Of a DNA stretch of 64,000 nt, positions 1 to 64,000 are shown piece by piece. Under the pieces are notes generated by a model that was not told where the DNA came from, did no database searches, and saw nothing but the letters and a program-made list of their open reading frames with translations. Where the stretch lies: NCBI RefSeq assembly GCF_003008615.1, contig NZ_CP027657.1:4526001-4590000 (forward strand), written 5' to 3'. A program made the position numbers and the translations under genes. Numbering within the stretch: the stretch's first letter is position 1; each line of letters begins with the position of its first letter. The stretch is from Pseudomonas mendocina (GTDB taxonomy: Bacteria > Pseudomonadota > Gammaproteobacteria > Pseudomonadales > Pseudomonadaceae).

Positions 1-557
1 TTGATGTTGCGGGTGCCCAGCTCGACCTGGTCATCGAGGTTCTTGTACTCGCGCTGATCCCATACCTTGGCAGCCTTGCCCTGGCGCTTGCCGGCATCGC
101 CGACGCGAATGCCTTCCGGGTTGTAGCCGCCTGAGCCGAACGGGCTGGTGCCGCCGGTGCCGATCCACTTGTTGCCGCCGGCGTGCTTTTCCTTCTGCTC
201 CTCGAGGCGCTTCTTGAACTCCTCGATCAGCTTGTCCAGGCCGCCGAGACTCTGGATCTGCGCTTTCTCCTCGTCGCTCAGCAGGCGCTCGAATTCCTTG
301 CGCAGCCATTCCTCGGGGATCATCGCCTCGATGTGTTCGTTGAGGTTTTCCAGGCCCTTGAAGTAGGCGCCGAAGGCCCGGTCGAACTTGTCGAAGTGAC
401 GTTCGTCCTTCACCAGGATCGCGCGCGCCAGGTAATAGAATTCGTCCATGTCGGCGAACACGACGTTGTGCTTGAGCGCGTTGATCAGGTCGAGCAGCTC
501 GCGTACCGACACCGGCACCTTGGCCGCGCGCATTTCGTTGAACAGGTTAAGCAGCAT
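1..557 (-). CDS. VWA-domain (CoxE-like) protein, N-terminal part, truncated by window edge
   Basis: The visible 185 residues begin MLLNLFNEMRAAKVPVSVRE and include an acidic, Lys-rich helical stretch followed by a Gly-rich linker (KHAGGNKWIGTGGTSPFGSG). This is the usual N-terminal half of the CoxE-like VWA proteins encoded next to MoxR AAA+ ATPases; the metal-binding VWA domain would lie beyond base 1. The gene is on the same strand as and downstream of the MoxR gene, separated by about 200 bp that carry a dispersed repeat. The likely role is substrate or partner recognition for the MoxR chaperone-like ATPase in the cytoplasm. The client is unknown. Confidence 0.8.
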   Translation of the reverse strand, partial: MLLNLFNEMRAAKVPVSVRELLDLINALKHNVVFADMDEFYYLARAILVKDERHFDKFDRAFGAYFKGLENLNEHIEAMIPEEWLRKEFERLLSDEEKAQIQSLGGLDKLIEEFKKRLEEQKEKHAGGNKWIGTGGTSPFGSGGYNPEGIRVGDAGKRQGKAAKVWDQREYKNLDDQVELGTRNI

Positions 558-645
558 GGCTGCGGCCTCGTTTATTGATTGGCTCTGGAGCGTTGCGCTA
601 GAGCCTATTGCCGGGGAACGGCTCTTCGATCACTCGGTGCAAGGG

Positions 646-760
646 ATTGCGGGCTAGAGCCAGGCAAGGCGGAATCAGGTGAGGAAGCGGAGTGTACTTT
701 TGTACATGAGCATTTCGAACCTGATTCCAACGCAGCATGGCCGACGCGCAGCAGCCCGAT
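646..760. repeat. Dispersed intergenic repeat, copy 1 (inverted relative to copy at 59325)
   Basis: Read on the minus strand, this stretch has the same order of blocks as the repeat at 59325-59500: CTGCTGCGCGTCGGCCATGC, a small palindromic core (GTAC-TTTT-GTAC here), then GCCTTGCCTGGCTCTAGC. It fills most of the gap between the MoxR gene and the VWA gene and abuts the MoxR stop codon. No ORF in it looks like a gene. Confidence 0.7.
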
Positions 761-762
761 TT

Positions 763-1608
763 TCAGCGCGAGGCGCGGCGTGCCATGAAGGCCAGGCGCT
801 CGAGCAGCATCACGTCCTGTTCGTTCTTCACCAGGGCGCCAGCCAGCGGCGGGATGGCCTTGGTCGGGTCGCGCTCGCGCAGTACGGCTTCGCCGATATT
901 GTCGGCCATCAGCAGCTTGAGCCAGTCCACCAGTTCGCTGGTCGAGGGCTTCTTCTTCAGGCCCGGCACCTTGCGCACGTCGAAGAACACATCCAGCGCT
1001 TCGGCCACCAGTTCGCCGCTGATGTTGGGGTAGTGCACGTCGACGATCTTCTTCAGCGTGTCGCGATCCGGGAAGGCGATGTAGTGGAAGAAGCAGCGGC
1101 GCAGGAAGGCGTCCGGCAGTTCCTTTTCGTTGTTCGAGGTGATGATGATGATCGGGCGCTGCTTGGCCTTGATCGTCTCGTTGGTCTCGTAAACGTAGAA
1201 CTCCATCTTGTCGAGTTCCTGCAACAGGTCGTTGGGGAACTCGATATCGGCCTTGTCGATTTCGTCGATCAGCAGGATCACACGCTCGTCCGACTCGAAC
1301 GCCTCCCACAGCTTGCCTTTCTTGATGTAGTTGCGAACGTCGTGAACCTTGTCGGAGTCGAGCTGCGAGTCGCGCAGGCGACTGACCGCATCGTATTCGT
1401 AGAGGCCCTGGTGCGCCTTGGTGGTGGACTTGATGTGCCAGGTGATCAGGCGGGCGTCGAAGGCATCGGCCAACTGCTCGGCGAGCATGGTCTTGCCGGT
1501 GCCCGGCTCACCCTTGACCAGCAGCGGGCGCTGCAGGGTGATGGCGGCGTTTACCGCGAGCTTGAGGTCGTCGGTGGCGACGTAGGACTGGGTGCCTTCG
1601 AACTTCAT
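763..1608 (-). CDS. MoxR-family AAA+ ATPase
   Basis: 281 residues. Walker A GEPGTGKT is at 33-40, Walker B ILLIDE at 111-116, sensor-1 Asn within IIIITSNNEK near 155-162, and an Arg pair (RR 170-171) at the expected arginine-finger position. MoxR ATPases are cytoplasmic chaperone-like AAA+ proteins that work with a VWA-domain partner to mature or insert cofactors into enzyme complexes. The VWA partner is the next gene downstream on the same strand. The start is the ATG at 1608. The complex it serves here cannot be told from the sequence. Confidence 0.92.
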   Translation of the reverse strand: MKFEGTQSYVATDDLKLAVNAAITLQRPLLVKGEPGTGKTMLAEQLADAFDARLITWHIKSTTKAHQGLYEYDAVSRLRDSQLDSDKVHDVRNYIKKGKLWEAFESDERVILLIDEIDKADIEFPNDLLQELDKMEFYVYETNETIKAKQRPIIIITSNNEKELPDAFLRRCFFHYIAFPDRDTLKKIVDVHYPNISGELVAEALDVFFDVRKVPGLKKKPSTSELVDWLKLLMADNIGEAVLRERDPTKAIPPLAGALVKNEQDVMLLERLAFMARRASR

Positions 1609-1753
1609 CGGAAAATCCTCGGAACGGTAACGCGCGGGGCCGACCCGCAGCAGAAATTCAGACCGCGACTATAACGCGCCGCTCCGGTGGCTGTGAACGC
1701 AGACGCAGTATTCAGTCACTGAATGGGCGGTCACTGCTGATCTCGACTACACG

Positions 1754-2833
1754 CTAACGACCGTCTTGCTGAGGGGGCGGCCGTTCGTAGCGAGGTGTGA
1801 AGGCCTCGACGAAGCCGTTGCGCAGGATGCCGATGAAGGCCTGGAAGGCACTGATGTTCTGCTGTCGCGTGCTGCCGCTGAGCTCAACACGGGTGGCGAT
1901 CTGATCCTGACGCTGGTTCTTCAGCAGTTTCTCGCTGCCGCCAACCAGGGCTTCCCATATCGAGCGGAAGAAACCCTTGTCCTGGTTCTCCACATCCTGC
2001 TGCCAGTCGAATACTTCGACATTGCGCAGCAGCGGCTTGATATAGCCGCTGAGCTGGGCGTCCTCGGCAGATGCTTCGACCACCAGATCGCCATTGCCGC
2101 TCTTGAAGTCGAACTTGCCGTAGGCATTGGCCAGGTCGTTGAGCCGGGGCAGCTGGATGTTGGTGGCGCGTACGCGGAACTCGAAATCTTCGAAGTTGTG
2201 GAAGGGATCGAATACCGCCGAGGCCTCCAGCGGCGCATGGCCGAGCAGTTGGGCGGTGCCTTCGAAACGGGCAACGCGATTACCTTGCTCATCGGCCACG
2301 TTGGTCAGGTTGTAGAGACTGGCTTCGATGGCGTTGGCCTGGATCTTCACCGGTGGTGAGGCGTTGAAATTGTAGAAGCCCAGCGTACCGTCGATTACGC
2401 GCACTTCATTGAGGGTGATCGGCAGCAGCTTGTTCAATTGCTCGCGCCAGTCCACGCCTTCACCGGTCTGGCTATCGTCGCTTCCTTCACCGTCGACGAA
2501 GTTCACTTCGGGTTTCTCGAATACCACTTTGGCCACCACGGCGCGCTTGCGCCAGAGGTCGGCCCCGCTTAGCGCGATGTCGATCCGCGGCGCGTTGACG
2601 AAAGGCACCGGCACATTGCGTTCATCCTTGACGATGCTCAGCCCATTGATGCGGTAGGCGCCGCGCCACAGGGCCAGGTCGACATCCTCGATCTGGCCAC
2701 GGTAGTCGCCCATGTCGGCGAGCTTGTCGTTGAGGTAGTCGCGGATCACGTAGGGCAGGGCAATGTGCAGTAGCAGCAACAGGGCGAGCAGGCTGAGGCA
2801 GATCCATAGCGGCAGACTGTAGCGGCGTTTCAT
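1754..2833 (-). CDS. DUF748 (AsmA-like) membrane-anchored protein
   Basis: 359 residues. The N-terminus [20 protein letters not shown] is a single signal-anchor segment. The rest is a beta-rich periplasmic repeat protein of the DUF748/AsmA type, with motifs such as [16 protein letters not shown] and repeated strands ending in short Asp/Gly turns. Related AsmA-like proteins act in envelope lipid homeostasis or outer-membrane biogenesis; a specific role here is inferred only from fold. It reads away from cysK and shares its 5' region with it. The C-terminus ([15 protein letters not shown]) is Pro-rich. Confidence 0.8.
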
Positions 2834-2968
2834 TGGGCGTATCCGTCAGGCTTGATCCTGGTCAGTGGACTGTGCTGGCCAGAGCATAGTTCGACCTATC
2901 GATGCTGGACGCATAGGGGGATCAGGCATAGGCTGACTGGCTCCCTCATGACAAGGAACCGATACACC

Positions 2969-3940
2969 ATGAGCCGCATTTTCGCTGACAACTCCCAAGC
3001 CATCGGCAACACGCCGCTGGTGATGATCAATCGTCTGGGGCCGAAAGGCGTGACCATCCTGGCCAAGATCGAAGGCCGCAACCCGGCTTACTCGGTCAAG
3101 TGCCGTATCGGCGCCAACATGATCTGGGATGCCGAGGAGCGCGGTGTGCTCAAGCCGGGCATGACCATCGTCGAGCCGACTTCCGGTAACACCGGCATCG
3201 GTCTGGCCTTCGTCGCCGCCGCACGCGGCTACAAGCTGGTGCTGACCATGCCGGCCTCGATGAGTCTGGAGCGACGCAAGGTGCTCAAGGCGCTTGGTGC
3301 CGAACTGGTGCTGACCGAGCCGGCCAAGGGCATGAAAGGCGCTATCGAAAAGGCCAGCGAACTGGCTGCCGCCAACCCGGACTATTACCTGCCGCAGCAG
3401 TTCGAGAACCCGGCCAATCCGGCCATTCATGAAAAGACCACCGGCCCGGAAATCTGGCGCGACACTGAAGGCGCCATCGATGTGCTGGTGGCCGGCGTCG
3501 GCACCGGCGGTACCATCACGGGTGTCTCGCGCTACATCAAGAAGACCCAGGGCAAGCCGATTCTCTCGGTGGCGGTGGAGCCGGTGAGCTCTCCGGTGAT
3601 CAGCCAGACCCTTGCTGGTGATGAGGTCAAGCCGGCGCCGCACAAGATCCAGGGTATCGGTGCAGGCTTCGTACCGAAGAACCTCGATCTCTCCATCGTC
3701 GATCAGGTCGAGCAAGTGGCCGATGAGGACTCCAAGGCCATGGCCCTGCGCCTGATGCGCGAGGAAGGCATCCTCTGCGGCATTTCCTGCGGCGCGGCGA
3801 TGGTAGCGGCGGTGCGGTTGGCCGAGAAGCCGGAAATGCAGGGCAAGACCATCGTGGTGATCCTCCCGGACTCCGGCGAACGCTACCTGACCTCGATGCT
3901 GTTCGACGGCCTGTTCACCGAGCAGGAACTGCAGCAGTAA
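2969..3940 (+). CDS. cysK: Cysteine synthase A (O-acetylserine sulfhydrylase)
   Basis: 323 residues, PLP-dependent fold type II. It makes L-cysteine from O-acetylserine and sulfide in the cytoplasm. The Schiff-base lysine is K44 in [11 protein letters not shown]; this context is typical of CysK rather than CysM. The substrate-binding loop TSGNTG is at 71-76, the phosphate-cradle GTGGT at 178-182, and a CGISCGAAM segment is near the C-terminus. The start ATG at 2969 follows AAGGA about 10 bases upstream and gives the standard MSRIFADN N-terminus. An in-frame ATG at 2948 is possible but less like the family. Confidence 0.95.
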
Positions 3941-3961
3941 TACCCGTCGCGGCGCACCTCG

Positions 3962-3983
3962 CGTAGGATGCGCCGCGCGCACC
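3962..3983. repeat. REP-like palindrome (GTAGGrTGCGC...GCGCACC family)
   Basis: CGTAGGATGCGCCGCGCGCACC lies between the convergent cysK and thiol-disulfide genes. It is one member of the GTAGGGTGCGC/GCGCACC family that recurs at 8060-8121, 14821-14909, 52181-52201 and 55636-55750. Confidence 0.65.
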
Positions 3984-4015
3984 GCAGTCCACTCCTACGC
4001 CCGTCTGGATGCAGT

Positions 4016-4393
4016 TCAGCCCGCGAAGCGCTGATCCAGGTAGGCGATGATAGCCTTCGATTCATACAGCCAGGTGCTCTGGCCGTTCTCCTCGATACGC
4101 AGGCAGGGCACCTTGATGCGGCCGCCTTGCTGCTCCAGCGCTTGACGATGCCCGGCATCGTTCTTGGCGTCGCGCAATTCCACCGGCAGGTTCAGACGAT
4201 GCAGGCTGCGCCGTACCTTGACGCAGAACGGGCAGGCGTGGAACTGGTACAGCGCCAGGTCGGACGTGGCGCGTTGCACTTCGGCCTGGGCCTCTGGGCT
4301 GCGTTTGAGTTTGCGCGGACGGCTGATCCAATCGGCGAACACGACGATCTGGCCCAGGCCGATACGAAGGGCTTTGAGCAACATGGTTTTCAC
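4016..4393 (-). CDS. Glutaredoxin-like / GST N-terminal domain protein
   Basis: 125 residues. A thioredoxin-fold domain carries the redox motif HACPFC, with C54 and C57, followed by KVPCLRIEENGQ (cis-Pro region) and LYESKAIIAYLDQRF, the glutathione-binding end of a GST N-domain. The N-terminus (MLLKALRIGLGQIVVFADWI) is hydrophobic and may be a membrane anchor. There is no GST C-terminal helical domain. It probably reduces or binds glutathionylated partners; the substrate is unknown. AGGAG precedes the ATG at 4393, just after the folE terminator. Confidence 0.8.
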   Translation of the reverse strand: MKTMLLKALRIGLGQIVVFADWISRPRKLKRSPEAQAEVQRATSDLALYQFHACPFCVKVRRSLHRLNLPVELRDAKNDAGHRQALEQQGGRIKVPCLRIEENGQSTWLYESKAIIAYLDQRFAG

Positions 4394-4395
4394 TC

Positions 4396-4436
4396 CTAAA
4401 AATAGCGACGGCCGTTCGCTGCAGTGAACGGCCGTC
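4396..4436 (-). terminator. Rho-independent terminator after folE
   Basis: Perfect 11-bp stem GACGGCCGTTC/GAACGGCCGTC (4407-4417 and 4426-4436) with an 8-base loop. On the minus strand it is followed by GCTATTTTTAG, a T-run. It lies between folE and the downstream thiol-disulfide gene on the same strand. Confidence 0.85.
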
Positions 4437-4477
4437 GTCGATGGGCTTGGCTCAGCAGGTAGTTTTTCAACGGCCTG

Positions 4478-5023
4478 TTAGCGAATCAGATTAAGAAACT
4501 CGCCACGAGTCGCCGGGTTGTTGCGGAATTCGCCGAGCATCACCGAGGTGACCATGGAGGAGTTCTGCTTCTCTACGCCGCGCATCATCATGCACATGTG
4601 CTGGGCCTCGATGACCACCGCCACGCCGAGGGCGCCGGTTACCTGCTCGACCGCCTCGGCGATCTGCCGGCTGAGGTTTTCCTGGATCTGCAGGCGACGG
4701 GCGAACATGTCGACGATGCGCGCCACCTTGGACAGCCCCAGCACCTTGCCGTTGGGAATGTAGGCGACATGCGCCTTGCCGATGAACGGCAGCAGGTGGT
4801 GCTCGCACAGCGAGTACAGCTCGATGTTCTTCACCAGCACCATTTCGCTGTTGTCGGAGCTGAACAGCGCGCCATTGGTGACTTCTTCCAGCGTCTGCTG
4901 ATAGCCGCGGCAGAGATACTGCATGGCCTTGGCGGCGCGCTTGGGCGTGTCCAGCAGGCCTTCGCGGGAAACGTCCTCACCAAGCTGGCCAAGGATTGCG
5001 GTGTAGTGTTGTTCCAGGGACAT
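4478..5023 (-). CDS. folE: GTP cyclohydrolase I
   Basis: 181 residues, the normal bacterial length. It converts GTP to 7,8-dihydroneopterin triphosphate, the first step of tetrahydrofolate (and tetrahydropterin) synthesis. Zinc ligands are visible: C73 in [10 protein letters not shown], His75/76, and C144 in QHMCMMMRG. The start is the ATG at 5023 ([15 protein letters not shown]); upstream in-frame codons belong to non-coding sequence. It follows the Smr-domain gene on the same strand with a short gap and is closed by a strong terminator. Confidence 0.96.
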
Positions 5024-5100
5024 GGAAAATCCTGTTGGGTATCGAGTGGGCGGCAGGGTAGGGCGCCGATGTCGGCCTGACAAGTGCGCCAGGTCTGCGC

Positions 5101-5658
5101 TTATTCGTCGCGACCATCCATCATGGTGCGTTTGAGGATGATGTACACCGCACCAGTGCCGCCGTGCTTGGCCAGGCAGGAGGTGAAGCCCAGTACCTGT
5201 GGGTGCTGGCGCAGCCAGGTGTTGACGTGGCTCTTGATCATCGGTTTGCGGCCATCCATGCGCACCGCCTTGCCGTGGGTGACGCGCACGCAGCGAATCT
5301 CCAGCTTGGTGGCTTCGGCGAGAAACTCCCACAGGGTGTCGCGCGCTTTCTCGACGCTCATGCCGTGCAGGTCGAGGCTGCCCTCGAAGGCAATTTGGCC
5401 GAGCTTGAGCTTGCGCATCTGGCCATCCTGCACGCCGTTGCCGGCCCAGTACAGCGGGTCTTCGGCGCCGACGTCGATGACGAACTGGTCGGACAGCCCG
5501 TCCACCTTGATCTCGCCCTGGCTGATGGTCGCAGCTTGGCGCAGGGTGGTGAACTGCTTGCGGTCGGTCTTGGGTTTGCCGGTGTCGGCGCGGTCGTGCT
5601 TGAGCGGCTTGACGCCGCGCAGCTCGGCCTGGAACAGGGAAAGGTCGTCGTCTTGCAT
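5101..5658 (-). CDS. Smr-domain protein
   Basis: 185 residues. The C-terminal Smr domain shows LDLHG (95-99), VRVTHGKA (125-131, in place of the commoner HGKG) and a GGTGAVYI block near 165-172. The N-terminal ~90 residues form a variable extension. Smr domains are nucleases or nucleic-acid-binding modules; stand-alone versions such as SmrA/SmrB act on DNA or on stalled-ribosome mRNA. The gene sits upstream of folE and near prmB, as in other pseudomonads. Which nucleic acid it acts on is not visible. Confidence 0.85.
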
Positions 5659-5777
5659 CGGTGGCTCCGCGAAACAGGCGGGTATTTTATGGCCTGCAGC
5701 CCCTGCCGGCCACCCTGCGGGCCGTCGCTGCGCGACGGTGAAGGCTCCTGGCTATTTTTACCCTTGCTTATGGCCTT

Positions 5778-6098
5778 TCAGTCGCGCTTTTTCATCAGAT
5801 GAGGCGACAGGCTCAGGTCGCTTGGTCGGCGCAGGCGTCTGCGGCAGCGCCGCCAGAAGACGATGCCAAGCCAGAGCAGCACGAGGCCGATCGAGAGCAG
5901 GGCGATGGCTTCGCCGTTGGAGTCGCCGAGCGTGCCGAGCACCGGAGCACGTCCGGCTAGCGAAGCGATACCCGCCATCGACAGCAGAATGCCGAAGGCA
6001 GCCAGCAGCGCTCCCAGGGCTGCGCCCAGGCGTAAACGCCAGTTCCCGGACTGGCGTGGACGCAGGCGGCGTGCGTCGAAATCGTCGGACAGCTTCAT
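5778..6098 (-). CDS. Small two-helix membrane protein, unknown function
   Basis: 106 residues. Two hydrophobic segments are clear, roughly 25-50 (LGAALGALLAAFGILLSMAG) and 65-82 (AIALLSIGLVLLWLGIVFW). The second is followed by a very basic stretch (RRCRRRLRRP), which would place the C-terminus in the cytoplasm. No catalytic motif was found. It is preceded by the isochorismatase-like gene on the same strand. Confidence 0.6.
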   Translation of the reverse strand: MKLSDDFDARRLRPRQSGNWRLRLGAALGALLAAFGILLSMAGIASLAGRAPVLGTLGDSNGEAIALLSIGLVLLWLGIVFWRRCRRRLRRPSDLSLSPHLMKKRD

Positions 6099-6180
6099 TC
6101 CGATTTCCTTTTGGTTATCGGCGGTATGACCGGTGAGTCTGTTTGGGGTTCCGCACCTTCGGCCGTTGTTGTGATGAACG

Positions 6181-6777
6181 TCAGATCAGCGATTTGGCTT
6201 GTGGCACACGAGTGGCGAAGTTGTCGGCCAGGGCGATCATCTCGATGCGATGCACCTCCGCTGCGGTGATCACCTCACCATCTGGGGTTGGCAGATCGCG
6301 GGTGGCGCAGGCAGCATCGACGATGGTGCAGCGATAACCATAGTCCTTGGCGGCACGAACCGTGGTGCTGACGCTGGAGTGGGTCATGAAGCCGCATACG
6401 ATCAGGTCGAGGTGCCCCAGCGCCTGCAGGCGGTCATGCAGCTCGGTACCGGCGAAGGCGTTGGGCAGGCGTTTCTCCACCACGATCTCGCCCGGTAGCG
6501 GTGCGACTTCCGGCAGGTGACGGCCGCGCGGGCCGCTGGGATCGAGCAGGCCGCCAGGGATACCCAGGTGCTTGACGTGAACGATGGCGGTGCCGGCGCT
6601 GCGTGCGGCGGCCAGCAGGCTGGCAATTTCCGCCAGCGCAGGATCCAGACCAGGGAGCGCAAGCACGCCGCTGCGGTACTCTTCCTGGGCATCGATGATC
6701 AGCAGGGTCGCATTGCTCAGGCTGGCCGGTGCGTGGCCACGACCGGTTAGCTGGAACATGGTTTGCGGATGGGACAT
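6181..6777 (-). CDS. Isochorismatase/cysteine-hydrolase fold protein with Ser at the nucleophile position
   Basis: 198 residues from the ATG at 6777, which follows an AGGAG. Two of the three family catalytic residues are present, D29 (LLIIDAQEEY) and K102 (VVEKRLPNAF). At the nucleophile, where the family has Cys in a xCV motif, this protein has S135 (GFMTHSSVSTTVRAA). EntB- and PhzD-type isochorismatases also lack the Cys, so activity by a water-based mechanism is possible, but amidase or nitrilase-like chemistry is unlikely. The substrate is unknown. Confidence 0.8.
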   Translation of the reverse strand: MSHPQTMFQLTGRGHAPASLSNATLLIIDAQEEYRSGVLALPGLDPALAEIASLLAAARSAGTAIVHVKHLGIPGGLLDPSGPRGRHLPEVAPLPGEIVVEKRLPNAFAGTELHDRLQALGHLDLIVCGFMTHSSVSTTVRAAKDYGYRCTIVDAACATRDLPTPDGEVITAAEVHRIEMIALADNFATRVPQAKSLI

Positions 6778-6932
6778 CTCGGGCTCCTGGCTGATGGTGA
6801 TGATGTGCCATTGTCCCCTTGCCAGCGCAGTCTGTGAACCTCTATTGCGCCATTCCTTGCTCAGGCACCCCTGCCGGAGCAGAATCGGAACCACTTCGAA
6901 GGGCTCGGAGTCGTACGCAAAAGGAGTTGCTC

Positions 6933-7040
6933 ATGTCGTTCTTGCCGCAGTTTTCCCCGTTCTTCTGGCTACTGTTTTCCATCATCGTCGCGATTGCCGT
7001 GCTGCGTGAGCTGCGCCGTCCGGGCAAGGATGGCGACTGA
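6933..7040 (+). CDS. 35-residue single-span membrane protein
   Basis: The ORF starts at an ATG with a good ribosome binding site (AAGGAG, 7 bases upstream) and encodes [20 protein letters not shown] plus a basic tail ending RRPGKDGD. One transmembrane helix of about 17 residues is predicted from the hydrophobic run. It lies between the isochorismatase-like gene (divergent) and prmB (downstream, same strand). No function is known to me. The strong RBS and compact hydrophobic design argue that it is real. Confidence 0.6.
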
Positions 7041-7132
7041 TCCGACACGACCAGAACATTGATTGCCACCTGCTTCATGTGTCTTCTGTCGCGCTGGGCT
7101 ACACTTCCGCACTTTTCACCCGGAGGCCGCCC

Positions 7133-8053
7133 GTGACTGCTCTCACTACCCGTTTACGCACCCTGCGTGACTACATCCGTTGGGCCGTCAGCCGCTTTCA
7201 GGCCGAGCAACTGTTCTTTGGCCACGGCACCGACAACGCCTGGGATGAGGCGCGCCAACTGGTGCTCGGTGCCCTGCACCTGCCTTGGGAAATCTCTGAC
7301 GCCTACCTCGACTGCCGCCTGGAGGACGACGAGCACGCTCACCTGCAGGCGCTGCTCAAGCGTCGTATCGAAGAGCGTGTCCCCACCGCTTATCTGCTGG
7401 GCGAAGCCTGGTTCTGCGGCCTGCCTTTCGTGGTCGATGAGCGTGTGCTGGTGCCGCGTTCGCCGATTGCCGAACTGATCGACCGCCATTTCGCCCCTTG
7501 GCTGCCGAGCGAACCGGCGCGCATTCTCGACCTGTGTACCGGCTCCGGTTGCATCGGCATCGCCTGCGCCTATGAATTTCCCGAAGCCGAGGTGGTGCTG
7601 GCCGATCTGTCGTTCGATGCACTGGAGGTGGCGAGTCTCAATATCGAGCGTCATGGTCTGGAAGAGCGCGTGTATTGCGTGCAGGGCGATGGTTTTGCCG
7701 AACTGCCGGGGCAGCGTTTCGACCTGATCGTCTCCAACCCGCCTTATGTCGATGCCGAGGACTTCGCCGAGATGCCGGCCGAATACCAGCACGAACCGGC
7801 CATGGGCCTGGCCTGTGGCGATGATGGTCTGGATCTGGTACGGCGCATGCTGGCCGAAGCCGCCGATCACCTCACCGAGCGTGGTGTGTTGATCGTCGAG
7901 GTGGGCAACAGCCAGGTGCACGTGCAGGCTCTATACCCCGAGGTGGATTTCACCTGGCTGGAGTTCAAGCACGGTGGTCATGGCGTATTCCTGTTGGCGG
8001 CCAAGCAGTGCCGTGAGCATCAGGCCTTGTTTCGTTCGCGTATCAATGGCTGA
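7133..8053 (+). CDS. prmB: Ribosomal protein L3 N5-glutamine methyltransferase
   Basis: 306 residues from GTG 7133, chosen because GGAGG lies 6 bases upstream and because the sequence after it ([16 protein letters not shown]) matches the usual PrmB N-terminus. The SAM-binding block [11 protein letters not shown] is at 133-143 and the catalytic NPPY at 202-205, which holds the glutamine amide. The enzyme methylates a Gln in the GGQ-like loop of ribosomal protein L3 in the cytoplasm. An in-frame upstream ATG at 7079 lacks an RBS. Confidence 0.93.
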
Positions 8054-8059
8054 TTCCCC

Positions 8060-8121
8060 GGTGCGCACGTCGCACCCTACTGGAGTTGCGGCTGACGTAG
8101 GATATGCGCCGCGCGCACCAA
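8060..8121. repeat. Paired REP-like palindromes
   Basis: Two inverted units face each other: GGTGCGCACGTCGCACCCTAC (8060-8080) and GTAGGATATGCGCCGCGCGC (from 8098). They lie between the convergent prmB and the 266-residue membrane protein gene, the typical place for a REP doublet. Confidence 0.65.
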
Positions 8122-8127
8122 GGGCCT

Positions 8128-8928
8128 TTAGCGTGTGGCGATCCAGATCAGCAATCCCGCCTGAAACAGGCTGAATGCCACCAGACAGGTGATAGTGAAA
8201 CGCAGACCGCTGTCCTCGCGCTTGAAGCGTTCGACCCGGTCTTCCAGCTTGCGTAGCTTGACGTCCTGCTCCTGCAGGTTCTGGTCGGCCTGTTGCAGCA
8301 TCGCGGCGGCATCCAGCAACTCGATGATCTGTACCTTCTCGGCATGCCAGTCGCCATGCAGCGAGCTGACCCGCGGTGCGCTGTAGAAGGGTTTGAGCTG
8401 CAATGGGTCGCTGTACTCGATGGTGAAGCCCTGCGCCTTCAGCGCGTGGTCACGACGGGCGCGGGCGGCTTCGTTGAAGTTGTCCTTGGTCGGCAGGGCG
8501 CCGCCCTCGACCTGATAGTGCGCGTATTGCTGGCGTGCCCAGGCAATGCCCTGAGCCATCAGAAAACGCCCCAGGCCACGATTGGCGGGCTCCACGCTCA
8601 AGCCCTTGTCCGGGCCGAAGCGGACTTCCTTGCGCTGGTGATCGGCCCACACCTCCAGCAGGTTGTTCTGCCGGTGTAGACGCTGACCCGGAACCTGGAT
8701 GGTCAGGCGCAGCAGGCTCAGATCCTTGGCGTGACGCTCGACCCGGCCGAGCTGGACGAAACGCAGCGGTCTCGGCCCGGTTTCCCGGTCGACCGGCAGC
8801 GGCGCCAGACGCAGCAGGCTGAACTGCTCGGCTGGCAGGTCAGTCCAGGGGTGCGGCGCGGCAGGTGTTTCACCTGCCACTGCTTCGGCGTCGGGGGCCT
8901 GCGCCTCCGGGGCTGGGTTTTCGCTCAT
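8128..8928 (-). CDS. C-tail-anchored coiled-coil protein, unknown function
   Basis: 266 residues. The N-terminal 30 residues are acidic/Ala-Pro rich. A middle region of about 60-190 has alternating strands and helices, with a RGLGRFLMAQGIAWARQ helix. A heptad-like coiled coil (about 205-240, QQADQNLQEQDVKLRKLEDR) leads to one C-terminal membrane helix (FTITCLVAFSLFQAGLLIWI). The topology suggests a cytoplasmic domain tethered to the inner membrane. No enzymatic motif was recognised and no function is proposed. Confidence 0.7.
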   Translation of the reverse strand: MSENPAPEAQAPDAEAVAGETPAAPHPWTDLPAEQFSLLRLAPLPVDRETGPRPLRFVQLGRVERHAKDLSLLRLTIQVPGQRLHRQNNLLEVWADHQRKEVRFGPDKGLSVEPANRGLGRFLMAQGIAWARQQYAHYQVEGGALPTKDNFNEAARARRDHALKAQGFTIEYSDPLQLKPFYSAPRVSSLHGDWHAEKVQIIELLDAAAMLQQADQNLQEQDVKLRKLEDRVERFKREDSGLRFTITCLVAFSLFQAGLLIWIATR

Positions 8929-8963
8929 GGGCGTCCTGTGTGCTTGATCGTGTCGTCAATCTG

Positions 8964-9926
8964 TTATCGACCGTTTTGCTCAGCACTGGAGCGAATAAAG
9001 GCAACGATCCGTTCGCCCAGTGCACGGGCCAAGGGTAGCTGCGGATCGTTGTAGGAGGCTACCTGTTCGTTCCACGCTGCGGGGGTGATGCGCATGACAT
9101 GGTTCATCTCAGGAATCAGCGCCAGTTCGGCATCGGGCTTGGCCTGCTTGAGCACCTCGGCGTTGTCCGGGCTGACCTGGGCGTCGTGGGTACCTTGCAC
9201 GATCAGCGCGGGAATCTGCAGCGCGGCGAAGTTTTCTGCCGGATTCTGGCGCAGCAGGCTGATCAGGTAGGGCTGCACGCTGGGGCGATAGATCGCTTGC
9301 AGTTCCTTGGGCACCTTGAGCTGCAGCTTGCCGCGGATCAGGTTGGCGAGGATGTGCCGGCTTTCGTCCAGCAACGGCGGCGGCAGGCGCATGGCCAGTT
9401 GCATGTCCAGCACCTGGCCAATCGGGTAGGCCGGGCCAGCGATGGACACCAATGCATCGGCCTGGCTGGCGGGTGCTGCCAGGCTGGCGATCAGCGCGCC
9501 TTCGCTGTGGCCGATTAGAATCAGACGGTCGAAGCGCGGATCCCTCCTGAGTAGCCTGGCCCAGCCTTCGGCGTCGGCCACATAACGCTCGACGCTGAGA
9601 TCCTTTTCGTTTGGCGTGGCGGCGCGGCTGGCCGCCACGCCGCGCTTGTCGTAGCGCAGGCTGGCGATGCCATTGCGCGCCAGAAATTGCGCCAGCTTCT
9701 TCAGTGCGTCGTTATGGCCGCCCTCGGGGTTGTTGCCATCGCGGTCGGTGGGCCCGGAGCCGGCGATCAGCAGCACCACCGGCACCGGCTTGTCGCTTTG
9801 CGGTAGCAGCAGGCTGCCGTACAGGGTGCCCTGGTCGGTGTCGAGGCTGATGGGCAGTTGCTGGGTGGTGCTGGCCTGGGCCAGGCCGGTGATCAGAGTG
9901 AGGGACAAGAGCAGGGCTCGTAGCAT
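8964..9926 (-). CDS. Exported alpha/beta hydrolase
   Basis: 320 residues from the ATG at 9926, which gives a clean signal peptide (MLRALLLSLTLITGLAQA). The nucleophile elbow GHSEG is at 139-143 (S141). The acid is probably the Asp in VQGTHDAQVS and the base the His in EMNHVMRI near the C-terminus. An oxyanion-region IAGSGPTDRDGNNPE loop is typical of the family of secreted or periplasmic alpha/beta hydrolases annotated as peptidases or esterases. No obvious RBS was seen; MPVCHYP 10 codons upstream is an alternative start. The substrate is unknown. Confidence 0.8.
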   Translation of the reverse strand: MLRALLLSLTLITGLAQASTTQQLPISLDTDQGTLYGSLLLPQSDKPVPVVLLIAGSGPTDRDGNNPEGGHNDALKKLAQFLARNGIASLRYDKRGVAASRAATPNEKDLSVERYVADAEGWARLLRRDPRFDRLILIGHSEGALIASLAAPASQADALVSIAGPAYPIGQVLDMQLAMRLPPPLLDESRHILANLIRGKLQLKVPKELQAIYRPSVQPYLISLLRQNPAENFAALQIPALIVQGTHDAQVSPDNAEVLKQAKPDAELALIPEMNHVMRITPAAWNEQVASYNDPQLPLARALGERIVAFIRSSAEQNGR

Positions 9927-10254
9927 GATGAGGATAGGGTAGTGGCAGACTGGCATTGGACGCGTTCGGTTGACCAAGGTTCGGGCACTTCTAAAAACTA
10001 GCTGCGTTGTCATCACTGCGTTAGAAAACACGCTCAAATGCTCATTTACAGCCTGTAAAGTCGAACGCGACTCCGGTCGCTCCTCGCCTATTTTTTGCGG
10101 GGCCGCCATCGGTATTTTGCTGACTGCCTCGCCTACGTTTTTAGAAATGCCCGTTCGGGGTGAACTGCAAGTGGGTGGCAGGTATACTCGCCCACCTTGT
10201 GAATCGGGCCTGCGCTGCGGCAGGTCGGAGCTGAATTTCGCGGAGCGTCTTCCC
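9927..10254. other. Intergenic region between alpha/beta hydrolase and aroC
   Basis: About 330 bp between divergent genes. Half of it is the repeat element at 9982-10153. The remaining ~100 bp before aroC must hold its promoter; CGGAG precedes the aroC ATG by 8-9 bases. No small gene is convincing here. Confidence 0.6.
9982..10153. mobile_element. MITE-like element with 16-17 bp terminal inverted repeats
   Basis: Left end CGGGCACTTCTAAAAAC (9982-9998) and right end GTTTTTAGAAATGCCCG (10137-10153) are inverted repeats differing at one position. The interior is non-coding and contains the palindromic core TTTAC-agcct-GTAAA (10045-10059), which also occurs in the repeat at 59387-59401. The size (172 bp), TIRs and absence of an ORF fit a non-autonomous element. 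No certain target-site duplication is seen; TTCGGG occurs near both ends. Confidence 0.6.
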
Positions 10255-11346
10255 ATGTCCGGCAATACCTACGGCAAGCTGTTCACCGTCACCACTGCTG
10301 GCGAAAGCCATGGCCCGGCGCTGGTCGCCATCGTCGACGGTTGCCCGCCCGGTGTCGAGATTTCTCTGGAAGACCTGCAGCGCGACCTCGACCGCCGCAA
10401 GCCCGGCACCAGCCGCCACACCACGCAGCGCCAGGAAGCCGACGAGGTGGAAATCCTCTCTGGCGTGTTCGAGGGCAAGACCACCGGCTGCTCCATCGGC
10501 CTGCTGATCCGCAACACCGACCAGAAGTCCAAGGACTACTCGGCGATCAAGGATCTGTTCCGCCCGGCCCATGCCGATTACACCTACCACCACAAGTACG
10601 GCCTGCGCGACTACCGTGGTGGTGGCCGCAGCTCGGCGCGCGAGACCGCCATGCGTGTGGCCGCTGGCGCCATCGCCAAGAAGTTCCTGGCCAGCCAGGG
10701 CATCGTCATCCGTGGCTACATGAGCCAGCTCGGCCCCATCGAGATTCCGTTCAAGACCTGGGATTCGGTGGAGGAGAACGCCTTCTTCAGCCCCGATCCG
10801 GACAAGGTGCCGGAGCTGGAGGCCTACATGGATCAGCTTCGCCGCGACCAGGATTCGGTCGGCGCGAAAATCACCGTGGTCGCCGAAGGCGTCATGCCGG
10901 GCCTCGGCGAGCCAATCTTCGACCGCCTCGATGCCGAACTGGCCCATGCCTTGATGAGCATCAACGCGGTCAAGGGCGTGGAAATCGGCGCCGGCTTCGC
11001 CAGTGTCGCCCAGCGCGGTACCGAGCACCGCGACGAGCTGACCCCGGAAGGTTTCCTTTCCAACAACGCCGGCGGCATTCTCGGCGGCATTTCCAGCGGC
11101 CAGCCGATCGTCGCTCACCTGGCGCTCAAACCGACCTCCAGCATCACCACGCCGGGACGTTCCATCGACGTCGACGGCAACCCGGTGGACGTGATCACCA
11201 AGGGCCGTCACGACCCCTGCGTCGGCATCCGCGCCACGCCAATCGCCGAGGCGATGATGGCCATCGTGCTGATGGATCACCTGCTGCGTCATCGCGCGCA
11301 GAACGCCGACGTGCGCGTCACCACGCCGGTGCTGCCGCAGTTGTGA
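10255..11346 (+). CDS. aroC: Chorismate synthase
   Basis: 363 residues, the usual length. It catalyses the last shikimate-pathway step, 5-enolpyruvylshikimate-3-phosphate to chorismate, using reduced FMN. Family signatures include [18 protein letters not shown] near the N-terminus, [11 protein letters not shown] and [18 protein letters not shown] in the middle, and [17 protein letters not shown] further on. The start is the ATG at 10255 ([10 protein letters not shown]), with CGGAG upstream. The stop codon overlaps the GTG start of the following transporter gene, implying translational coupling. Confidence 0.97.
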
Positions 11347-12503
11347 CCTGGGCGCGCGCGGCCCTGCCGTACTGGCGGCTGTCCGGCTTCTACTTCTTCT
11401 ACTTCGCCCTGCTCGGGGGTACGGCGCCGTTTCTGGCGCTGTACTTCGACCATCTGGGCTTTGCCCCGGCGCGAATCGGCGAGCTGATCGCCATTCCCAT
11501 GCTGATGCGCTGCCTGGCGCCCAACCTGTGGGGCTGGCTGGGCGATCACACCGGCCAGCGCCTGCTCATCGTGCGTTTCGGCGCGTTGTGCACCCTGGTC
11601 TGCTTCGCCGGTATCTTCTTCAGCCAGAGCTATGCCTGGCTGGCGCTGATCATGGCCACGCACGCCTTCTTCTGGCATGCGGTGTTGCCGCAGTTCGAGG
11701 TCATCACCCTGGCCCATCTGCGCGAGCAGGCGGCGCGTTACAGTCAAATCCGCCTGTGGGGCAGCATCGGTTTCATCGTCGCTGTGGTCGGCCTCGGCCT
11801 GCTGTTCGAGTGGCTGAGCCTGGATGCCTATCCGGCGGCGCTGCTGGTGATCATGGCCGGTATCGTCGTTAGCAGTTTCTGGGTGCCCAATGCGCAGCCA
11901 TTGCTGCGCCCGAGCACGCTGGAACCTGAGGGATTTCTGCGCCAGTTGCGCCGCCCCGGCATCCTCGCGTTCTACCTCAGCGTCGGGCTGATGCAGTTGA
12001 GTAACGGCCCGTACTACACCTTTCTGACCCTGCACCTTGAGGGTATTGGCTACAGCCGCGGCGCCATCGGCCTGTTCTGGGCGCTGGGAGTGGTGGCGGA
12101 GATCCTGCTGTTTCTGGTCATGGCGCGGCTGCTGCAGCGTTACTCGCTGCGCGCGGTGTTGCTGGCCAGCTTCCTGATCACCGCCGTACGCTGGCTTCTG
12201 CTGGGTAACCTGGCCCAGTACCTGCCGGTGCTGCTGCTGGCGCAGTGCATGCACGCCGCCACCTTCGGTGCTTTCCATGCCGCGTGCATCCACTTCGTGC
12301 AACGCAGCTTCGCCGACCGCCAACAAGGCCAGGCCCAGGCGCTGTATGTCAGCCTGGCCGGGATCGGCGGTGCGCTTGGCGCGCTGTATGCCGGTTATAG
12401 CTGGAAGAGCCTGGGCCCGGCCTGGACGTTTGCCATTGCCAGTCTGGTAGCCTTGCTGGCCGCCTTCATCATTGCCACCCGTCTGCCGCCCGAGCGGCCC
12501 TGA
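11343..12503 (+). CDS. MFS transporter (HcaT/LacY-like group)
   Basis: 386 residues starting at a GTG that overlaps the aroC stop (GTGA at 11343-11346). About twelve hydrophobic segments are visible. [13 protein letters not shown] between helices 2 and 3 is the degenerate MFS loop, and the [21 protein letters not shown]-terminus is typical of the PPP/nucleoside-proton symporter-like MFS branch. Chorismate synthase is followed by an MFS gene in P. aeruginosa too. The substrate is unknown; the coupling to aroC is positional, not proof of a pathway link. Confidence 0.88.
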
Positions 12504-12519
12504 ATCGAGTGAACCCGTC

Positions 12520-13059
12520 ATGAGCAGCCTCGCCGTCTACCTGCACACCGCTCCGGAACTGCCGAACAAGGTACTGAACCACGCCGACGACATCGCCAGC
12601 ACCCTGGCGGCGGTGGGCATCGACTATCGCCAGGTGGAGCTGCCGGCTGCGTTGCGCCCTGGCTGCGAGCAGGCCGAGTTCGATGCAGCCTATGGCCTGT
12701 GGCTGCAGGCGTTCATGGGCAAGGAAGGCCACGTGCAGCAGGAGTTGTTCAACCTGCAGCGCAACCATCCGCAGAAGCTGGAATTGCGTGCGCGTCATCT
12801 GGATGAGCAGTCGCAATCGACGGCCAGCGCCTGGTTGTTCCTCGGTGGCTTCGCCCAGCTCAGCCTGCACCTCGACGACCACGTCTACATGCTGCAGGGC
12901 GAGAAGGGCGACCTGTTGTCGCTGCCGGCCTGCACGCGTTACTGGTTCGACCTGGGGGAGGAGCCGCATGCGCTAGTGGTGCGCCTGAGTGCCAGTGACG
13001 AATCCCCCGTGCGCACCGATGACGATATTGCCAGTCGTTTTCCACGACTGGATGATTGA
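12520..13059 (+). CDS. Acireductone dioxygenase-like cupin without metal ligands (probable pseudoenzyme)
   Basis: 179 residues, aligning from end to end with MtnD: SSLAVYLHTAPELPNKVL at the start, HPQKLELRARHLDE in the middle and DDIASRFPRLDD at the end. MtnD binds Fe/Ni through His-x-His-x3-Glu and a distal His. Here these positions are Q97, Q99, S103 and Y141 (HLDEQSQSTASAWLF and CTRYWFDLG), so all four ligands are gone while the cupin scaffold is kept. In P. aeruginosa the aroC-MFS pair is followed by methionine-salvage genes; here mtnB and mtnC are absent beside it. It is probably a retained non-catalytic paralog. Confidence 0.82.
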   Translation: MSSLAVYLHTAPELPNKVLNHADDIASTLAAVGIDYRQVELPAALRPGCEQAEFDAAYGLWLQAFMGKEGHVQQELFNLQRNHPQKLELRARHLDEQSQSTASAWLFLGGFAQLSLHLDDHVYMLQGEKGDLLSLPACTRYWFDLGEEPHALVVRLSASDESPVRTDDDIASRFPRLDD

Positions 13060-13126
13060 TCTGAAGGGAACCCACTCCCGCCGGCGACTATCCTAAGAAG
13101 GCAACCCTTCTCACAGGAGTGTCATC

Positions 13127-13318
13127 ATGGGTTCCACCCTCAATGGCCTGGTCGGCCTGATCATCCTTGCTCTGGATATCTGGGCAATCATCAACGTGGT
13201 CAAGAGCAACGCCGAGACCGGTATCAAGATTCTCTGGATTCTGCTGATCGTGCTGTTGCCGGTGATCGGTCTGATCATCTGGGCGCTGATGGGGCCGCGC
13301 GGCAACGTCAGGATCTGA
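13127..13318 (+). CDS. PLDc_N-type small membrane protein
   Basis: 63 residues with two membrane helices. The sequence LNGLVGLIILALDIWAIINV, then a short cytoplasmic loop (KSNAETGIKILWI) and PVIGLIIWALMGPRG, is the phospholipase-D/cardiolipin-synthase N-terminal (PLDc_N) module found alone in many proteobacteria. AGGAG lies 7 bases before the ATG. The stand-alone module has no known enzymatic role. Confidence 0.85.
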   Translation: MGSTLNGLVGLIILALDIWAIINVVKSNAETGIKILWILLIVLLPVIGLIIWALMGPRGNVRI

Positions 13319-13353
13319 CCTAATCTGCGCTCTGAAATTCGGGGAGATCTCGC

Positions 13354-13851
13354 TCACAATGCCAGTTGCGTCTGCGTTGGCTGCAACACACCCTCGAGTT
13401 CCAATAATTGCTGCTTGCGTGGCAGTCCGCCGGCATAGCCGGTGAGGCTGCCGTCGCGGCCGATCACGCGATGGCAGGGCACGATGATGGAGATCGGGTT
13501 AGCGCCGTTGGCCGTTCCCACCGCACGCACGGCCTGCGGCCTGCCAATGACATTCGCCAGCTCCGAATAGCTGCAGGTGCGGCCGTATGGGATGGCCAGC
13601 AGCGCCTGCCAGACCGCCTGCTGGAAGGCCGTGCCCTTGGGCGCAAGGCGCAGTTCGAACTCACGGCGCTTACCGGCAAAGTACTCATCGAGCTGGCTGC
13701 ACACGACGTCAAGCTGGCGGCCGGCGGGCTGCCAGTCTTCCTCGATACGCCAGGGCCGGCTATCCAGTTCCATCAACAGCAGTTGCAGGCCGCTGTCATC
13801 GGCCGCCAGAAACAATGGGCCGATGGGACTGTCGTGGTAACGGTAGTGCAT
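13354..13851 (-). CDS. ogt: Methylated-DNA-[protein]-cysteine S-methyltransferase
   Basis: 165 residues. The acceptor cysteine is C126 in the PCHRV motif, preceded by the helix-turn-helix/Arg-finger region SYSELANVIGRPQAVRAVG. The protein removes O6-alkyl groups from guanine in a single-turnover suicide reaction. Its ATG is 4 bases from the stop codon of the upstream alkA gene on the same strand, so the two DNA-alkylation repair genes form one operon. Confidence 0.93.
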   Translation of the reverse strand: MHYRYHDSPIGPLFLAADDSGLQLLLMELDSRPWRIEEDWQPAGRQLDVVCSQLDEYFAGKRREFELRLAPKGTAFQQAVWQALLAIPYGRTCSYSELANVIGRPQAVRAVGTANGANPISIIVPCHRVIGRDGSLTGYAGGLPRKQQLLELEGVLQPTQTQLAL

Positions 13852-13854
13852 GGT

Positions 13855-14733
13855 TCAGCCTCCCGAATAGTTGTGCCAGAGATGCGCCGCCGCATAAGCG
13901 CGCCACGGGCGCCAGGCTTCGGCGCGCGCTTTCAGACGACGCGCATCGATACCTTCCACTCCCCAGACAGGTGCCTTGAGCAGGCCCAGGTCGCTGGCGG
14001 GAAACGCGTCTGCCTCACCGAACGCGCGTAGGGCGATGTATTCCGCTGTCCACGGGCCAATACCGGGCAGGGCGCACAATCGCTCGATCAGTGCCGCGCT
14101 GCCTTCTTCCAGATCAAGCTTCAGGCTGCCATCGGCGATACGTGCGGCGAAGTGCTGCAGGCACTGCACGCGTTTGCCGGGCATACCGATGCCTGCCAGA
14201 TCAGCTTCGGCAAGTGCTTGCGGCGAGGGAAACAGATGGCTGATGCCCAGTGTTTCTGGCGTTTCGATCCGTGTGCCGACACGCTGCACCAAGCGCCCGA
14301 CGATGGTGACTGCAGCCTTGACCGTGACCTGCTGGCCGACGATGGCGCGCACCGCCTGCTCGAACGGATCGAAGGCCACCGGCAGGCGCAGGCCGGGATT
14401 GCGTCTCAGCAGCGGCGCGAGGAGCGCGTCGCTGCTGAGGTGCTGGGCAATCGACTCCGGTTCGCTGTCGAGATCGAACATGCGCCGTACGCGTTGTTCG
14501 AGCTGATCGAGATAGGCGGGCGTTGCCAGGCGGCAGCGCAATTCCAGCGCGTTCTGCTCCGGCAGCGGGGCAACTCGAAACCAGCCGGGTGTACCGTCGA
14601 TGCTGAAGCCGCGGCTGTAGCTGTCCGCGCTCAATGACTCCAGCCCAGGAATCGCACGCAAGGCGAAGTGGCTGTGGAACTGTTGCCAGTCCCAGGGCGG
14701 TTGGTAGGGCAGAAGCAGCGTGATGATGTTCAT
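13855..14733 (-). CDS. alkA: DNA-3-methyladenine glycosylase II
   Basis: 292 residues from the ATG at 14733 (MNIITLLLPYQPPWDW). An AlkA N-terminal domain (about 1-110) precedes the HhH-GPD glycosylase domain, with the hairpin LPGIGPWTAEYIALRAFGEA (222-241) and catalytic D248 in FPASDLGL. It excises N3- and N7-alkylated purines. There is no Ada-type N-terminal zinc domain fused to it. It lies directly upstream of ogt in one transcription unit. Longer in-frame starts up to 14865 would encode non-conserved sequence overlapping the REP-rich spacer. Confidence 0.9.
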   Translation of the reverse strand: MNIITLLLPYQPPWDWQQFHSHFALRAIPGLESLSADSYSRGFSIDGTPGWFRVAPLPEQNALELRCRLATPAYLDQLEQRVRRMFDLDSEPESIAQHLSSDALLAPLLRRNPGLRLPVAFDPFEQAVRAIVGQQVTVKAAVTIVGRLVQRVGTRIETPETLGISHLFPSPQALAEADLAGIGMPGKRVQCLQHFAARIADGSLKLDLEEGSAALIERLCALPGIGPWTAEYIALRAFGEADAFPASDLGLLKAPVWGVEGIDARRLKARAEAWRPWRAYAAAHLWHNYSGG

Positions 14734-14820
14734 GGCTCGCACCCTAGCGCGGCGTTCGGGCGTTGTCAGCGTGAAGATGACTTTCAAACTGCGACAGACC
14801 TTGCCTTTGTGCGGGTGTTC

Positions 14821-14909
14821 GGTGCGCATGGCACACCCTACATGAAGCGCGTATCGAAGGGCCAAGATCCAGGCGCATGGGCTCTAAGTAGGGTGCGCCG
14901 CGGGCACCA
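14821..14909. repeat. REP-like pair between alkA and the AraC regulator
   Basis: GGTGCGCATGGCACACCCTAC (14821-14841) and GTAGGGTGCGCCGCGGGCAC (from 14888) are inverted copies of the GTAGGGTGCGC/GCGCACC family. The spacer between them shows nothing recognisable. Confidence 0.65.
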
Positions 14910-14970
14910 GGGACTCTACAGTTCGTAGGGGGCTCAGGAGCGTTAGCGAACAGTCCACCCGCGCGTACGG

Positions 14971-15990
14971 CTACACCATCGCCTCCCGTTGATAACGCCC
15001 TGGTGTGATGCCTTTCCAGCGTTTGAAAGCGTGAATGAAATTGGACAGCTCGCCATAACCCAGGCGCTCGGCGATTTCCTCCAGGCTCAGGCCGCCGGCA
15101 GCCAGCAGCTCTTCGGCCAGCGCCTGGCGTACTTCGTCCTGCAGCGCACGAAAGCTGGTGCCTTCCTCGATCAGGCGGCGCCTGAGGGTACGGCTGCTCA
15201 GGTGAAGACGCTCTGCGACCTGCTCCATGTCGGCGAGCTGCCCCGGCGATTGCAGCAGCAACTGGCGCACACGCCCGGCCAGGCCCTGATGCCACTGATG
15301 GCGCGCCAGCAATGCCTGGCATTGCTGCTCGCAGGCACTGACCAGTTGCGGGTTGGCGCGTGGCAATGGGTTGTCCAGCAGCTCGGCGGCGAAGCCCATG
15401 CGATTGCAAGGCGCGCTGAAGCGCGGCACCTGGCCGAAGGCGGCGATGAATGGTGCCAGATCAGCCGGCGCAGTTTGGCGCAGTTCCACGGTCAGCAATT
15501 GCAGCGAACTGCCGAGCAGTTCGCGCACGACCACCAGGGCACCGAGCATGTCGCGCTGCACGATGAAGTCATGCAGCGCCGGGGGTAGGGGGCTGTCGTC
15601 GAAATTCAGGCTGGCGACGGCGTCATCCACGCTCAGGCTGATACGGGTAAAAGCGTAGGTCAGGCCGTGGTAGCGCAAGCCTAGCTCGGCGGCCTGGCGC
15701 ACCGTGGCGCTGCTGAGAATGGCGTAACCCCAGGCGCCATAGGTGGTCAGGTGGTAGCGCCGCCCGGCATGCAGGCCCAGGTCTTCGATTGCCGGTAGCG
15801 CCTCGATCAGATTGGCGATCAGCTGCAGTTCGCGCTGCGCTTCGATCTCCCCGTTCAGACTGGCGAGCTGCACTGGACTGAGCCCTGTCTTCTGCAGGCA
15901 GCTGTCCAGGCTCAGGCCAAGGTCGAGCCCGAGTTGGGTGAGCAACTGAATGCTGATGATGCTACGGCGTGCGGGCCAGGGGGCTGACAT
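14971..15990 (-). CDS. AraC-family transcriptional regulator
   Basis: 339 residues from the ATG at 15990 (MSAPWPARRSIISIQLL). The first ~230 residues form the Arabinose_bd-type sensor domain. The C-terminal ~100 residues are an AraC double helix-turn-helix, with MEQVAERLHLSSRTLRRRLI and LEEIAERLGYGELSNFIHAF. It is divergent from the monooxygenase/esterase/SDR operon across about 100 bp and is therefore the likely activator of that operon. The ligand may be the ketone, alcohol or ester substrate, by analogy only. Confidence 0.9.
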   Translation of the reverse strand: MSAPWPARRSIISIQLLTQLGLDLGLSLDSCLQKTGLSPVQLASLNGEIEAQRELQLIANLIEALPAIEDLGLHAGRRYHLTTYGAWGYAILSSATVRQAAELGLRYHGLTYAFTRISLSVDDAVASLNFDDSPLPPALHDFIVQRDMLGALVVVRELLGSSLQLLTVELRQTAPADLAPFIAAFGQVPRFSAPCNRMGFAAELLDNPLPRANPQLVSACEQQCQALLARHQWHQGLAGRVRQLLLQSPGQLADMEQVAERLHLSSRTLRRRLIEEGTSFRALQDEVRQALAEELLAAGGLSLEEIAERLGYGELSNFIHAFKRWKGITPGRYQREAMV

Positions 15991-16088
15991 AGATTGTCCG
16001 AAAATCACAATATCATGGCCGACTATGCCATAACCTGAGTGCGGGGACGCAAGTAGCATCAGCTCATCACCATAAACGGGTTACTACA

Positions 16089-17564
16089 ATGCATAACAAC
16101 CCCCGTACGAACGCGCCCTGGCGCGTGTTGATCATCGGCAGCGGTTTTGCCGGTCTGGGCCTGGCCATGCAGTTGCGTAAGGCCGGTGACGACGACTTCC
16201 TGTTGCTGGAGAAGGCCGACGAGGTCGGCGGCACCTGGCGCGACAACAGCTATCCGGGCGCCGCCTGCGATGTGCCTTCGCACCTGTATTCCTTTTCCTT
16301 CGAGCCCAAGCACGACTGGTCGCGCAAGTTCGCGCCGCAGGCGGAAATCCACGCCTACATCCTGCAGTGCGTGGAAAAGCACCGGCTGCGCCCACACATC
16401 CGCCTGAACAGCGAAGTGCTCGGTGCTGAGTTCGATGCCGAGCGCGGCATTTGGCGTGTCGAGCTGGCGGCAGGCGAGGTAATCGAGGCACAGGCGCTGG
16501 TCAGTGCCTGCGGCCAGCTCAATCGGCCGGCCTACCCGAAACTGCCCGGCCTTTCGCATTTCCGTGGCGAGGCCTTTCACTCGGCGCGCTGGCGCCATGA
16601 CCTCGATCTGACCGGCAAACGCGTGGCGGTGATTGGCACCGGCGCTTCGGCGATCCAGTTCGTGCCGCAGATCCAGCCCAAGGTCGCCAGCTTGAGCCTT
16701 TTCCAGCGTTCGGCGGCCTATGTACTGGCCAAGCCGGATCGTCCCTACCGCGCTTGGGAGATGGCCCTGAAGCGTCGTTTGCCTCTTTGGCAGCGCGCCG
16801 ACCGCCTCCTGCAGTACCTGCATCACGAGGGCCGGGCGTTGGCCTTCATCCGCTTTCCCTGGCTGATGCGTCTGTTTCGCCACAGCTTCACCCGCCATCT
16901 GCAACGGCAGATGCCCGATGCCGGCAAGCGTGCGCAATTGCAGCCGGACTATCCCATGGGCTGCAAGCGCATCCTGATCAGCAACGACTACTTCCCGGCG
17001 CTGGCGCAGGCCAATGTCGAGGTCGTCGACGCGGCGATCCGCGAGGTGCGCGAGCATTCGCTGGTGACCGCCGATGGCCGCGAGCATCCCTGCGACGTGC
17101 TGATCTACGGTACCGGCTTCACTGCCACCGACTTCCTCGCGCCGATGCGCATTCGTGGCCTCGGTGGGCTGGAGCTGAACCAGGCCTGGAGGGAGGGCGC
17201 CGAGGCCTACAAGGGCATCAGTGTCAGCGGCTTTCCCAACCTGTTCCTGCTCTACGGGCCGAACACCAACCTCGGCCACAACTCCATTCTCTATATGTTG
17301 GAAAGCCAGTACGCCTATGTGCTGGGCTGCCTGCAGGCGCTGCGCGAACAGCGCCTGCGCTACCTCGACCTGCGCCCGGCGGTGCAACGGCTCTACAACA
17401 CCGAGTTGCAACAGGCGACTCATCGAACGATATGGGAACAGGGCTGCGACAGCTGGTACAAGACCGCTACCGGCAAGAACACCAACAACTGGCCGGGCTT
17501 CACCTTCACCTATCGCCTCATGACCCGTACTCCGGAGCTTGCCGACTATGACTGCGTCCGCTGA
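16089..17564 (+). CDS. Flavin-dependent Baeyer-Villiger-type monooxygenase
   Basis: 491 residues. The FAD-binding motif G-S-G-F-A-G is at 17-22. The Baeyer-Villiger fingerprint FxGxxxHxxxW is present as FRGEAFHSARW (158-168). A second dinucleotide site, GTGASA, is at 183-188 for NADPH. EKADEVGGTWRDNSYPGAAC is the conserved FAD/GG segment. The enzyme should insert oxygen beside a carbonyl, converting a ketone to an ester or lactone. It is first in an operon with an esterase and an SDR, which fits a ketone degradation route. Confidence 0.9.
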   Translation: MHNNPRTNAPWRVLIIGSGFAGLGLAMQLRKAGDDDFLLLEKADEVGGTWRDNSYPGAACDVPSHLYSFSFEPKHDWSRKFAPQAEIHAYILQCVEKHRLRPHIRLNSEVLGAEFDAERGIWRVELAAGEVIEAQALVSACGQLNRPAYPKLPGLSHFRGEAFHSARWRHDLDLTGKRVAVIGTGASAIQFVPQIQPKVASLSLFQRSAAYVLAKPDRPYRAWEMALKRRLPLWQRADRLLQYLHHEGRALAFIRFPWLMRLFRHSFTRHLQRQMPDAGKRAQLQPDYPMGCKRILISNDYFPALAQANVEVVDAAIREVREHSLVTADGREHPCDVLIYGTGFTATDFLAPMRIRGLGGLELNQAWREGAEAYKGISVSGFPNLFLLYGPNTNLGHNSILYMLESQYAYVLGCLQALREQRLRYLDLRPAVQRLYNTELQQATHRTIWEQGCDSWYKTATGKNTNNWPGFTFTYRLMTRTPELADYDCVR

Positions 17565-18477
17565 CTTCAAAGCCCCCGCTGCCGAGCAGATGCTGCTGCG
17601 CGGCCTGTTGCGCGGCTTTCTGCGCCTGTTCTTCCGCGGCCTGGTGCGGCCGCCGATGCCGGTGGCCGGGCAGCGTCGGGTGCTGCGTGCACTCACCACC
17701 ATCACTCTGACGCCGCGCGGGGTCAGCCGCAGTGCTGCGACCTTGGCCGGACGCCCCTGCGAGTGGCATCGACCGCCTGCCAGCAACGGCAGCGTGCTGC
17801 TCTACCTGCACGGCGGCGCCTTCATGATCGGTGGGCCGGATACGCACCGCGGCATCTGCGCCAGTCTGGCTAAGCGCGGTGCTCTGGAGGTCTGCGCGCT
17901 GGATTACCGCCTGGCGCCGGAGCATCCCTATCCGGCGGCGCGCGATGATGTGGTGGCGGCTTACCAGGCGCTGCTGGAAGCGGGCTATCGACCGCAGCAG
18001 ATCGCCATTGGTGGCGATTCGGCTGGCGGCAACCTGAGCCTGGTCGGTTGCCTGCGCCTCATCGAGCTCGGCTTGCCGGCGCCCGCCGCGCTGGTGTGCT
18101 TCTCGCCGGCCACCGATTTCACTGGCGAACAGATGCACGAGCCGCCAGCCGGCGATCCGCTGATCCACCCCAGCTGGATCGAACAGGCTGCCGAGCTGTA
18201 TTGCCCGGCCGATCTGCCGCGCAACGACCCAGGCATGTCGCCGGTGTTCGCCGACCTCAGCCGCCTGCCACCGACACTGATTCAGGTGGGGGAGGACGAG
18301 TTGTTGCTCAACGACAGCCTGCGCCTGGCCGAGCGCGCCAAGGCGGCCGGGGTGAACGTGCGCCTGGAGCGTTATCCGGGGCTGTGGCACGTGTTCCAGG
18401 CGCACGTCGGTATGTTGCGTGCGGCGGATTACGCCATTGCCCGCGTGGTGGCCTTTCTGCGTGAGCGGGGCATGTGA
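17548..18477 (+). CDS. HSL-family alpha/beta hydrolase (esterase)
   Basis: 309 residues from the ATG at 17548, overlapping the end of the monooxygenase gene by 17 bases. The hormone-sensitive-lipase signature HGGAF is at 88-92 and the nucleophile motif GDSAGG at 156-161 (S158). An Asp in VGEDELLLND and a His in GLWHVFQAH complete the triad. It would hydrolyse the ester or lactone made by the upstream Baeyer-Villiger enzyme. A GGAG lies about 12 bases before the start, inside the upstream gene. Confidence 0.88.
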   Translation: MTASADFKAPAAEQMLLRGLLRGFLRLFFRGLVRPPMPVAGQRRVLRALTTITLTPRGVSRSAATLAGRPCEWHRPPASNGSVLLYLHGGAFMIGGPDTHRGICASLAKRGALEVCALDYRLAPEHPYPAARDDVVAAYQALLEAGYRPQQIAIGGDSAGGNLSLVGCLRLIELGLPAPAALVCFSPATDFTGEQMHEPPAGDPLIHPSWIEQAAELYCPADLPRNDPGMSPVFADLSRLPPTLIQVGEDELLLNDSLRLAERAKAAGVNVRLERYPGLWHVFQAHVGMLRAADYAIARVVAFLRERGM

Positions 18478-19238
18478 TGAACAACATCCTCATCAGCGGC
18501 GCTGCATCGGGCATTGGCGCCGCCACCGCGCGGCTGTTTCACGCGCGGGGCTGGCGGGTCGGGTTACTGGATGTTGATGAAAAGGCACTGGAGGCCTTGG
18601 CCGCCGAACTGGGCGGTGCCTGGCATGCGTCGCTGGATGTAGTCGATGCCGCGGCTGTGAAAGTCGCGCTGGCCGACTTCTGCACGCAGAGCGGCGGCCA
18701 GTTGCGCCTGCTGTTCAACGGCGCGGGCATTCTGCGCACCGGTGCCTTCGCCGATATCGAACTGGAGCAGCACACGCGCCTGGTACAGATCAATGTGCTC
18801 GGCGTGCTCAACCTCTGCCATGCGGCATTCACCTATCTCAAGGCAACGCCAGAGGCGCAGGTGATCAACATGGGCTCGGCCTCGGGGCTCTACGGCGTGC
18901 CACAGCTCGCCAGTTACTCGGCCAGCAAGTTCGCCGTACGCGGCCTGACCGAGGCGCTGGAGCTGGAATGGCGCGAATACGGCATCCGCGTGGGTGACCT
19001 GATGCCGCCATTCGTCGACACGCCGATGGTGCGCAGCCAGGCGCAGCGTCCGCCAGTGATGCGTCGTCTGGGCGTGCGCCTGGACGCTGTGCAGATCGCC
19101 GAAGCGGCCTGGAAGCAGGCCCACGCCAGCATCGTGCATCGCCCGGTGGGGCTGCAGTTCGGGCTGCTGTTTTCCCTTGGGCAGATCACGCCTGGCTGGA
19201 TCAACAGGTTGCTAATGGGCTGGCTCAGTCGCCCATGA
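18477..19238 (+). CDS. Short-chain dehydrogenase/reductase
   Basis: 253 residues from ATG 18477, which overlaps the preceding TGA; a GTG at 18474 is an alternative. The Rossmann motif GAASGIG is at 8-14, NGAG at 81-84, the catalytic Ser near 134-136, and Y147xxxK151 in SYSASKFA. All catalytic residues are intact. In this operon it could oxidise a secondary alcohol to the ketone used by the monooxygenase, or handle the alcohol released by the esterase. The C-terminal ~40 residues are hydrophobic and may associate with the membrane. Confidence 0.88.
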   Translation: MNNILISGAASGIGAATARLFHARGWRVGLLDVDEKALEALAAELGGAWHASLDVVDAAAVKVALADFCTQSGGQLRLLFNGAGILRTGAFADIELEQHTRLVQINVLGVLNLCHAAFTYLKATPEAQVINMGSASGLYGVPQLASYSASKFAVRGLTEALELEWREYGIRVGDLMPPFVDTPMVRSQAQRPPVMRRLGVRLDAVQIAEAAWKQAHASIVHRPVGLQFGLLFSLGQITPGWINRLLMGWLSRP

Positions 19239-19557
19239 GTTCGGGCGAGGCGTTCAGGCTGGCCAATTGCCGCCGGTCGTCGGCTTTGTCACAAAGGCTT
19301 TCTGGACGACACCAATCTCGCGTTTAGCGGCTACTCTTGAGGTGACGGTTCTCAGCCCGGTGTTCTGCCGGGCAGTCGTCGATACGCTTGCAGTAGACAC
19401 ATCGAGCACCTGCTCGATTCTCGGGGCGGCGCCAATTGGGTGCCTCTGAAAACGCAGGCCGTTTTCAGGGTTTCCTGGTAGGAGCCGCGACACCGTCCAA
19501 AGGGCGGTCGCATTGGGAAAGCGGTTAATCCATCCATAGCCTGAGAGGGGGTCGTTT
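19239..19557. other. Intergenic region upstream of the RraB-like gene
   Basis: 319 bp without a convincing gene. It contains a perfect 9-bp inverted repeat CTGAAAACG/CGTTTTCAG (19446-19468, loop 5), not followed by a T-run, and a strong GAGGGGG ribosome binding site just before 19558. The transcript leader of the next gene may be structured. Confidence 0.5.
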
Positions 19558-19902
19558 ATGAGCACAGCCTTCCACGAAGACTCCAGCACGTCGGTGCTGC
19601 GTCGGATGAAAGAAGGGGGATTCGACTTCGCCCAGTTTCACCCGATCGAGTTCTACGCCATCTTTCCCGACGAAGAACGGGCCAGAATGGCGGCCAGAAA
19701 CTTTCGCGGCGAGTCGCTCAACGCCCAGATATCCGCCCGCGAGGACGGTATCTGGCACCTGCAAATCAGCAAGGTGATGTACGCCACCCATGCCGGTATC
19801 GGCGAGTTCGAACATGACCTGGAGTCCATCGTCGTCCCGCTGGGCGGCAAGATGGATGGCTGGGGCGTTACCCAGGAGGTGAAAGCGTCAGCCATGCGTT
19901 AG
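19558..19902 (+). CDS. RraB-like (regulator of ribonuclease E) domain protein
   Basis: 114 residues. The sequence MKEGGFDFAQFHPIEFYAIF, followed by FPDEERARMAA and a ferredoxin-like alternation of strands ending in GMGV-type WGVTQEV, matches the RraB fold: a small acidic protein that inhibits RNase E in E. coli. Canonical RraB is slightly longer and carries an acidic tail that is missing here. It is a free-standing gene with a strong RBS. RNase E inhibition is inferred from the family only. Confidence 0.75.
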   Translation: MSTAFHEDSSTSVLRRMKEGGFDFAQFHPIEFYAIFPDEERARMAARNFRGESLNAQISAREDGIWHLQISKVMYATHAGIGEFEHDLESIVVPLGGKMDGWGVTQEVKASAMR

Positions 19903-19920
19903 GGAAACACTGAAAAGTTG

Positions 19921-19993
19921 TCATGCCCGCACAGGCGGGCATCCAGAACCCGCGAATTATCTGGGCTCCCGCCTTCGCGGGAGTGACGATAGA
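19921..19993. repeat. Paired CCCGC-GCGGG repeat
   Basis: TGCCCGCACAGGCGGGCA (19924-19941) and GGCTCCCGCCTTCGCGGGAG (19964-19983) are small palindromes facing each other. A second copy of the same arrangement is at 23307-23372. Confidence 0.6.
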
Positions 19994-20046
19994 TGACTTT
20001 TTCAGTACATCCACAAGTGCGGATGCAGCGGCGTCCATCAGCTCAG

Positions 20047-20074
20047 ACCATCGGCCGGTTGTCCGGCCGATGGT
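20047..20074 (+). terminator. Possible terminator hairpin
   Basis: Perfect 12-bp stem ACCATCGGCCGG/CCGGCCGATGGT with a TTGT loop, followed only by TTC. It is stable but has a short T-run. It could end the RraB-like transcript before the glutamine amidotransferase gene. Confidence 0.5.
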
Positions 20075-20138
20075 TTCAAACTCCAGCCCACCTCGACTTG
20101 CCAATCCTTCTCGCGCAGACTTCGCGGCGGAGGTGCTC

Positions 20139-20846
20139 ATGGCCGATGTTCTGATCCTGACTCATATCGATTATTGCCCGCCCGCTCACCTGGCGCAGGT
20201 GCTGCAGGCGCGTGGCTGCAGCTTCGACGTGTTGCGTGTCGATCTGGGTGAACTGCACGGTTACGACCTGGAGCGGTCCAAGGCGGTTGCCGTGATGGGT
20301 GGGCCGATGAGCGTCAACGACCCACTGCCCTGGATCGCCGACGAAGTGGCGGCGCTGCAGCGTTTTATCGAGCGCGATATCCCCCTCATCGGTCACTGCC
20401 TGGGCGGCCAGTTGCTGGCCAAGGCACTGGGTGCCAGCATTCGTCGCATGCCTTATACCGAAGCGGGTTGGCAGCTCATGCAGCGTCGCCCGGAGGCCGT
20501 CGATAGCCCCTGGTTGGCGCATTTGCCTGAAGCGTTCGGCATTTTCCAGTGGCATGGCGACACCTTCGCGCTACCAGACGGCGCTCAGCCGCTGCTGAGC
20601 AGCCGCTGGTGCGACAATCAGGCCTTCGCGTGGGGGGACAAGGTGCTGGCGTTGCAAGGGCATCCGGAAATGACCCAGGCATTGATCGAGCTCTGGCTCG
20701 ACGATTGGGCACATCTGCTCGATGCCAGCCAGCCCAGTCAGCAGAGCATCGCCGACATGCGGGAAGACTTGACTGGGAAGGTCAGGGCGCTGAATCAGGT
20801 CGCCGAGGGTTTCTACACGCACTGGCTGAAACTGGCCGAGCTTTGA
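20139..20846 (+). CDS. Class I glutamine amidotransferase (GATase1) protein
   Basis: 235 residues from the ATG at 20139, preceded by GGAGG. The triglutamyl-type triad is complete: C87 in IGHCLGGQLL, and H175/E177 in QGHPEMT. PMSVNDPLPW is the family oxyanion-side loop. Stand-alone proteins of this type are related to GMP synthase glutaminase domains and to gamma-glutamyl hydrolases of the PuuD kind. No acceptor synthetase is adjacent, so the natural substrate is unknown. Confidence 0.87.
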   Translation: MADVLILTHIDYCPPAHLAQVLQARGCSFDVLRVDLGELHGYDLERSKAVAVMGGPMSVNDPLPWIADEVAALQRFIERDIPLIGHCLGGQLLAKALGASIRRMPYTEAGWQLMQRRPEAVDSPWLAHLPEAFGIFQWHGDTFALPDGAQPLLSSRWCDNQAFAWGDKVLALQGHPEMTQALIELWLDDWAHLLDASQPSQQSIADMREDLTGKVRALNQVAEGFYTHWLKLAEL

Positions 20847-20951
20847 CGTCTGTTAGTCACGGGGCGCGACGCCTAAAGATCGGCCTGAGGCTATGCCGCA
20901 GGGGCCCAACATCGGTGTGAAGTCTTTGCCGCGCGCTGGCGTTTCCAGCTT

Positions 20952-21290
20952 CTACGGCCCCCAATAATTGAAGTAGTAGATGTTGCCGGGTTTGATCTCG
21001 ATATCGATCTCCCCGCCGCACTTGATCGTGCGCGTCCCCGGCATGACTTCCCCTGCCTCGTGAAGCAGGTGAGGCCAGCGATTGCCATCTACCGAGAGCG
21101 GCCCGCAGCCACCACCGTTATCGTGTTCAATCACCAGATACGTCTTGCCGTCCGTGGATGGCTTGTAGCGGCCTCTGAGCTCATAAGTGGCATCCGCATC
21201 GGTAGAGGCGATGTTCACCAGCAAAAACGCCACTGCAATCACAAGAGCGGCGCCGAGGACGATCAGCAGATACTTGAGTGCTCGCATCAT
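20952..21290 (-). CDS. Membrane-anchored hypothetical protein
   Basis: 112 residues (or 111 from the second Met). An N-terminal hydrophobic helix (LLIVLGAALVIAVAFLLVNI) is followed by a ~75-residue beta-rich domain with two cysteines (GGGCGPL and IKCGGE) that could form a disulfide in the periplasm. No family was recognised. Confidence 0.6.
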   Translation of the reverse strand: MMRALKYLLIVLGAALVIAVAFLLVNIASTDADATYELRGRYKPSTDGKTYLVIEHDNGGGCGPLSVDGNRWPHLLHEAGEVMPGTRTIKCGGEIDIEIKPGNIYYFNYWGP

Positions 21291-21312
21291 TGGCTGCAGA
21301 GCTTGCTCGATT

Positions 21313-21849
21313 TCATAGCTCTTCAGGGATCAACATCAGTAGATCGGTCACCCCGACATCCACACCCGCCTGGCTCAGTAGCGTCGTGACCTGGCCGCGG
21401 TGATGCGTCTGATGGTTGAACAGGTGCATCAACAGGGCGAAGAAATTCCTTCGCGCTTCCACGCCTTTCATATTGCGATAGCTGAGCGGCTGATCCAGTT
21501 GCTCTTCGCGAATTTCCTGCGCCAAGGCTTCGATGCAGGCATCCAGTCGTTGGCGCAGTACCCGCAGTTCACGGATATCCGCTGCCATCGGCTGATCCAG
21601 GCGTTCTGGTTTGTTCAGCGTGTCGAGTGCCGCTAGCGCCTGGTAACCGGCTGGATGAAAGGTGTAACGACCAAGCCAGATCCGGTCGGCCACCACCAGA
21701 TGATTGAGTGTGCCCAGAATCGAACCGAAGAATGCATTACGCTCGGCGCTCAGCGCCTCGTCGGACAGGCTGGATGCAGCAGCGTAGAGCCGTTCGTTCA
21801 TCCAGGCGTTGTAGCGGGACATCAGGCGGATATGGTCGATTCTCTGCAT
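21313..21849 (-). CDS. DinB-family protein
   Basis: 178 residues in the DinB four-helix fold. The metal triad is visible: H50 (LNHLVVAD), H146 and H150 (FNHQTHHRGQ). DinB/YfiT proteins are metal-binding and often act as thiol- or bacillithiol-type transferases, but most have no known substrate. Its neighbours are a GNAT acetyltransferase and an SDR on the same strand. Confidence 0.87.
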   Translation of the reverse strand: MQRIDHIRLMSRYNAWMNERLYAAASSLSDEALSAERNAFFGSILGTLNHLVVADRIWLGRYTFHPAGYQALAALDTLNKPERLDQPMAADIRELRVLRQRLDACIEALAQEIREEQLDQPLSYRNMKGVEARRNFFALLMHLFNHQTHHRGQVTTLLSQAGVDVGVTDLLMLIPEEL

Positions 21850-21871
21850 GGATTCACCTGTTGTTCACGAA

Positions 21872-22435
21872 TTACCGGTGGCTATGGCGGCTGCGCCAGT
21901 CTTCTTTCAGCAACCCGTAGAGTGCCGAGTCCGACACTTGCCCGTCGATGATCCAGCGCTGGCGCAGCAACCCTTCCTGGCTGAAGCCCAGGCGCTGCAG
22001 AGCACGACCGGAGGCGCTGTTGGTTGGGTCGATTTCAGCCTCGACGCGATTCAGACCCAGGGTTTCGAAAGCATGGCGCAGTAGCTCGCCAGCCGCTTCC
22101 TGAACGTAACCCTTGCCCCAGGCAGACGATGCGATGCCAAAACCGATCTCCGCACGACGCGATTCCGGCTGGTAGTTGAACAGCAGGCATTTGCCGATCA
22201 GCTCGGCGCTTTCCCTGTCGACGATAGCCAGGGTCAGGCGTTGGCCATCGTGCATGGCCTGTTGCTCGGCGCGGATGAAATCCTGCGCTACGGCTTCGGA
22301 GTTCCAGGGTGGCGTGTTCCAGTACTGCATGACCTGAGGATCGGAAAAAATCGCGAACAGCGCCGAAGCGTCCGCTGCTTGCAGAGGGCGCAGCTGGAGG
22401 CGATTGGTTGTCAGTGTCACGGAAAGATCAGGCAT
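21872..22435 (-). CDS. GNAT N-acetyltransferase (RimJ/RimL type)
   Basis: 187 residues. The acetyl-CoA binding segment is ASSAWGKGYVQEAAGELL, followed by NRVEAEIDPTNSASGRALQR and LGFSQEG, the standard C-terminal half of RimJ/RimL-like acetyltransferases. These acetylate protein N-termini, ribosomal proteins or small amines. The acceptor is unknown. Confidence 0.87.
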   Translation of the reverse strand: MPDLSVTLTTNRLQLRPLQAADASALFAIFSDPQVMQYWNTPPWNSEAVAQDFIRAEQQAMHDGQRLTLAIVDRESAELIGKCLLFNYQPESRRAEIGFGIASSAWGKGYVQEAAGELLRHAFETLGLNRVEAEIDPTNSASGRALQRLGFSQEGLLRQRWIIDGQVSDSALYGLLKEDWRSRHSHR

Positions 22436-22449
22436 GGGTTCCCTTGTAT

Positions 22450-23151
22450 TCAGAAGCGCTCGTCGGCAATGGCGGGCAGCACCAGCTCGCGCACGTAACT
22501 GGCATCGGAAAGGCTCAGCAGGGTTCGCACCAGGGCGACGACATCGTGCAGCGGAATCAGCTGGCCTTCGCCGTTTTGCGCAGCCTGTTCGACCGGGGTT
22601 TGCAGACCATCCTGGGTGTTGAGATAGCCCAGCTGCAGGCAGGTGACGGCCAGACGCTGATCGCGAAAGCCCTCGCGCAGGCTCTCTGCGATGCCTTTAA
22701 GGGCGAACTTGCTGGCGCCGAAGGTGACTTCCGGGCGGCCACTTTGCGGCAGGGCCGAGGTGGAGCCGGTCAGGATCAGTTGCGGCTTGGCGCCGCCGAG
22801 CAGGCGCGGTAGCAGGCGTTTGAGCAGCAGCAAGGTCGCGCCGATATTGACGCTGACCATCTCGAGAATCTGTGCGTCGTCGTCCAGCAGAAAGCTGTAA
22901 TCATCCTCGAACGCACGAGCTTCCCAGATCCCCAGGTTGTAGATGATCGCGTCCAGATGCTGTGGCGCCTGGGCTTCGATGGCGTCCACTGCCCGCAGAG
23001 GATCACTCATGTCCGCTTCGATCCACTGGATATCCGTGGCCAGGTCGGCCGGGCGGCTACGCGAAATCCCGATCAGCTCGTGGCTTGGTGCCAAACCTTC
23101 TACCAACGCACGGCCGAGACCTCGGCTCGCACCGATCACCATGATTCGCAT
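22450..23151 (-). CDS. SDR-fold protein with Phe replacing the catalytic Tyr
   Basis: 233 residues. The cofactor motif GASRGLG is at 7-13, YNLG at 71-74 in place of NNAG, and Ser at 130/132. At the YxxxK position it reads FGASK: F144 with K148 retained. The codon at 22720-22722 is TTC, so the change is unambiguous in this sequence. Classical SDR oxidoreduction needs the Tyr, so it may be a non-catalytic NAD(P)-binding protein or use altered chemistry. The lineage resembles C-factor-like SDRs. Confidence 0.8.
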   Translation of the reverse strand: MRIMVIGASRGLGRALVEGLAPSHELIGISRSRPADLATDIQWIEADMSDPLRAVDAIEAQAPQHLDAIIYNLGIWEARAFEDDYSFLLDDDAQILEMVSVNIGATLLLLKRLLPRLLGGAKPQLILTGSTSALPQSGRPEVTFGASKFALKGIAESLREGFRDQRLAVTCLQLGYLNTQDGLQTPVEQAAQNGEGQLIPLHDVVALVRTLLSLSDASYVRELVLPAIADERF

Positions 23152-23306
23152 CGCATGACTCCTTGGGTGGTTCGTGGATCATCCATGACTCAGGCGAAAG
23201 CGTTGCTCGCCCGAGAAGGGAAGGGCTGGGACGTTAATGGTGGAACTGGCGACGGGTCAAACGGGATATGCCAGGCAAGCACTTATCGTGTGAGGATTGC
23301 TCTCAC

Positions 23307-23372
23307 CGTCACTCCCGCGCAGGCGGGAGCCCAGAGAGCTGTTCTGGGTTCCCGCCTGCGCGGGAACGACGG
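23307..23372. repeat. Paired CCCGC-GCGGG repeat, second copy
   Basis: CACTCCCGCGCAGGCGGGAG and GTTCCCGCCTGCGCGGGAAC are adjacent palindromes separated by about 15 bases. They match the pattern at 19921-19993 and lie in the 257-bp gap between the SDR and VOC genes. Confidence 0.6.
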
Positions 23373-23408
23373 TCGCTGCAGGTGATACAGGCTCGCAGAT
23401 GGTGGCGA

Positions 23409-23771
23409 CTACTGACCGTCCGGCTCCGACCATACGGCAAACTCGTTGCCGCCCGGCTCGACGAAGTGAAAGCGTCTGCCTCCGGGGAAGGAAAAGATCG
23501 GTTTGACGACTTCCCCGCCGGCGGTTTCGACCTTGGCCAGGGTGTCTTCCAATTGGGCGCTGTAGAACACGATCAGTGCGCTGCCGTTGTCGCTGCGTGC
23601 GGACATCTCGGCGCTGAAGAAACCGCCATCCAGGCCTTCGTTGGCGAAGGCTGCGTACTCGGGGCCGTAATCCGTGAATCGCCAGCCGAATGCGGCCTGG
23701 AAGAAGGCTTTGGTAGCCGGCAGATCGCGGGTTGGGTATTCGACGTAGTTGATCTTCTCGTGGGCAGGCAT
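23409..23771 (-). CDS. VOC-family (glyoxalase/bleomycin-resistance fold) protein
   Basis: 120 residues from the ATG at 23771, preceded by AAGGA. It has two beta-alpha-beta-beta-beta modules: INYVEYPTRDLPATKAFFQA ... and YSAQLEDTLAKVETAGGEVV ... FVEPGGNEFAVWS. It is of the small single-chain type that acts as a dimer, often metal dependent. It is probably a lyase or binding protein; the substrate is unknown. Confidence 0.87.
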   Translation of the reverse strand: MPAHEKINYVEYPTRDLPATKAFFQAAFGWRFTDYGPEYAAFANEGLDGGFFSAEMSARSDNGSALIVFYSAQLEDTLAKVETAGGEVVKPIFSFPGGRRFHFVEPGGNEFAVWSEPDGQ

Positions 23772-23802
23772 GCCGGGTTCCTTGGCAGTGAAAGAGTGGG
23801 AG

Positions 23803-24039
23803 TTACTGACGTGATTTGGCCAGGTCGATGGCGGCCTGGATAGCTGCACGTGCTTGCGGACTGTTTTTCCAGCAGGTCGAGCCAAGCTGACCGGCTACTG
23901 CAGTGACGATATCGCTGACGCTGGCTTCGGCCAGTTCCTGAAGCGAGTTGATGCCGATCTGTTCAAGGCGCTGTACGACGGTCGGGCCTACGCCTTTAAC
24001 GTTCAGAAGGGCTTGGTGTTCATCGGTTGGGAAGGGCAT
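23803..24039 (-). CDS. Helix-hairpin-helix protein
   Basis: 78 residues. LLNVKGVGPTVVQRLEQIGI is a clear helix-hairpin-helix, followed by SLQELAEASVSDIVTAVAG, a second helical pair as in Cdd1-like (pathogenicity-locus) proteins. It likely binds DNA non-specifically or mediates protein contacts. It is upstream of the VOC gene on the same strand, with a 31-base gap. Confidence 0.75.
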   Translation of the reverse strand: MPFPTDEHQALLNVKGVGPTVVQRLEQIGINSLQELAEASVSDIVTAVAGQLGSTCWKNSPQARAAIQAAIDLAKSRQ

Positions 24040-24128
24040 TGGGCTGGGACCGAATAATGAGTCGGGGAGTTAAGCGGAGCGCTACCCACCCGAAGGGCTA
24101 TCAGTTTGTGGCCGAGAGCAGTGGGAAA

Positions 24129-24695
24129 TCAGATTCCACTACCGATCTTGTTACCGAGCTTTATATCCAGCTCGTACAGAATACGGTCGGCCTCCTCGAA
24201 CGGTAATTTTGGACTGGCTAGCCTGTGTAAGGCGTCGAGATAGTCGAAGTAGATGTCGCAGGAGATGCTCAAGTATCGCTTGTTCAGCTTCTGAGGCTTG
24301 GTTGGGTATTTGGCTTTGCCGGGATGGATGATTCGATAGACGCGATCATCGATGATCTGAAATACCGACGGATTCAAGAACCTGAGAATCGTCGAGGCCA
24401 TTGGCAGTGCGATTCCGGAGGTCTTCAACAGCTTTTGCAGGACAGGTTCGGCTTGCCGGTGTTCTGTAGCTTTAAGTGTCCCGACACACTTGAGTTCGTC
24501 CAGCAGATCATTCTGGATATTCGGAAAGCGATTGAGCTTCCACAGAACGATTTCGTAGAAGGTTTTGATATCAAGATCTTCTGGTTTGAGCGTATCAAGC
24601 TTCGTAGTCAACTCGCCCTGGTAGCTGTACTCGTCCAGTAATGCCCTGGGGTCGTCGCCCCATATATGTTTGTATTTGGAGATGAGCTCAGTCAT
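24129..24695 (-). CDS. Uncharacterised protein with HhH-glycosylase-like segment, low GC
   Basis: 188 residues from the ATG at 24695, preceded by AGGA. The central part, SGIALPMASTILRFLNPSVF followed by QIIDDRVYRII, resembles the hairpin and Asp region of HhH-GPD-like uncharacterised proteins, but the family assignment is tentative. The C-terminal part is Lys-rich. GC content is visibly lower than in neighbouring genes, which suggests recent acquisition. DNA repair or defence roles are guesses only. Confidence 0.6.
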   Translation of the reverse strand: MTELISKYKHIWGDDPRALLDEYSYQGELTTKLDTLKPEDLDIKTFYEIVLWKLNRFPNIQNDLLDELKCVGTLKATEHRQAEPVLQKLLKTSGIALPMASTILRFLNPSVFQIIDDRVYRIIHPGKAKYPTKPQKLNKRYLSISCDIYFDYLDALHRLASPKLPFEEADRILYELDIKLGNKIGSGI

Positions 24696-24785
24696 CCGGT
24701 GTTCCTCATGAGGTCTGACGAGCAAGCAAGGGGGAAAGCGCTGTGCTTAGCCACCCGCAATGGCGTCCGCGAGTGAAGCGCAGCA

Positions 24786-25055
24786 TCATGCTGTCGCCAT
24801 TGACCAGACTTGGAACCCGACGGAGCAGAATAGTCCGATGATGACGAGGGATCTGTCTGTGAAGCTTTTGGCTGAGCGTGCCGACAGTGCGGCGAGAAGG
24901 ATGCCTACCGACGCACCGGTGTTCGCGATGGCGAAGCTCCTTTCATAGCTGCTGAACCAGAATGCAACTGCGCAGATGATGAGTGCGACCAACAGAAGCA
25001 CGAGTATCGAGTTGAAAAAAATGAGCACGTAGTTTTTGTCTTCGCTGGTGTCCAT
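24786..25055 (-). CDS. Two-span membrane protein, low GC, unknown
   Basis: 89 residues. Two membrane helices (roughly 9-33, FFNSILVLLLVALIICAVAF, and 42-60 or 68-85) are joined by a short loop with Arg residues. No family was recognised. It shares the reduced GC of the preceding gene and is probably part of the same acquired patch. Confidence 0.5.
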   Translation of the reverse strand: MDTSEDKNYVLIFFNSILVLLLVALIICAVAFWFSSYERSFAIANTGASVGILLAALSARSAKSFTDRSLVIIGLFCSVGFQVWSMATA

Positions 25056-25270
25056 GCGAGAAAAGTCCCTGTGACGTTTACTTCTTAGTTGGGTGCGTCG
25101 CTAGCAGGATGGACAGCGTTCCGCGTATCCGTCTGCAAGGGTATTAGCATCAACAAGTGAGGCCGCGGGCAGTTTATACACCAGTCCATATAACGACTGG
25201 CAAGTGGCAATGGCGCGCGCCGGCGCGAGGTAGAGAGCCGGCGGCGGTTTGCGTGTGGTGACAGGTGAGC

Positions 25271-25302
25271 AAAGGCGCAGCGGCTCAGCCGCTGCGCCTT
25301 TT
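25271..25302 (-). terminator. Terminator hairpin after aer
   Basis: 14-bp stem AAAGGCGCAGCGGC/GCCGCTGCGCCTTT around TCA, immediately downstream of the aer stop codon. The flanking A and T runs make it usable in both directions; the T-run on the minus strand is only three bases. Confidence 0.7.
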
Positions 25303-25305
25303 GTT

Positions 25306-26871
25306 TCAGCGGTTGAAACGTTCGACCAGGGCGTATTGGCCCTGTGCGGTGTTGGTCAGGGCTTCGCTGAGTTTGGCGGTGTCGTTGGCTTCGCCTGCAG
25401 TCTGGTCGGCCAGTTGGGCGATGGTGGTGATGTTGCGGTTGATTTCGTCTGCAACCGCGCTTTGCTCTTCCGCCGCCGCGGCGATCTGGTTGGCCATGTC
25501 GGCGATATTGGCGACTGACTCGCTGATGCCGGCCAGCGCCTGATCGGCTTGCAGAACGCGCTCGACGCCTTCGTCGGCCTGCTTGCGGCCGATTTCCATG
25601 GTCAGTACGGCTTCTTCGGCCGTGCGCTGCAGTTTGGCGATCAGGGCGTGGATCTGTTCGGTGGACTCGGCGGTGCGCTGCGCCAGCGAGCGAACCTCGT
25701 CGGCCACCACGGCGAAGCCGCGGCCCATTTCACCGGCGCGGGCGGCTTCGATGGCAGCGTTGAGGGCGAGCAGGTTGGTCTGGTCGGCGATACCTTTGAT
25801 CACGTCGACCACACCGCCGATTTCATTGCTGTCCTGGGCCAGGCGGGTAACGGTCTCGCCGGTGTCGCCCACCGATTGCGACAGGCGCTGGATGGCTTCG
25901 CGGGTTTCCGCGGCTATACCGCGTCCCTCGCCGGTCAGGCGGTTGGCTTCCTGGGTAGCGATGGCCGTACGCGCGACATTGCTGGCCACCTCCAGGGTGG
26001 TGGCGGCCATTTCGTTGACGGCGGTAGCGACCTGTTCGGTCTCGCTGCGCTGGCGCTCGAGGCCGGCCGAGCTGTTGTGCGCGAGCTTGTCGGCTTCACG
26101 CGCTTGCTGGGTCAGTTGCTCGGCGGTGTCCTGCAGGCGGGTGAGGCAGGTTTTCAGCCGTGCTTCCTGGCTGAGCATGGCCATTTCCAGGCGAGCTTCG
26201 GCGCCGCGGCTGTCGGTGTACATCTGCGCGATCAGCGGATCTGAAGTGGTTTGCTCGGCAAGGCGCAGCAGGCGTTGGACGCCGCGTGTCTGCCAGGCGA
26301 TGCCGGCCAGACCCAGCGGTACGGAGAGCAGGGCGGCGAGGATGAAGCCCCAGTTGCTGCCCATCCAGTGGCCAATCATGAAGCCGATCTGGCTGACCAG
26401 GATGAAGGGCATCCACGCTTGGACGATCGGCAGCCACTGATTGCTTGCCGGAACGGCCGACTTGCCGGCGTTGATGCGGGCGTACAGCGTTTCGGCGCGG
26501 CGTACTTGCTCGGCGGTCGGTTTGACACGGACGGATTCGTAGCCGACGACCTGATTGTTTTCGGTCACAGGCGTGACGTAGGCGTTGACCCAGTAGTGGT
26601 CGCCATTCTTACTGCGATTCTTGACGATGCCCATCCACGGGCGGCCCTTTTTCAGGGTCGTCCACATATGCTCGAAAACGGCCGACGGGACGTCCGGATG
26701 GCGCACGATGTTGTGCGGCGAACGCAGCAATTCTTCACGGGTGAAGCCGCTGATGTCGACGAAGGCGTCGTTGCAGTAGGTGATTTGCCCTTTGAGATCG
26801 GTGGTGGATATCAGGCGTTGTTGCGCAGGAAAGGTGCGCTCACGCTGAGTGACCGGCTGGTTGTTACGCAT
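25306..26871 (-). CDS. aer: Aerotaxis receptor (PAS methyl-accepting protein)
   Basis: 521 residues from the ATG at 26871. A PAS domain (about 10-125: [39 protein letters not shown]) precedes two membrane helices (about 160-205) and a long coiled-coil signalling domain with the conserved tip [19 protein letters not shown]. It should sense redox or oxygen through PAS-bound FAD and signal to CheA/CheW. It sits next to acnA as in P. aeruginosa. A near-equal-length paralog is at 53392-54957. Confidence 0.9.
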
Positions 26872-27049
26872 GGCAGGTATCCGTCGTTGTAATGCCCTGT
26901 TCATCGGCCGACGAACGGCGAAGTTGAGGGCGAATCCGTTTTTTGGCGAGTGTAAACGCTTTTTGAATGGCGTCACATTTTTGTCACGACGTTGGCCATC
27001 CCTGGCCCGACGGAGCAACCCTGCTGCATGGTACGGCAGGGCAGGTGCA

Positions 27050-29800
<2,751 letters not shown>

Positions 29801-30069
29801 TGCACATCTCCTTGGGCCCGCACGGTTCGGGCTGTGTCTGATGGCGGCAGACCTTCAAGCTAGTTCGGCTTGGGCGGTCTGGCTAGCGCATATCCTTTAG
29901 GGGTTGCCATGCGCTGCCTGTTTATTGGATGGCCGGGCTTCATCGAGGCGCATTCGCCAGCGGCCTGGTTGCCGATCCGTATCTGTTGGCAGCACATGTA
30001 TAGCTGGACAGGTTTAACGGCTCGGGGTTCCGGTCTCGGGTATCATGCGCGACTCGAGGAGACCCTTTG

Positions 30070-31125
30070 ATGAATACCCTGTTTCTGCATTGCCGCCCCG
30101 GTTTCGAGGGTGAGGTCTGCGCCGAGATCACCGACCTCGCTGCGCGTCTGGATGTGTCCGGCTATTCCAGAACCAAGCCTGGCAGCGCGTGCGCCGAGTT
30201 CGTCTGCAGTGAGGCCGATGGCAGCGAGCGTCTGATGCGCAGTGTGCGCTTCAATAGCCTGATATTCCCGCGGCAATGGGCGCGCGGTGGTTTCGTCATG
30301 TTGCCAGAGAGCGATCGCATCAGCGTGCTGCTCGAGGCTCTGGCCGATTATCCGGTGTGCGGCAGTCTGTGGTTGGAAGTGGTGGATACCAACGACGGCA
30401 AGGAACTCTCGACCTTCTGCAAGAAGTTCGAGGCGCCCCTGCGCAAGGCGCTGCTCAAGGCTGGCAAGCTGGTGGACGATGCGAAGAAGCCACGCCTGCT
30501 GCTGACCTTCAAGAGCGGTCGCGAGGTGTTCGCTGGTATCGCCGAGGCGGATAACCAGGCGATGTGGCCGATGGGCATTCCGCGTCTGAAGTTTCCGCGC
30601 GAGGCGCCGAGCCGCTCCACGCTCAAGCTTGAGGAAGCCTGGCACCATTTCATTCCGCGTGAGCAGTGGGATCAGCGCCTGGCGCCGGGCATGACCGCCG
30701 TGGATCTGGGCGCCGCGCCCGGAGGTTGGACCTGGCAACTGGTCAATCGGGAGATTCGCGTCACTGCCGTGGACAACGGGCCGATGGCCGAAAGCCTGAT
30801 GTATTCCGGTTTCGTCGTGCACCAGCGCGCCGATGGTTTCCTGTTCCGCCCGCGGCATCCGGTGCACTGGATGGTCTGCGATATCGTCGAGAAACCGGCG
30901 CGCACGGCCGCGATGATCGAAACCTGGCTGGGCGAGGGGCTGTGCCGCGAGGCGGTGGTCAACCTCAAACTGCCGATGAAACAGCGCTACGCTGAAGTGC
31001 GGCGCCTGCTCGATCGTATCGAGTCGGGGTTGGCGGAGCGCGGCCTGAAGGTCAGCATCGGCTGCAAGCAGCTCTATCACGACCGTGAAGAAGTGACCTG
31101 CCACCTGCGCCGGCACGGCAAGTGA
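30070..31125 (+). CDS. rlmM: 23S rRNA 2'-O-ribose C2498 methyltransferase
   Basis: 351 residues from ATG 30070; a TTG three bases upstream is possible. An N-terminal THUMP-like region (about 1-190) is followed by a SAM-dependent FtsJ/RrmJ-type domain with VDLGAAPGGWTWQL near 215-228. The Lys-Asp-Lys-Glu catalytic set is consistent with KLEEAWHHF, VCDIVEKP, NLKLPMK and REEVTCHL. It acts on nascent 23S rRNA in the cytoplasm. Confidence 0.93.
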   Translation: MNTLFLHCRPGFEGEVCAEITDLAARLDVSGYSRTKPGSACAEFVCSEADGSERLMRSVRFNSLIFPRQWARGGFVMLPESDRISVLLEALADYPVCGSLWLEVVDTNDGKELSTFCKKFEAPLRKALLKAGKLVDDAKKPRLLLTFKSGREVFAGIAEADNQAMWPMGIPRLKFPREAPSRSTLKLEEAWHHFIPREQWDQRLAPGMTAVDLGAAPGGWTWQLVNREIRVTAVDNGPMAESLMYSGFVVHQRADGFLFRPRHPVHWMVCDIVEKPARTAAMIETWLGEGLCREAVVNLKLPMKQRYAEVRRLLDRIESGLAERGLKVSIGCKQLYHDREEVTCHLRRHGK

Positions 31126-31338
31126 CAAAGTGAACCGGGCGCGGACATCCGTCCGGCCCGGACTCCCGCGTCGCTCCAGGCTCCGCCCGAAGCTGGCGTG
31201 CGTGCCATCCATGACTCGCCAGAGCGCGAGCACTTTGCCGCAGTTGGCTGATGCACGCTGCCCATCCAAGGTTGTGCCTGCAGGGTGACCTGGAGGTCAG
31301 CTTTGCGCGACAATGCGCGCCTGCCTGTGGAGCCCCCT

Positions 31339-31590
31339 ATGTCCGAAGCCCTGACCCTGAATCACGATGACCTGCTAGATGCCAGCGGCCTGCATTGTCC
31401 AGAACCGGTGATGATGCTGCACAACAAGGTGCGCGACCTTTCCCCTGGCGGCCTGCTCAAGGTGATCGCCACCGACCCGTCGACCCGCCGTGATATCCCT
31501 AAGTTCTGCGTTTTCCTCGGCCACGAACTGCTTGGCCAGGCTGAAGAAGATGGCAGCTATCTGTACTGGATTCGCAAGAAGACCGATTGA
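31339..31590 (+). CDS. tusA: Sulfur-carrier protein TusA
   Basis: 83 residues. The CPxP motif is [11 protein letters not shown] with C20 as the persulfide carrier, followed by [20 protein letters not shown]. TusA relays sulfur from IscS to the tRNA 2-thiouridine machinery and to other acceptors. The start ATG at 31339 gives the normal TusA length. Confidence 0.95.
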
Positions 31591-31646
31591 TCGCGGCGGA
31601 CTTACCCTACGGGCTTTTGCACCAACTTAACGAAGACATAACCCAA

Positions 31647-31699
31647 GTAGGGCGGGTGAAACCCGCCATTGGCGCCCTGGCGGGTTGCACCCGCCCTAC
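31647..31699. repeat. Inverted REP pair overlapping a stop codon
   Basis: GTAGGGCGGGTGAAACCCGC (from 31647) and its near inverse GCGGGTTGCACCCGCCCTAC (to 31699) form a composite hairpin. The minus-strand stop codon of the MATE transporter (31696-31698) falls inside the right arm. The same element is at 42423-42475. Confidence 0.75.
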
Positions 31700-33063
31700 C
31701 TGTGGATGCGCCGGCGCGCGCTGCTGGTCAGCCTGATCGACAGCATGATCGCCGCGCAGGTCAGCCCCACCACCAGCCCTTGCCACAGACCGCTGGGTCC
31801 GCTCGGTTCACCGAACCAGTCGGACAGCCCCAGCGCGTAACCCACCGGCAGGCCGATGCCCCAATAAGCGAACAATGTCAGCAGCATGGTCACCCGGGTG
31901 TCCTGATAACCCCGCAGGGCGCCGGCAGCGGTGACCTGGATGGCGTCCGAAAGCTGGAACAGTGCCGAGTAGACGATCAGCATGGCGGCAATCGCGATCA
32001 CTTCGGCATCTGGTGTGTAGATGCGTGCGATGGGCTCGCGCAGCAACAGGATCAGGCTGGCCGATAGGAACGCATAGGCCAGTGCGGTGGCCATGCCGAC
32101 CCCCGCAGCGAAGCGTGCCTGGCGCGGTTGCCCACGGCCCAGCGCCTGGCCGACGCGGACGGTCACGGCCATGCCCAGCGAGTAGGGGATCATGAACACC
32201 AGCGAGCTGAAATTCAGGGCGATCTGGTGGCCGGCCACCACGGTGGCGCCGAGGCCGCCGATCAGCAGGGCGATCACCGCGAAGATGCTCGACTCGGCGA
32301 ATACTGACACGCCGATTGGTACGCCAATGCCCAGCAAGCGCTTGATGGTCGCCCACTCGGGCCAGTCGAAACGCTCGAATAGCCTGCTGGATTGGTAGTA
32401 AGGCGCCTTGCGAATCCACACCAGCATGCCCAATAGGGTGCAGGTCATGACCAGCGCGGTGGCCCAGCCGCAGCCGACCGCGCCCAGTGGCGGTACGCCG
32501 AACTTGCCGTAGATCAGCACGTAGTTGGCCGGAATGTTCAGCAGCAGGCCGAAGATGCCCAGCACCATGCTCGGTCGGGTATGACCCAGGCCATCGCTGA
32601 AACAGCGCAGCACGTGATACAGCGCCACGGCGGGGAAGCCACAGGCAACCGGGCGCAGGTAGCCCATGGCCGGTGCGATCAGATCCTCGTCCACCTTCAT
32701 CAGGCGCAGGACGATTTCCGCATTCCACAACAAGGTCGCTGCGCAGAGGCCGACGAACAGTGCCAGCCACAGGGCCTGGCGCACCAGCGGGCCGATCTCT
32801 GCCTCCTGGCCCGCGCCAAAGCGCTGCGCCACCTTGGGCGTGGTGGCCAGCAGTACGCCGGTCATCAGCAGGAACACCGGTACCCAGATCGAGTTGCCCA
32901 ACGCCACGGCGGCCAGATCGCGCGGGCTGACACGGCCGGACATGACGGTATCGACGAAGCTGATCGAGGTGTAGGACAGCTGGGCGATGATGATCGGGGT
33001 GGCCAGGGCGAGCAGCTCGCGCAGTTCCTTGCGCACGCGCCCCAGGCGGGTTTCGGCGGACAT
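31696..33063 (-). CDS. MATE-family multidrug efflux transporter
   Basis: 455 residues, twelve membrane helices. The MATE signatures ATPIIIAQLSYTSISFVDTV and, in the second half, GIGVPIGVSVFAESSIFAV are present. It is a NorM/PmpM-type Na+ or H+ antiporter in the inner membrane that exports cationic drugs. Divergent from pdxB. Its last codons lie within a REP element (31647-31699). Confidence 0.92.
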   Translation of the reverse strand: MSAETRLGRVRKELRELLALATPIIIAQLSYTSISFVDTVMSGRVSPRDLAAVALGNSIWVPVFLLMTGVLLATTPKVAQRFGAGQEAEIGPLVRQALWLALFVGLCAATLLWNAEIVLRLMKVDEDLIAPAMGYLRPVACGFPAVALYHVLRCFSDGLGHTRPSMVLGIFGLLLNIPANYVLIYGKFGVPPLGAVGCGWATALVMTCTLLGMLVWIRKAPYYQSSRLFERFDWPEWATIKRLLGIGVPIGVSVFAESSIFAVIALLIGGLGATVVAGHQIALNFSSLVFMIPYSLGMAVTVRVGQALGRGQPRQARFAAGVGMATALAYAFLSASLILLLREPIARIYTPDAEVIAIAAMLIVYSALFQLSDAIQVTAAGALRGYQDTRVTMLLTLFAYWGIGLPVGYALGLSDWFGEPSGPSGLWQGLVVGLTCAAIMLSIRLTSSARRRIHR

Positions 33064-33193
33064 GTCGACTCTTCGTTAGAGGTGAGGGAAAACCGCCTAG
33101 TCTACGCGTTGACGCTTCGGTCAGAAAAGCCCGTGTGGGAGGACGCCAGCGGGCTGCTGGCATAGAATGGCGCCCTGACCTGCGGAGCCTGCC

Positions 33194-34324
33194 ATGCATA
33201 TCGTTGCCGACGAAAACATTCCCCTGCTCGATGAGTTCTTCGCCGACTTTGGCACCATTCGCCGCCTGCCAGGCCGCGCCATCACCGCACAGGACGTGCG
33301 CGACGCCGACCTGCTGCTGGTGCGTTCGGTGACGCGGGTCGATCGCGCCTTGCTCGCCGGTAGCCAGGTGAGCTTCGTCGGCACCTGCACCATCGGCACC
33401 GACCACCTGGATCTCGATTACTTCGCCGAGGCTGGCATCGCCTGGAGCAGCGCACCGGGTTGCAACGCCCGTGGCGTTGTGGACTACGTGCTGGGCAGCG
33501 TGCTGACCCTGGCCGAGCGCGAAGGCGTCGACCCGGCTGCGCGGGTTTATGGTGTGGTCGGAGCGGGGCAGGTAGGCGGGCGCTTGGTGCAGGTGCTAAG
33601 TGGCTTGGGGTGGCAGGTGCGAGTCTGTGACCCACCGCGTCAGGCCCGCGAGGGCGGCGATTTCGTCAGCCTGGAGCGAATCATCGACGAATGCGATGTG
33701 ATCAGCCTGCACACGCCGCTGGATGCGTCGACACGTCACCTGTTCGATGCCGCGCGTCTGGCGGCGCTCAGAACCGGGAGCTGGCTGATCAACGCCAGCC
33801 GCGGCGCGGTGGTCGACAACGCCGCACTACGTGCATTGCTGCCTGAGCGAGGCGATCTCAAGGCCGTACTGGATGTCTGGGAGGGCGAGCCACAGGCTGA
33901 TGTCGAGCTGGCCGCACTGTGTCAGTTGGCAACGCCGCACATCGCCGGCTACAGCCTGGACGGCAAGCTGCGCGGTACGGCGCAGATCTACCAGGCCTGC
34001 TGCCGTGTACTTGGCGTGCCCGAGCGGGTGCGCCTGGATGATCTGCTGCCAGCGCCCTGGTTGAGCGAGGTGACGCTGGACGCCAGTGCCGATCTGGCCT
34101 GGGCCCTGACCATCCTGTGCCGTGCAGTGTACGACCCGCGCCGCGACGATGCCGATTTTCGCCGCAGCCTGGTCGGCGACGCCGGCAGCCGCCGCGCTGC
34201 TTTCGACCACTTGCGCAAGCATTACCCGATGCGCCGCGAGACTGAGGGGCTGCGTGTGCGGCTGCAGGGCGATGCGCCTCAGCTCGCCGCGCTGGTACGA
34301 GCGCTAGGCGCTAACCTCCTGTAG
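33194..34324 (+). CDS. pdxB: Erythronate-4-phosphate dehydrogenase
   Basis: 376 residues. NAD-binding motif [10 protein letters not shown] at 120-129. Catalytic Arg203 (ASRGAVVD), Glu in DVWEGEP (232) and His249 (TPHIAGYS) are present. The C-terminal ~100 residues form the PdxB-specific dimerisation domain. The enzyme oxidises 4-phosphoerythronate in the deoxyxylulose-5-phosphate-dependent route to pyridoxal phosphate. Confidence 0.95.
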
Positions 34325-34371
34325 GGCGGATTAGCCGTCTGTTACCTTTGTCGATCAGTTCGCTACGCCAG

Positions 34372-34429
34372 GCGCCGCGTAACCTGCCACCGATACAACG
34401 CGATATATCGTCTGGTGGTTACGCGGCGC
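34372..34429. repeat. Long imperfect inverted repeat downstream of pdxB
   Basis: Arms GCGCCGCGTAACC (34372-34384) and GGTTACGCGGCGC (34417-34429) are perfect inverted repeats, with further partial pairing inside (ACCGATA/TATCGT). There is no T-run on either side. It may be a REP-type element or a structured 3' end of the pdxB transcript. Confidence 0.55.
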
Positions 34430-34518
34430 GCTGTACTTGTCGATGACAGTAAGCACGGCGCTCAGCGCCGCTAACCCACCCTGCGGATAGTGCGATATCT
34501 GCATGCCTTATTTTGCGT

Positions 34519-34544
34519 CAATTAAATTGCATGCAATTTAATTG
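34519..34544. promoter_or_regulatory. Perfect 26-bp palindrome, probable OhrR/MarR operator
   Basis: Half-site CAATTAAATTGCA, repeated in exact inverse with no spacer. It lies about 45 bp before the gpx start, in front of the gpx-ohrR operon. OhrR-type MarR repressors bind AT-rich inverted repeats of this AATT/ATTG kind (family knowledge), and such a regulator is encoded as the second gene of this operon. Confidence 0.8.
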
Positions 34545-34555
34545 CTCGCTATGTT
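34527..34555 (+). promoter_or_regulatory. Predicted sigma-70 promoter of gpx-ohrR
   Basis: TTGCAT (34527-34532), 17-bp spacer, TATGTT (34550-34555). The -35 lies inside the palindrome at 34519-34544, so a bound repressor would block polymerase. Inferred by eye. Confidence 0.5.
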
Positions 34556-34589
34556 GTTCGGCACTTCCAGCCTCTTCAGGACGATCTCC

Positions 34590-35075
34590 ATGAGCAATGC
34601 ACTTTTCGATATCCCGGTCACCACCATCAAGGGCGAGCAGAAAACCCTGGCCGACTTCGGCGGCAAGGCCGTATTGGTGGTCAACACCGCCAGCAAATGT
34701 GGTTTCACCCCGCAGTACAAGGGGCTGGAGAGCGTCTGGCAGCAGTACAAGGATCGCGGTCTGGTGGTACTGGGCTTTCCCTGCAACCAGTTCGGCAAGC
34801 AGGAGCCGGGTGACGAAGGCGCGATTTCCGAGTTCTGTGAGCTGAATTTCGGTGTCAGCTTCCCGCTGTTCAAGAAGGTCGACGTCAATGGCAGTGATGC
34901 CCATCCCTTGTTCGTCCAATTGAAAAAGCGCGCCCCCGGCCTGCTCGGCAGCCAGGGCATCAAATGGAACTTCACCAAGTTCCTGATCGGCCAGGACGGT
35001 CAGGTGGTCAAGCGCTTCGCCCCGACCACCAAGCCGGAAGAGCTGGGCAGCGAGATTGAAGCCCTGCTCAAATGA
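34590..35075 (+). CDS. Glutathione-peroxidase-family (thioredoxin-dependent) peroxidase
   Basis: 161 residues from ATG 34590. Peroxidatic C37 in NTASKCGFTPQY, Q71 in GKQEPGDE and W126-N127 in IKWNFTKF make the GPX tetrad. Additional cysteines C65 (GFPCNQFG) and C83 (EFCELNFG) fit the thioredoxin-dependent type with a resolving Cys. It reduces organic hydroperoxides and H2O2 in the cytoplasm. Its stop overlaps the start of the OhrR-like repressor by 4 bases, so peroxide is the probable inducer of the pair. Confidence 0.92.
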   Translation: MSNALFDIPVTTIKGEQKTLADFGGKAVLVVNTASKCGFTPQYKGLESVWQQYKDRGLVVLGFPCNQFGKQEPGDEGAISEFCELNFGVSFPLFKKVDVNGSDAHPLFVQLKKRAPGLLGSQGIKWNFTKFLIGQDGQVVKRFAPTTKPEELGSEIEALLK

Positions 35076-35530
35076 CAGCCTTCGACAATGTCCGGCTAGA
35101 GCTGGACGACCAGCTTTGCTTCAAGCTCTACGCCGCATCCCGTGCGGTGATTCGTGGCTACAAGCCGATGCTCGATGCACTCGGCCTGACCTACCCGCAG
35201 TATCTGGCGATGCTGGTGCTGTGGGAGTGGCAGGAGAGGGCTCCCGAGCAACCGACGCTGAAGGCGCTCGGCCAGCGCCTGCAACTGGACTCAGGCACCC
35301 TCACGCCGTTGCTCAAACGTCTGGAACAGATGGGCCTGGTGCTGCGCCGTCGTGCGGCGCATGACGAGCGTGAGGTGCATCTGGCTCTGAGCGAAGAGGG
35401 CAAAGCGCTACGGGCGCAGGTAGTGCCGCTCAAGGCGCAGCTCCTGTGCCAGTTCGGTGATCAGGAGCTACTGGAGATGGAAGGGCTGCGCCGCAGTCTG
35501 GATCGTCTGCTGGCAAGGCTCAGCGAGTGA
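35072..35530 (+). CDS. ohrR: MarR-family peroxide sensor, OhrR-like
   Basis: 152 residues. LDDQLCFKLYAASRAVIRGY contains the reactive Cys16 followed by the Tyr positions typical of OhrR. A second Cys, C126 (LLCQFGD), sits where the resolving Cys of 2-Cys OhrR proteins lies. A winged helix spans about 60-105. When oxidised by organic hydroperoxides, OhrR releases its AT-rich operator, here probably 34519-34544. It is translationally coupled to gpx rather than to an ohr gene. The 3' end overlaps the histidine kinase gene on the other strand by 11 bases. Confidence 0.88.
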   Translation: MTAFDNVRLELDDQLCFKLYAASRAVIRGYKPMLDALGLTYPQYLAMLVLWEWQERAPEQPTLKALGQRLQLDSGTLTPLLKRLEQMGLVLRRRAAHDEREVHLALSEEGKALRAQVVPLKAQLLCQFGDQELLEMEGLRRSLDRLLARLSE

Positions 35531-37841
35531 CTTCGCTGGGCAGCCAGGTGTCGAGCATGGCGGCCAGCTCCTCGCGGCGGAAGGGTTTGGCCAGGTAGTC
35601 GTTCATGCCGGCGGCGCGGCAACGCTCGCGTTCATCGGACAACGCGTTGGCGGTCAGCGCGACAATGGGCAGATCGGGCCAGCGGCCGTTGTCACGGATG
35701 CGCCGGCTTGCTTCGTAGCCGTCCATCACCGGCATGTTGCAGTCCATCAACACCAGGTCGACGTCCTCCTGTTCCAGAATCTCCAGGGCTTCGCCGCCGT
35801 GCCCGGCGACCAGCACCTGGCAGCCCAGCTTGGCCAGCATGCCCTTGGCGACCATCTGATTGACCGGGTTGTCCTCCACCAGTAGCACTCGGTTGGAGCC
35901 TGTGCGGGGCGAATGCGCCTGGGCGCTGTCCTGCGTCTCGGCCGCGTCGCTGTGGAGGATGTGTCGCAGCACCTGGAGCAGGCCGTTGCGGGCCAACGGT
36001 CGCGCGATCTGCAGCAGCGGCGAAAGGCGCTGGGCCTGCTCCTGAGGCAGGAAGTTGCCATAGGCGGTGACCAGCAACACGGGTGTGCTCAGCTCGGGAC
36101 GAATGCCTTGCAGGCACTCCGGGGCGTCACTGATCAGCAGGTCGGCATGGATACCCTGCAGGCTGGTGTCGGTGTCCAGACGCTGGTATTCCAACCCCCA
36201 GACCGGCAGCCACTGGCCAAGCATCTGCTGCAAACCACTGCTGGCTGGGGTCAGCGCCACGATGCGGCCTTGCAGGTTGGGCCGCACGGCTTGCTCGATA
36301 TGTGCCGGCAGCGGCAGCTCCGCGCAGAATTCGCTGCCGAAGCCTTCTTTCGATTGCAGGCTGAGGGTGCCGTGCATCGCTTCGCACAGTCGACGGGTCA
36401 GCGCCAGGCCGAGGCCGGTGCCGCCATATTCGCGGGTAATCCCTACTTCGGCCTGGGCAAAGGGTTGGAAGATACGGTTCTGCGCGTCTTCGGCGATGCC
36501 GATGCCGGTATCGCGTACACGGATGCTGATGCCTTTCGCGGTACGCCCCACCAGCAGATCGACTCGGCCGAAACGGGTGAACTTGAGCGCATTGGACAGC
36601 AGGTTGCTGACGATCTGGCGCACCCGCGTCGGGTCGCCCAGCACCTGCGCCGGCAGCGCCGGGTCGATCAGACAGGTCAGCTCCACTGCGCTTGCGGCGT
36701 TCTGCGACAGCAGGCTGGCGGTTTCTTCGGCCAGCACGCCGAGGTCGAAGGGAATCTGCTCCAGCTCCAACTGCCCGGCTTCGAATTTGGATAGGTCGAG
36801 GATGTCGTTGAGCAGCTCCACCAGCACCTTGCCGGAGTCGTGAGCGATGCCCAACTGCTGGCGTTGTTCGGCACTCAGCGGGCCATCCAGTGCCAGGGCG
36901 AGCATGCCCAGCAGGCCATTGAGTGGGGTGCGAATCTCGTGGCTCATGTTGGCGAGAAAGGCCGAGCGTGCCTGCGCCATGTTCAGCGCGGTGGTACGCG
37001 CCACTTCCAGCTCGCTGTTGGACTGGCTGAGACGGACGTTGGTGGCCTTGAGTTCAGCGGTGCGTGCCGAGACGATGTTCTCCAGTTCGCTCAGGTACTG
37101 AGTCAGGCGATCTTCGGCATTACGGCGCTGCTCGATTTCCTGAGCGATGCTCGACAGCTGGCGGTTGGTGACCTCGACCAGAGTGCCGATTTCGTCGCGT
37201 TCGTGCCCCTTCGGGCAGGGCACTGGTCGGTGCTGCGGATCTTGCGGATTGCGTTGGCTGAGCGCTCGGATCACCCCGGTCAGCGGCTTGGTCAGCATGA
37301 AGTAGAACATCACCAGAAGAATCAGTGAGAGCAGCAGGCTGCGGGCGAAGCCGGTCAGCAGGGTGATCAGCGAACGCTTGAGAAAGTGGCTTCCGAAGGC
37401 ATAGGTGTCGACTTCCAGGCGCAGTATGCCGAGGGCTTCGTTGGGGGCGTGGGAGACGTGGAGCGGATCCTGGAACTCGCGCTGAGCACCAAACAGGCTG
37501 TCGCTGAAGACGCGGTAGCGGCTTTCGCTGCGCGGCCGGCTGACGCTGGCCAGAACCAGACCGCTGTTGTCGATCAGTTCGGCGCGGGTGACCGCTGGCG
37601 AGCGCAGTAGGCCGAGCACCAGCTCTTGTGCGAGTTCGGCGTCGATGTTGTAGGCGATTCGGGCTGCAGGGTTGTGGCTGATTTCCAGTAACGCCCGAAT
37701 CTCGCGGTTGATGGAGGCCTCTTCGCTGGCATAATCGACCGCTACCTGGGTGATGCTGAGCAGCGTGCCAAGGATAAACGCCACCAGGACGGTCAGGCCG
37801 GCCTGTTTGAATGACAGGCGATGGGTGAGCGATATATCCAT
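35520..37841 (-). CDS. Hybrid sensor histidine kinase
   Basis: 773 residues from the ATG at 37841. Membrane helix ~15-35, periplasmic sensor ~36-160, membrane helix ~162-184, HAMP ~186-235, coiled coil, HisKA with H301 (FLANMSHEIRTPLNGL), HATPase with DTGIGIAED and GGTGLGL, and a C-terminal receiver with D700 (LVLMDCNMPVMDG). A weakly conserved REC-like segment may lie before the last receiver. No partner regulator is next to it, so phosphotransfer probably goes through an Hpt protein encoded elsewhere. The input signal is unknown. Confidence 0.92.
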   Translation of the reverse strand: MDISLTHRLSFKQAGLTVLVAFILGTLLSITQVAVDYASEEASINREIRALLEISHNPAARIAYNIDAELAQELVLGLLRSPAVTRAELIDNSGLVLASVSRPRSESRYRVFSDSLFGAQREFQDPLHVSHAPNEALGILRLEVDTYAFGSHFLKRSLITLLTGFARSLLLSLILLVMFYFMLTKPLTGVIRALSQRNPQDPQHRPVPCPKGHERDEIGTLVEVTNRQLSSIAQEIEQRRNAEDRLTQYLSELENIVSARTAELKATNVRLSQSNSELEVARTTALNMAQARSAFLANMSHEIRTPLNGLLGMLALALDGPLSAEQRQQLGIAHDSGKVLVELLNDILDLSKFEAGQLELEQIPFDLGVLAEETASLLSQNAASAVELTCLIDPALPAQVLGDPTRVRQIVSNLLSNALKFTRFGRVDLLVGRTAKGISIRVRDTGIGIAEDAQNRIFQPFAQAEVGITREYGGTGLGLALTRRLCEAMHGTLSLQSKEGFGSEFCAELPLPAHIEQAVRPNLQGRIVALTPASSGLQQMLGQWLPVWGLEYQRLDTDTSLQGIHADLLISDAPECLQGIRPELSTPVLLVTAYGNFLPQEQAQRLSPLLQIARPLARNGLLQVLRHILHSDAAETQDSAQAHSPRTGSNRVLLVEDNPVNQMVAKGMLAKLGCQVLVAGHGGEALEILEQEDVDLVLMDCNMPVMDGYEASRRIRDNGRWPDLPIVALTANALSDERERCRAAGMNDYLAKPFRREELAAMLDTWLPSEVTR

Positions 37842-37951
37842 AAAGGCGTGCGTAGTCTCTGATCCTTGGGCGCCTGCCAAGCATAGCTGATAGCGACCCT
37901 GTATCGGCAGAGCCTGCAACGTGCGGTTCTGCGCAAAAGGAGTAGTACATC

Positions 37952-38842
37952 GTGGATTCCCGTTTGCTCGATTTTCTTTCCCGTGCCGAACAGGTACTGG
38001 AGCGCATTGAACCCCTGCTGCCTGCACTGCGTCCCGTGGTGGACTGGAACCGCAGTGTGGCCGCGCGTTGGGTGCGTGATGGCCGTAGCGGCTTCCTGCA
38101 GCCGCTGGATGTCAGTCTGGATCTGTCGCTGAGCGACCTGCTAGGCGTGGATGCCCAGCGCGAACAATTGGCGCGCAATACCCGTCAGTTCGTCAGCGGC
38201 CTGCCGGCCAACCACGCGTTGCTCTGGGGCGCTCGCGGCACCGGTAAATCGTCGCTGGTGCGTGCCTTGCTCGCCGAGCATGCCAAGGCCGGCCTGCGCC
38301 TGATCGAGATCGAGCGCGATCACCTGGCTGATCTGCCAAGGGTGGTGGAGTTGCTGGCCGGGTTGCCGCAACGTTTCGTGCTGTTCTGCGACGACCTGTC
38401 GTTCGAGGCGGGCGAGGGCGATTACCGGGTGCTCAAGAGCGTGCTCGATGGCTCGCTGGAGCAGGCTCCCGATAACGTCCTGCTGTACGCCACGTCCAAC
38501 CGTCGTCACCTGGTGCCCGAGCGTCAGAGCGACAACGAGAACTGGAAGATGGTCGATGGCGAACTACACCCCAATGAGGCGGTGGAGGACAAGATCGCGT
38601 TGTCCGACCGTTTTGGCCTCTGGCTGTCGTTCTATCCCTTCAGTCAGGAGCACTTCCTGATCGTCGTGCGTCACTGGGTGGACGTGCAGGCCCGCCAGGT
38701 CGGCCTGCAATGGAGCTGGGACGAGGCGCTGGAAAAGGCCGCCATCCGCTGGGCACTGGGTCGTGGCAACCGCAACGGCCGCTGCGCCTACCAGTTCGCC
38801 CGCCACTGGGTCGGGCTGCAACTGCTGGAGCAACAGGCATGA
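37952..38842 (+). CDS. DUF815 AAA+-like ATPase
   Basis: 296 residues from a GTG at 37952 with AAGGAG about 11 bases upstream. Walker A GARGTGKS is at 93-100, Walker B VLFCDD at 143-148, and YATSNRRHL is a sensor-1-like segment. DUF815 proteins are cytoplasmic ATPases related to the DnaC/IstB and AAA+ groups, with no defined biochemical role. It is translationally coupled to the free-methionine sulfoxide reductase gene downstream (4-base overlap). Confidence 0.88.
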   Translation: MDSRLLDFLSRAEQVLERIEPLLPALRPVVDWNRSVAARWVRDGRSGFLQPLDVSLDLSLSDLLGVDAQREQLARNTRQFVSGLPANHALLWGARGTGKSSLVRALLAEHAKAGLRLIEIERDHLADLPRVVELLAGLPQRFVLFCDDLSFEAGEGDYRVLKSVLDGSLEQAPDNVLLYATSNRRHLVPERQSDNENWKMVDGELHPNEAVEDKIALSDRFGLWLSFYPFSQEHFLIVVRHWVDVQARQVGLQWSWDEALEKAAIRWALGRGNRNGRCAYQFARHWVGLQLLEQQA

Positions 38843-39321
38843 TCGATCTTTCCCAGACAGGCTCAGGGCTCGATGGTTACTCGCTGTTGAGCGCGCAACT
38901 GCAGGCGCTGCTATCCGGCGAGCGTGACTTCATCGCCAATGCTGCACAGTTCTCGGCCTTCCTGTTTCACGAGCTGGGGGATCTGAACTGGGCTGGCTTC
39001 TATCTGGTCAAGGACGGCGAGCTGGTGCTCGGCCCGTTCCAGGGCAAGGTGGCCTGCGTGCGCATTGCCTTCGGTCGAGGCGTCTGCGGTGCGGCGGCGG
39101 CCAGCCTGCAGACGCAGCGGGTCGAGGATGTGCATGCCTTCCCCGGGCACATTGCCTGTGACAGCGCGTCGAACAGCGAGCTGGTGGTGCCATTGCTCAA
39201 GGACGGCCGTCTGATTGGCGTGCTGGATCTGGACAGCCCGCTGATTGGGCGTTTCACCGAGGTGGATCAGGCGGGGATCGAGGCGCTGGCTGCGATCTTC
39301 CTGGCGGCCAGCGACTGCTGA
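38839..39321 (+). CDS. msrC: Free methionine-(R)-sulfoxide reductase (GAF domain)
   Basis: 160 residues. One GAF domain carries the three fRMsr cysteines C73, C83 and C107 (KVACVRIAFGRGVCG and HIACDSASNS); their 10- and 24-residue spacings match E. coli MsrC. It reduces free Met-R-sulfoxide using thioredoxin. It overlaps the DUF815 gene by ATGA and probably forms an operon with it. Confidence 0.93.
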   Translation: MIDLSQTGSGLDGYSLLSAQLQALLSGERDFIANAAQFSAFLFHELGDLNWAGFYLVKDGELVLGPFQGKVACVRIAFGRGVCGAAAASLQTQRVEDVHAFPGHIACDSASNSELVVPLLKDGRLIGVLDLDSPLIGRFTEVDQAGIEALAAIFLAASDC

Positions 39322-39333
39322 ATTGTCTGCTGA

Positions 39334-40233
39334 TCAGCCTCTGACGGCGCTCGGTCGCACCACCAGCCAGAGTGCCAGGGCGATCAGCACGCTGCCGGGC
39401 AGGTAATCCCAGCTCAGGGGTTCGCCCAGCAGCAGGGCGCCCCACAGGACGCCGAAAGGTGGGATCAGGAAAGTGGTGGTGCTCGCCTTGATCGGTCCGA
39501 CATCGGCCAGCAACCGGAAGTAAAGAACGTAGGCAAAGGCGGTGCACACCAGGCCGAGGCCTGCCAGCGATAGCCACACCTCGATCCCACCCCAGCTGGC
39601 AGGCGGTTGCAATGCCAGGCTGCCAGCGAACAACGGCAACAGGAACAGGCTGGCGCCCACCAGGCTGGCGAAGGCGGTCAGGCGATTGTCCAGGCCGCCC
39701 TGCTGGCCGATCCAGCGCCGCGTCAGGAAGCCCGCGAAGCCGTAGCAGGTGGTGGCCACCAGGCAGGCACCGGCGCCCAGCAACAATTGCATGTCGAAGG
39801 CTATCGGGCCGGTGCGGGTCAGCACGGCTACGCCGAACAGACCGAGTGCGACACCGACGGCCTTGCTCGCGGTGATGCCTTCCTGAAAGAACAGTGCACC
39901 GATCAGCACGCCCATCAATGGCGTGGTGGCATTGAAAATCGCCGAGTAACCGGCCGGCAGGATCAACGCCGCCAGGCAGTACATCGCTGAGGGCAGGCCC
40001 GCGTTGATGACGCCGAGTAGCAGGCAGATGCGAAATTTGCCGCGAAAATCCCAGTCCGTACGCAGTACCAGAAGCAGTACGAGCAGGCCGATGGTGCCGA
40101 CACTGGCACGGAAGAAGGCGGTGGGCATGCTGCCCAGTTCTGGCGCCGCGACGCGCATGAACAGGAAGCTGGCGCCCCAGATGGCGGCGAGCAGGAGCAG
40201 GCGAAGGAGGTCGGCGATACGCAAGACAGGCAT
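39334..40233 (-). CDS. EamA/DMT-family transporter
   Basis: 299 residues from the ATG at 40233 ([20 protein letters not shown]). Ten membrane helices in two EamA repeats ([18 protein letters not shown] and [17 protein letters not shown]). These inner-membrane permeases export amino acids or other metabolites. The substrate is unknown. It converges on msrC, with 12 bases between the stop codons. Confidence 0.9.
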
Positions 40234-40326
40234 CCGGCAGGTCGGGAGCGAGAGTGTTGCCGTTGGCCGTGGTTCTGGCAATCCGCATTGTGCTTTCGAA
40301 GTCGTGCCTGGGGCGCTTACAGCTTC

Positions 40327-40394
40327 GTAGCCCGGATGCAACCCGGGAGCGGTTTTACGGTGCGGATCCTTCCCCGGATTACATCCAGGCTACG
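40327..40394. repeat. GTAGCCCGGATGCAA-type repeat pair
   Basis: GTAGCCCGGATGCAACCCGG (from 40327) and GGATTACATCCAGGCTACG (to 40394) are inverted versions of one repeat. It lies between the divergent EamA and aceK genes. A related half-unit (CGGATTTCCTCCGGGCTAC) occurs at 52145-52163. Confidence 0.6.
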
Positions 40395-40449
40395 TTTTGT
40401 TGGCTTTACGGCTAAGCTCGGTTCACTCATTGCGCAGCGAGGCATTCGT

Positions 40450-42168
40450 ATGGGGCAACAATGGCCGGCTGGCGAGATCGCCCGCTTGATCCTCGAGGGT
40501 TTCGACGATTACCGCGAACATTTTCGCCAGATCACCGATGGCGCGCGCGCCCGCTTCGAGCAGGCACAGTGGCAGGAGGCGCAGCGCGCTTCGGCCGCGC
40601 GGATCAACCTGTACGAGGAAAAAGTCGCGCAAACCCGTGAGCGGCTGGGTCAGGGTTTCGATGCGACGCTGCTGGAGGTTGGGCAGTGGCCGTTGGTGAA
40701 GAGCGCCTATATCGCCCTGATCGATTTGCGCTTCGATGACGAACTGGCGGAAACCTGGTTCAACTCGATCTTCTGCAGCCTGTTCAGCCATGACCTGATC
40801 AGCGATGGCTGCATGTTCATCCATACCACCCGACCCTCGCTGCGCAGCCATCCATCGGCCGCGCAGACGCGCAGCTATCGACCCATGGGCGAGTTGGGCG
40901 AGGCCTTGCAGGCGATCTTCGAGGATTACCGTTTCGACGTACCCTACGAGGATCTACCGCGAGACCTGCAGCGCCTGGAGATGCAACTGCGCGCCAGCCT
41001 GCCGGACTGGATCTGCAAGGATCCAGCGCTGTGCATCGAGCTGTTCTCTTCGGTGCTTTATCGCAACAAGGGCGCCTACCTGGTGGGCCGTCTGTACACC
41101 CACGACGAGCAATGGCCACTGGCGATCCCGTTGCTGCATCAGGAGGGGCATGGCATCCAGGCCGATGCGGTGATCACGGACGAGGCCGAGGTGTCGATCA
41201 TCTTCTCCTTCACCCGCAGCTACTTCATGGTGGATGTGGCGATCCCGGCGGAGTTCGTCGGCTTCCTCAAGCGCATTCTGCCGGGCAAGCACATCGCCGA
41301 GCTGTACACCTCGATCGGTTTCTACAAGCACGGCAAGTCGGAGTTCTACCGCGCCTTGATCGGTCACCTGGCAACCACCGACGATCGTTTCATCATGGCG
41401 CCCGGTGTGCGCGGCATGGTGATGAGCGTATTTACGCTGCCGGGCTTCAATACGGTGTTCAAGATCATCAAGGATCGTTTTGCCCACGCCAAGACGGTGG
41501 ATCGCAACACGGTGATCGAGAAGTACCGTCTGGTGAAAAGTGTCGACCGTGTGGGGCGTCTGGCTGACACCCAGGAATTCTCCGACTTCCGTTTCCCCAA
41601 GGCCAAGTTCGAGCCGGAGTGTCTGGCCGAGCTGCTGGAGGTGGCGCCATCGACCGTAGTGGTGGAGGGCGATACCGTGCTGGTGCGCCATTGCTGGACG
41701 GAGCGGCGCATGACCCCGCTCAACCTCTATCTGGAAAGTGCCAACGAGGCGCAGGTGCGTGAGGCATTGGAGGATTACGGCCTGGCCATCAAGCAACTGG
41801 CGGCGGCCAATATCTTCCCCGGCGACATGCTGCTGAAGAACTTCGGCGTTACCCGTCATGGTCGCGTGGTGTTCTACGACTACGACGAGATCTGTTTTCT
41901 CACCGAGGTGAATTTCCGCCACATTCCGCCGCCGCGTTTCCCCGAGGACGAAATGAGTTCCGAGCCCTGGTACTCGGTGGGGCCGATGGATGTGTTCCCC
42001 GAAGAGTTTCCGCCCTTTCTGTTCGCCGATATCAAGCAGCGCCGTCTGTTCAGCCAACTGCACGGCAATCTGTATGACGCCGACTACTGGAAGGGCTTGC
42101 AGGAGGCGATTCGGGCGGGCAAGGTGATCGACGTGTTCCCATACCGGCGCAAAAGTCCCGTTATTTGA
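40450..42168 (+). CDS. aceK: Isocitrate dehydrogenase kinase/phosphatase
   Basis: 572 residues from ATG 40450 ([20 protein letters not shown]). The N-terminal regulatory half is followed by the kinase half with the ATP loop [20 protein letters not shown] and the VFKIIKDRF lysine segment. AceK phosphorylates and dephosphorylates isocitrate dehydrogenase to send carbon through the glyoxylate shunt. GAGG occurs near the start. Confidence 0.96.
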
Positions 42169-42261
42169 CCTGTACCGGTTGAAATCCGCTTTGGCAGGCC
42201 TAATCTCATAGGTGAGCCAGCAGCGCTGGTGATTCCACTCACTTGGCAGGAGGTCGTATCC

Positions 42262-42393
42262 ATGCTCGCCAAGCTGCAAGAACAAGTGCAAAACCTGCTG
42301 CAGGCCCTTGGGCTCGCCCCGCAACCCCAACCGATCCGCATCAGCCAGGCCGAGCAGGAACGCCTGCGTCGTGAGGCGCGTCAGCGCCGCTGA
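42262..42393 (+). CDS. 43-residue hypothetical protein after aceK
   Basis: AGGAGG stands 7 bases before the ATG. The product begins MLAKLQEQVQNLLQALGLAP and ends in RLRREARQRR. It has an amphipathic helix, a Pro/Gln linker and a very basic C-terminal helix. No function is known. The near-ideal RBS supports translation. Confidence 0.6.
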   Translation: MLAKLQEQVQNLLQALGLAPQPQPIRISQAEQERLRREARQRR

Positions 42394-42422
42394 GCATCCC
42401 TTCATCGACCGGATCGCCCCGC

Positions 42423-42475
42423 GTAGGGCGGGTGAAACCCGCCGGCCTGACAACGGCGGGTTGCACTCGCCCTAC
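42423..42475. repeat. Inverted REP pair, second copy
   Basis: GTAGGGCGGGTGAAACCCGC and GCGGGTTGCACTCGCCCTAC repeat the structure seen at 31647-31699 with one or two differences. Confidence 0.75.
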
Positions 42476-42500
42476 GAGTCCGCCAACCTCTTTGATGATC

Positions 42501-42547
42501 GCGGCCAAAGCCTTGCCCACATCCTTGGTGGGCCGGGCTTTGGCCGC
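42501..42547. other. Long stem-loop between convergent genes
   Basis: Outer stem GCGGCCAAAGCC/GGCTTTGGCCGC (42501-42512 and 42536-42547) and inner stem GCCCAC/GTGGGC. No T-run follows on either strand. It lies just downstream of the decarboxylase stop and of the 43-residue gene. Confidence 0.55.
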
Positions 42548-42561
42548 GACTACGTTTCACC

Positions 42562-44163
42562 TCAGGGGTGAAACGGCGCTTCTTCCATTATTTCGATCAG
42601 CAGCGGTCTATCCGTAGGCGCCTGGCGCAGCAACTCGGCCAGGTGCGCATGATCCCGTGCGCGCTCGGCGGCGCAACCAAAGCCGCGGGCGATGGCCAGT
42701 AGATCCGGCGTGTAGATGTCCACGGCAATCGGGGTGATGTCGCGGCGCTGCATGTAGCGCTTGATCTCGCCGTAACCGCTGTTGTTCCACAGTAGCACGA
42801 TGATGCCGACCCTGGCTTCGACCGCACTGGCCAGCTCGGGCAAGGTGAACTGGATGCCGCCGTCGCCCATCAGGCTGATCACCGGGCGAGACGGTTCGGC
42901 CAACTTGGCGCCGATGGCCGCCGGCAGGCCGTAGCCGAGGGTGCCGTAGCCGGTGGAGGCGTTGAACCAGCGCCGCGCGCCGTCCAGCTCCACCAGGTGG
43001 TTGCCGCTGTAGACGGTCTGCGTCGAGTCGCCGACGAAGCGAGCATCGGGCAGGGCATCGAGGATGCAGTCGAACAGCTGTCGGTAGTGCGCCCAAGCCT
43101 TGAAATTATCGGCCAGATGCTTCTGCACGGCGGCAGTGCGCTGGGCGCCGGGGCTGTGTTCGCCTGGCTGACGGGGATCGAACTCGGCCAGCAGCATGCG
43201 CATGGCCAGGCGCGCATCGCCCTGGATCGCCAGGTGCGGGGTGAAGTTGCGCTGCAGCTGTTGGCCGTCGATATCGATGCGGATCAGCCGGCCAGGCAGG
43301 CGGAAGTCGCCGTCGAACACCACGTCGTAGTCGGTCTCGCCCAGCTCGGTGCCGATGGCCAGTACCACGTCGGCCTCCAGCGCCAGGTCGCGCACCGGGC
43401 GCAGCGACTGGTTACTGCCCAGCAGCAGCGGATGGCCCGGTGGCAGCAGGCCCTTGGCGTTGATGGTCAGCGCCGTCGGTGCATCCAGCGCGGCAGCCAG
43501 GGCGCGCGCCTCGGCCTCGGCGGCGACGCAACCACCACCGAGCAGCAGCAACGGGCGTTCGGCCTGTTTGAGCAGCCCGGCGGCCTCGCGAATCAGCGTG
43601 CGGTTCGGCGCCGGGCGGCGCACCGTAGGGCGTGGCGCCAGGGACATGTGCGAGGCGTCGGCGGTGATGATGTCCAGTGGCAGCTCGATGTGCACCGGAC
43701 GTGGTCGCTCGCCCTCGAACACGGTGAAGGCGCGGGAGAGAATGGCGGGCAGCTCCTCGACCCTCATCAGGGTATGGCTGAAGGCGGTGACGCCTGCCGT
43801 CATCGCCCGCTGGTTGGGCAGCTCGTGCAGGTAGCCCTTGCCCAGGCCCAGGCGTTCGCGCTCGTTGACGCTGGAGATCACCAGCATCGGGATCGAGTCG
43901 GCGTAGGCCTGGCCCATGGCGGTGAGGATGTTGGTCATCCCCGGCCCGGTGATGATGAAGCACACGCCGGGTTTCCCCGAGACGCGCGCATAACCATCGG
44001 CCATGAAGCCGGCGCCCTGTTCGTGGCGCGGGGTGACGTGGCGGATGCCGCTGGCCGGTAGGCCACGGTAGAGCTCGACGGTGTGCACGCCGGGGATGCC
44101 GAACACGGTGTCGACGCCCCAGGCTTCGAGTTGTTTGACGAGAAATTCGCCGCAGGTGGTCAT
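42562..44163 (-). CDS. Thiamine-diphosphate decarboxylase, probable 5-guanidino-2-oxopentanoate decarboxylase
   Basis: 533 residues of the acetolactate-synthase superfamily. The catalytic Glu is E48 (TPRHEQGAGFMADG). The ThDP motif runs from LMGDGGIQFTLPE to LLWNNSGYG. Genes like this beside gbuA and an SSS symporter are annotated as 5-guanidino-2-oxopentanoate (2-ketoarginine) decarboxylase, AruI-like, whose product leads via 4-guanidinobutyraldehyde to 4-guanidinobutyrate, the GbuA substrate. It is last in the gbuA operon. Specificity is inferred from context; benzoylformate or other 2-oxoacid decarboxylation cannot be excluded. Confidence 0.85.
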   Translation of the reverse strand: MTTCGEFLVKQLEAWGVDTVFGIPGVHTVELYRGLPASGIRHVTPRHEQGAGFMADGYARVSGKPGVCFIITGPGMTNILTAMGQAYADSIPMLVISSVNERERLGLGKGYLHELPNQRAMTAGVTAFSHTLMRVEELPAILSRAFTVFEGERPRPVHIELPLDIITADASHMSLAPRPTVRRPAPNRTLIREAAGLLKQAERPLLLLGGGCVAAEAEARALAAALDAPTALTINAKGLLPPGHPLLLGSNQSLRPVRDLALEADVVLAIGTELGETDYDVVFDGDFRLPGRLIRIDIDGQQLQRNFTPHLAIQGDARLAMRMLLAEFDPRQPGEHSPGAQRTAAVQKHLADNFKAWAHYRQLFDCILDALPDARFVGDSTQTVYSGNHLVELDGARRWFNASTGYGTLGYGLPAAIGAKLAEPSRPVISLMGDGGIQFTLPELASAVEARVGIIVLLWNNSGYGEIKRYMQRRDITPIAVDIYTPDLLAIARGFGCAAERARDHAHLAELLRQAPTDRPLLIEIMEEAPFHP

Positions 44164-44259
44164 GGGCTGCTTCCTTCCGCACCGAGAGAGTAAAGGGGCG
44201 AGGGTGAGTGCATCACCTTCGCCAAATCCCGCCCGAAGGCGGGCATTGCACGAGCTGTA

Positions 44260-45642
44260 TCAGAGCGCATGGCTGACTGTGGCACTGCGCCGCGACAACA
44301 GGCTGGCGACGAAGAAGGTCGTCGTCCCGACGGCCAGGCTGTAGTAGATCGGGGTATTGGCATCCAGGCCGTCGAGGAACATGAACAGCGCGGCGGTGAG
44401 GCTGCCGAGCAGCATGCTGAGGATGGCGGCGAAGGTGCTGGCGCGTTTGAAGTAGATCGCACCCAGCAGCGGCACCAGCATGCCTCCGACCAACAGGTTA
44501 TAGGCCAGGGTCAGGGCGCTGATGACATCGCTGACGACCAGGGATATGGCCAGCACGACGATACCGAGCAGCAGGGTGAAGGCGCGATTCTTGTGCACGT
44601 CACCGTCTTCGTCCCTGCCGCCGAACAGCGGCCACAGATCCTGCGCGGCAGTGGTCGAGGCGGCCAGCAGGCCGGCGCTGGCGGTGGACATCAGCGCGGC
44701 CAGGGCGGCGGCGATGACCAGGCCGCGGATGCCATCCGGCAGGCTGTGCTGGACGATACTGGCGAAGGCGTTGTTGACGTTGTCCAGCTCTGGTAGCAAC
44801 ACCTTGGCGGCCATGCCGATCAGCGCGGCGGCCAGGCCGTAGAGCACGCAGTACAGACCAGCTGCGGTACCGGCCACACGGGCCACACGCTCGCTGCGGG
44901 CGGTGAACACGCGCTGCCAGATGTCCTGGCCGATGAAGATGCCCAGGAAGTAGATCAGGAAGTAGGTGACGATGGTGTCCCAGCCAATGCTGGTGAAGGA
45001 GAAGTAGCTGGATGGCAGGGTGGCGACCAGCGCATCCCAGCCGCCAGCTTCGCTGATCGACAGTGGCATGAGGATGAATACCAGGCCGACGGTCATGATC
45101 ATGAACTGGACGATATCGGTGAGCGTCAGCGACCACATGCCGCCGATGGTGGAGTAGGCGACCACGATACCGCCGCCGACCAGGATGGCGACCCAGAACG
45201 GCATACCGAACAGCACCTGCATCACAGTACCGATGGCGATGGTCGAGGTGGCCGCGATCATCAGTGCGTAGACCAGCATGATGACGGCACTGGCATGGCG
45301 CGCCGTGGGGTTGTAGCGGCGTTCCAGCACCTGGGTGACGGTGTATATCTTCAGTTTCAGCAGTGGCTTGGCGAGGAACAGGCTGATGCCCACGATGCCC
45401 AGGCCCAGTGCGGCGCACAGCCAGAAGCCGGAAATGCCATGCACATAGCCGAGGCGCACGGTGCCGATGGTCGACGCGCCGCCGAGCACGGTGGCCGCCA
45501 TGGTGCCGAGGTAGAAGCCTGGGCCGAGGTTGCGGCCGGCGACCAGATAGTCTTCACGGGTTTTGGCGCGACGCATGCCGTACCAGCCGAGCGTGAGCAT
45601 GGCAGCGACGTAAAGCAGAACGACGAATAGATCTAAAGCCAT
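44260..45642 (-). CDS. Sodium:solute symporter (SSS family)
   Basis: 460 residues from the ATG at 45642, with GGAGAG about 8 bases upstream. Some 13 membrane helices. SSS hallmarks are AGRNLGPGFYLGTMAATVLG in the N-terminal part and STASAGLLAASTTAAQDLW in helix 8-9. Lying between gbuA and the decarboxylase, it most likely imports a guanidino acid such as 4-guanidinobutyrate or a related amino acid with Na+. Confidence 0.88.
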   Translation of the reverse strand: MALDLFVVLLYVAAMLTLGWYGMRRAKTREDYLVAGRNLGPGFYLGTMAATVLGGASTIGTVRLGYVHGISGFWLCAALGLGIVGISLFLAKPLLKLKIYTVTQVLERRYNPTARHASAVIMLVYALMIAATSTIAIGTVMQVLFGMPFWVAILVGGGIVVAYSTIGGMWSLTLTDIVQFMIMTVGLVFILMPLSISEAGGWDALVATLPSSYFSFTSIGWDTIVTYFLIYFLGIFIGQDIWQRVFTARSERVARVAGTAAGLYCVLYGLAAALIGMAAKVLLPELDNVNNAFASIVQHSLPDGIRGLVIAAALAALMSTASAGLLAASTTAAQDLWPLFGGRDEDGDVHKNRAFTLLLGIVVLAISLVVSDVISALTLAYNLLVGGMLVPLLGAIYFKRASTFAAILSMLLGSLTAALFMFLDGLDANTPIYYSLAVGTTTFFVASLLSRRSATVSHAL

Positions 45643-45733
45643 GTTGGCTCTCCAGTTCTTGTAGTTGTTGTGGCCTGAGCAGCAAGGATCCACCCGGCGC
45701 TCAGGCGAGGCGCCGGGCTGTAGGGGGGGCGCC

Positions 45734-46693
45734 TTAGCGGCGTTGAACCCCGGGCAGGACGCAGAGCATTTCGTAGAGCAGGTTGGCGCCGAGCAGCGAG
45801 GTGTTGCCGGTGGTGTCGTAGGGCGGCGAGACCTCGACCAGGTCGCCGCCGATCAGATCCAGGCCTTGGCAGCCGCGGATGATCTCCATCGCCTGGATGG
45901 TAGTCAGGCCGCCGATTTCCGGGGTGCCGGTGCCGGGCGCCCAGGCCGGGTCGATGCCGTCGATATCGAAGGACAGGTACACCGGGCCGCCGCCGACCTT
46001 CTCGCGCACCTCGGCCATCAGCGGCGCCAGCGACTGGTGCCAGCACTCTTCGGCCTGCACCACGCGAAAGCCCTGCTTGCGGCTCCAGTTGAAGTCCTCG
46101 GCGGTATAGCCCTGGGCGCGCAGGCCGATCTGCACCACGCGCTCGCTGTCGAGCAGGCCTTCTTCCTGGGCGCGGCGGAAGGTGGTGCCGTGGGCGATCT
46201 TCTCGCCGAACATGTGATCGTTCACATCCGCATGGGCATCGACGTGCACCAGGCCGATCTTGCCGTACTTCTTGTGCAAGGCGCGCAGGATCGGCAGGGT
46301 GATGGTGTGGTCGCCGCCCAGGGTCAACGGCTTGATATCCAGCTCGACGATCTCGTCGTAGGCCTCTTCGATGATGCGCACGGCGTCGAGCAGGTTGAAG
46401 GTGTTGATCGCCACGTCGCCGATATCGGCCACGTTCAGCGAGTCGAAGGGGGCGGCGCCGGTGGCCATGTTGTACGGGCGGATCATCACCGATTGGGCGC
46501 GGATTTCGCGCGGGCCGAAGCGGGTGCCGGAGCGTAGCGAGGTGCCGATGTCCAGCGGCACGCCGACGAAGGCGACGTCGAGCTGGCGTTTTTCCTCGGG
46601 GCTCTGGATGTGCGGCAGGCGCATCATGGTGGCGATGCCGCCGAAGCGGGGCATTTCATTGCCGCCCAGGGGCTGGTGAAAGGTCTTGTCCAT
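45734..46693 (-). CDS. gbuA: Guanidinobutyrase
   Basis: 319 residues of the ureohydrolase family. It hydrolyses 4-guanidinobutyrate to 4-aminobutyrate and urea. Mn ligands: H129 (LGGDHTI), D152/H154/D156 (HVDAHADV) and D243/D245 (FDIDGIDP). The N-terminus MDKTFHQPLGGNEMPRFGG and C-terminus LLGANLLYEMLCVLPG match P. aeruginosa GbuA closely as I recall it; agmatinases differ there. The promoter region carries the palindrome at 46773-46798, suggesting control by the LysR protein encoded at 52377. Confidence 0.93.
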   Translation of the reverse strand: MDKTFHQPLGGNEMPRFGGIATMMRLPHIQSPEEKRQLDVAFVGVPLDIGTSLRSGTRFGPREIRAQSVMIRPYNMATGAAPFDSLNVADIGDVAINTFNLLDAVRIIEEAYDEIVELDIKPLTLGGDHTITLPILRALHKKYGKIGLVHVDAHADVNDHMFGEKIAHGTTFRRAQEEGLLDSERVVQIGLRAQGYTAEDFNWSRKQGFRVVQAEECWHQSLAPLMAEVREKVGGGPVYLSFDIDGIDPAWAPGTGTPEIGGLTTIQAMEIIRGCQGLDLIGGDLVEVSPPYDTTGNTSLLGANLLYEMLCVLPGVQRR

Positions 46694-46772
46694 GGGTAGG
46701 CCTCAGGCTCGTTCTGGTTGTGGCCGGATTCTTGGCCGGCCAGGTGCGGGGAAAAATCGGCTGGGGCAAAAA

Positions 46773-46798
46773 CTTACTTCAGGATTGTTTGAAGTAAG
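46773..46798. promoter_or_regulatory. Palindromic operator upstream of gbuA
   Basis: Perfect 9-bp arms CTTACTTCA/TGAAGTAAG with an 8-bp spacer, 80 bp before gbuA. The pattern TASTTCA-N8-TGAASTA also occurs at 52102-52123 beside the LysR gene. Confidence 0.75.
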
Positions 46799-46863
46799 GC
46801 TGTAAGCCACGTGTTTGCTGCGTTTTGTGGTGATGCAGAAGGTTGTGGTGCGCACACTGCCGC

Positions 46864-47582
46864 CTATTGCCGGTAGCTGGGATCTAGGCGATCGAGCTTG
46901 CGCAGCCAGGCCTTCCAGATCAGCTGGCGCTGCCATTCGGCGCCCTGCAACTGCTCGCAGGCGTGCTGCGCCAGGTGCGTAGGAATCTCGCTGCAGGGCT
47001 GGCCACCGCCGGTGGCGGCGAGCTGGATCTCGCAGGCGCGATTCAGGTAATGCATGACGTAGAAGGCATCGGCGACGCTGGCGCCGACGCTGAGCAGGCC
47101 GTGGTGGCGCAGCAGCAGGGCGATGTTGTCGCCCAGCGAGGCCTGGATGCGCACGCGCTCGTCCAGATCGAGTGCCACGCCTTCGTAGGCGTGGTAGCCC
47201 AGTCGGCCGTGGAACTCGGTGCTGATCTGGTTGAGCTGCAGCAGGCCGGCGTCCTGGGCGGCCACCGCCATGCCGGCCAGGGTATGGGTGTGGATCACGC
47301 AGTGGGCGTCGTCGCGGGCCATGTGTACGGCGCTATGGATGGTGAAACCGGCGACGTTGTAGTCGGCATTGCCCTCGACCACCTTGCCGTGCATATCCAC
47401 CACGATCAGGTCGCTGGCGCGAATCTCCTCGAAGAACAAGCCGAACGGATTGATCAGAAAGCGCGGCTCGCCGTCGCCGGGCAGGCGCACGGAAAAGTGC
47501 GTGTAGAGCGTGTCGTCCCAGCCGAACAGGGCGGCCAGGCGATAGGCCGCAGCAAGATCGCGGCGCAGGGTGGCGATGTCGT

Positions 47583-47586
<4 letters not shown>
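46864..47586 (-). CDS. Class II aldolase/adducin-family protein
   Basis: 240 residues. Zinc ligands are the His pair in CVIHTHTLAGMA and a distal His in LLRHHGLLSVG, with a Glu/Asp before them. It is overlapped at its start (ATGA) by the fused ABC transporter gene, so it is translated in the same operon. Such proteins cleave or decarboxylate sugar-like or hydroxy-acid intermediates; members also occur in ether or amino acid catabolism. It is the last gene of the TIM-oxygenase-ABC operon; its substrate is unknown. Confidence 0.85.
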
Positions 47587-49097
<1,511 letters not shown>

Positions 49098-49206
49098 ATG
49101 GGGCACCTGCGACTCAAGCCGAAAAAAGGCCGCTGGCCGGAGCGAGTACCGGCCAGCGGGGTGAAGCGGTCATGCCAGGGCGGTATCACCCGCCCAGGTT
49201 TTTGTT

Positions 49207-50013
49207 TCAGGCTTCTTCCAGGTTGTATTTCTTCAGCAGCTCGGCGTACTCGCCGCTGGCCTTGAACTCGTCCAGTGCGGCTTTCAAGGCGTCGAGCAAC
49301 TGGGCATTGCCTTTCTTCACGTAGATGCCCAGCACCTGCGGGTAGATCGAGCCCTTGGAGCTGATAGCGATGCGGCCCTTGGCGCGTTCGACGATGCGCA
49401 GCGAGGCAGCGTCGATTTCCAGGTGCGCCTGGATATGGCCGGAAAGCAGCGCCTGGGTGGTTTCGGCGGTGGTCGGGTATTGGTTGATGGTGATGGCGCC
49501 CGCACCTTGCTCCTTGCAGTAGCCGTCGGAGACTTTTTGCAGCGCCGGAATCCACGAGGTGCCCTGTTGCAGGCCGACGGTCAGGCCGCACAGCTCTTCG
49601 GGCGTCGCTGGTTTCTTCTCGGCGTCGCTGCGCACCATGATCGCCGCACCTGTCTTGGCGTAGGGGATGGCGTCGGCTTTCTCCAGGCGCTCGGGGAGGA
49701 TGTACATGCCGGAAATGATGGTGTCGAAACGGCCCGCGTCGAGGCCGAGGATCAGGTTGGGGAAGCTGATATCGCTGAAGCTGGCGGTAAGGCCCAGGCG
49801 CTTGGCCAGAGCGGCCGAGACTTCCGGGTCGAAGCCGAGCACCTTGTCGCCTTCGTAGTATTCGAACGGCGGGTAGGAAATCTCCATGCCCACCTTCAGC
49901 TCGCCGCTGGCGAGGGTCTTGGGCGTTTCGGCGGCGTGTGCGGTGGCGAACAGGCCAGCGAGGGTGCACGCGAGGGCCAGGGCGGTGGTACGCAGCGGGG
50001 TACGGGTTGCCAT
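49207..50013 (-). CDS. Periplasmic amino-acid-type binding protein
   Basis: 268 residues. A signal peptide ends near AHA/AE (residues ~26-28). It has the type II binding fold of the polar amino acid family: LKVGMEISYPPFEYYEGDKV, GFDPEVSAALAKRLG, and PNLILGLDAGRFDTIISGMY. This is the specificity component for the fused ABC transporter. The ligand is unknown; the neighbourhood points to a guanidino compound or amino acid. Confidence 0.92.
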   Translation of the reverse strand: MATRTPLRTTALALACTLAGLFATAHAAETPKTLASGELKVGMEISYPPFEYYEGDKVLGFDPEVSAALAKRLGLTASFSDISFPNLILGLDAGRFDTIISGMYILPERLEKADAIPYAKTGAAIMVRSDAEKKPATPEELCGLTVGLQQGTSWIPALQKVSDGYCKEQGAGAITINQYPTTAETTQALLSGHIQAHLEIDAASLRIVERAKGRIAISSKGSIYPQVLGIYVKKGNAQLLDALKAALDEFKASGEYAELLKKYNLEEA

Positions 50014-50058
50014 TGTGCTTATCTCCGGATCAATTTTTTGTGTTGGCAGGGGGGAAAG

Positions 50059-51099
50059 TCACAGCGCGCTCGGCTGGTGCTTCAGATGGCCGAAGCTGGA
50101 CGGCCGGCGGGCGCGTTCGGGCAGCTGCAACTGGCCGTCCTCGACGCGCTTCTTGAGGTATTGGTAGGTCTGCAGCGCCTGGCTCCACATGTGCTCGCCG
50201 ATGCTGATGGTTTCGTAGCTCTGGCCGGTGGCTTCGAACTGCGGCAGCGGGCGGATCTGCGTGTGGTAGTCGCAGGCATAGAAGAAGGGGAACGAATAGC
50301 GCTCCTGGCTGACCTTGCGCACGCGGTGCGAGGTGGCGACGAAGGTGCCGGCGCTCATCACTTCGAGCATGTCGCCGATGTTGACGACGAAGGTGCCTTC
50401 GCGAGGCGGGGCATCGATCCACTGGCCGAGGTCGTTCATCACCTCCAGCCCGGGGCGGTCGGCGAGCAGGATGGTGAAGCACTCGTAGTCGGTGTGGGCG
50501 CCGATGCCGGGCGCGTCCTGCGCGTCGCCGTCGAAGGGATAGTGGATCAGGCGCAGTTTCGACGGTGGGAACTTGGCCATCTCGTCGAAGGTGTTTTCCG
50601 GCAGGCCGAGTGCCAGGGCGAAGCCACGGAACAGCGTGCGGCCAAGCTGGAAAATGTGCGCGTAGTAGGCCTGCACCGCCTCCTTGAAGTTGGGCAGGGT
50701 TGGCCAGTCGTTCGGCCCCAGCAGCGGCGTGCCGGCCAGCACCAGCGGGTTGTCGGCGGGGACTTCGAAACCGATGTCGAAGGCTTCCTTGTGATCCGGC
50801 TTGCCGGCGCTGTAGCGCTCTTCGCCCTCGGGTACGAAGCCTTTGTGGCTGGCCGAGGTGCCGATGTAGTGGCGCATCTTGGCGTCCAGCGGCTGGGCGA
50901 AGTAATCCTCGGCGGCGCGGTGCAGGCCGTCGATCAGCGCCTGCTCGATGCCATGGCCACTGATGTAGAGAAAGCCCACGTCACGTGCGGCGCGGCCCAG
51001 GTTCTCGGCCACGGCCAGACGCGCGACCGGGTCACTGCTGAACAGGCCGGCGATGTCGACCACGGGGATTTCGGTGAAATGCTTGGCGTTGTTGTTCAT
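50059..51099 (-). CDS. 2-Oxoglutarate/Fe(II)-dependent oxygenase, isopenicillin-N-synthase-like family
   Basis: 346 residues from the ATG at 51099; GTG just before it is less likely. Fe ligands H202 and D204 ([10 protein letters not shown]) and H258 (TSHRVRKV). The 2-oxoglutarate carboxylate pair R267-S269 is in QERYSFPFF. Its N-terminal half ([28 protein letters not shown]) resembles plant 2-ODD-C23 enzymes, some of which hydroxylate homoarginine or arginine and release guanidine. Given the adjacent gbuA operon, a hydroxylating or guanidine-releasing role is plausible but unproven. In P. aeruginosa a similar oxygenase is beside an amino-acid ABC transporter. Confidence 0.9.
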
Positions 51100-51108
51100 C
51101 ACGGCTCC

Positions 51109-51951
51109 TCAGCGACTGGTGAAACGGTGGAAGTGCTGGCGTTCGCAACGCGCCATCCACTGGTTGAGCTGCCACAGGTCGGCCACCGGTACATCGGTGA
51201 AGGGCAGGTGGTGCAGGTAGCCATCGGGGCCGAATTCGGGGGTCAGGGTGGTGCTCTGCAGGCCGCGTTTTTCCTGGCTGCTCCAGATGCTTTCCCAGTG
51301 GCGCTGATGGAAGGCCAGCACCTCGGCGTATTCCGGCGCGCCGGGGTGCGGTACCTGCGGGCCCTGGTCATAACCGACGCGGGCCTGGATATGGTCGACG
51401 CGCTCGATGAAGGGCGAGAGGTCGTCGGCGGGATCATCCAGCAGGCGCTCGCAGGTCACCAGCCAGTGACTGATGTCGCTGGTGAAGCGCAGCTCGGGCA
51501 CCTGGCGGATCACATCGAGGGTCACCCATGGGCTGTACAGCGAGCGCCCGCGATGAATCTCGAAGCAGACGTGCAGGCCGCAGGCCGAGGCCAGTTCGAC
51601 GGCACGGGCGAAGAAGTCGACCTGTTCGCTCAGTGCCCAGCGGTCGTTGCCGGGCAGTACATTGACCAGGCGCGGCTCGAGTTCGGCAGCCCAGTCGAGC
51701 TTTCTGCGCAGGTCTTCGAGGTGCGCCTGAGGGCTGTCGCTCTGACGCGGCAGTACCGGGGTGGAGGTGAACAGGGTGGCGATATAGGGGACGCTCTGCT
51801 CGCGCAGCAGGCGGGCGTTTGCACTGCGTTGTGCGGTCGTCTCGGGGATACGTGCCTCGATGCCGTCGAAGCCGGCACCGAGCGCTTCGTCGAGCGCTTG
51901 CTGCCAACTGCCGCGATAACCCCAGAGGGTGCGGAAGATTTCCAGTCGCAT
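51109..51951 (-). CDS. Sugar-phosphate-isomerase/AP-endonuclease-type TIM-barrel protein
   Basis: 280 residues. A xylose-isomerase-like TIM barrel is shown by MRLEIFRTLWGYRG, GFDGIEARIPET, CFEIHRGRSL, FTSDISHWLV, VDHIQARVGY and TPEFGPDGY. The expected Glu/His/Asp metal ligands occur in these segments. It overlaps in direction with the oxygenase gene (10-base gap), so they are one operon. These proteins isomerise or epimerise sugar-like or hydroxy-keto intermediates. The substrate is not identifiable. Confidence 0.85.
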   Translation of the reverse strand: MRLEIFRTLWGYRGSWQQALDEALGAGFDGIEARIPETTAQRSANARLLREQSVPYIATLFTSTPVLPRQSDSPQAHLEDLRRKLDWAAELEPRLVNVLPGNDRWALSEQVDFFARAVELASACGLHVCFEIHRGRSLYSPWVTLDVIRQVPELRFTSDISHWLVTCERLLDDPADDLSPFIERVDHIQARVGYDQGPQVPHPGAPEYAEVLAFHQRHWESIWSSQEKRGLQSTTLTPEFGPDGYLHHLPFTDVPVADLWQLNQWMARCERQHFHRFTSR

Positions 51952-52101
51952 GGCCGTCTCCTGGAGAGGGCGAAGGTCAGCGGCAGATTGGCAAAGGGGC
52001 GTGGTGTGGCGCCCGGTGGCGTCCGGTTCGAGCCGGCGCCTGGTTATGGCTGCATTGTTGGCTCAGCGCGCGAACGGGTTAAATCGCGTTGAGCAAATAC
52101 T

Positions 52102-52123
52102 TAGTTCAGCGATTACTGAACTA
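52102..52123. promoter_or_regulatory. Palindromic operator between LysR gene and TIM-barrel operon
   Basis: Perfect 8-bp arms TAGTTCAG/CTGAACTA with a 6-bp spacer. It shares the TASTTCA-N8-TGAASTA arrangement with the gbuA site at 46773-46798, including identical spacing and a GATT in the centre. Confidence 0.75.
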
Positions 52124-52180
52124 TCGATGTTCCGCACGTTGTCCCGGATTTCCTCCGGGCTACCAAGCCAATACCGTTCT

Positions 52181-52201
52181 GTAGGGTGCGCCGTGCGCAC
52201 C
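52181..52201. repeat. REP-like palindrome
   Basis: GTAGGGTGCGCCGTGCGCAC is a clean single unit of the family also found at 3962, 8060, 14821 and 55636. Confidence 0.65.
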
Positions 52202-52376
52202 GGTTTTTACGCCGGCCGGTGCATGGAACTGGGCGATGTAGGAGCGGCTTCAATCGCGAAAGGCGCGGACAAACCCGCTCTGAACGCTGCGCTGCTCTGA
52301 ACGCTGCGCTGCTCTGGATGCCGGCGGTGCTTGTATGGCGCTACACTGGCGCTCTGTTAATCCGCCGTGCGCCCTC

Positions 52377-53270
52377 ATGTCCTTCGCCTTGCCCGACCTG
52401 AAACTGTTGAAGATCTTCGCCTGCGTGGTACGCCACCAGGGTTTTGCCGCTGCGCAGCAGGAGCTGAACCTGTCCACCTCGGCGATCAGCACCTACATGA
52501 GCCAGCTGGAAAGCCAGCTCGGCATCGTGCTTTGTCATCGTGGTCGCGGTGGCTTCAGCCTGACCAGCAAGGGCGAGCTGTTCTACCAGGAAACCCTGCG
52601 CCTGCTTGGCGAGCTCGAGGGCTTCGAGCGCTACTCGGCGGCGCTCAAGGGTGAATTGCGCGGCACGCTCAATCTTGGTGTGCTGGACTCCACCGTCAGC
52701 GACCCGGCCCTGCCGCTGGCCGAGGTGATCGGTGCCTACAGCCAGGAGCACCCGGGCGTGCATATGCACCTGTCGGTGATGAGCCCTTACGAGCTGCAAC
52801 TGGCGGTGCTGGACAACCGTCTTGATCTGGCCATCGGCGCTTTCTCCACGCGCATGAACGGCCTGGTCTACCAGCCGCTGTACCGTGAGCAGCATTGGCT
52901 GTACTGCAGTGAACGGCACGCCTTGTTCGAGCAGCGGCGGATTCCCGAAGAGCTGATCACCCAGCAGCGCATGGTTGGCCGCGGATACTGGAGCCAGGCC
53001 GAGCTGGCCCGACACGGTTTCAAGCACAGCGCGGCGACCGTGGAGTCGATGGAAGCGCAGCTGATCCTGGTGCTTTCCGGTGCCTATATCGGTTATCTAC
53101 CGGAACATTACGCCCAGCCCTGGGTGGATCAGCGCAAACTGCGTGTGCTGCTGCCCGCCACCTTCGGTTACCAGGCACCGTTCTCGCTGATCCTGCGGCG
53201 CGGGCGGACACGTGAGCCACTCATTCAGACGTTTCGTGATCTGCTCAAGACGCAACTGAATCAGACCTGA
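52377..53270 (+). CDS. LysR-family regulator, GbuR-like
   Basis: 297 residues from ATG 52377. The N-terminal winged HTH covers FACVVRHQGFAAAQQELNLS and TSAISTYMSQLESQLG. The effector domain spans about 90-290. The start MSFALPDLKLLKIFACVV and the length fit GbuR, the LysR activator of gbuA in P. aeruginosa, as I remember it; the resemblance has not been computed here. It is divergent from the TIM/oxygenase/ABC operon and a matching palindrome lies upstream of gbuA, so it probably controls both. Confidence 0.85.
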   Translation: MSFALPDLKLLKIFACVVRHQGFAAAQQELNLSTSAISTYMSQLESQLGIVLCHRGRGGFSLTSKGELFYQETLRLLGELEGFERYSAALKGELRGTLNLGVLDSTVSDPALPLAEVIGAYSQEHPGVHMHLSVMSPYELQLAVLDNRLDLAIGAFSTRMNGLVYQPLYREQHWLYCSERHALFEQRRIPEELITQQRMVGRGYWSQAELARHGFKHSAATVESMEAQLILVLSGAYIGYLPEHYAQPWVDQRKLRVLLPATFGYQAPFSLILRRGRTREPLIQTFRDLLKTQLNQT

Positions 53271-53391
53271 AACAGGGTCGCCTTTATCCTCCGAAAGACG
53301 TAAAGCCAGCGGCTGGCGCGCTTATTAGGCTGTGCTAGTACTTAATCATACGCCTGTATCACCCCCTAAAATTTCGACCAGGGATGCCTCG

Positions 53392-54957
53392 ATGCGCCAG
53401 AACCTCCCCGTGACTCAGCGGGAAAGAACCTTTCCCGCTGATGAACGCCTGATTTCTACCACCGACCTCAACAGCAAGATCACCTACTGCAACGATGCCT
53501 TCGTCGAAATCAGCGGTTTCACCCGAGAAGAGCTGGTCGGTCAGCCGCATAACCTGGTGCGCCACCCGGACATGCCACCGGCGGTATTCGGCCATATGTG
53601 GGAGACCATCAAGCAGGGCAAGCCCTGGATGGGCATCGTCAAGAACCGCTCGAAGAATGGCGATTTCTACTGGGTCAGTGCCTATGTCACGCCCATTTAC
53701 GAGAATGGTCGGATCGCCGGTTACGAGTCGGTGCGCTCGCTGCCCAGCGACGCGCAGAAGCGTCGGGCGGAAGCCCTCTATGCCCGCCTGCGGGCTGGCA
53801 AGTCACCGGTGCCGAGGCTGGAGTACTGGACGTACGATCTGGTGCGCTCCTGGCCGCTGATCGCCGCGTCACTGCTGATCCTGGCCTCGCACTGGGTGCT
53901 GTCCGGCCCGTGGTTGATGGCCTTCATCCTGCTCACCCTGTTCGCCCTTGGTTCCTACCAGCTGTACCGCACGCGGCAACTCATTCGCGGCACCCTGGAC
54001 GAGCACCCGAAAGCCTTCACCAGTGGCCTGGTGGCACTCACCTACAGTGACAACCGTGGCGCCCAGGCGCTGCTGGACATGGCCATGATCAGCGAGGAGG
54101 CGCGGCTGCAGACGGCACTGACACGGCTGGAAGATGCCGGCGAGAACGTCAAGAAGCGTGCCACGCAGTCGGCCGAACTCTCGCGCTCGGGCGCCCAGTT
54201 GCTCGACCAGCAGCGCGCCGAAACCGATCAGTCGGCCACCGCGATCAACCAGATGGCGGCGACCATTCAGGAAGTCGCGCACAACGTGCAGAACACCTCC
54301 CATGCCGCCGAGGAAGCGGATCGCCTGGCCCGCGAAGGGCGCGATTTGGCCGTTGGCAGCCTGGATTCGATGCGGCAGATGGCCAAGGCGGTCAACGATA
54401 TCGGCCAGGCGGTCAATGAACTGGCCAACTCCACGCAGTCGATCGGCAGCGTTGCCGACGTGATCACCTCGATTGCCGAGCAGACCAACCTGCTGGCGCT
54501 CAACGCTGCCATCGAGGCGGCGCGCGCAGGCGAGCAGGGCCGGGGCTTCGCGGTGGTGGCCGATGAGGTGCGTTCGCTGGCCTCGCGTACGCGGCAGTCC
54601 ACTGAGCAGATTCACCAGATCATCGCTGACCTGCGTGCGGGCGCCGAGCGTGCGGTGGCGACGGCGGGCAAGGGCGAGGAGATTTCCCGTGGCAGCGTGC
54701 AGAGCGTCGAGTCGGTACGCGATGCGTTGGAGGGCATCAGCTCGGCGGTCACGCGTATTACCGGCATGAGCCAGCAGATGGCGGCGGCCTCCGAGGAGCA
54801 GAGCCACGTGGCCGACGACATCAGCCGGCAGATCACCCGCATTGCCCAGCTCTCCGACCACAGTGCCGGCCAGGCGCATCAGGGCGCGGCTATCAGCCGC
54901 GAGCTGGAAGAAATGGCCGACTACCTGCACAGCCTGGCGGAGCGTTTCAACCGCTGA
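53392..54957 (+). CDS. Second Aer-like PAS chemoreceptor
   Basis: 521 residues, the same length as the aer product encoded at 25306-26871. PAS domain ([39 protein letters not shown]), two membrane helices (~155-200, [19 protein letters not shown]) and a signalling domain with [20 protein letters not shown] and the [11 protein letters not shown] segment. It shares architecture and several long motifs with Aer. Its signal may differ; adjacency to the guanidino locus is suggestive only. Confidence 0.88.
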
Positions 54958-55042
54958 TCGGCGTGCAATCGGGGCGAATTGAACACGGCCTCGATTGCAG
55001 CTGCTCTACGCGGGCGCGCTGCGTTCTGGCACACTGCGCGGC

Positions 55043-55636
55043 ATGCCTCGCCTGACCTGCCCCCGCTGCCAGCGCCCGCTCAGCCATTGCTTGTGCGCGC
55101 TGATTCCTGACCTCGACAGCCGTACCCGTGTGCTCATCCTGCAGCACCCGAGCGAGGTCGGTCATGCCCTCAATACCGCTCGCCTGGCAGCGCTTGGACT
55201 GCGCAACGCCGAGTTGCGGGTGGGGGAGGTGTTCGATGATCTGCCGCAGTTGCTGGCGCAGCCGGGGTATCGAGCGTGCCTGCTGTTTCCCGGTGATGAG
55301 GCCGCGGCATTGACGGCCTATGTCGCCAATGAGCAGCCGCTGCTGCTGGTGCTGCCCGATGGCACCTGGCGCAAGGCGCGCAAGCTGTTGCACCTCAACC
55401 CGTCTCTGGCGGCACTGCCGCGCGTCAGTCTGGGCGCGGTGGCCCCGTCGCGTTATCGCCTGCGCAAGGCGCCGGAGGAAGGGGCGCTGTCGACCATCGA
55501 GGCAATTGCCACGGCATTGGATACTCTGGAAGCGCCACAGCGTTTCGATGCGCTGCTCAAGCCGTTCGATGCGTTGATCGAAGGGCAGATCGCGGCGATG
55601 GGTGAAGAGGTCTTTATCCGCAACCATCGGCGTTAG
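55043..55636 (+). CDS. DTW-domain protein (tRNA-uridine aminocarboxypropyltransferase-like)
   Basis: 197 residues from ATG 55043. A zinc-like cysteine set CPRCQRPLSHCLCALIP opens the protein, and the DTW-family signature appears as LPDGTWRKARKLL. DTW proteins such as E. coli TapT transfer the 3-amino-3-carboxypropyl group from SAM to tRNA uridine (acp3U). The usual DSTW is DGTW here. It is followed by REP repeats. Confidence 0.85.
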   Translation: MPRLTCPRCQRPLSHCLCALIPDLDSRTRVLILQHPSEVGHALNTARLAALGLRNAELRVGEVFDDLPQLLAQPGYRACLLFPGDEAAALTAYVANEQPLLLVLPDGTWRKARKLLHLNPSLAALPRVSLGAVAPSRYRLRKAPEEGALSTIEAIATALDTLEAPQRFDALLKPFDALIEGQIAAMGEEVFIRNHRR

Positions 55637-55750
55637 GTGCGGTGCACCCTACAGCACGAGGCATTGATAGGTAGGGTGCGCTGCGCGCACCAGGGCTGAC
55701 GATTTTCACGGTGTCGGTTTTGGGTCTGGTGCGCATGGCGCACCCTACGG
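55636..55750. repeat. Triplet of REP-like units
   Basis: Three units of the GTAGGGTGCGC/GCGCACC family: GGTGCGGTGCACCCTAC (inverted), GTAGGGTGCGCTGCGCGCAC (55671-55690), and GGTGCGCATGGCGCACCCTA (inverted, ending about 55748). They fill the space between the DTW gene and lapC, whose 3' ends converge. Confidence 0.65.
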
Positions 55751-55776
55751 TTTGCGTTGGCCCGGCTGCAACCGCT

Positions 55777-57135
55777 TCAACGTTCGCGCATGGCTTCCGA
55801 ACGAGCCTTGAGCACGGGTTTGAGCAGGTAGGCCAGCACGCTCTTCTCGCCGGTGATGATGTCCACCGTGGCGACCATGCCGGGGATGATCAGCAACGGA
55901 TGCTCTTCGCTGCCCAGGTGGCTTTTGTCCGTGCGCACCTGAATCAGGTAGAAGCTGTTGCCTTCCTCGTCGGTGATGGTGTCGGCGCTGATCAGCTCCA
56001 GGTTGGCCTTGAGGCCGCCGTAGATGGTGTAGTCGTAGGCGGTGAACTTGACCATGGCCTTCTGGCCCGGGTGCAGGAAGGCCACGTCCTGCGGCCTGAC
56101 CTTGGCCTCGATCAGCAGGCTGTCGTCCAGCGGCACGATTTCCAGCATGTCGCTGCCAGGCTGTACCACGCCGCCGATGGTGTTGACCTTGAGTTGCTTG
56201 ATCACCCCGCGCACGGGCGAGGTCACGGTGGTGCGGGTCACCTTGTCCTGAATGGCGACGCTGGTGGCGGTGATCTTCTGCAGCTCGGTGCGCACTTCGT
56301 TGAGCTCCTTGAAGGCATCCGAGCGAAAGCCCAGTTCGGACTCTTCCATCTTGCTCTTGATTTCGCTCATCGCCGCTTCGGCACGGGGAATGGCCAGGTT
56401 GGTGGCTTCCAGCGAACCACGCAGTTCCACAACGCTACGGCGCAGGCGCAGTACTTCGACCTCGGAGATGGCGCCGGAGGCTACCAATGGTTGTGACATG
56501 TTCAGTTCCTGCTGCAGAAGGCCCAGGCTGGAGCGGTACTGCTGTGCCTTGGAGCGGAATTCTGCGAGTTCCTGTTCCTTCTGCCGCAGTTGCTCGCCTA
56601 GGGTGCGTTGCTCGCTCTTGAGGCGCTGTTGGCGTGAGCGATACAGGGCCAACTCGTCTTCTGCCAACCGAGGTGCGCTCTGGGTAACCTCTTCGGGTAG
56701 TTTCGGCTCGCGTCCTTCAGCTTCCGCGCCGAGCCGTTCCAGACGAGCGACCAGTGCCAGGCGGTCAGCCTCGGTTTCACCGCGATTGGACAGGAAGCGG
56801 GTGTCATCCAGCCTCAGCAGCGTATCGCCCTTGTCCACCACCTGGCCTTCACGGACGAAGATCTCGCTGACGATGCCGCCCTCCAGGTTCTGAATCACCT
56901 GCACCTTGCTCGAGGGGATGGCCTTGCCTTCACCCGTGGTGACCTCCTCCAGCACGGCGAAGTGCGCCCAGCCCAGCGCAGCGAGCAGGCAGGCGCTAAC
57001 CGCCCACACCGTGATGCGGCTGAGCCAGGGCGAGTCTTCCAGAATGGCGCCTTCCACTTCCGGCATGAATTCGGTGTCCTGGCGTTTCTCGCGCAGGCTG
57101 CCGAAGTAATTGCCGAGGCTCTGGGTCAATTGCAT
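55777..57135 (-). CDS. lapC: Type I secretion membrane fusion protein (HlyD/LapC-like)
   Basis: 452 residues. One N-terminal membrane helix (about 35-60) is followed by a biotinyl-lipoyl-like half (VQVIQNLEGGIVSEIFVREG), a long coiled coil (about 130-290) and a C-terminal beta domain with TVTSPVRGVIKQLKVNTIGG. It bridges the inner-membrane ABC transporter and the outer-membrane TolC-like channel. It is the last gene of the secretion operon that exports the divergent adhesin. Confidence 0.9.
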   Translation of the reverse strand: MQLTQSLGNYFGSLREKRQDTEFMPEVEGAILEDSPWLSRITVWAVSACLLAALGWAHFAVLEEVTTGEGKAIPSSKVQVIQNLEGGIVSEIFVREGQVVDKGDTLLRLDDTRFLSNRGETEADRLALVARLERLGAEAEGREPKLPEEVTQSAPRLAEDELALYRSRQQRLKSEQRTLGEQLRQKEQELAEFRSKAQQYRSSLGLLQQELNMSQPLVASGAISEVEVLRLRRSVVELRGSLEATNLAIPRAEAAMSEIKSKMEESELGFRSDAFKELNEVRTELQKITATSVAIQDKVTRTTVTSPVRGVIKQLKVNTIGGVVQPGSDMLEIVPLDDSLLIEAKVRPQDVAFLHPGQKAMVKFTAYDYTIYGGLKANLELISADTITDEEGNSFYLIQVRTDKSHLGSEEHPLLIIPGMVATVDIITGEKSVLAYLLKPVLKARSEAMRER

Positions 57136-57147
57136 CAGGCTTCGCTC

Positions 57148-59307
57148 CTACAGGCTGGCCGGGCCGACACGGCCCTTGCGCAAGGCTTCGATCACGGATT
57201 CTTTCGGCCCGTCCGCCACCACATGGCCGTTGTCCAGCACGGCCAGGCGATCCACCAGGCTGAGCATGGAGGCGCGATGGGTGATCAGGATCAGCGTCTT
57301 GCCCTGCACCCATGGGTGCAGACGCTGGCGCAGCAGGTCTTCGCTGGTGTTGTCCATGGCGCTGGTGGGCTCGTCGAGTACCAGGATCGGCGGGTCGAGC
57401 AGTAGTGCGCGGGCCAGCAGCACGGCCTGACGCTGGCCGCCGGAAAGCAGTTGGCCGCGCTCGCCCACCGGGCGGTCAAAGCCCTGTGGATGTTGCCGCG
57501 CCAGGTCGACCACGCCAGTCAGTTCGGCGACTTCGAGCATGCGCGCATCGTTGATGTAGCGGGCACCGAGGGTGAGGTTGTCGCGCAGGCTGCCGGCCAG
57601 CAGCGGTAGGTCGTGGGCGACGTAGCCGATCTGGTGGCGCAGGTCGGCGACGTCGAGCTGACGCAGGTCGAGGTTGTCGAGCAGAATCTGTCCTTCGTCG
57701 GCGCTGTAGAAGGCCATCAGCAGCCGCGCCAAGGTGCTCTTGCCCGAACCGCTGCGGCCGATGATACCGAGGCGCTCGCCCGCACCTAGGCGCAGGCTGA
57801 CGTTGTTCAGCGCCGGCGCGCTTTGGCCAGGGTAGGTGAAGCTGATCTGACGGATGTCGAGGGCGCCCTTGAGCTGGGTACGATCCAGCGGCCGCTGCTT
57901 GTCCTGGCGCTCCTGCGGCAAGGCCATCAGCGCGTCGGTGCTGGTCATGGTCAGGCGCGCCTGCTGGTAACGGGTGATCAGGCCGGCGATTTGCCCCAGC
58001 GGCGCGAGAATGCGACTGCCGAGCATGTAGCAGGCCACCAGCGCACCGACGCTGAGGTTGCCGGCGATGATCAGGTAGACCCCGGCGACGATGGTGGTCA
58101 TGCCGGCGAACTGTTGCAGGAACAGAGTGCCGTTGGTGGCCAGTGAGGCGAGGAATTTTGCATGGCCGTCCAGGCGGGTGAGGGCGCCGTGGGTTTGCTC
58201 CCACTGATGCTGACGTTCGCTCTCCGCGCCGCAGGCTTTGAGGGTTTCCAGGCCTCCGAGGGTTTCGATCAGCAGCGCCTGGCGCTGCGAGCCGAGTTGC
58301 AGACTCTTCTGCACCGTGTCGCGCAGGCGCACCTGGATGATGTAGGCGAACAGCGCGGTAATGGGGAAGGCCAGCAGGGGGATGAACACCAGCGGCCCAC
58401 CGATCAGGCCGATCACCAGCAGCATCAGCAGGGAGAAGGGCAGGTCGATCAGGCTGGTCAGGGTGACCGCAGTGAGGAAGTCGCGCAGCCCCTGGAAATC
58501 GTGGATGCTCTGGGCGAAACCGCCGATGGTCGCCGGCCGTGCCTTCATCGACATGCCGGTGATGCGCTCGAACAGGGTGGCGGAGAGCACCACGTCGGTC
58601 TTTTTGCCGGCGGTGTCCAGCAGGTGGGCGCGCAGCACTTTCAGCAGCAGTTCGAAGCTTGTGCCGATCAGCAGACCCACGGCCAGCACCCAGAGTGTCG
58701 AAGTGGCCTGGTTGGGTACCACGCGGTCGTAGGTCTGCATCACGAACAGCGGCACCATCAGAGCCAACAGGTTGATCAGCAGGCTGGCGAGCACGGCATC
58801 GGTATACAGCCAGCGCGACAGTTTGAGGGTGTCGCGAAACCAGGCTTCGATGCGTGGTACCAGTGGCGTACGAGCTTCCTCCAGCTCATGCCGTGGGCGA
58901 GCGAAGAAGGCCTGGCCGCTGTACTCGGCGGCCAGTTGTTCGCGGCTGACCCATTGCTCGCCGCCATCCGTTTCGCAGGGCAGGATCTGTGCCTGCTGTT
59001 TAGGCCCCCACTGGCGCAGCACGGCGCTGCGGCCGTCCTTGAGCAGCAGCAGTACCGGCAGGTTGAGCGGTGAGATGCTGGCCAGATCACGTTGCAGCAA
59101 GCGTCCTTGCAACCCTGCCCGGGCGGCGGCGCGGGCCAGCAGGTCGGGGCTAAGACGCTGCGCCGGCAGAGGCAGCCCTGCGCTCAGGCTGCCGCGGCTG
59201 GCGGAGCAGCCATGCAACCTGCACAGGATCAACAGGCCATCGAGCAACGGGTCGTCATGGCTGAGACGTGGATCGCTGGCCGGCCCTGGCCGTTCCATGG
59301 TGGTCAA
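57148..59307 (-). CDS. lapB: Type I secretion ABC transporter/ATPase (LapB-like)
   Basis: 719 residues starting at TTG 59307, because GAGGAG lies 9 bases upstream while the ATG at 59298 is too far from it. The N-terminal ~130 residues are a C39-peptidase-like domain without the catalytic Cys (LLDGLLILCRLHGCSASRG), typical of RTX-adhesin exporters. The membrane domain spans ~160-430, and the ATPase domain carries GIIGRSGSGKST and LSGGQRQAVLLARAL. It energises secretion of the large adhesin. Confidence 0.9.
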   Translation of the reverse strand: MTTMERPGPASDPRLSHDDPLLDGLLILCRLHGCSASRGSLSAGLPLPAQRLSPDLLARAAARAGLQGRLLQRDLASISPLNLPVLLLLKDGRSAVLRQWGPKQQAQILPCETDGGEQWVSREQLAAEYSGQAFFARPRHELEEARTPLVPRIEAWFRDTLKLSRWLYTDAVLASLLINLLALMVPLFVMQTYDRVVPNQATSTLWVLAVGLLIGTSFELLLKVLRAHLLDTAGKKTDVVLSATLFERITGMSMKARPATIGGFAQSIHDFQGLRDFLTAVTLTSLIDLPFSLLMLLVIGLIGGPLVFIPLLAFPITALFAYIIQVRLRDTVQKSLQLGSQRQALLIETLGGLETLKACGAESERQHQWEQTHGALTRLDGHAKFLASLATNGTLFLQQFAGMTTIVAGVYLIIAGNLSVGALVACYMLGSRILAPLGQIAGLITRYQQARLTMTSTDALMALPQERQDKQRPLDRTQLKGALDIRQISFTYPGQSAPALNNVSLRLGAGERLGIIGRSGSGKSTLARLLMAFYSADEGQILLDNLDLRQLDVADLRHQIGYVAHDLPLLAGSLRDNLTLGARYINDARMLEVAELTGVVDLARQHPQGFDRPVGERGQLLSGGQRQAVLLARALLLDPPILVLDEPTSAMDNTSEDLLRQRLHPWVQGKTLILITHRASMLSLVDRLAVLDNGHVVADGPKESVIEALRKGRVGPASL

Positions 59308-59324
59308 TTTCTACTACTCCTCAG

Positions 59325-59500
59325 AGCTTGTGCAAGGTCTGCTGCGCGTCGGCCATGCTGCGTTTAGATCGGGCTCAGGACGCTCATTTACAGCACGTAA
59401 ACTCGAGTGCGAGCCCAGTCTGTTCTTCGCCCGATTTCGCCTTGCCTGGCTCTAGCTCGCGAGACCTGGCTGTACAAGGTCTGCTGCGCATCGGGCCCAC
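59325..59500. repeat. Dispersed intergenic repeat, copy at lapB/lapE, with partial second unit
   Basis: It contains GGTCTGCTGCGCGTCGGCCA, the core TTTAC-agcac-GTAAA (59387-59401) and GCCTTGCCTGGCTCTAGCTC. The opening block recurs at its right end (AAGGTCTGCTGCGCATCGGG), so part of the unit is tandemly repeated. It lies in the 222-bp space between lapB and the TolC-like gene. Confidence 0.7.
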
Positions 59501-59529
59501 GTGCATTCGCGTGAGCCCTTGAGCCGCGA

Positions 59530-60885
59530 CTACTTCATGTCCGGCAAGCGTGCTTCGCTCTTCACTTCGGAGAGGGCTACCGCTTCCGCCGGGGCGACGA
59601 CCTGTTGCTGGCGCAGCAGATCACCCATCGCAGCAACGACGCGGTACATCGAGAACTCTTCGCCGTAACGAACCTCGGTGTAGCGGCGGTTGGCGGTGAA
59701 CAGTTCGTTTTCACTGTCGAGCAGGTCGAGCAGGGTGCGTTGGCCCAGGCTGAACTGCTGCTGATAGGCCTCGCGAACCCTTGAGGTGTAGTCGGCGTAG
59801 TCACGTGCCTTGGGTGTTTGCAGGCGTGCGTTTTCCATGGCGTTCCAGGCCAGCGAGAGGTTCTCGTTGAGCACGCGCAGGGCGTTGTTGCGGATGTCCA
59901 TCGATTCGTTGATCTGGTGTGCGGCTGACTGCAGGCGGGCCTTGTCGCGCATGCCATTGAACAGGTTGTAGTTCATCACCACCGCGGCTCGCCACGTGTT
60001 GTAGTGGCCCTCGTCCCCCTGCACGTTGTCGTTGGCATTGGTGGCCAGCTCCAGGTCGAAGCGCGGGTAGAAGGGTGACTTGGCGACCTCGTACTGCTTC
60101 TCGGCCGCGTTGACGTCGGCCTGCGCGGATTTCAGGAAGGGGTTGTTATCCATCACGGTCTGGCGGGCAGCGAGCAGGTCGGCCGGCATGTTGCCCTTGA
60201 CCGAGGCGGGCGACTCCAGCTGATCCGGCAGGCGGCCGACCGCGCTGAAGAAGTTGGCTTCGGCGTCGGCCAGGTTGACCTCTTCGGTGTAGAGGTTGTT
60301 CTGCGCCAGGGCCAGACGGGCCTCGGATTGATCCAGATCCGCCGTGCTGCCGACGCCCTGACGGTTGCGCATGCCGATCTGATCGTTGATGCGCTGGTGA
60401 GCCTGCAGGTTGTTGCGTGCCAGGGTGACCATTTCACGGCGCATCAGCACGTCGAGATACACCTCGACGGTGCGCAGTGCCAGGCTTTCGGAGGTACCCA
60501 GCAGGCGATAAGCGCGGGAGTTGACCACCGCTTGCGTACGCGCCACTTCGTTGGGCGTGTTGAAACCGTCGAACAGCATCTGCCGTAGGCGTAGCTCGGC
60601 ATCACGGTAATTCAGGGTCTCTTTGTTGTGATCGCCCAGAGCACGGGTGCTGGGGCTGTCCGTGCGCTCGCGGCCATAGCCCACCAACAGATCGACGGTG
60701 GGTAGATAACCGCCTTTGGCGAACTTCACGTCTTCGTCCGACGCAAGACGGCTGTTGGCAGCCGCATGGATCTCAGGGTGGTTATCCAGCGTGCTTTGGA
60801 TAGCCTCCGTCAAGTTCATGGCCTGCACCTGACTGCAAACCGTCGCCAAAAGCATGGCGCTCCACAGGATGTTGAGTGTGCGCAT
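59530..60885 (-). CDS. lapE: TolC-family outer membrane channel (LapE-like)
   Basis: 451 residues. A signal peptide is visible (MRTLNILWSAMLLATVCSQVQA). Two OEP repeats are present, one with AIQSTLDNHPEIHAAANSRL and the other starting NPFLKSAQADVNAAEKQYEV, plus the conserved YREAYQQQFSLGQRTLLDLL near the C-terminus. Upstream AAGGAG precedes the ATG at 60885. It forms the outer-membrane exit duct for the adhesin, with LapB and LapC. Confidence 0.9.
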   Translation of the reverse strand: MRTLNILWSAMLLATVCSQVQAMNLTEAIQSTLDNHPEIHAAANSRLASDEDVKFAKGGYLPTVDLLVGYGRERTDSPSTRALGDHNKETLNYRDAELRLRQMLFDGFNTPNEVARTQAVVNSRAYRLLGTSESLALRTVEVYLDVLMRREMVTLARNNLQAHQRINDQIGMRNRQGVGSTADLDQSEARLALAQNNLYTEEVNLADAEANFFSAVGRLPDQLESPASVKGNMPADLLAARQTVMDNNPFLKSAQADVNAAEKQYEVAKSPFYPRFDLELATNANDNVQGDEGHYNTWRAAVVMNYNLFNGMRDKARLQSAAHQINESMDIRNNALRVLNENLSLAWNAMENARLQTPKARDYADYTSRVREAYQQQFSLGQRTLLDLLDSENELFTANRRYTEVRYGEEFSMYRVVAAMGDLLRQQQVVAPAEAVALSEVKSEARLPDMK

Positions 60886-61332
60886 TGGCGTTTCTCCTTA
60901 CTGATGTTCTTATCGTGTCGCCAAAAAAATGGCTCTTTTGCCTATCAAACCGTTTCAGGCTTGTAACATCACAGCTAAGAACAACTTTTTGAGAAGCTAA
61001 GAAGATTTTTTCACAAGCCATATTCAGAAAAAATCTTATGAAGTCTGCGAAAAGCAGCACATTGTTTGAGCCTATGAGCTGCGCAAGTCCTCATTCCTTG
61101 TGGCTTGCACGGCTGAAATGGGTAGTCAGGCATCGAAAGGGCGGGGATTCATCTGATGGAGTAGTTCGACGCATGCTGTGGTGACATTTTTTTGTCGGTA
61201 GCGTTTTTGGGATTTTGCGCCGTTCCATTTCAATCAGTTGTCTTGATTCTCTCCTCGGCTGCGAAAAGGTGTTCTGACCCTTTTGCTAGGTACGTGTCGG
61301 CGGTGGTCGGCAGCTGTAGTGAGGATGGAATC
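60886..61332. other. AT-rich divergent control region of lapE and the adhesin
   Basis: 447 bp without a gene, much richer in A and T than the rest of the window. It contains a perfect 11-bp inverted repeat at 61002-61037. Sequence around the adhesin start has only a modest RBS (GAGGA, about 7 bases before the ATG). AT-rich regions of this kind attract MvaT/H-NS-like proteins in pseudomonads; that is inference. Confidence 0.6.
61002..61037. promoter_or_regulatory. Inverted repeat in the lapE-adhesin control region
   Basis: AAGATTTTTTC (61002-61012) and GAAAAAATCTT (61027-61037) are perfect inverted repeats with a 14-bp spacer. It may be a binding site or a bidirectional hairpin. The binding protein is unknown. 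Confidence 0.55.
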
Positions 61333-64000
61333 ATGGCTACTCTAATTGGTGTCGTCAGTCAGGTTGTCGGCGAGGTGTTCGCAGTAGCGAGCGACGGATC
61401 GCGCCGGCCAATCAGCGAAGGTGATCGGGTCTATGCGGGCGAGCAACTGGTCACCGGAGTTTCTGGTGCGGTTGCGGTGGCCATGACCAACGGGCAGCAA
61501 CTGACCCTGGGTCGGGACAGCAGTATCAGCCTCGATACGCAGATGATCGCGGATCGTGGCGAGTCTCAGGCTCCGGTCGTCGAAACCCCACCGACTGCCC
61601 CCAGTGATGACGACCTCACCGATGTCGAGCGTCTGCAGGCTGCCATCGAAGCGGGCGATGACCCGACCCAGCAAGGTGAGGCCACGGCGGCTGGCCCCGG
61701 GGCTGGTGCGGGTGGCGCCGGCGGCGCAGGCGGTGGCCACTCGTTCGTGCTGCTCAGCGAGGTAGGCGGGGCACTCGACCCGGTGATCGGCTTCCCCACT
61801 GCAGGGTTGCCAGGAGGGCCGGAATTTCCAGAGGCTCTGCCAATCGCTACCGCCGACCCTGAAGTGGATGGCATTCCCACGGGCGGCACTGCCTCGAACA
61901 CGGTCGACGAAGATGGCTTGCCGGACGGTATCGTCGGTGGGGTGAACGATCTGGATGGCGAGGCGACGGTCGTCACTGGTTTGCTCGGCTACAGTTTTGG
62001 CCCCGATGGGCCGGGCAGTTTCACCTGGTCGACCGCTGGATTGGCGGATATGGACATCAGCTCGGGCGGCACGCCGCTGACCTACCAGGTGAGCGCGAAT
62101 GGCCTGACCCTCACTGCTTACGCCGGAGAAACGGTTGTGTTCGTCGCTCAGGTCACCAACCTGACAACCGGTGCCTACCAGTTCGAACTGTTCGCGCCAC
62201 TCGACCATGCGGCTCCGCCGCTTGGTGGCAGCGACGAAAACGACATCCTCTACCTGTTCAACTACACCATCACAGATGGCAACGGCACGCCAGCCAGCGG
62301 CAGCCTGAGTATTCTGGTGGACGATGACAGCCCTGCGCTGGCAGGTGGTGAGGAGCGTCCGTTCATCAGGGAAGTGGTCAACGAAGACGCCCTGGGCAGT
62401 GGCAATGCCGAGCCTGGCAGCATTCCGGAGCAGAAGACCCAGATCATCGGCGACCCCGGCACCCTGGATGCGCTGGTCAACTTCGGCGCTGACGGTCGTG
62501 GTGGCTTCCAATTGAGCACGAACCCTGACGCGTTGGCCGATCTACAGGCGCTGGGGCTCAAGTCTGGCGGCGATAAACTCGTTTATTCCGTCTCCACGGA
62601 TGGCACGACCCTGACGGCCATAACCGAGGCAGGAGGCACTCCGATCTTCACCCTGCAGGTGAACCCCGATGGTGGCTACGTATTCACCCTGCTGGGGCCG
62701 ATCGATCACCCACGTGCCGATGGTGACGATTCCGAGCGACTAGGCGACGTTAGCCTGGCGCTGGATTTCTCCAAACTGCTGATCGCCACCGACTACGATG
62801 GTGACGCGGTACCGGGCGGTTTCAACGCCGGCAGCTTCGTGATCGATGTCGAGGATGACGTGCCGGTGCTGGTCGACGATGGCATCGACAACAGCCTGAC
62901 TCTGACCTATCAAGGAGGTGATGCTGGCTACGGCAACAGCTATGGCTACTACATCAAGGGGGCGGATGGGCTTCCGGTCAGTGGCCAGATCGTCTGGAAC
63001 AATACCTCCGCTCTCAGTGATGGTGATTCGGTGACCTTGCACGGGCTCGATCCTAGCGAGGTGGGGTTCTTCATCATTCCCAATGGCGCGGCCAACGAGA
63101 TCGCCAATGGCGCCGAAGTGACCTTCCAACTGGTGGATGGCCAGTGGCAAGCCTTCATTGGCGATACGCCTTTGGTCGGCGAGGGCGGCGCCAATGTCAT
63201 ATTCGACAATCCGACGCTCAATCCCGACGGCAAATCCCATGTCGAGGACAACGGCGCTCCGGGCAACCAGAACTGGGAAGACGTCAACGCCGGTGGCGAC
63301 AACGATTACAACGACGTCAACATCCAGGCCACCTGGACGACCAAGGCACCGGTCGGCGGCACCGTGCACGAGGATCAACTGGAAGCGCCGAATCAAGGCA
63401 ACCCGGAAGCTGGCCAGCGTCTGGTGATCAGCACCGATGGCGGTGCCGGCAGCCTCATGGCACTCGTCAAGTTCGGTGCTGACGGCCCCGGTGCATTCGG
63501 CTTGGCAGACAGTACCGCAGTGACTGCCGAGCTTGCCGCTCAGGGCGTCAAGTCGGGTGGCCAGGCGCTGGTCTATACGGTCAGCGAGAGTTTCGATGAC
63601 AGCGGCAATTTGCTCAGTACCACGCTGACCGCCACGGCGGCCGAGGGCGTGGGCGGTTACCCGGTATTCACGCTGGTGGTGAATGCCAATGGCAGTTTCA
63701 GCTTCGAGTTGCAGGGGCCGATCGATCATCCGCGCGCCGATGGTGACGACAGCGAACTGTGGTCGTCGAAGGGCGGTATCGGTATCGACTTCACTCAACT
63801 GTTCACCGCCACCGATGGTGACGGTGATCCGCTGCGACTGCCCGAAGGTGCGAAAGGCCTGTTCGTCATCAATATTCAGGATGATGTGCCGCTGCCAGCC
63901 CAGCCCAACCCGCAACAGCCGGTGGTCGGTGGCCTGGTGCATGAAGATGCGTTGGGTAGCGGCAATGCCGAACCCGGTAGTGAACCGCAACAAACCCTGA
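61333..64000 (+). CDS. Large LapA-type repeat adhesin, N-terminal part, open at window edge
   Basis: At least 889 residues, no stop before 64000. Residues 1-~115 are the LapA-type retention module (MATLIGVVSQVVGEVFAVAS, then GRDSSISLDTQM). TAAG at 118-121 is the LapG cleavage site, followed by a Gly-rich linker. VCBS/Bap-like modules follow: unit A at ~345-515, a DUF4114-like domain with Ca-binding acidic loop (~515-667, ending DNDYNDVNIQATW), unit B at ~674-855 and the start of unit C. It would be exported by the divergent LapB-LapC-LapE system and held in the outer membrane until LapG cuts it. Confidence 0.9.
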   Translation, partial: MATLIGVVSQVVGEVFAVASDGSRRPISEGDRVYAGEQLVTGVSGAVAVAMTNGQQLTLGRDSSISLDTQMIADRGESQAPVVETPPTAPSDDDLTDVERLQAAIEAGDDPTQQGEATAAGPGAGAGGAGGAGGGHSFVLLSEVGGALDPVIGFPTAGLPGGPEFPEALPIATADPEVDGIPTGGTASNTVDEDGLPDGIVGGVNDLDGEATVVTGLLGYSFGPDGPGSFTWSTAGLADMDISSGGTPLTYQVSANGLTLTAYAGETVVFVAQVTNLTTGAYQFELFAPLDHAAPPLGGSDENDILYLFNYTITDGNGTPASGSLSILVDDDSPALAGGEERPFIREVVNEDALGSGNAEPGSIPEQKTQIIGDPGTLDALVNFGADGRGGFQLSTNPDALADLQALGLKSGGDKLVYSVSTDGTTLTAITEAGGTPIFTLQVNPDGGYVFTLLGPIDHPRADGDDSERLGDVSLALDFSKLLIATDYDGDAVPGGFNAGSFVIDVEDDVPVLVDDGIDNSLTLTYQGGDAGYGNSYGYYIKGADGLPVSGQIVWNNTSALSDGDSVTLHGLDPSEVGFFIIPNGAANEIANGAEVTFQLVDGQWQAFIGDTPLVGEGGANVIFDNPTLNPDGKSHVEDNGAPGNQNWEDVNAGGDNDYNDVNIQATWTTKAPVGGTVHEDQLEAPNQGNPEAGQRLVISTDGGAGSLMALVKFGADGPGAFGLADSTAVTAELAAQGVKSGGQALVYTVSESFDDSGNLLSTTLTATAAEGVGGYPVFTLVVNANGSFSFELQGPIDHPRADGDDSELWSSKGGIGIDFTQLFTATDGDGDPLRLPEGAKGLFVINIQDDVPLPAQPNPQQPVVGGLVHEDALGSGNAEPGSEPQQTL
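61684..61695 (+). other. LapG-type dialanine cleavage site in the adhesin
   Basis: Codons for T118-A119-A120-G121, in the context DDPTQQGEATAAGPGAG. LapG-like periplasmic proteases cut between the two alanines (A119/A120), releasing the adhesin from the cell. Confidence 0.8.

Follow-up and report, generated by a model that had tools for sequence, protein, structure and literature searches.

The gbuA-gbuR guanidinobutyrate system of Pseudomonas is known from the P. aeruginosa literature. MgdH-MgdL from Vreelandella boliviensis, reported in 2025, is a hydroxylase-lyase pair that demethylates methylguanidine, with MgdL acting on N-(hydroxymethyl)guanidine (PMC12508155). EFE and the plant homoarginine-6-hydroxylases are reported to be 2OG oxygenases whose hydroxylation site is the carbon adjacent to a guanidino nitrogen (PMC12329707, PMC11018352). 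A description of a module like the one presented here was not found in the open-licence literature by titles and abstract openings, which is a weak negative.

The window is the whole 64,000-nucleotide stretch of Pseudomonas mendocina DNA that was analyzed. The gene row of interest in it consists of a TPP decarboxylase, an SSF symporter and gbuA, then ald2, a permease-ATPase, SBP, OXY and TIM, with a divergent LysR gene. All nine genes were found with the domains given in the first-pass annotation, and the placement of the second operon between gbuA and the LysR gene, the divergence of LysR from TIM, and the occurrence of the same palindrome in both promoter regions were likewise borne out. The features are:

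42562..44163, minus strand: TPP-dependent 2-ketoarginine (5-guanidino-2-oxopentanoate) decarboxylase (NF005712)
44260..45645, minus strand: SSF family sodium:solute symporter, start uncertain (PF00474)
45734..46693, minus strand: gbuA, guanidinobutyrase (full-length 3NIO match)
46774-46797, strand not applicable: regulatory palindrome TTACTTCA-N8-TGAAGTAA, some 80 nt ahead of where gbuA starts
46864..47586, minus strand: ald2, class II aldolase/adducin family, optional member (PF00596, NF005451)
47583..49106, minus strand: ABC, importer of polar amino-acid type with permease and ATPase fused (PF00528 and PF00005)
49122..49158, minus strand: terminator-like hairpin and T-run in the gap between SBP and permease-ATPase, read by eye
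49207..50013, minus strand: SBP, family 3 solute-binding protein (PF00497)
50059..51099, minus strand: OXY, 2OG/Fe(II) oxygenase, putatively of the MgdH-like radiation (PF14226 and PF03171)
51109..51951, minus strand: TIM, xylose-isomerase-like barrel, proposed hemiaminal lyase (PF01261)
52101-52124, strand not applicable: regulatory palindrome TTAGTTCA-N8-TGAACTAT between the divergent TIM and LysR genes, some 150 nt ahead of TIM
52377..53270, plus strand: LysR regulator, GbuR-type (domain, and 84-94% identical relatives divergent from gbuA)

The AruI-like TPP decarboxylase passes NF005712 with 856 bits against a curated cut-off of 500, and its next best place in the genome shows 34% identity. 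GbuA aligns with the solved guanidinobutyrase 3NIO over 319/319 residues (655 bits, compared with 324 for 3NIP and 204 for 4DZ4) and is closer to it than to 3-guanidinopropionase or agmatinase, a sequence-based class assignment. The ald2 product scores 321 bits against NF005451 (cut-off 207), with 3OCR as its best match among solved structures, and TIM scores 46.9 bits against PF01261 (threshold 31.1). The LysR gene starts at 52377 or 52335. An Rfam scan of the window gave no match, hence no guanidine riboswitch.

The palindrome is rare. Across the whole 5.77 Mb genome, the pattern TTASTTCA N6-9 TGAASTA occurs just twice, at the two window sites, and the control pattern, read backwards, does not occur. 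Because one copy sits between the end of ald2 (46864) and the start of gbuA (46693), gbuA probably has its own promoter, the two operons being separate units with the same site. Across loci, the footprint, which is not blind in that the window sites themselves supplied the pattern, later loosened, scored at least 12 of 16 upstream of gbuA in 27/27 loci and upstream of TIM genes not behind gbuA in 62/63, including units far from gbuA; the sole exception is L095 from Acetobacter. At the same threshold, it was found upstream of none of the 12 TIM genes lying behind gbuA, of OXY in 0/79 loci and of SBP in 0/78, against a background of 32/737 other genes and 7/450 dinucleotide shuffles. Most of these 32 genes appear to have their upstream gap in common with TIM or gbuA, since sites scoring at least 13 fall almost wholly upstream of one or the other: of 87 such sites over 1.63 Mb, 60 lie upstream of a called TIM, 25 upstream of gbuA and two elsewhere (in L096, and in L056 upstream of an uncalled TIM match). 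In 35 whole genomes, a looser exact pattern was found in 44 places. Of these, 25 precede gbuA and 17 precede TIM; one of the two others is upstream of the gbuA of genome G211, so that a single place remains. The strict pattern is absent from four of these genomes (G481, G117, G113 and G409), and its control gave four strand hits (one in G023 and three in G211). The weight of the footprint lies in its genome-wide rarity, the unlinked units, and the negative loci in which TIM follows gbuA.

The gbuA and TIM operons are one putative LysR (GbuR-type) regulon, with a divergent LysR orthologue and a shared putative operator upstream of gbuA. Among the 30 gbuA loci examined, 23 are from genomes in which no module was detected, and each of these 23 has a LysR gene, 84-94% identical to that of the window, that is divergent from gbuA at a distance of at most about 450 bp. 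In the genus, gbuA and LysR are therefore usually adjacent, and the window's insertion is one of several arrangements.

The first-pass annotation had proposed comparing this gene order across Pseudomonas genomes. With gene frames called by a script trained on the window genes, TIM-OXY-SBP-ABC proved to be a conserved unit in 77 of 81 loci (the window and the best 80 of 186), the loci in which not all four were called being L056, L064 and, in Acetobacter, L095 and L098. The suggestion that the two operons belong together was upheld: gbuA is present in the same locus in 27 of the 80 other loci (best 80 of 186), and the same site precedes both the gbuA and TIM units even when unlinked. Three different linked orders of gbuA and the module were observed. 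In L172, from another family (gbuA 72% identity), the order is LysR|gbuA-TIM-OXY-SBP-ABC-ald2, and gbuA heads the same gene row in L035-L037. The class II aldolase, described as part of the second operon, is indeed present in the window but is not a constant member across loci, being found in 17/28 loci with gbuA and 4/53 without (best 80 of 186 plus the window); in L194, ald2 lies beside gbuA and there is no TIM. The module was found in 34/149 sampled genomes of the genus, and TIM in 9/398 genomes of a phylum sample.

OXY carries the motifs HxD...H and RxS (H202, D204, H258, R267 and S269) and is related to EFE-like proteins. Its nearest paralog in the same genome (55% identity) lies in locus L177, together with four guanidine riboswitches (three Guanidine-I and one Guanidine-II) and a gene of the urea carboxylase family (TIGR02712, 1892 vs 1304 bits). 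The gene beside this paralog matches no Pfam or NCBIfam model; gene order and a D-x-R motif suggest that it is MgdL, and the pair fits the published methylguanidine demethylation pair MgdH-MgdL (PMC12508155). In a tree into which 30 of 120 listed proteins (every fourth) were entered and L267 was left out, all 83 TIM-partnered OXYs group in a single clade (support 0.994) nested within the MgdH-like radiation. They form this clade on their own, not among the sequences with an MgdL-like neighbour, such a neighbour having been checked in 6 of 36 MgdH-like rows. OXY thus placed would belong to the MgdH-like radiation, its paralog being assigned through locus context. K86 and K181 are found in 80/80 TIM-partnered rows, a count that leaves out two Acetobacter rows and L173, whereas Ser and Gln occupy these positions in 36/36 MgdH-like rows. 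The two Acetobacter rows also have K86, K181 and H279. OXY of L173, basal in the clade, has R86 but Q181 and E279; given this case, the basic residues do not mark every TIM partner, which counts against the main reading given below.

In PAAT binding proteins, an Arg contacts the carboxylate and an Asp the alpha-ammonium group of the ligand. In SBP, this Arg is kept in 78/78 orthologs with a residue at that column, and the Asp is replaced by Ile in 79/79, disfavouring an ordinary amino acid as ligand. A carboxylate ligand fits, because K86 and K181 of OXY are conserved and SBP has kept the Arg and lost the Asp. Of the guanidino or amino-acid-like substrate suggested in the first-pass annotation, the guanidino chemistry is backed by the probable membership of OXY in the MgdH-like radiation, while the amino-acid-like character is weakened by the Ile.

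TIM has four invariant residues, E131, D159, H187 and E239, and E/D/H/E are metal ligands in the xylose-isomerase-like superfamily. Structure matches of its predicted model (pLDDT 90.6) are mostly sugar epimerases and isomerases, and no PDB chain matches TIM by sequence at E 0.1. Identity of TIM with MgdL itself was considered and rejected, TIM being a PF01261 barrel and the MgdL-like gene having no Pfam match; TIM is apparently outside the MgdL family, yet may have an MgdL-like function. TIM is kept while the neighbouring oxygenase differs between loci: it lies beside an OXY of 47% identity in L173, beside FA_desaturase-family enzymes in L168, L174 and L175 (the L174 copy matching the GntB arginine-hydroxylase model weakly, at 31 bits), and, as a 39% identical TIM, beside a Rieske oxygenase in L176. 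In L176, TIM directly follows genes for S-(hydroxymethyl)glutathione dehydrogenase (694 vs 544 bits) and S-formylglutathione hydrolase (411 vs 282 bits), a formaldehyde-disposal pair, as expected if TIM frees formaldehyde. No guanidine riboswitch was found in L168 or L172-L176.

The reading that we prefer, with a probability of roughly 0.48, is that the second operon imports and oxidizes a related guanidino acid under the switch of gbuA, with OXY and TIM acting in sequence and the product passing to GbuA. As an accessory module of the guanidinobutyrate regulon, it would import an omega-guanidino carboxylic acid through SBP and the fused permease-ATPase. OXY, as an MgdH-type enzyme, would hydroxylate a carbon attached to one of the guanidino nitrogens, in the likeliest case that of an N-methyl group, to a long-lived hemiaminal, which TIM would split as MgdL does N-(hydroxymethyl)guanidine. 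GbuA would then convert the guanidino acid set free, either 4-guanidinobutyrate or something closely related, to GABA and urea, and the TPP enzyme would supply this pool from 2-ketoarginine as well. A single LysR activator, with 4-guanidinobutyrate as its probable inducer, would switch both operons through the palindrome. From the sequence we read the gene content, the sharing of a site that is rare genome-wide, the conservation of the regulon, the family of OXY and the pairing of TIM with OXY; the substrate, the TIM reaction, the inducer and the direction of flow we infer. With about the same even chance, taken jointly, TIM would found a second, unrelated hemiaminal-lyase family, of xylose-isomerase fold, that finishes oxidative N-demethylation of guanidino compounds; it would be kept while its partner swaps among 2OG, desaturase-type and perhaps Rieske enzymes; and in Pseudomonas it would serve an undescribed oxidative guanidino-acid branch under GbuR. 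Several observations count against the preferred reading. No formaldehyde genes were seen beside the module in the window or L173, and ald2 has no clear role in the scheme. A GbuA match is absent in genomes G191, G239 and G246, with only a 45% hit in G027, and TIM of L168 and L173-L175, whose genomes are without GbuA, cannot feed GbuA there. In favour of the preferred reading is Acetobacter, which also has no GbuA match: an ADI/DDAH-like gene lies near TIM-OXY-ald2 in L095 and L098, with a carbamoylase-type gene also in L095, and these genes may be a GbuA substitute.

It is conceivable, albeit unlikely, that OXY hydroxylates 4-guanidinobutyrate at C4 and that TIM then yields guanidine and succinic semialdehyde, so that guanidine would be released by a route running alongside that of GbuA. 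Regulator, importer and enzyme would then be explained by a single ligand, 4-guanidinobutyrate acting as inducer, imported compound and substrate alike, and the carbon beside the guanidino nitrogen is the site hydroxylated by MgdH, EFE and the plant homoarginine hydroxylases. The guanidine/urea-type binding protein TIGR03427 is commoner in genomes with TIM and OXY (27/34) than in those without the module (53/114), counts that leave out G027 (TIM without OXY) and include related, non-independent genomes; this enrichment fits a guanidine-releasing reaction better than one feeding GbuA and so speaks against the preferred reading. However, the marker is absent from 7/34 genomes, the route would compete with GbuA, whose gene stands at the head of the row in L035-L037 and in L172, the window has no guanidine riboswitch, and the L176 formaldehyde genes next to TIM suggest that the product is instead a one-carbon compound.

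An alpha-amino acid substrate (arginine, homoarginine or methylarginine), hydroxylated as by EFE or the plant homoarginine hydroxylases, is improbable. The PAAT-type transporter, the relation of OXY to EFE-like proteins and the 2-ketoarginine decarboxylase of the neighbouring operon are in its favour, but the Ile of SBP is not, and arginine as a product would presumably not need co-regulation with GbuA. Similarly doubtful is the proposal that TIM is a genuine isomerase, with ald2 as an aldolase or decarboxylase acting on a hydroxylated carbon chain, a role for which tetronate pathways offer a precedent, with GhrA-like reductases (L172, Acetobacter) taking the product. Isomerase chemistry fits the modelled TIM fold equally well, which weighs against the preferred reading; ald2 accompanies most modules linked to gbuA, and GhrA-like genes scoring under the curated cut-off occur close by in L172 and L098, while L095 has a 60% relative, but ald2 is rare in loci without gbuA. 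That the two operons are neighbours by chance is highly improbable and, although the examined stretch of 53/81 gene-called loci (best 80 of 186 plus the window) has no gbuA, is ruled out by the palindrome footprint, the rare site preceding both operons even when unlinked, and by the three linked orders.

If the preferred reading is true, the module is a second hydroxylase-lyase pair for guanidino compounds, linked to guanidinobutyrate catabolism through a rare operator, and its presence in 34/149 sampled genomes would show that Pseudomonas metabolism commonly includes the oxidation of guanidino acids. The module names specific genes for asking which guanidino acids Pseudomonas meets in nature.

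How does the module compare with known systems? With gbuA-gbuR of Pseudomonas, it has in common gbuA, a divergent LysR, an upstream palindrome, a transporter and a TPP gene, but the window has an extra import-oxidation operon between gbuA and LysR, with its own copy of the site. TIM shares its fold with D-tagatose 3-epimerase, UlaE, IolE and DgpB-C, at 8-19% identity in the listed matches, but adjoins an oxygenase of some kind in the loci examined. OXY is a relative of EFE and the plant homoarginine-6-hydroxylases, although these are reported to have amino-acid substrates and a product that decays spontaneously, unlike in the proposed scheme (PMC12329707, PMC11018352). As in MgdH-MgdL, a 2OG/Fe(II) hydroxylase, seemingly of the same radiation, is paired with a partner gene, TIM lying beside OXY as MgdL beside MgdH; the guanidine theme is common to both, and a pair fitting MgdH-MgdL is found in the same genome. 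However, the partner is a TIM barrel rather than the beta-barrel of MgdL, the module is under LysR and the palindrome rather than riboswitches, whose context the window lacks and the L177 paralog locus has, and the module adds a PAAT importer and an OXY with the basic residues K86 and K181.

The gene content and order described for this region in the first-pass annotation were confirmed and strengthened, with all nine genes, their domains and the shared palindrome recovered:

Minus strand: TPP enzyme, SSF symporter and gbuA
Minus strand, after gbuA: class II aldolase (ald2), fused permease-ATPase (ABC), family 3 binding protein (SBP), 2OG/Fe(II) oxygenase (OXY) and xylose-isomerase-like barrel protein (TIM)
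Plus strand: LysR gene

GbuA was aligned end to end with the solved guanidinobutyrase 3NIO. The TPP enzyme scored above the cut-off for the 5-guanidino-2-oxopentanoate decarboxylase model, its second-best place in the P. mendocina genome being 34% identical. Going by the names in the P. aeruginosa pathway, the TPP enzyme presumably acts on 2-ketoarginine, yielding guanidinobutanal, and GbuA on 4-guanidinobutyrate, yielding GABA. By eye, a GC-rich hairpin followed by a T-run was observed between the binding-protein and permease-ATPase genes (49122-49158), as if lowering expression of the transporter core. PAS-receptor-like frames, also noted by eye, adjoin the TIM-OXY-SBP-ABC module in the window (53392-54957) and at locus L171 (10092-11405), which may be a coincidence.

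A TIM gene was detected in 35 of the 149 Pseudomonas genomes, with OXY adjoining it in 34 of these 35, and in 9 of the 398 genomes of a phylum sample. The module is also carried by Pseudomonas fluorescens FW300-N2E3 (L065). gbuA is present in 133/149 Pseudomonas genomes: 34/34 of those with TIM and OXY versus 99/114 of those without TIM (Fisher p 0.02, the genomes being related and not independent). When genes were called in the best 80 of 186 module loci plus the window, TIM, OXY, SBP and ABC were all recovered in 77 of the 81. The linked orders of module and gbuA are as follows:

TIM through ald2, then gbuA: L020-L030, L032 and L033
TIM onward, then gbuA, without ald2: L031 and L034
gbuA-TIM-OXY-SBP-ABC-ald2-TPP: L035, and also L037 with a split TPP gene
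gbuA-NCS1 transporter-TIM onward to TPP: for example, L054
LysR divergent from gbuA-TIM-OXY-SBP-ABC-ald2: L172, from another family of the order (gbuA 72% identity)

Across these 81 loci (best 80 of 186 plus the window), ald2 was called in 17/28 with gbuA and 4/53 without. A gbuA-ald2-SSF row was also found (L194) in G457, a genome outside the TIM-positive set; therefore, the aldolase can travel with gbuA apart from the oxygenase unit. Members of recBCD-like clusters, of which the one scanned is RecD, lie near 42 of the 53 loci without gbuA in the stretch (again from the best 80 of 186 plus the window), and this neighborhood is a constant chromosomal place rather than a functional hint. One Pseudomonas genome (G480) contains three gbuA-like genes (86-91% identity).

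The palindrome TTASTTCA-N6-9-TGAASTA was found at two places only in the P. mendocina genome, upstream of gbuA and of TIM, and the reversed control pattern had no match in that genome. A looser exact pattern was found at 44 distinct places in 35 genomes, of which 25 precede gbuA and 17 precede TIM; one of the remaining 2 lies upstream of gbuA in genome G211, and one lies elsewhere. Both genes carry this pattern in 12 of the 35 genomes, across which the reversed control produced 4 strand hits. Among the best 80 of 186 loci, a site scoring at least 12 of 16 was found upstream of gbuA in 27/27 cases and of TIM not behind gbuA in 62/63, in contrast to 0/12 for TIM located behind gbuA in the same direction. 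The difference between these two groups of TIM genes serves as the best available natural control: TIM genes within reach of the gbuA promoter lack a site of their own. Control counts at the same cut-off and in the same best 80 of 186 loci were 0/79 upstream of OXY, 0/78 upstream of SBP, 32/737 for other genes and 7/450 for shuffles. The palindrome is still present in units without gbuA in the fetched stretch. Thirty gbuA loci were examined, 23 of them from genomes where TIM was not found. Because a divergent LysR gene, 84-94% identical to that of the window, lies no more than ~450 bp from gbuA in 23/23 of the latter, the window LysR probably regulates gbuA, and we take it to be GbuR, by the P. 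aeruginosa name.

In HisJ-type proteins, an arginine holds the ligand carboxylate and an aspartate holds the alpha-ammonium group. In columns from one alignment of 79 binding proteins, this arginine is kept in 78/78 SBPs with a residue there and the aspartate position is Ile in 79/79, which points to a carboxylate ligand, for instance an omega-guanidino acid, that does not make the alpha-amino contact typical of this family. Nearby positions are Tyr (78/78) and Trp (79/79). Column 224 is His in 28/28 gbuA-linked proteins and Gln in 51/51 others, possibly a specificity difference or just phylogeny.

Because gbuA heads the same gene row in L035-L037 and L172, this row is most easily understood if the module would make the substrate of GbuA: OXY would hydroxylate the N-bound carbon of an omega-guanidino acid, TIM would split the hemiaminal, and GbuA would take the product. 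That the module feeds GbuA is given a probability of about 0.48. The earlier reading holds in outline, as regards the guanidino type of compound, its uptake and oxidation, and the common control of both operons, with the exact substrate remaining a proposal. The first rival, in which the module releases guanidine from 4-guanidinobutyrate, draws on the occurrence of TIGR03427 binding proteins in 27/34 module genomes versus 53/114 others (Fisher p 0.0008, the genomes being related and not independent), but is considered less likely in view of the gbuA-first row and of locus L176 (4468-9855). There, a TIM relative (39%) directly follows S-(hydroxymethyl)glutathione dehydrogenase and S-formylglutathione hydrolase genes, formaldehyde genes that fit demethylation, and a GbcA-like Rieske oxygenase is encoded nearby.

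Other partners of TIM were also observed. FA_desaturase-family genes adjoin it in L174 (9879-10895), L175 (7919-8803) and L168 (6873-7889); that of L174 weakly matches the GntB arginine hydroxylase model, and these genes possibly represent a new alkylguanidine hydroxylase family. In Acetobacter, TIM-OXY-ald2 (L095, 1561-4837; L098, 1248-3089) lies near a GhrA-like reductase gene and an ADI/DDAH-like gene, the latter 84% identical between the two loci, and L095 also contains an N-carbamoyl-amino-acid hydrolase (carbamoylase-type) gene. No GbuA match was found at E 1e-20 in these Acetobacter genomes. Between them, the products of the ADI/DDAH-like and carbamoylase-type genes could convert a guanidino acid to an amino acid.

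The closest paralog of OXY in the P. mendocina genome (55% identity) is located in L177 (G000:C1:4000000-4018000, 1823-14252), near a urea-carboxylase-family gene, two TIGR03427 binding proteins, three Guanidine-I riboswitches and one Guanidine-II riboswitch. The 310-aa gene that follows it (9768-10700) had no Pfam or NCBIfam match and contains a D-x-R motif at 55-57. Methylguanidine is hydroxylated in Vreelandella by MgdH (UniProt A0A265DXP8); the product, the stable hemiaminal N-(hydroxymethyl)guanidine, is cleaved by MgdL (UniProt A0A265DXW6), whose catalytic residues are D49 and R51 (PMC12508155). The L177 pair resembles MgdH-MgdL in gene order, D-x-R motif and context, and we infer that it is MgdH-MgdL-like; given this pair, the guanidine riboswitches and the TIGR03427 proteins, this strain may use methylguanidine. 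Similar pairs are also found in L263-L268. In a tree of 120 sequences rooted with a third paralog (L178), all 83 TIM-partnered OXYs, including those of L172, L173 and Acetobacter, form one clade (0.994) inside the MgdH-like radiation, some deeper nodes being weak. Residues 86 and 181 are both Lys in 80/80 TIM-partnered OXYs, versus Ser and Gln, respectively, in 36/36 MgdH-like rows, and residue 279 is His in 80/80 versus Asp in 32/36. The Acetobacter rows have the K86, K181 and H279 of the TIM-partnered group, and L173 has R86, Q181 and E279. The extra basic residues, at positions taken from the alignment, would fit a carboxylate-bearing substrate. The bold element of the proposal is a TIM-barrel enzyme as guanidine hemiaminal lyase.
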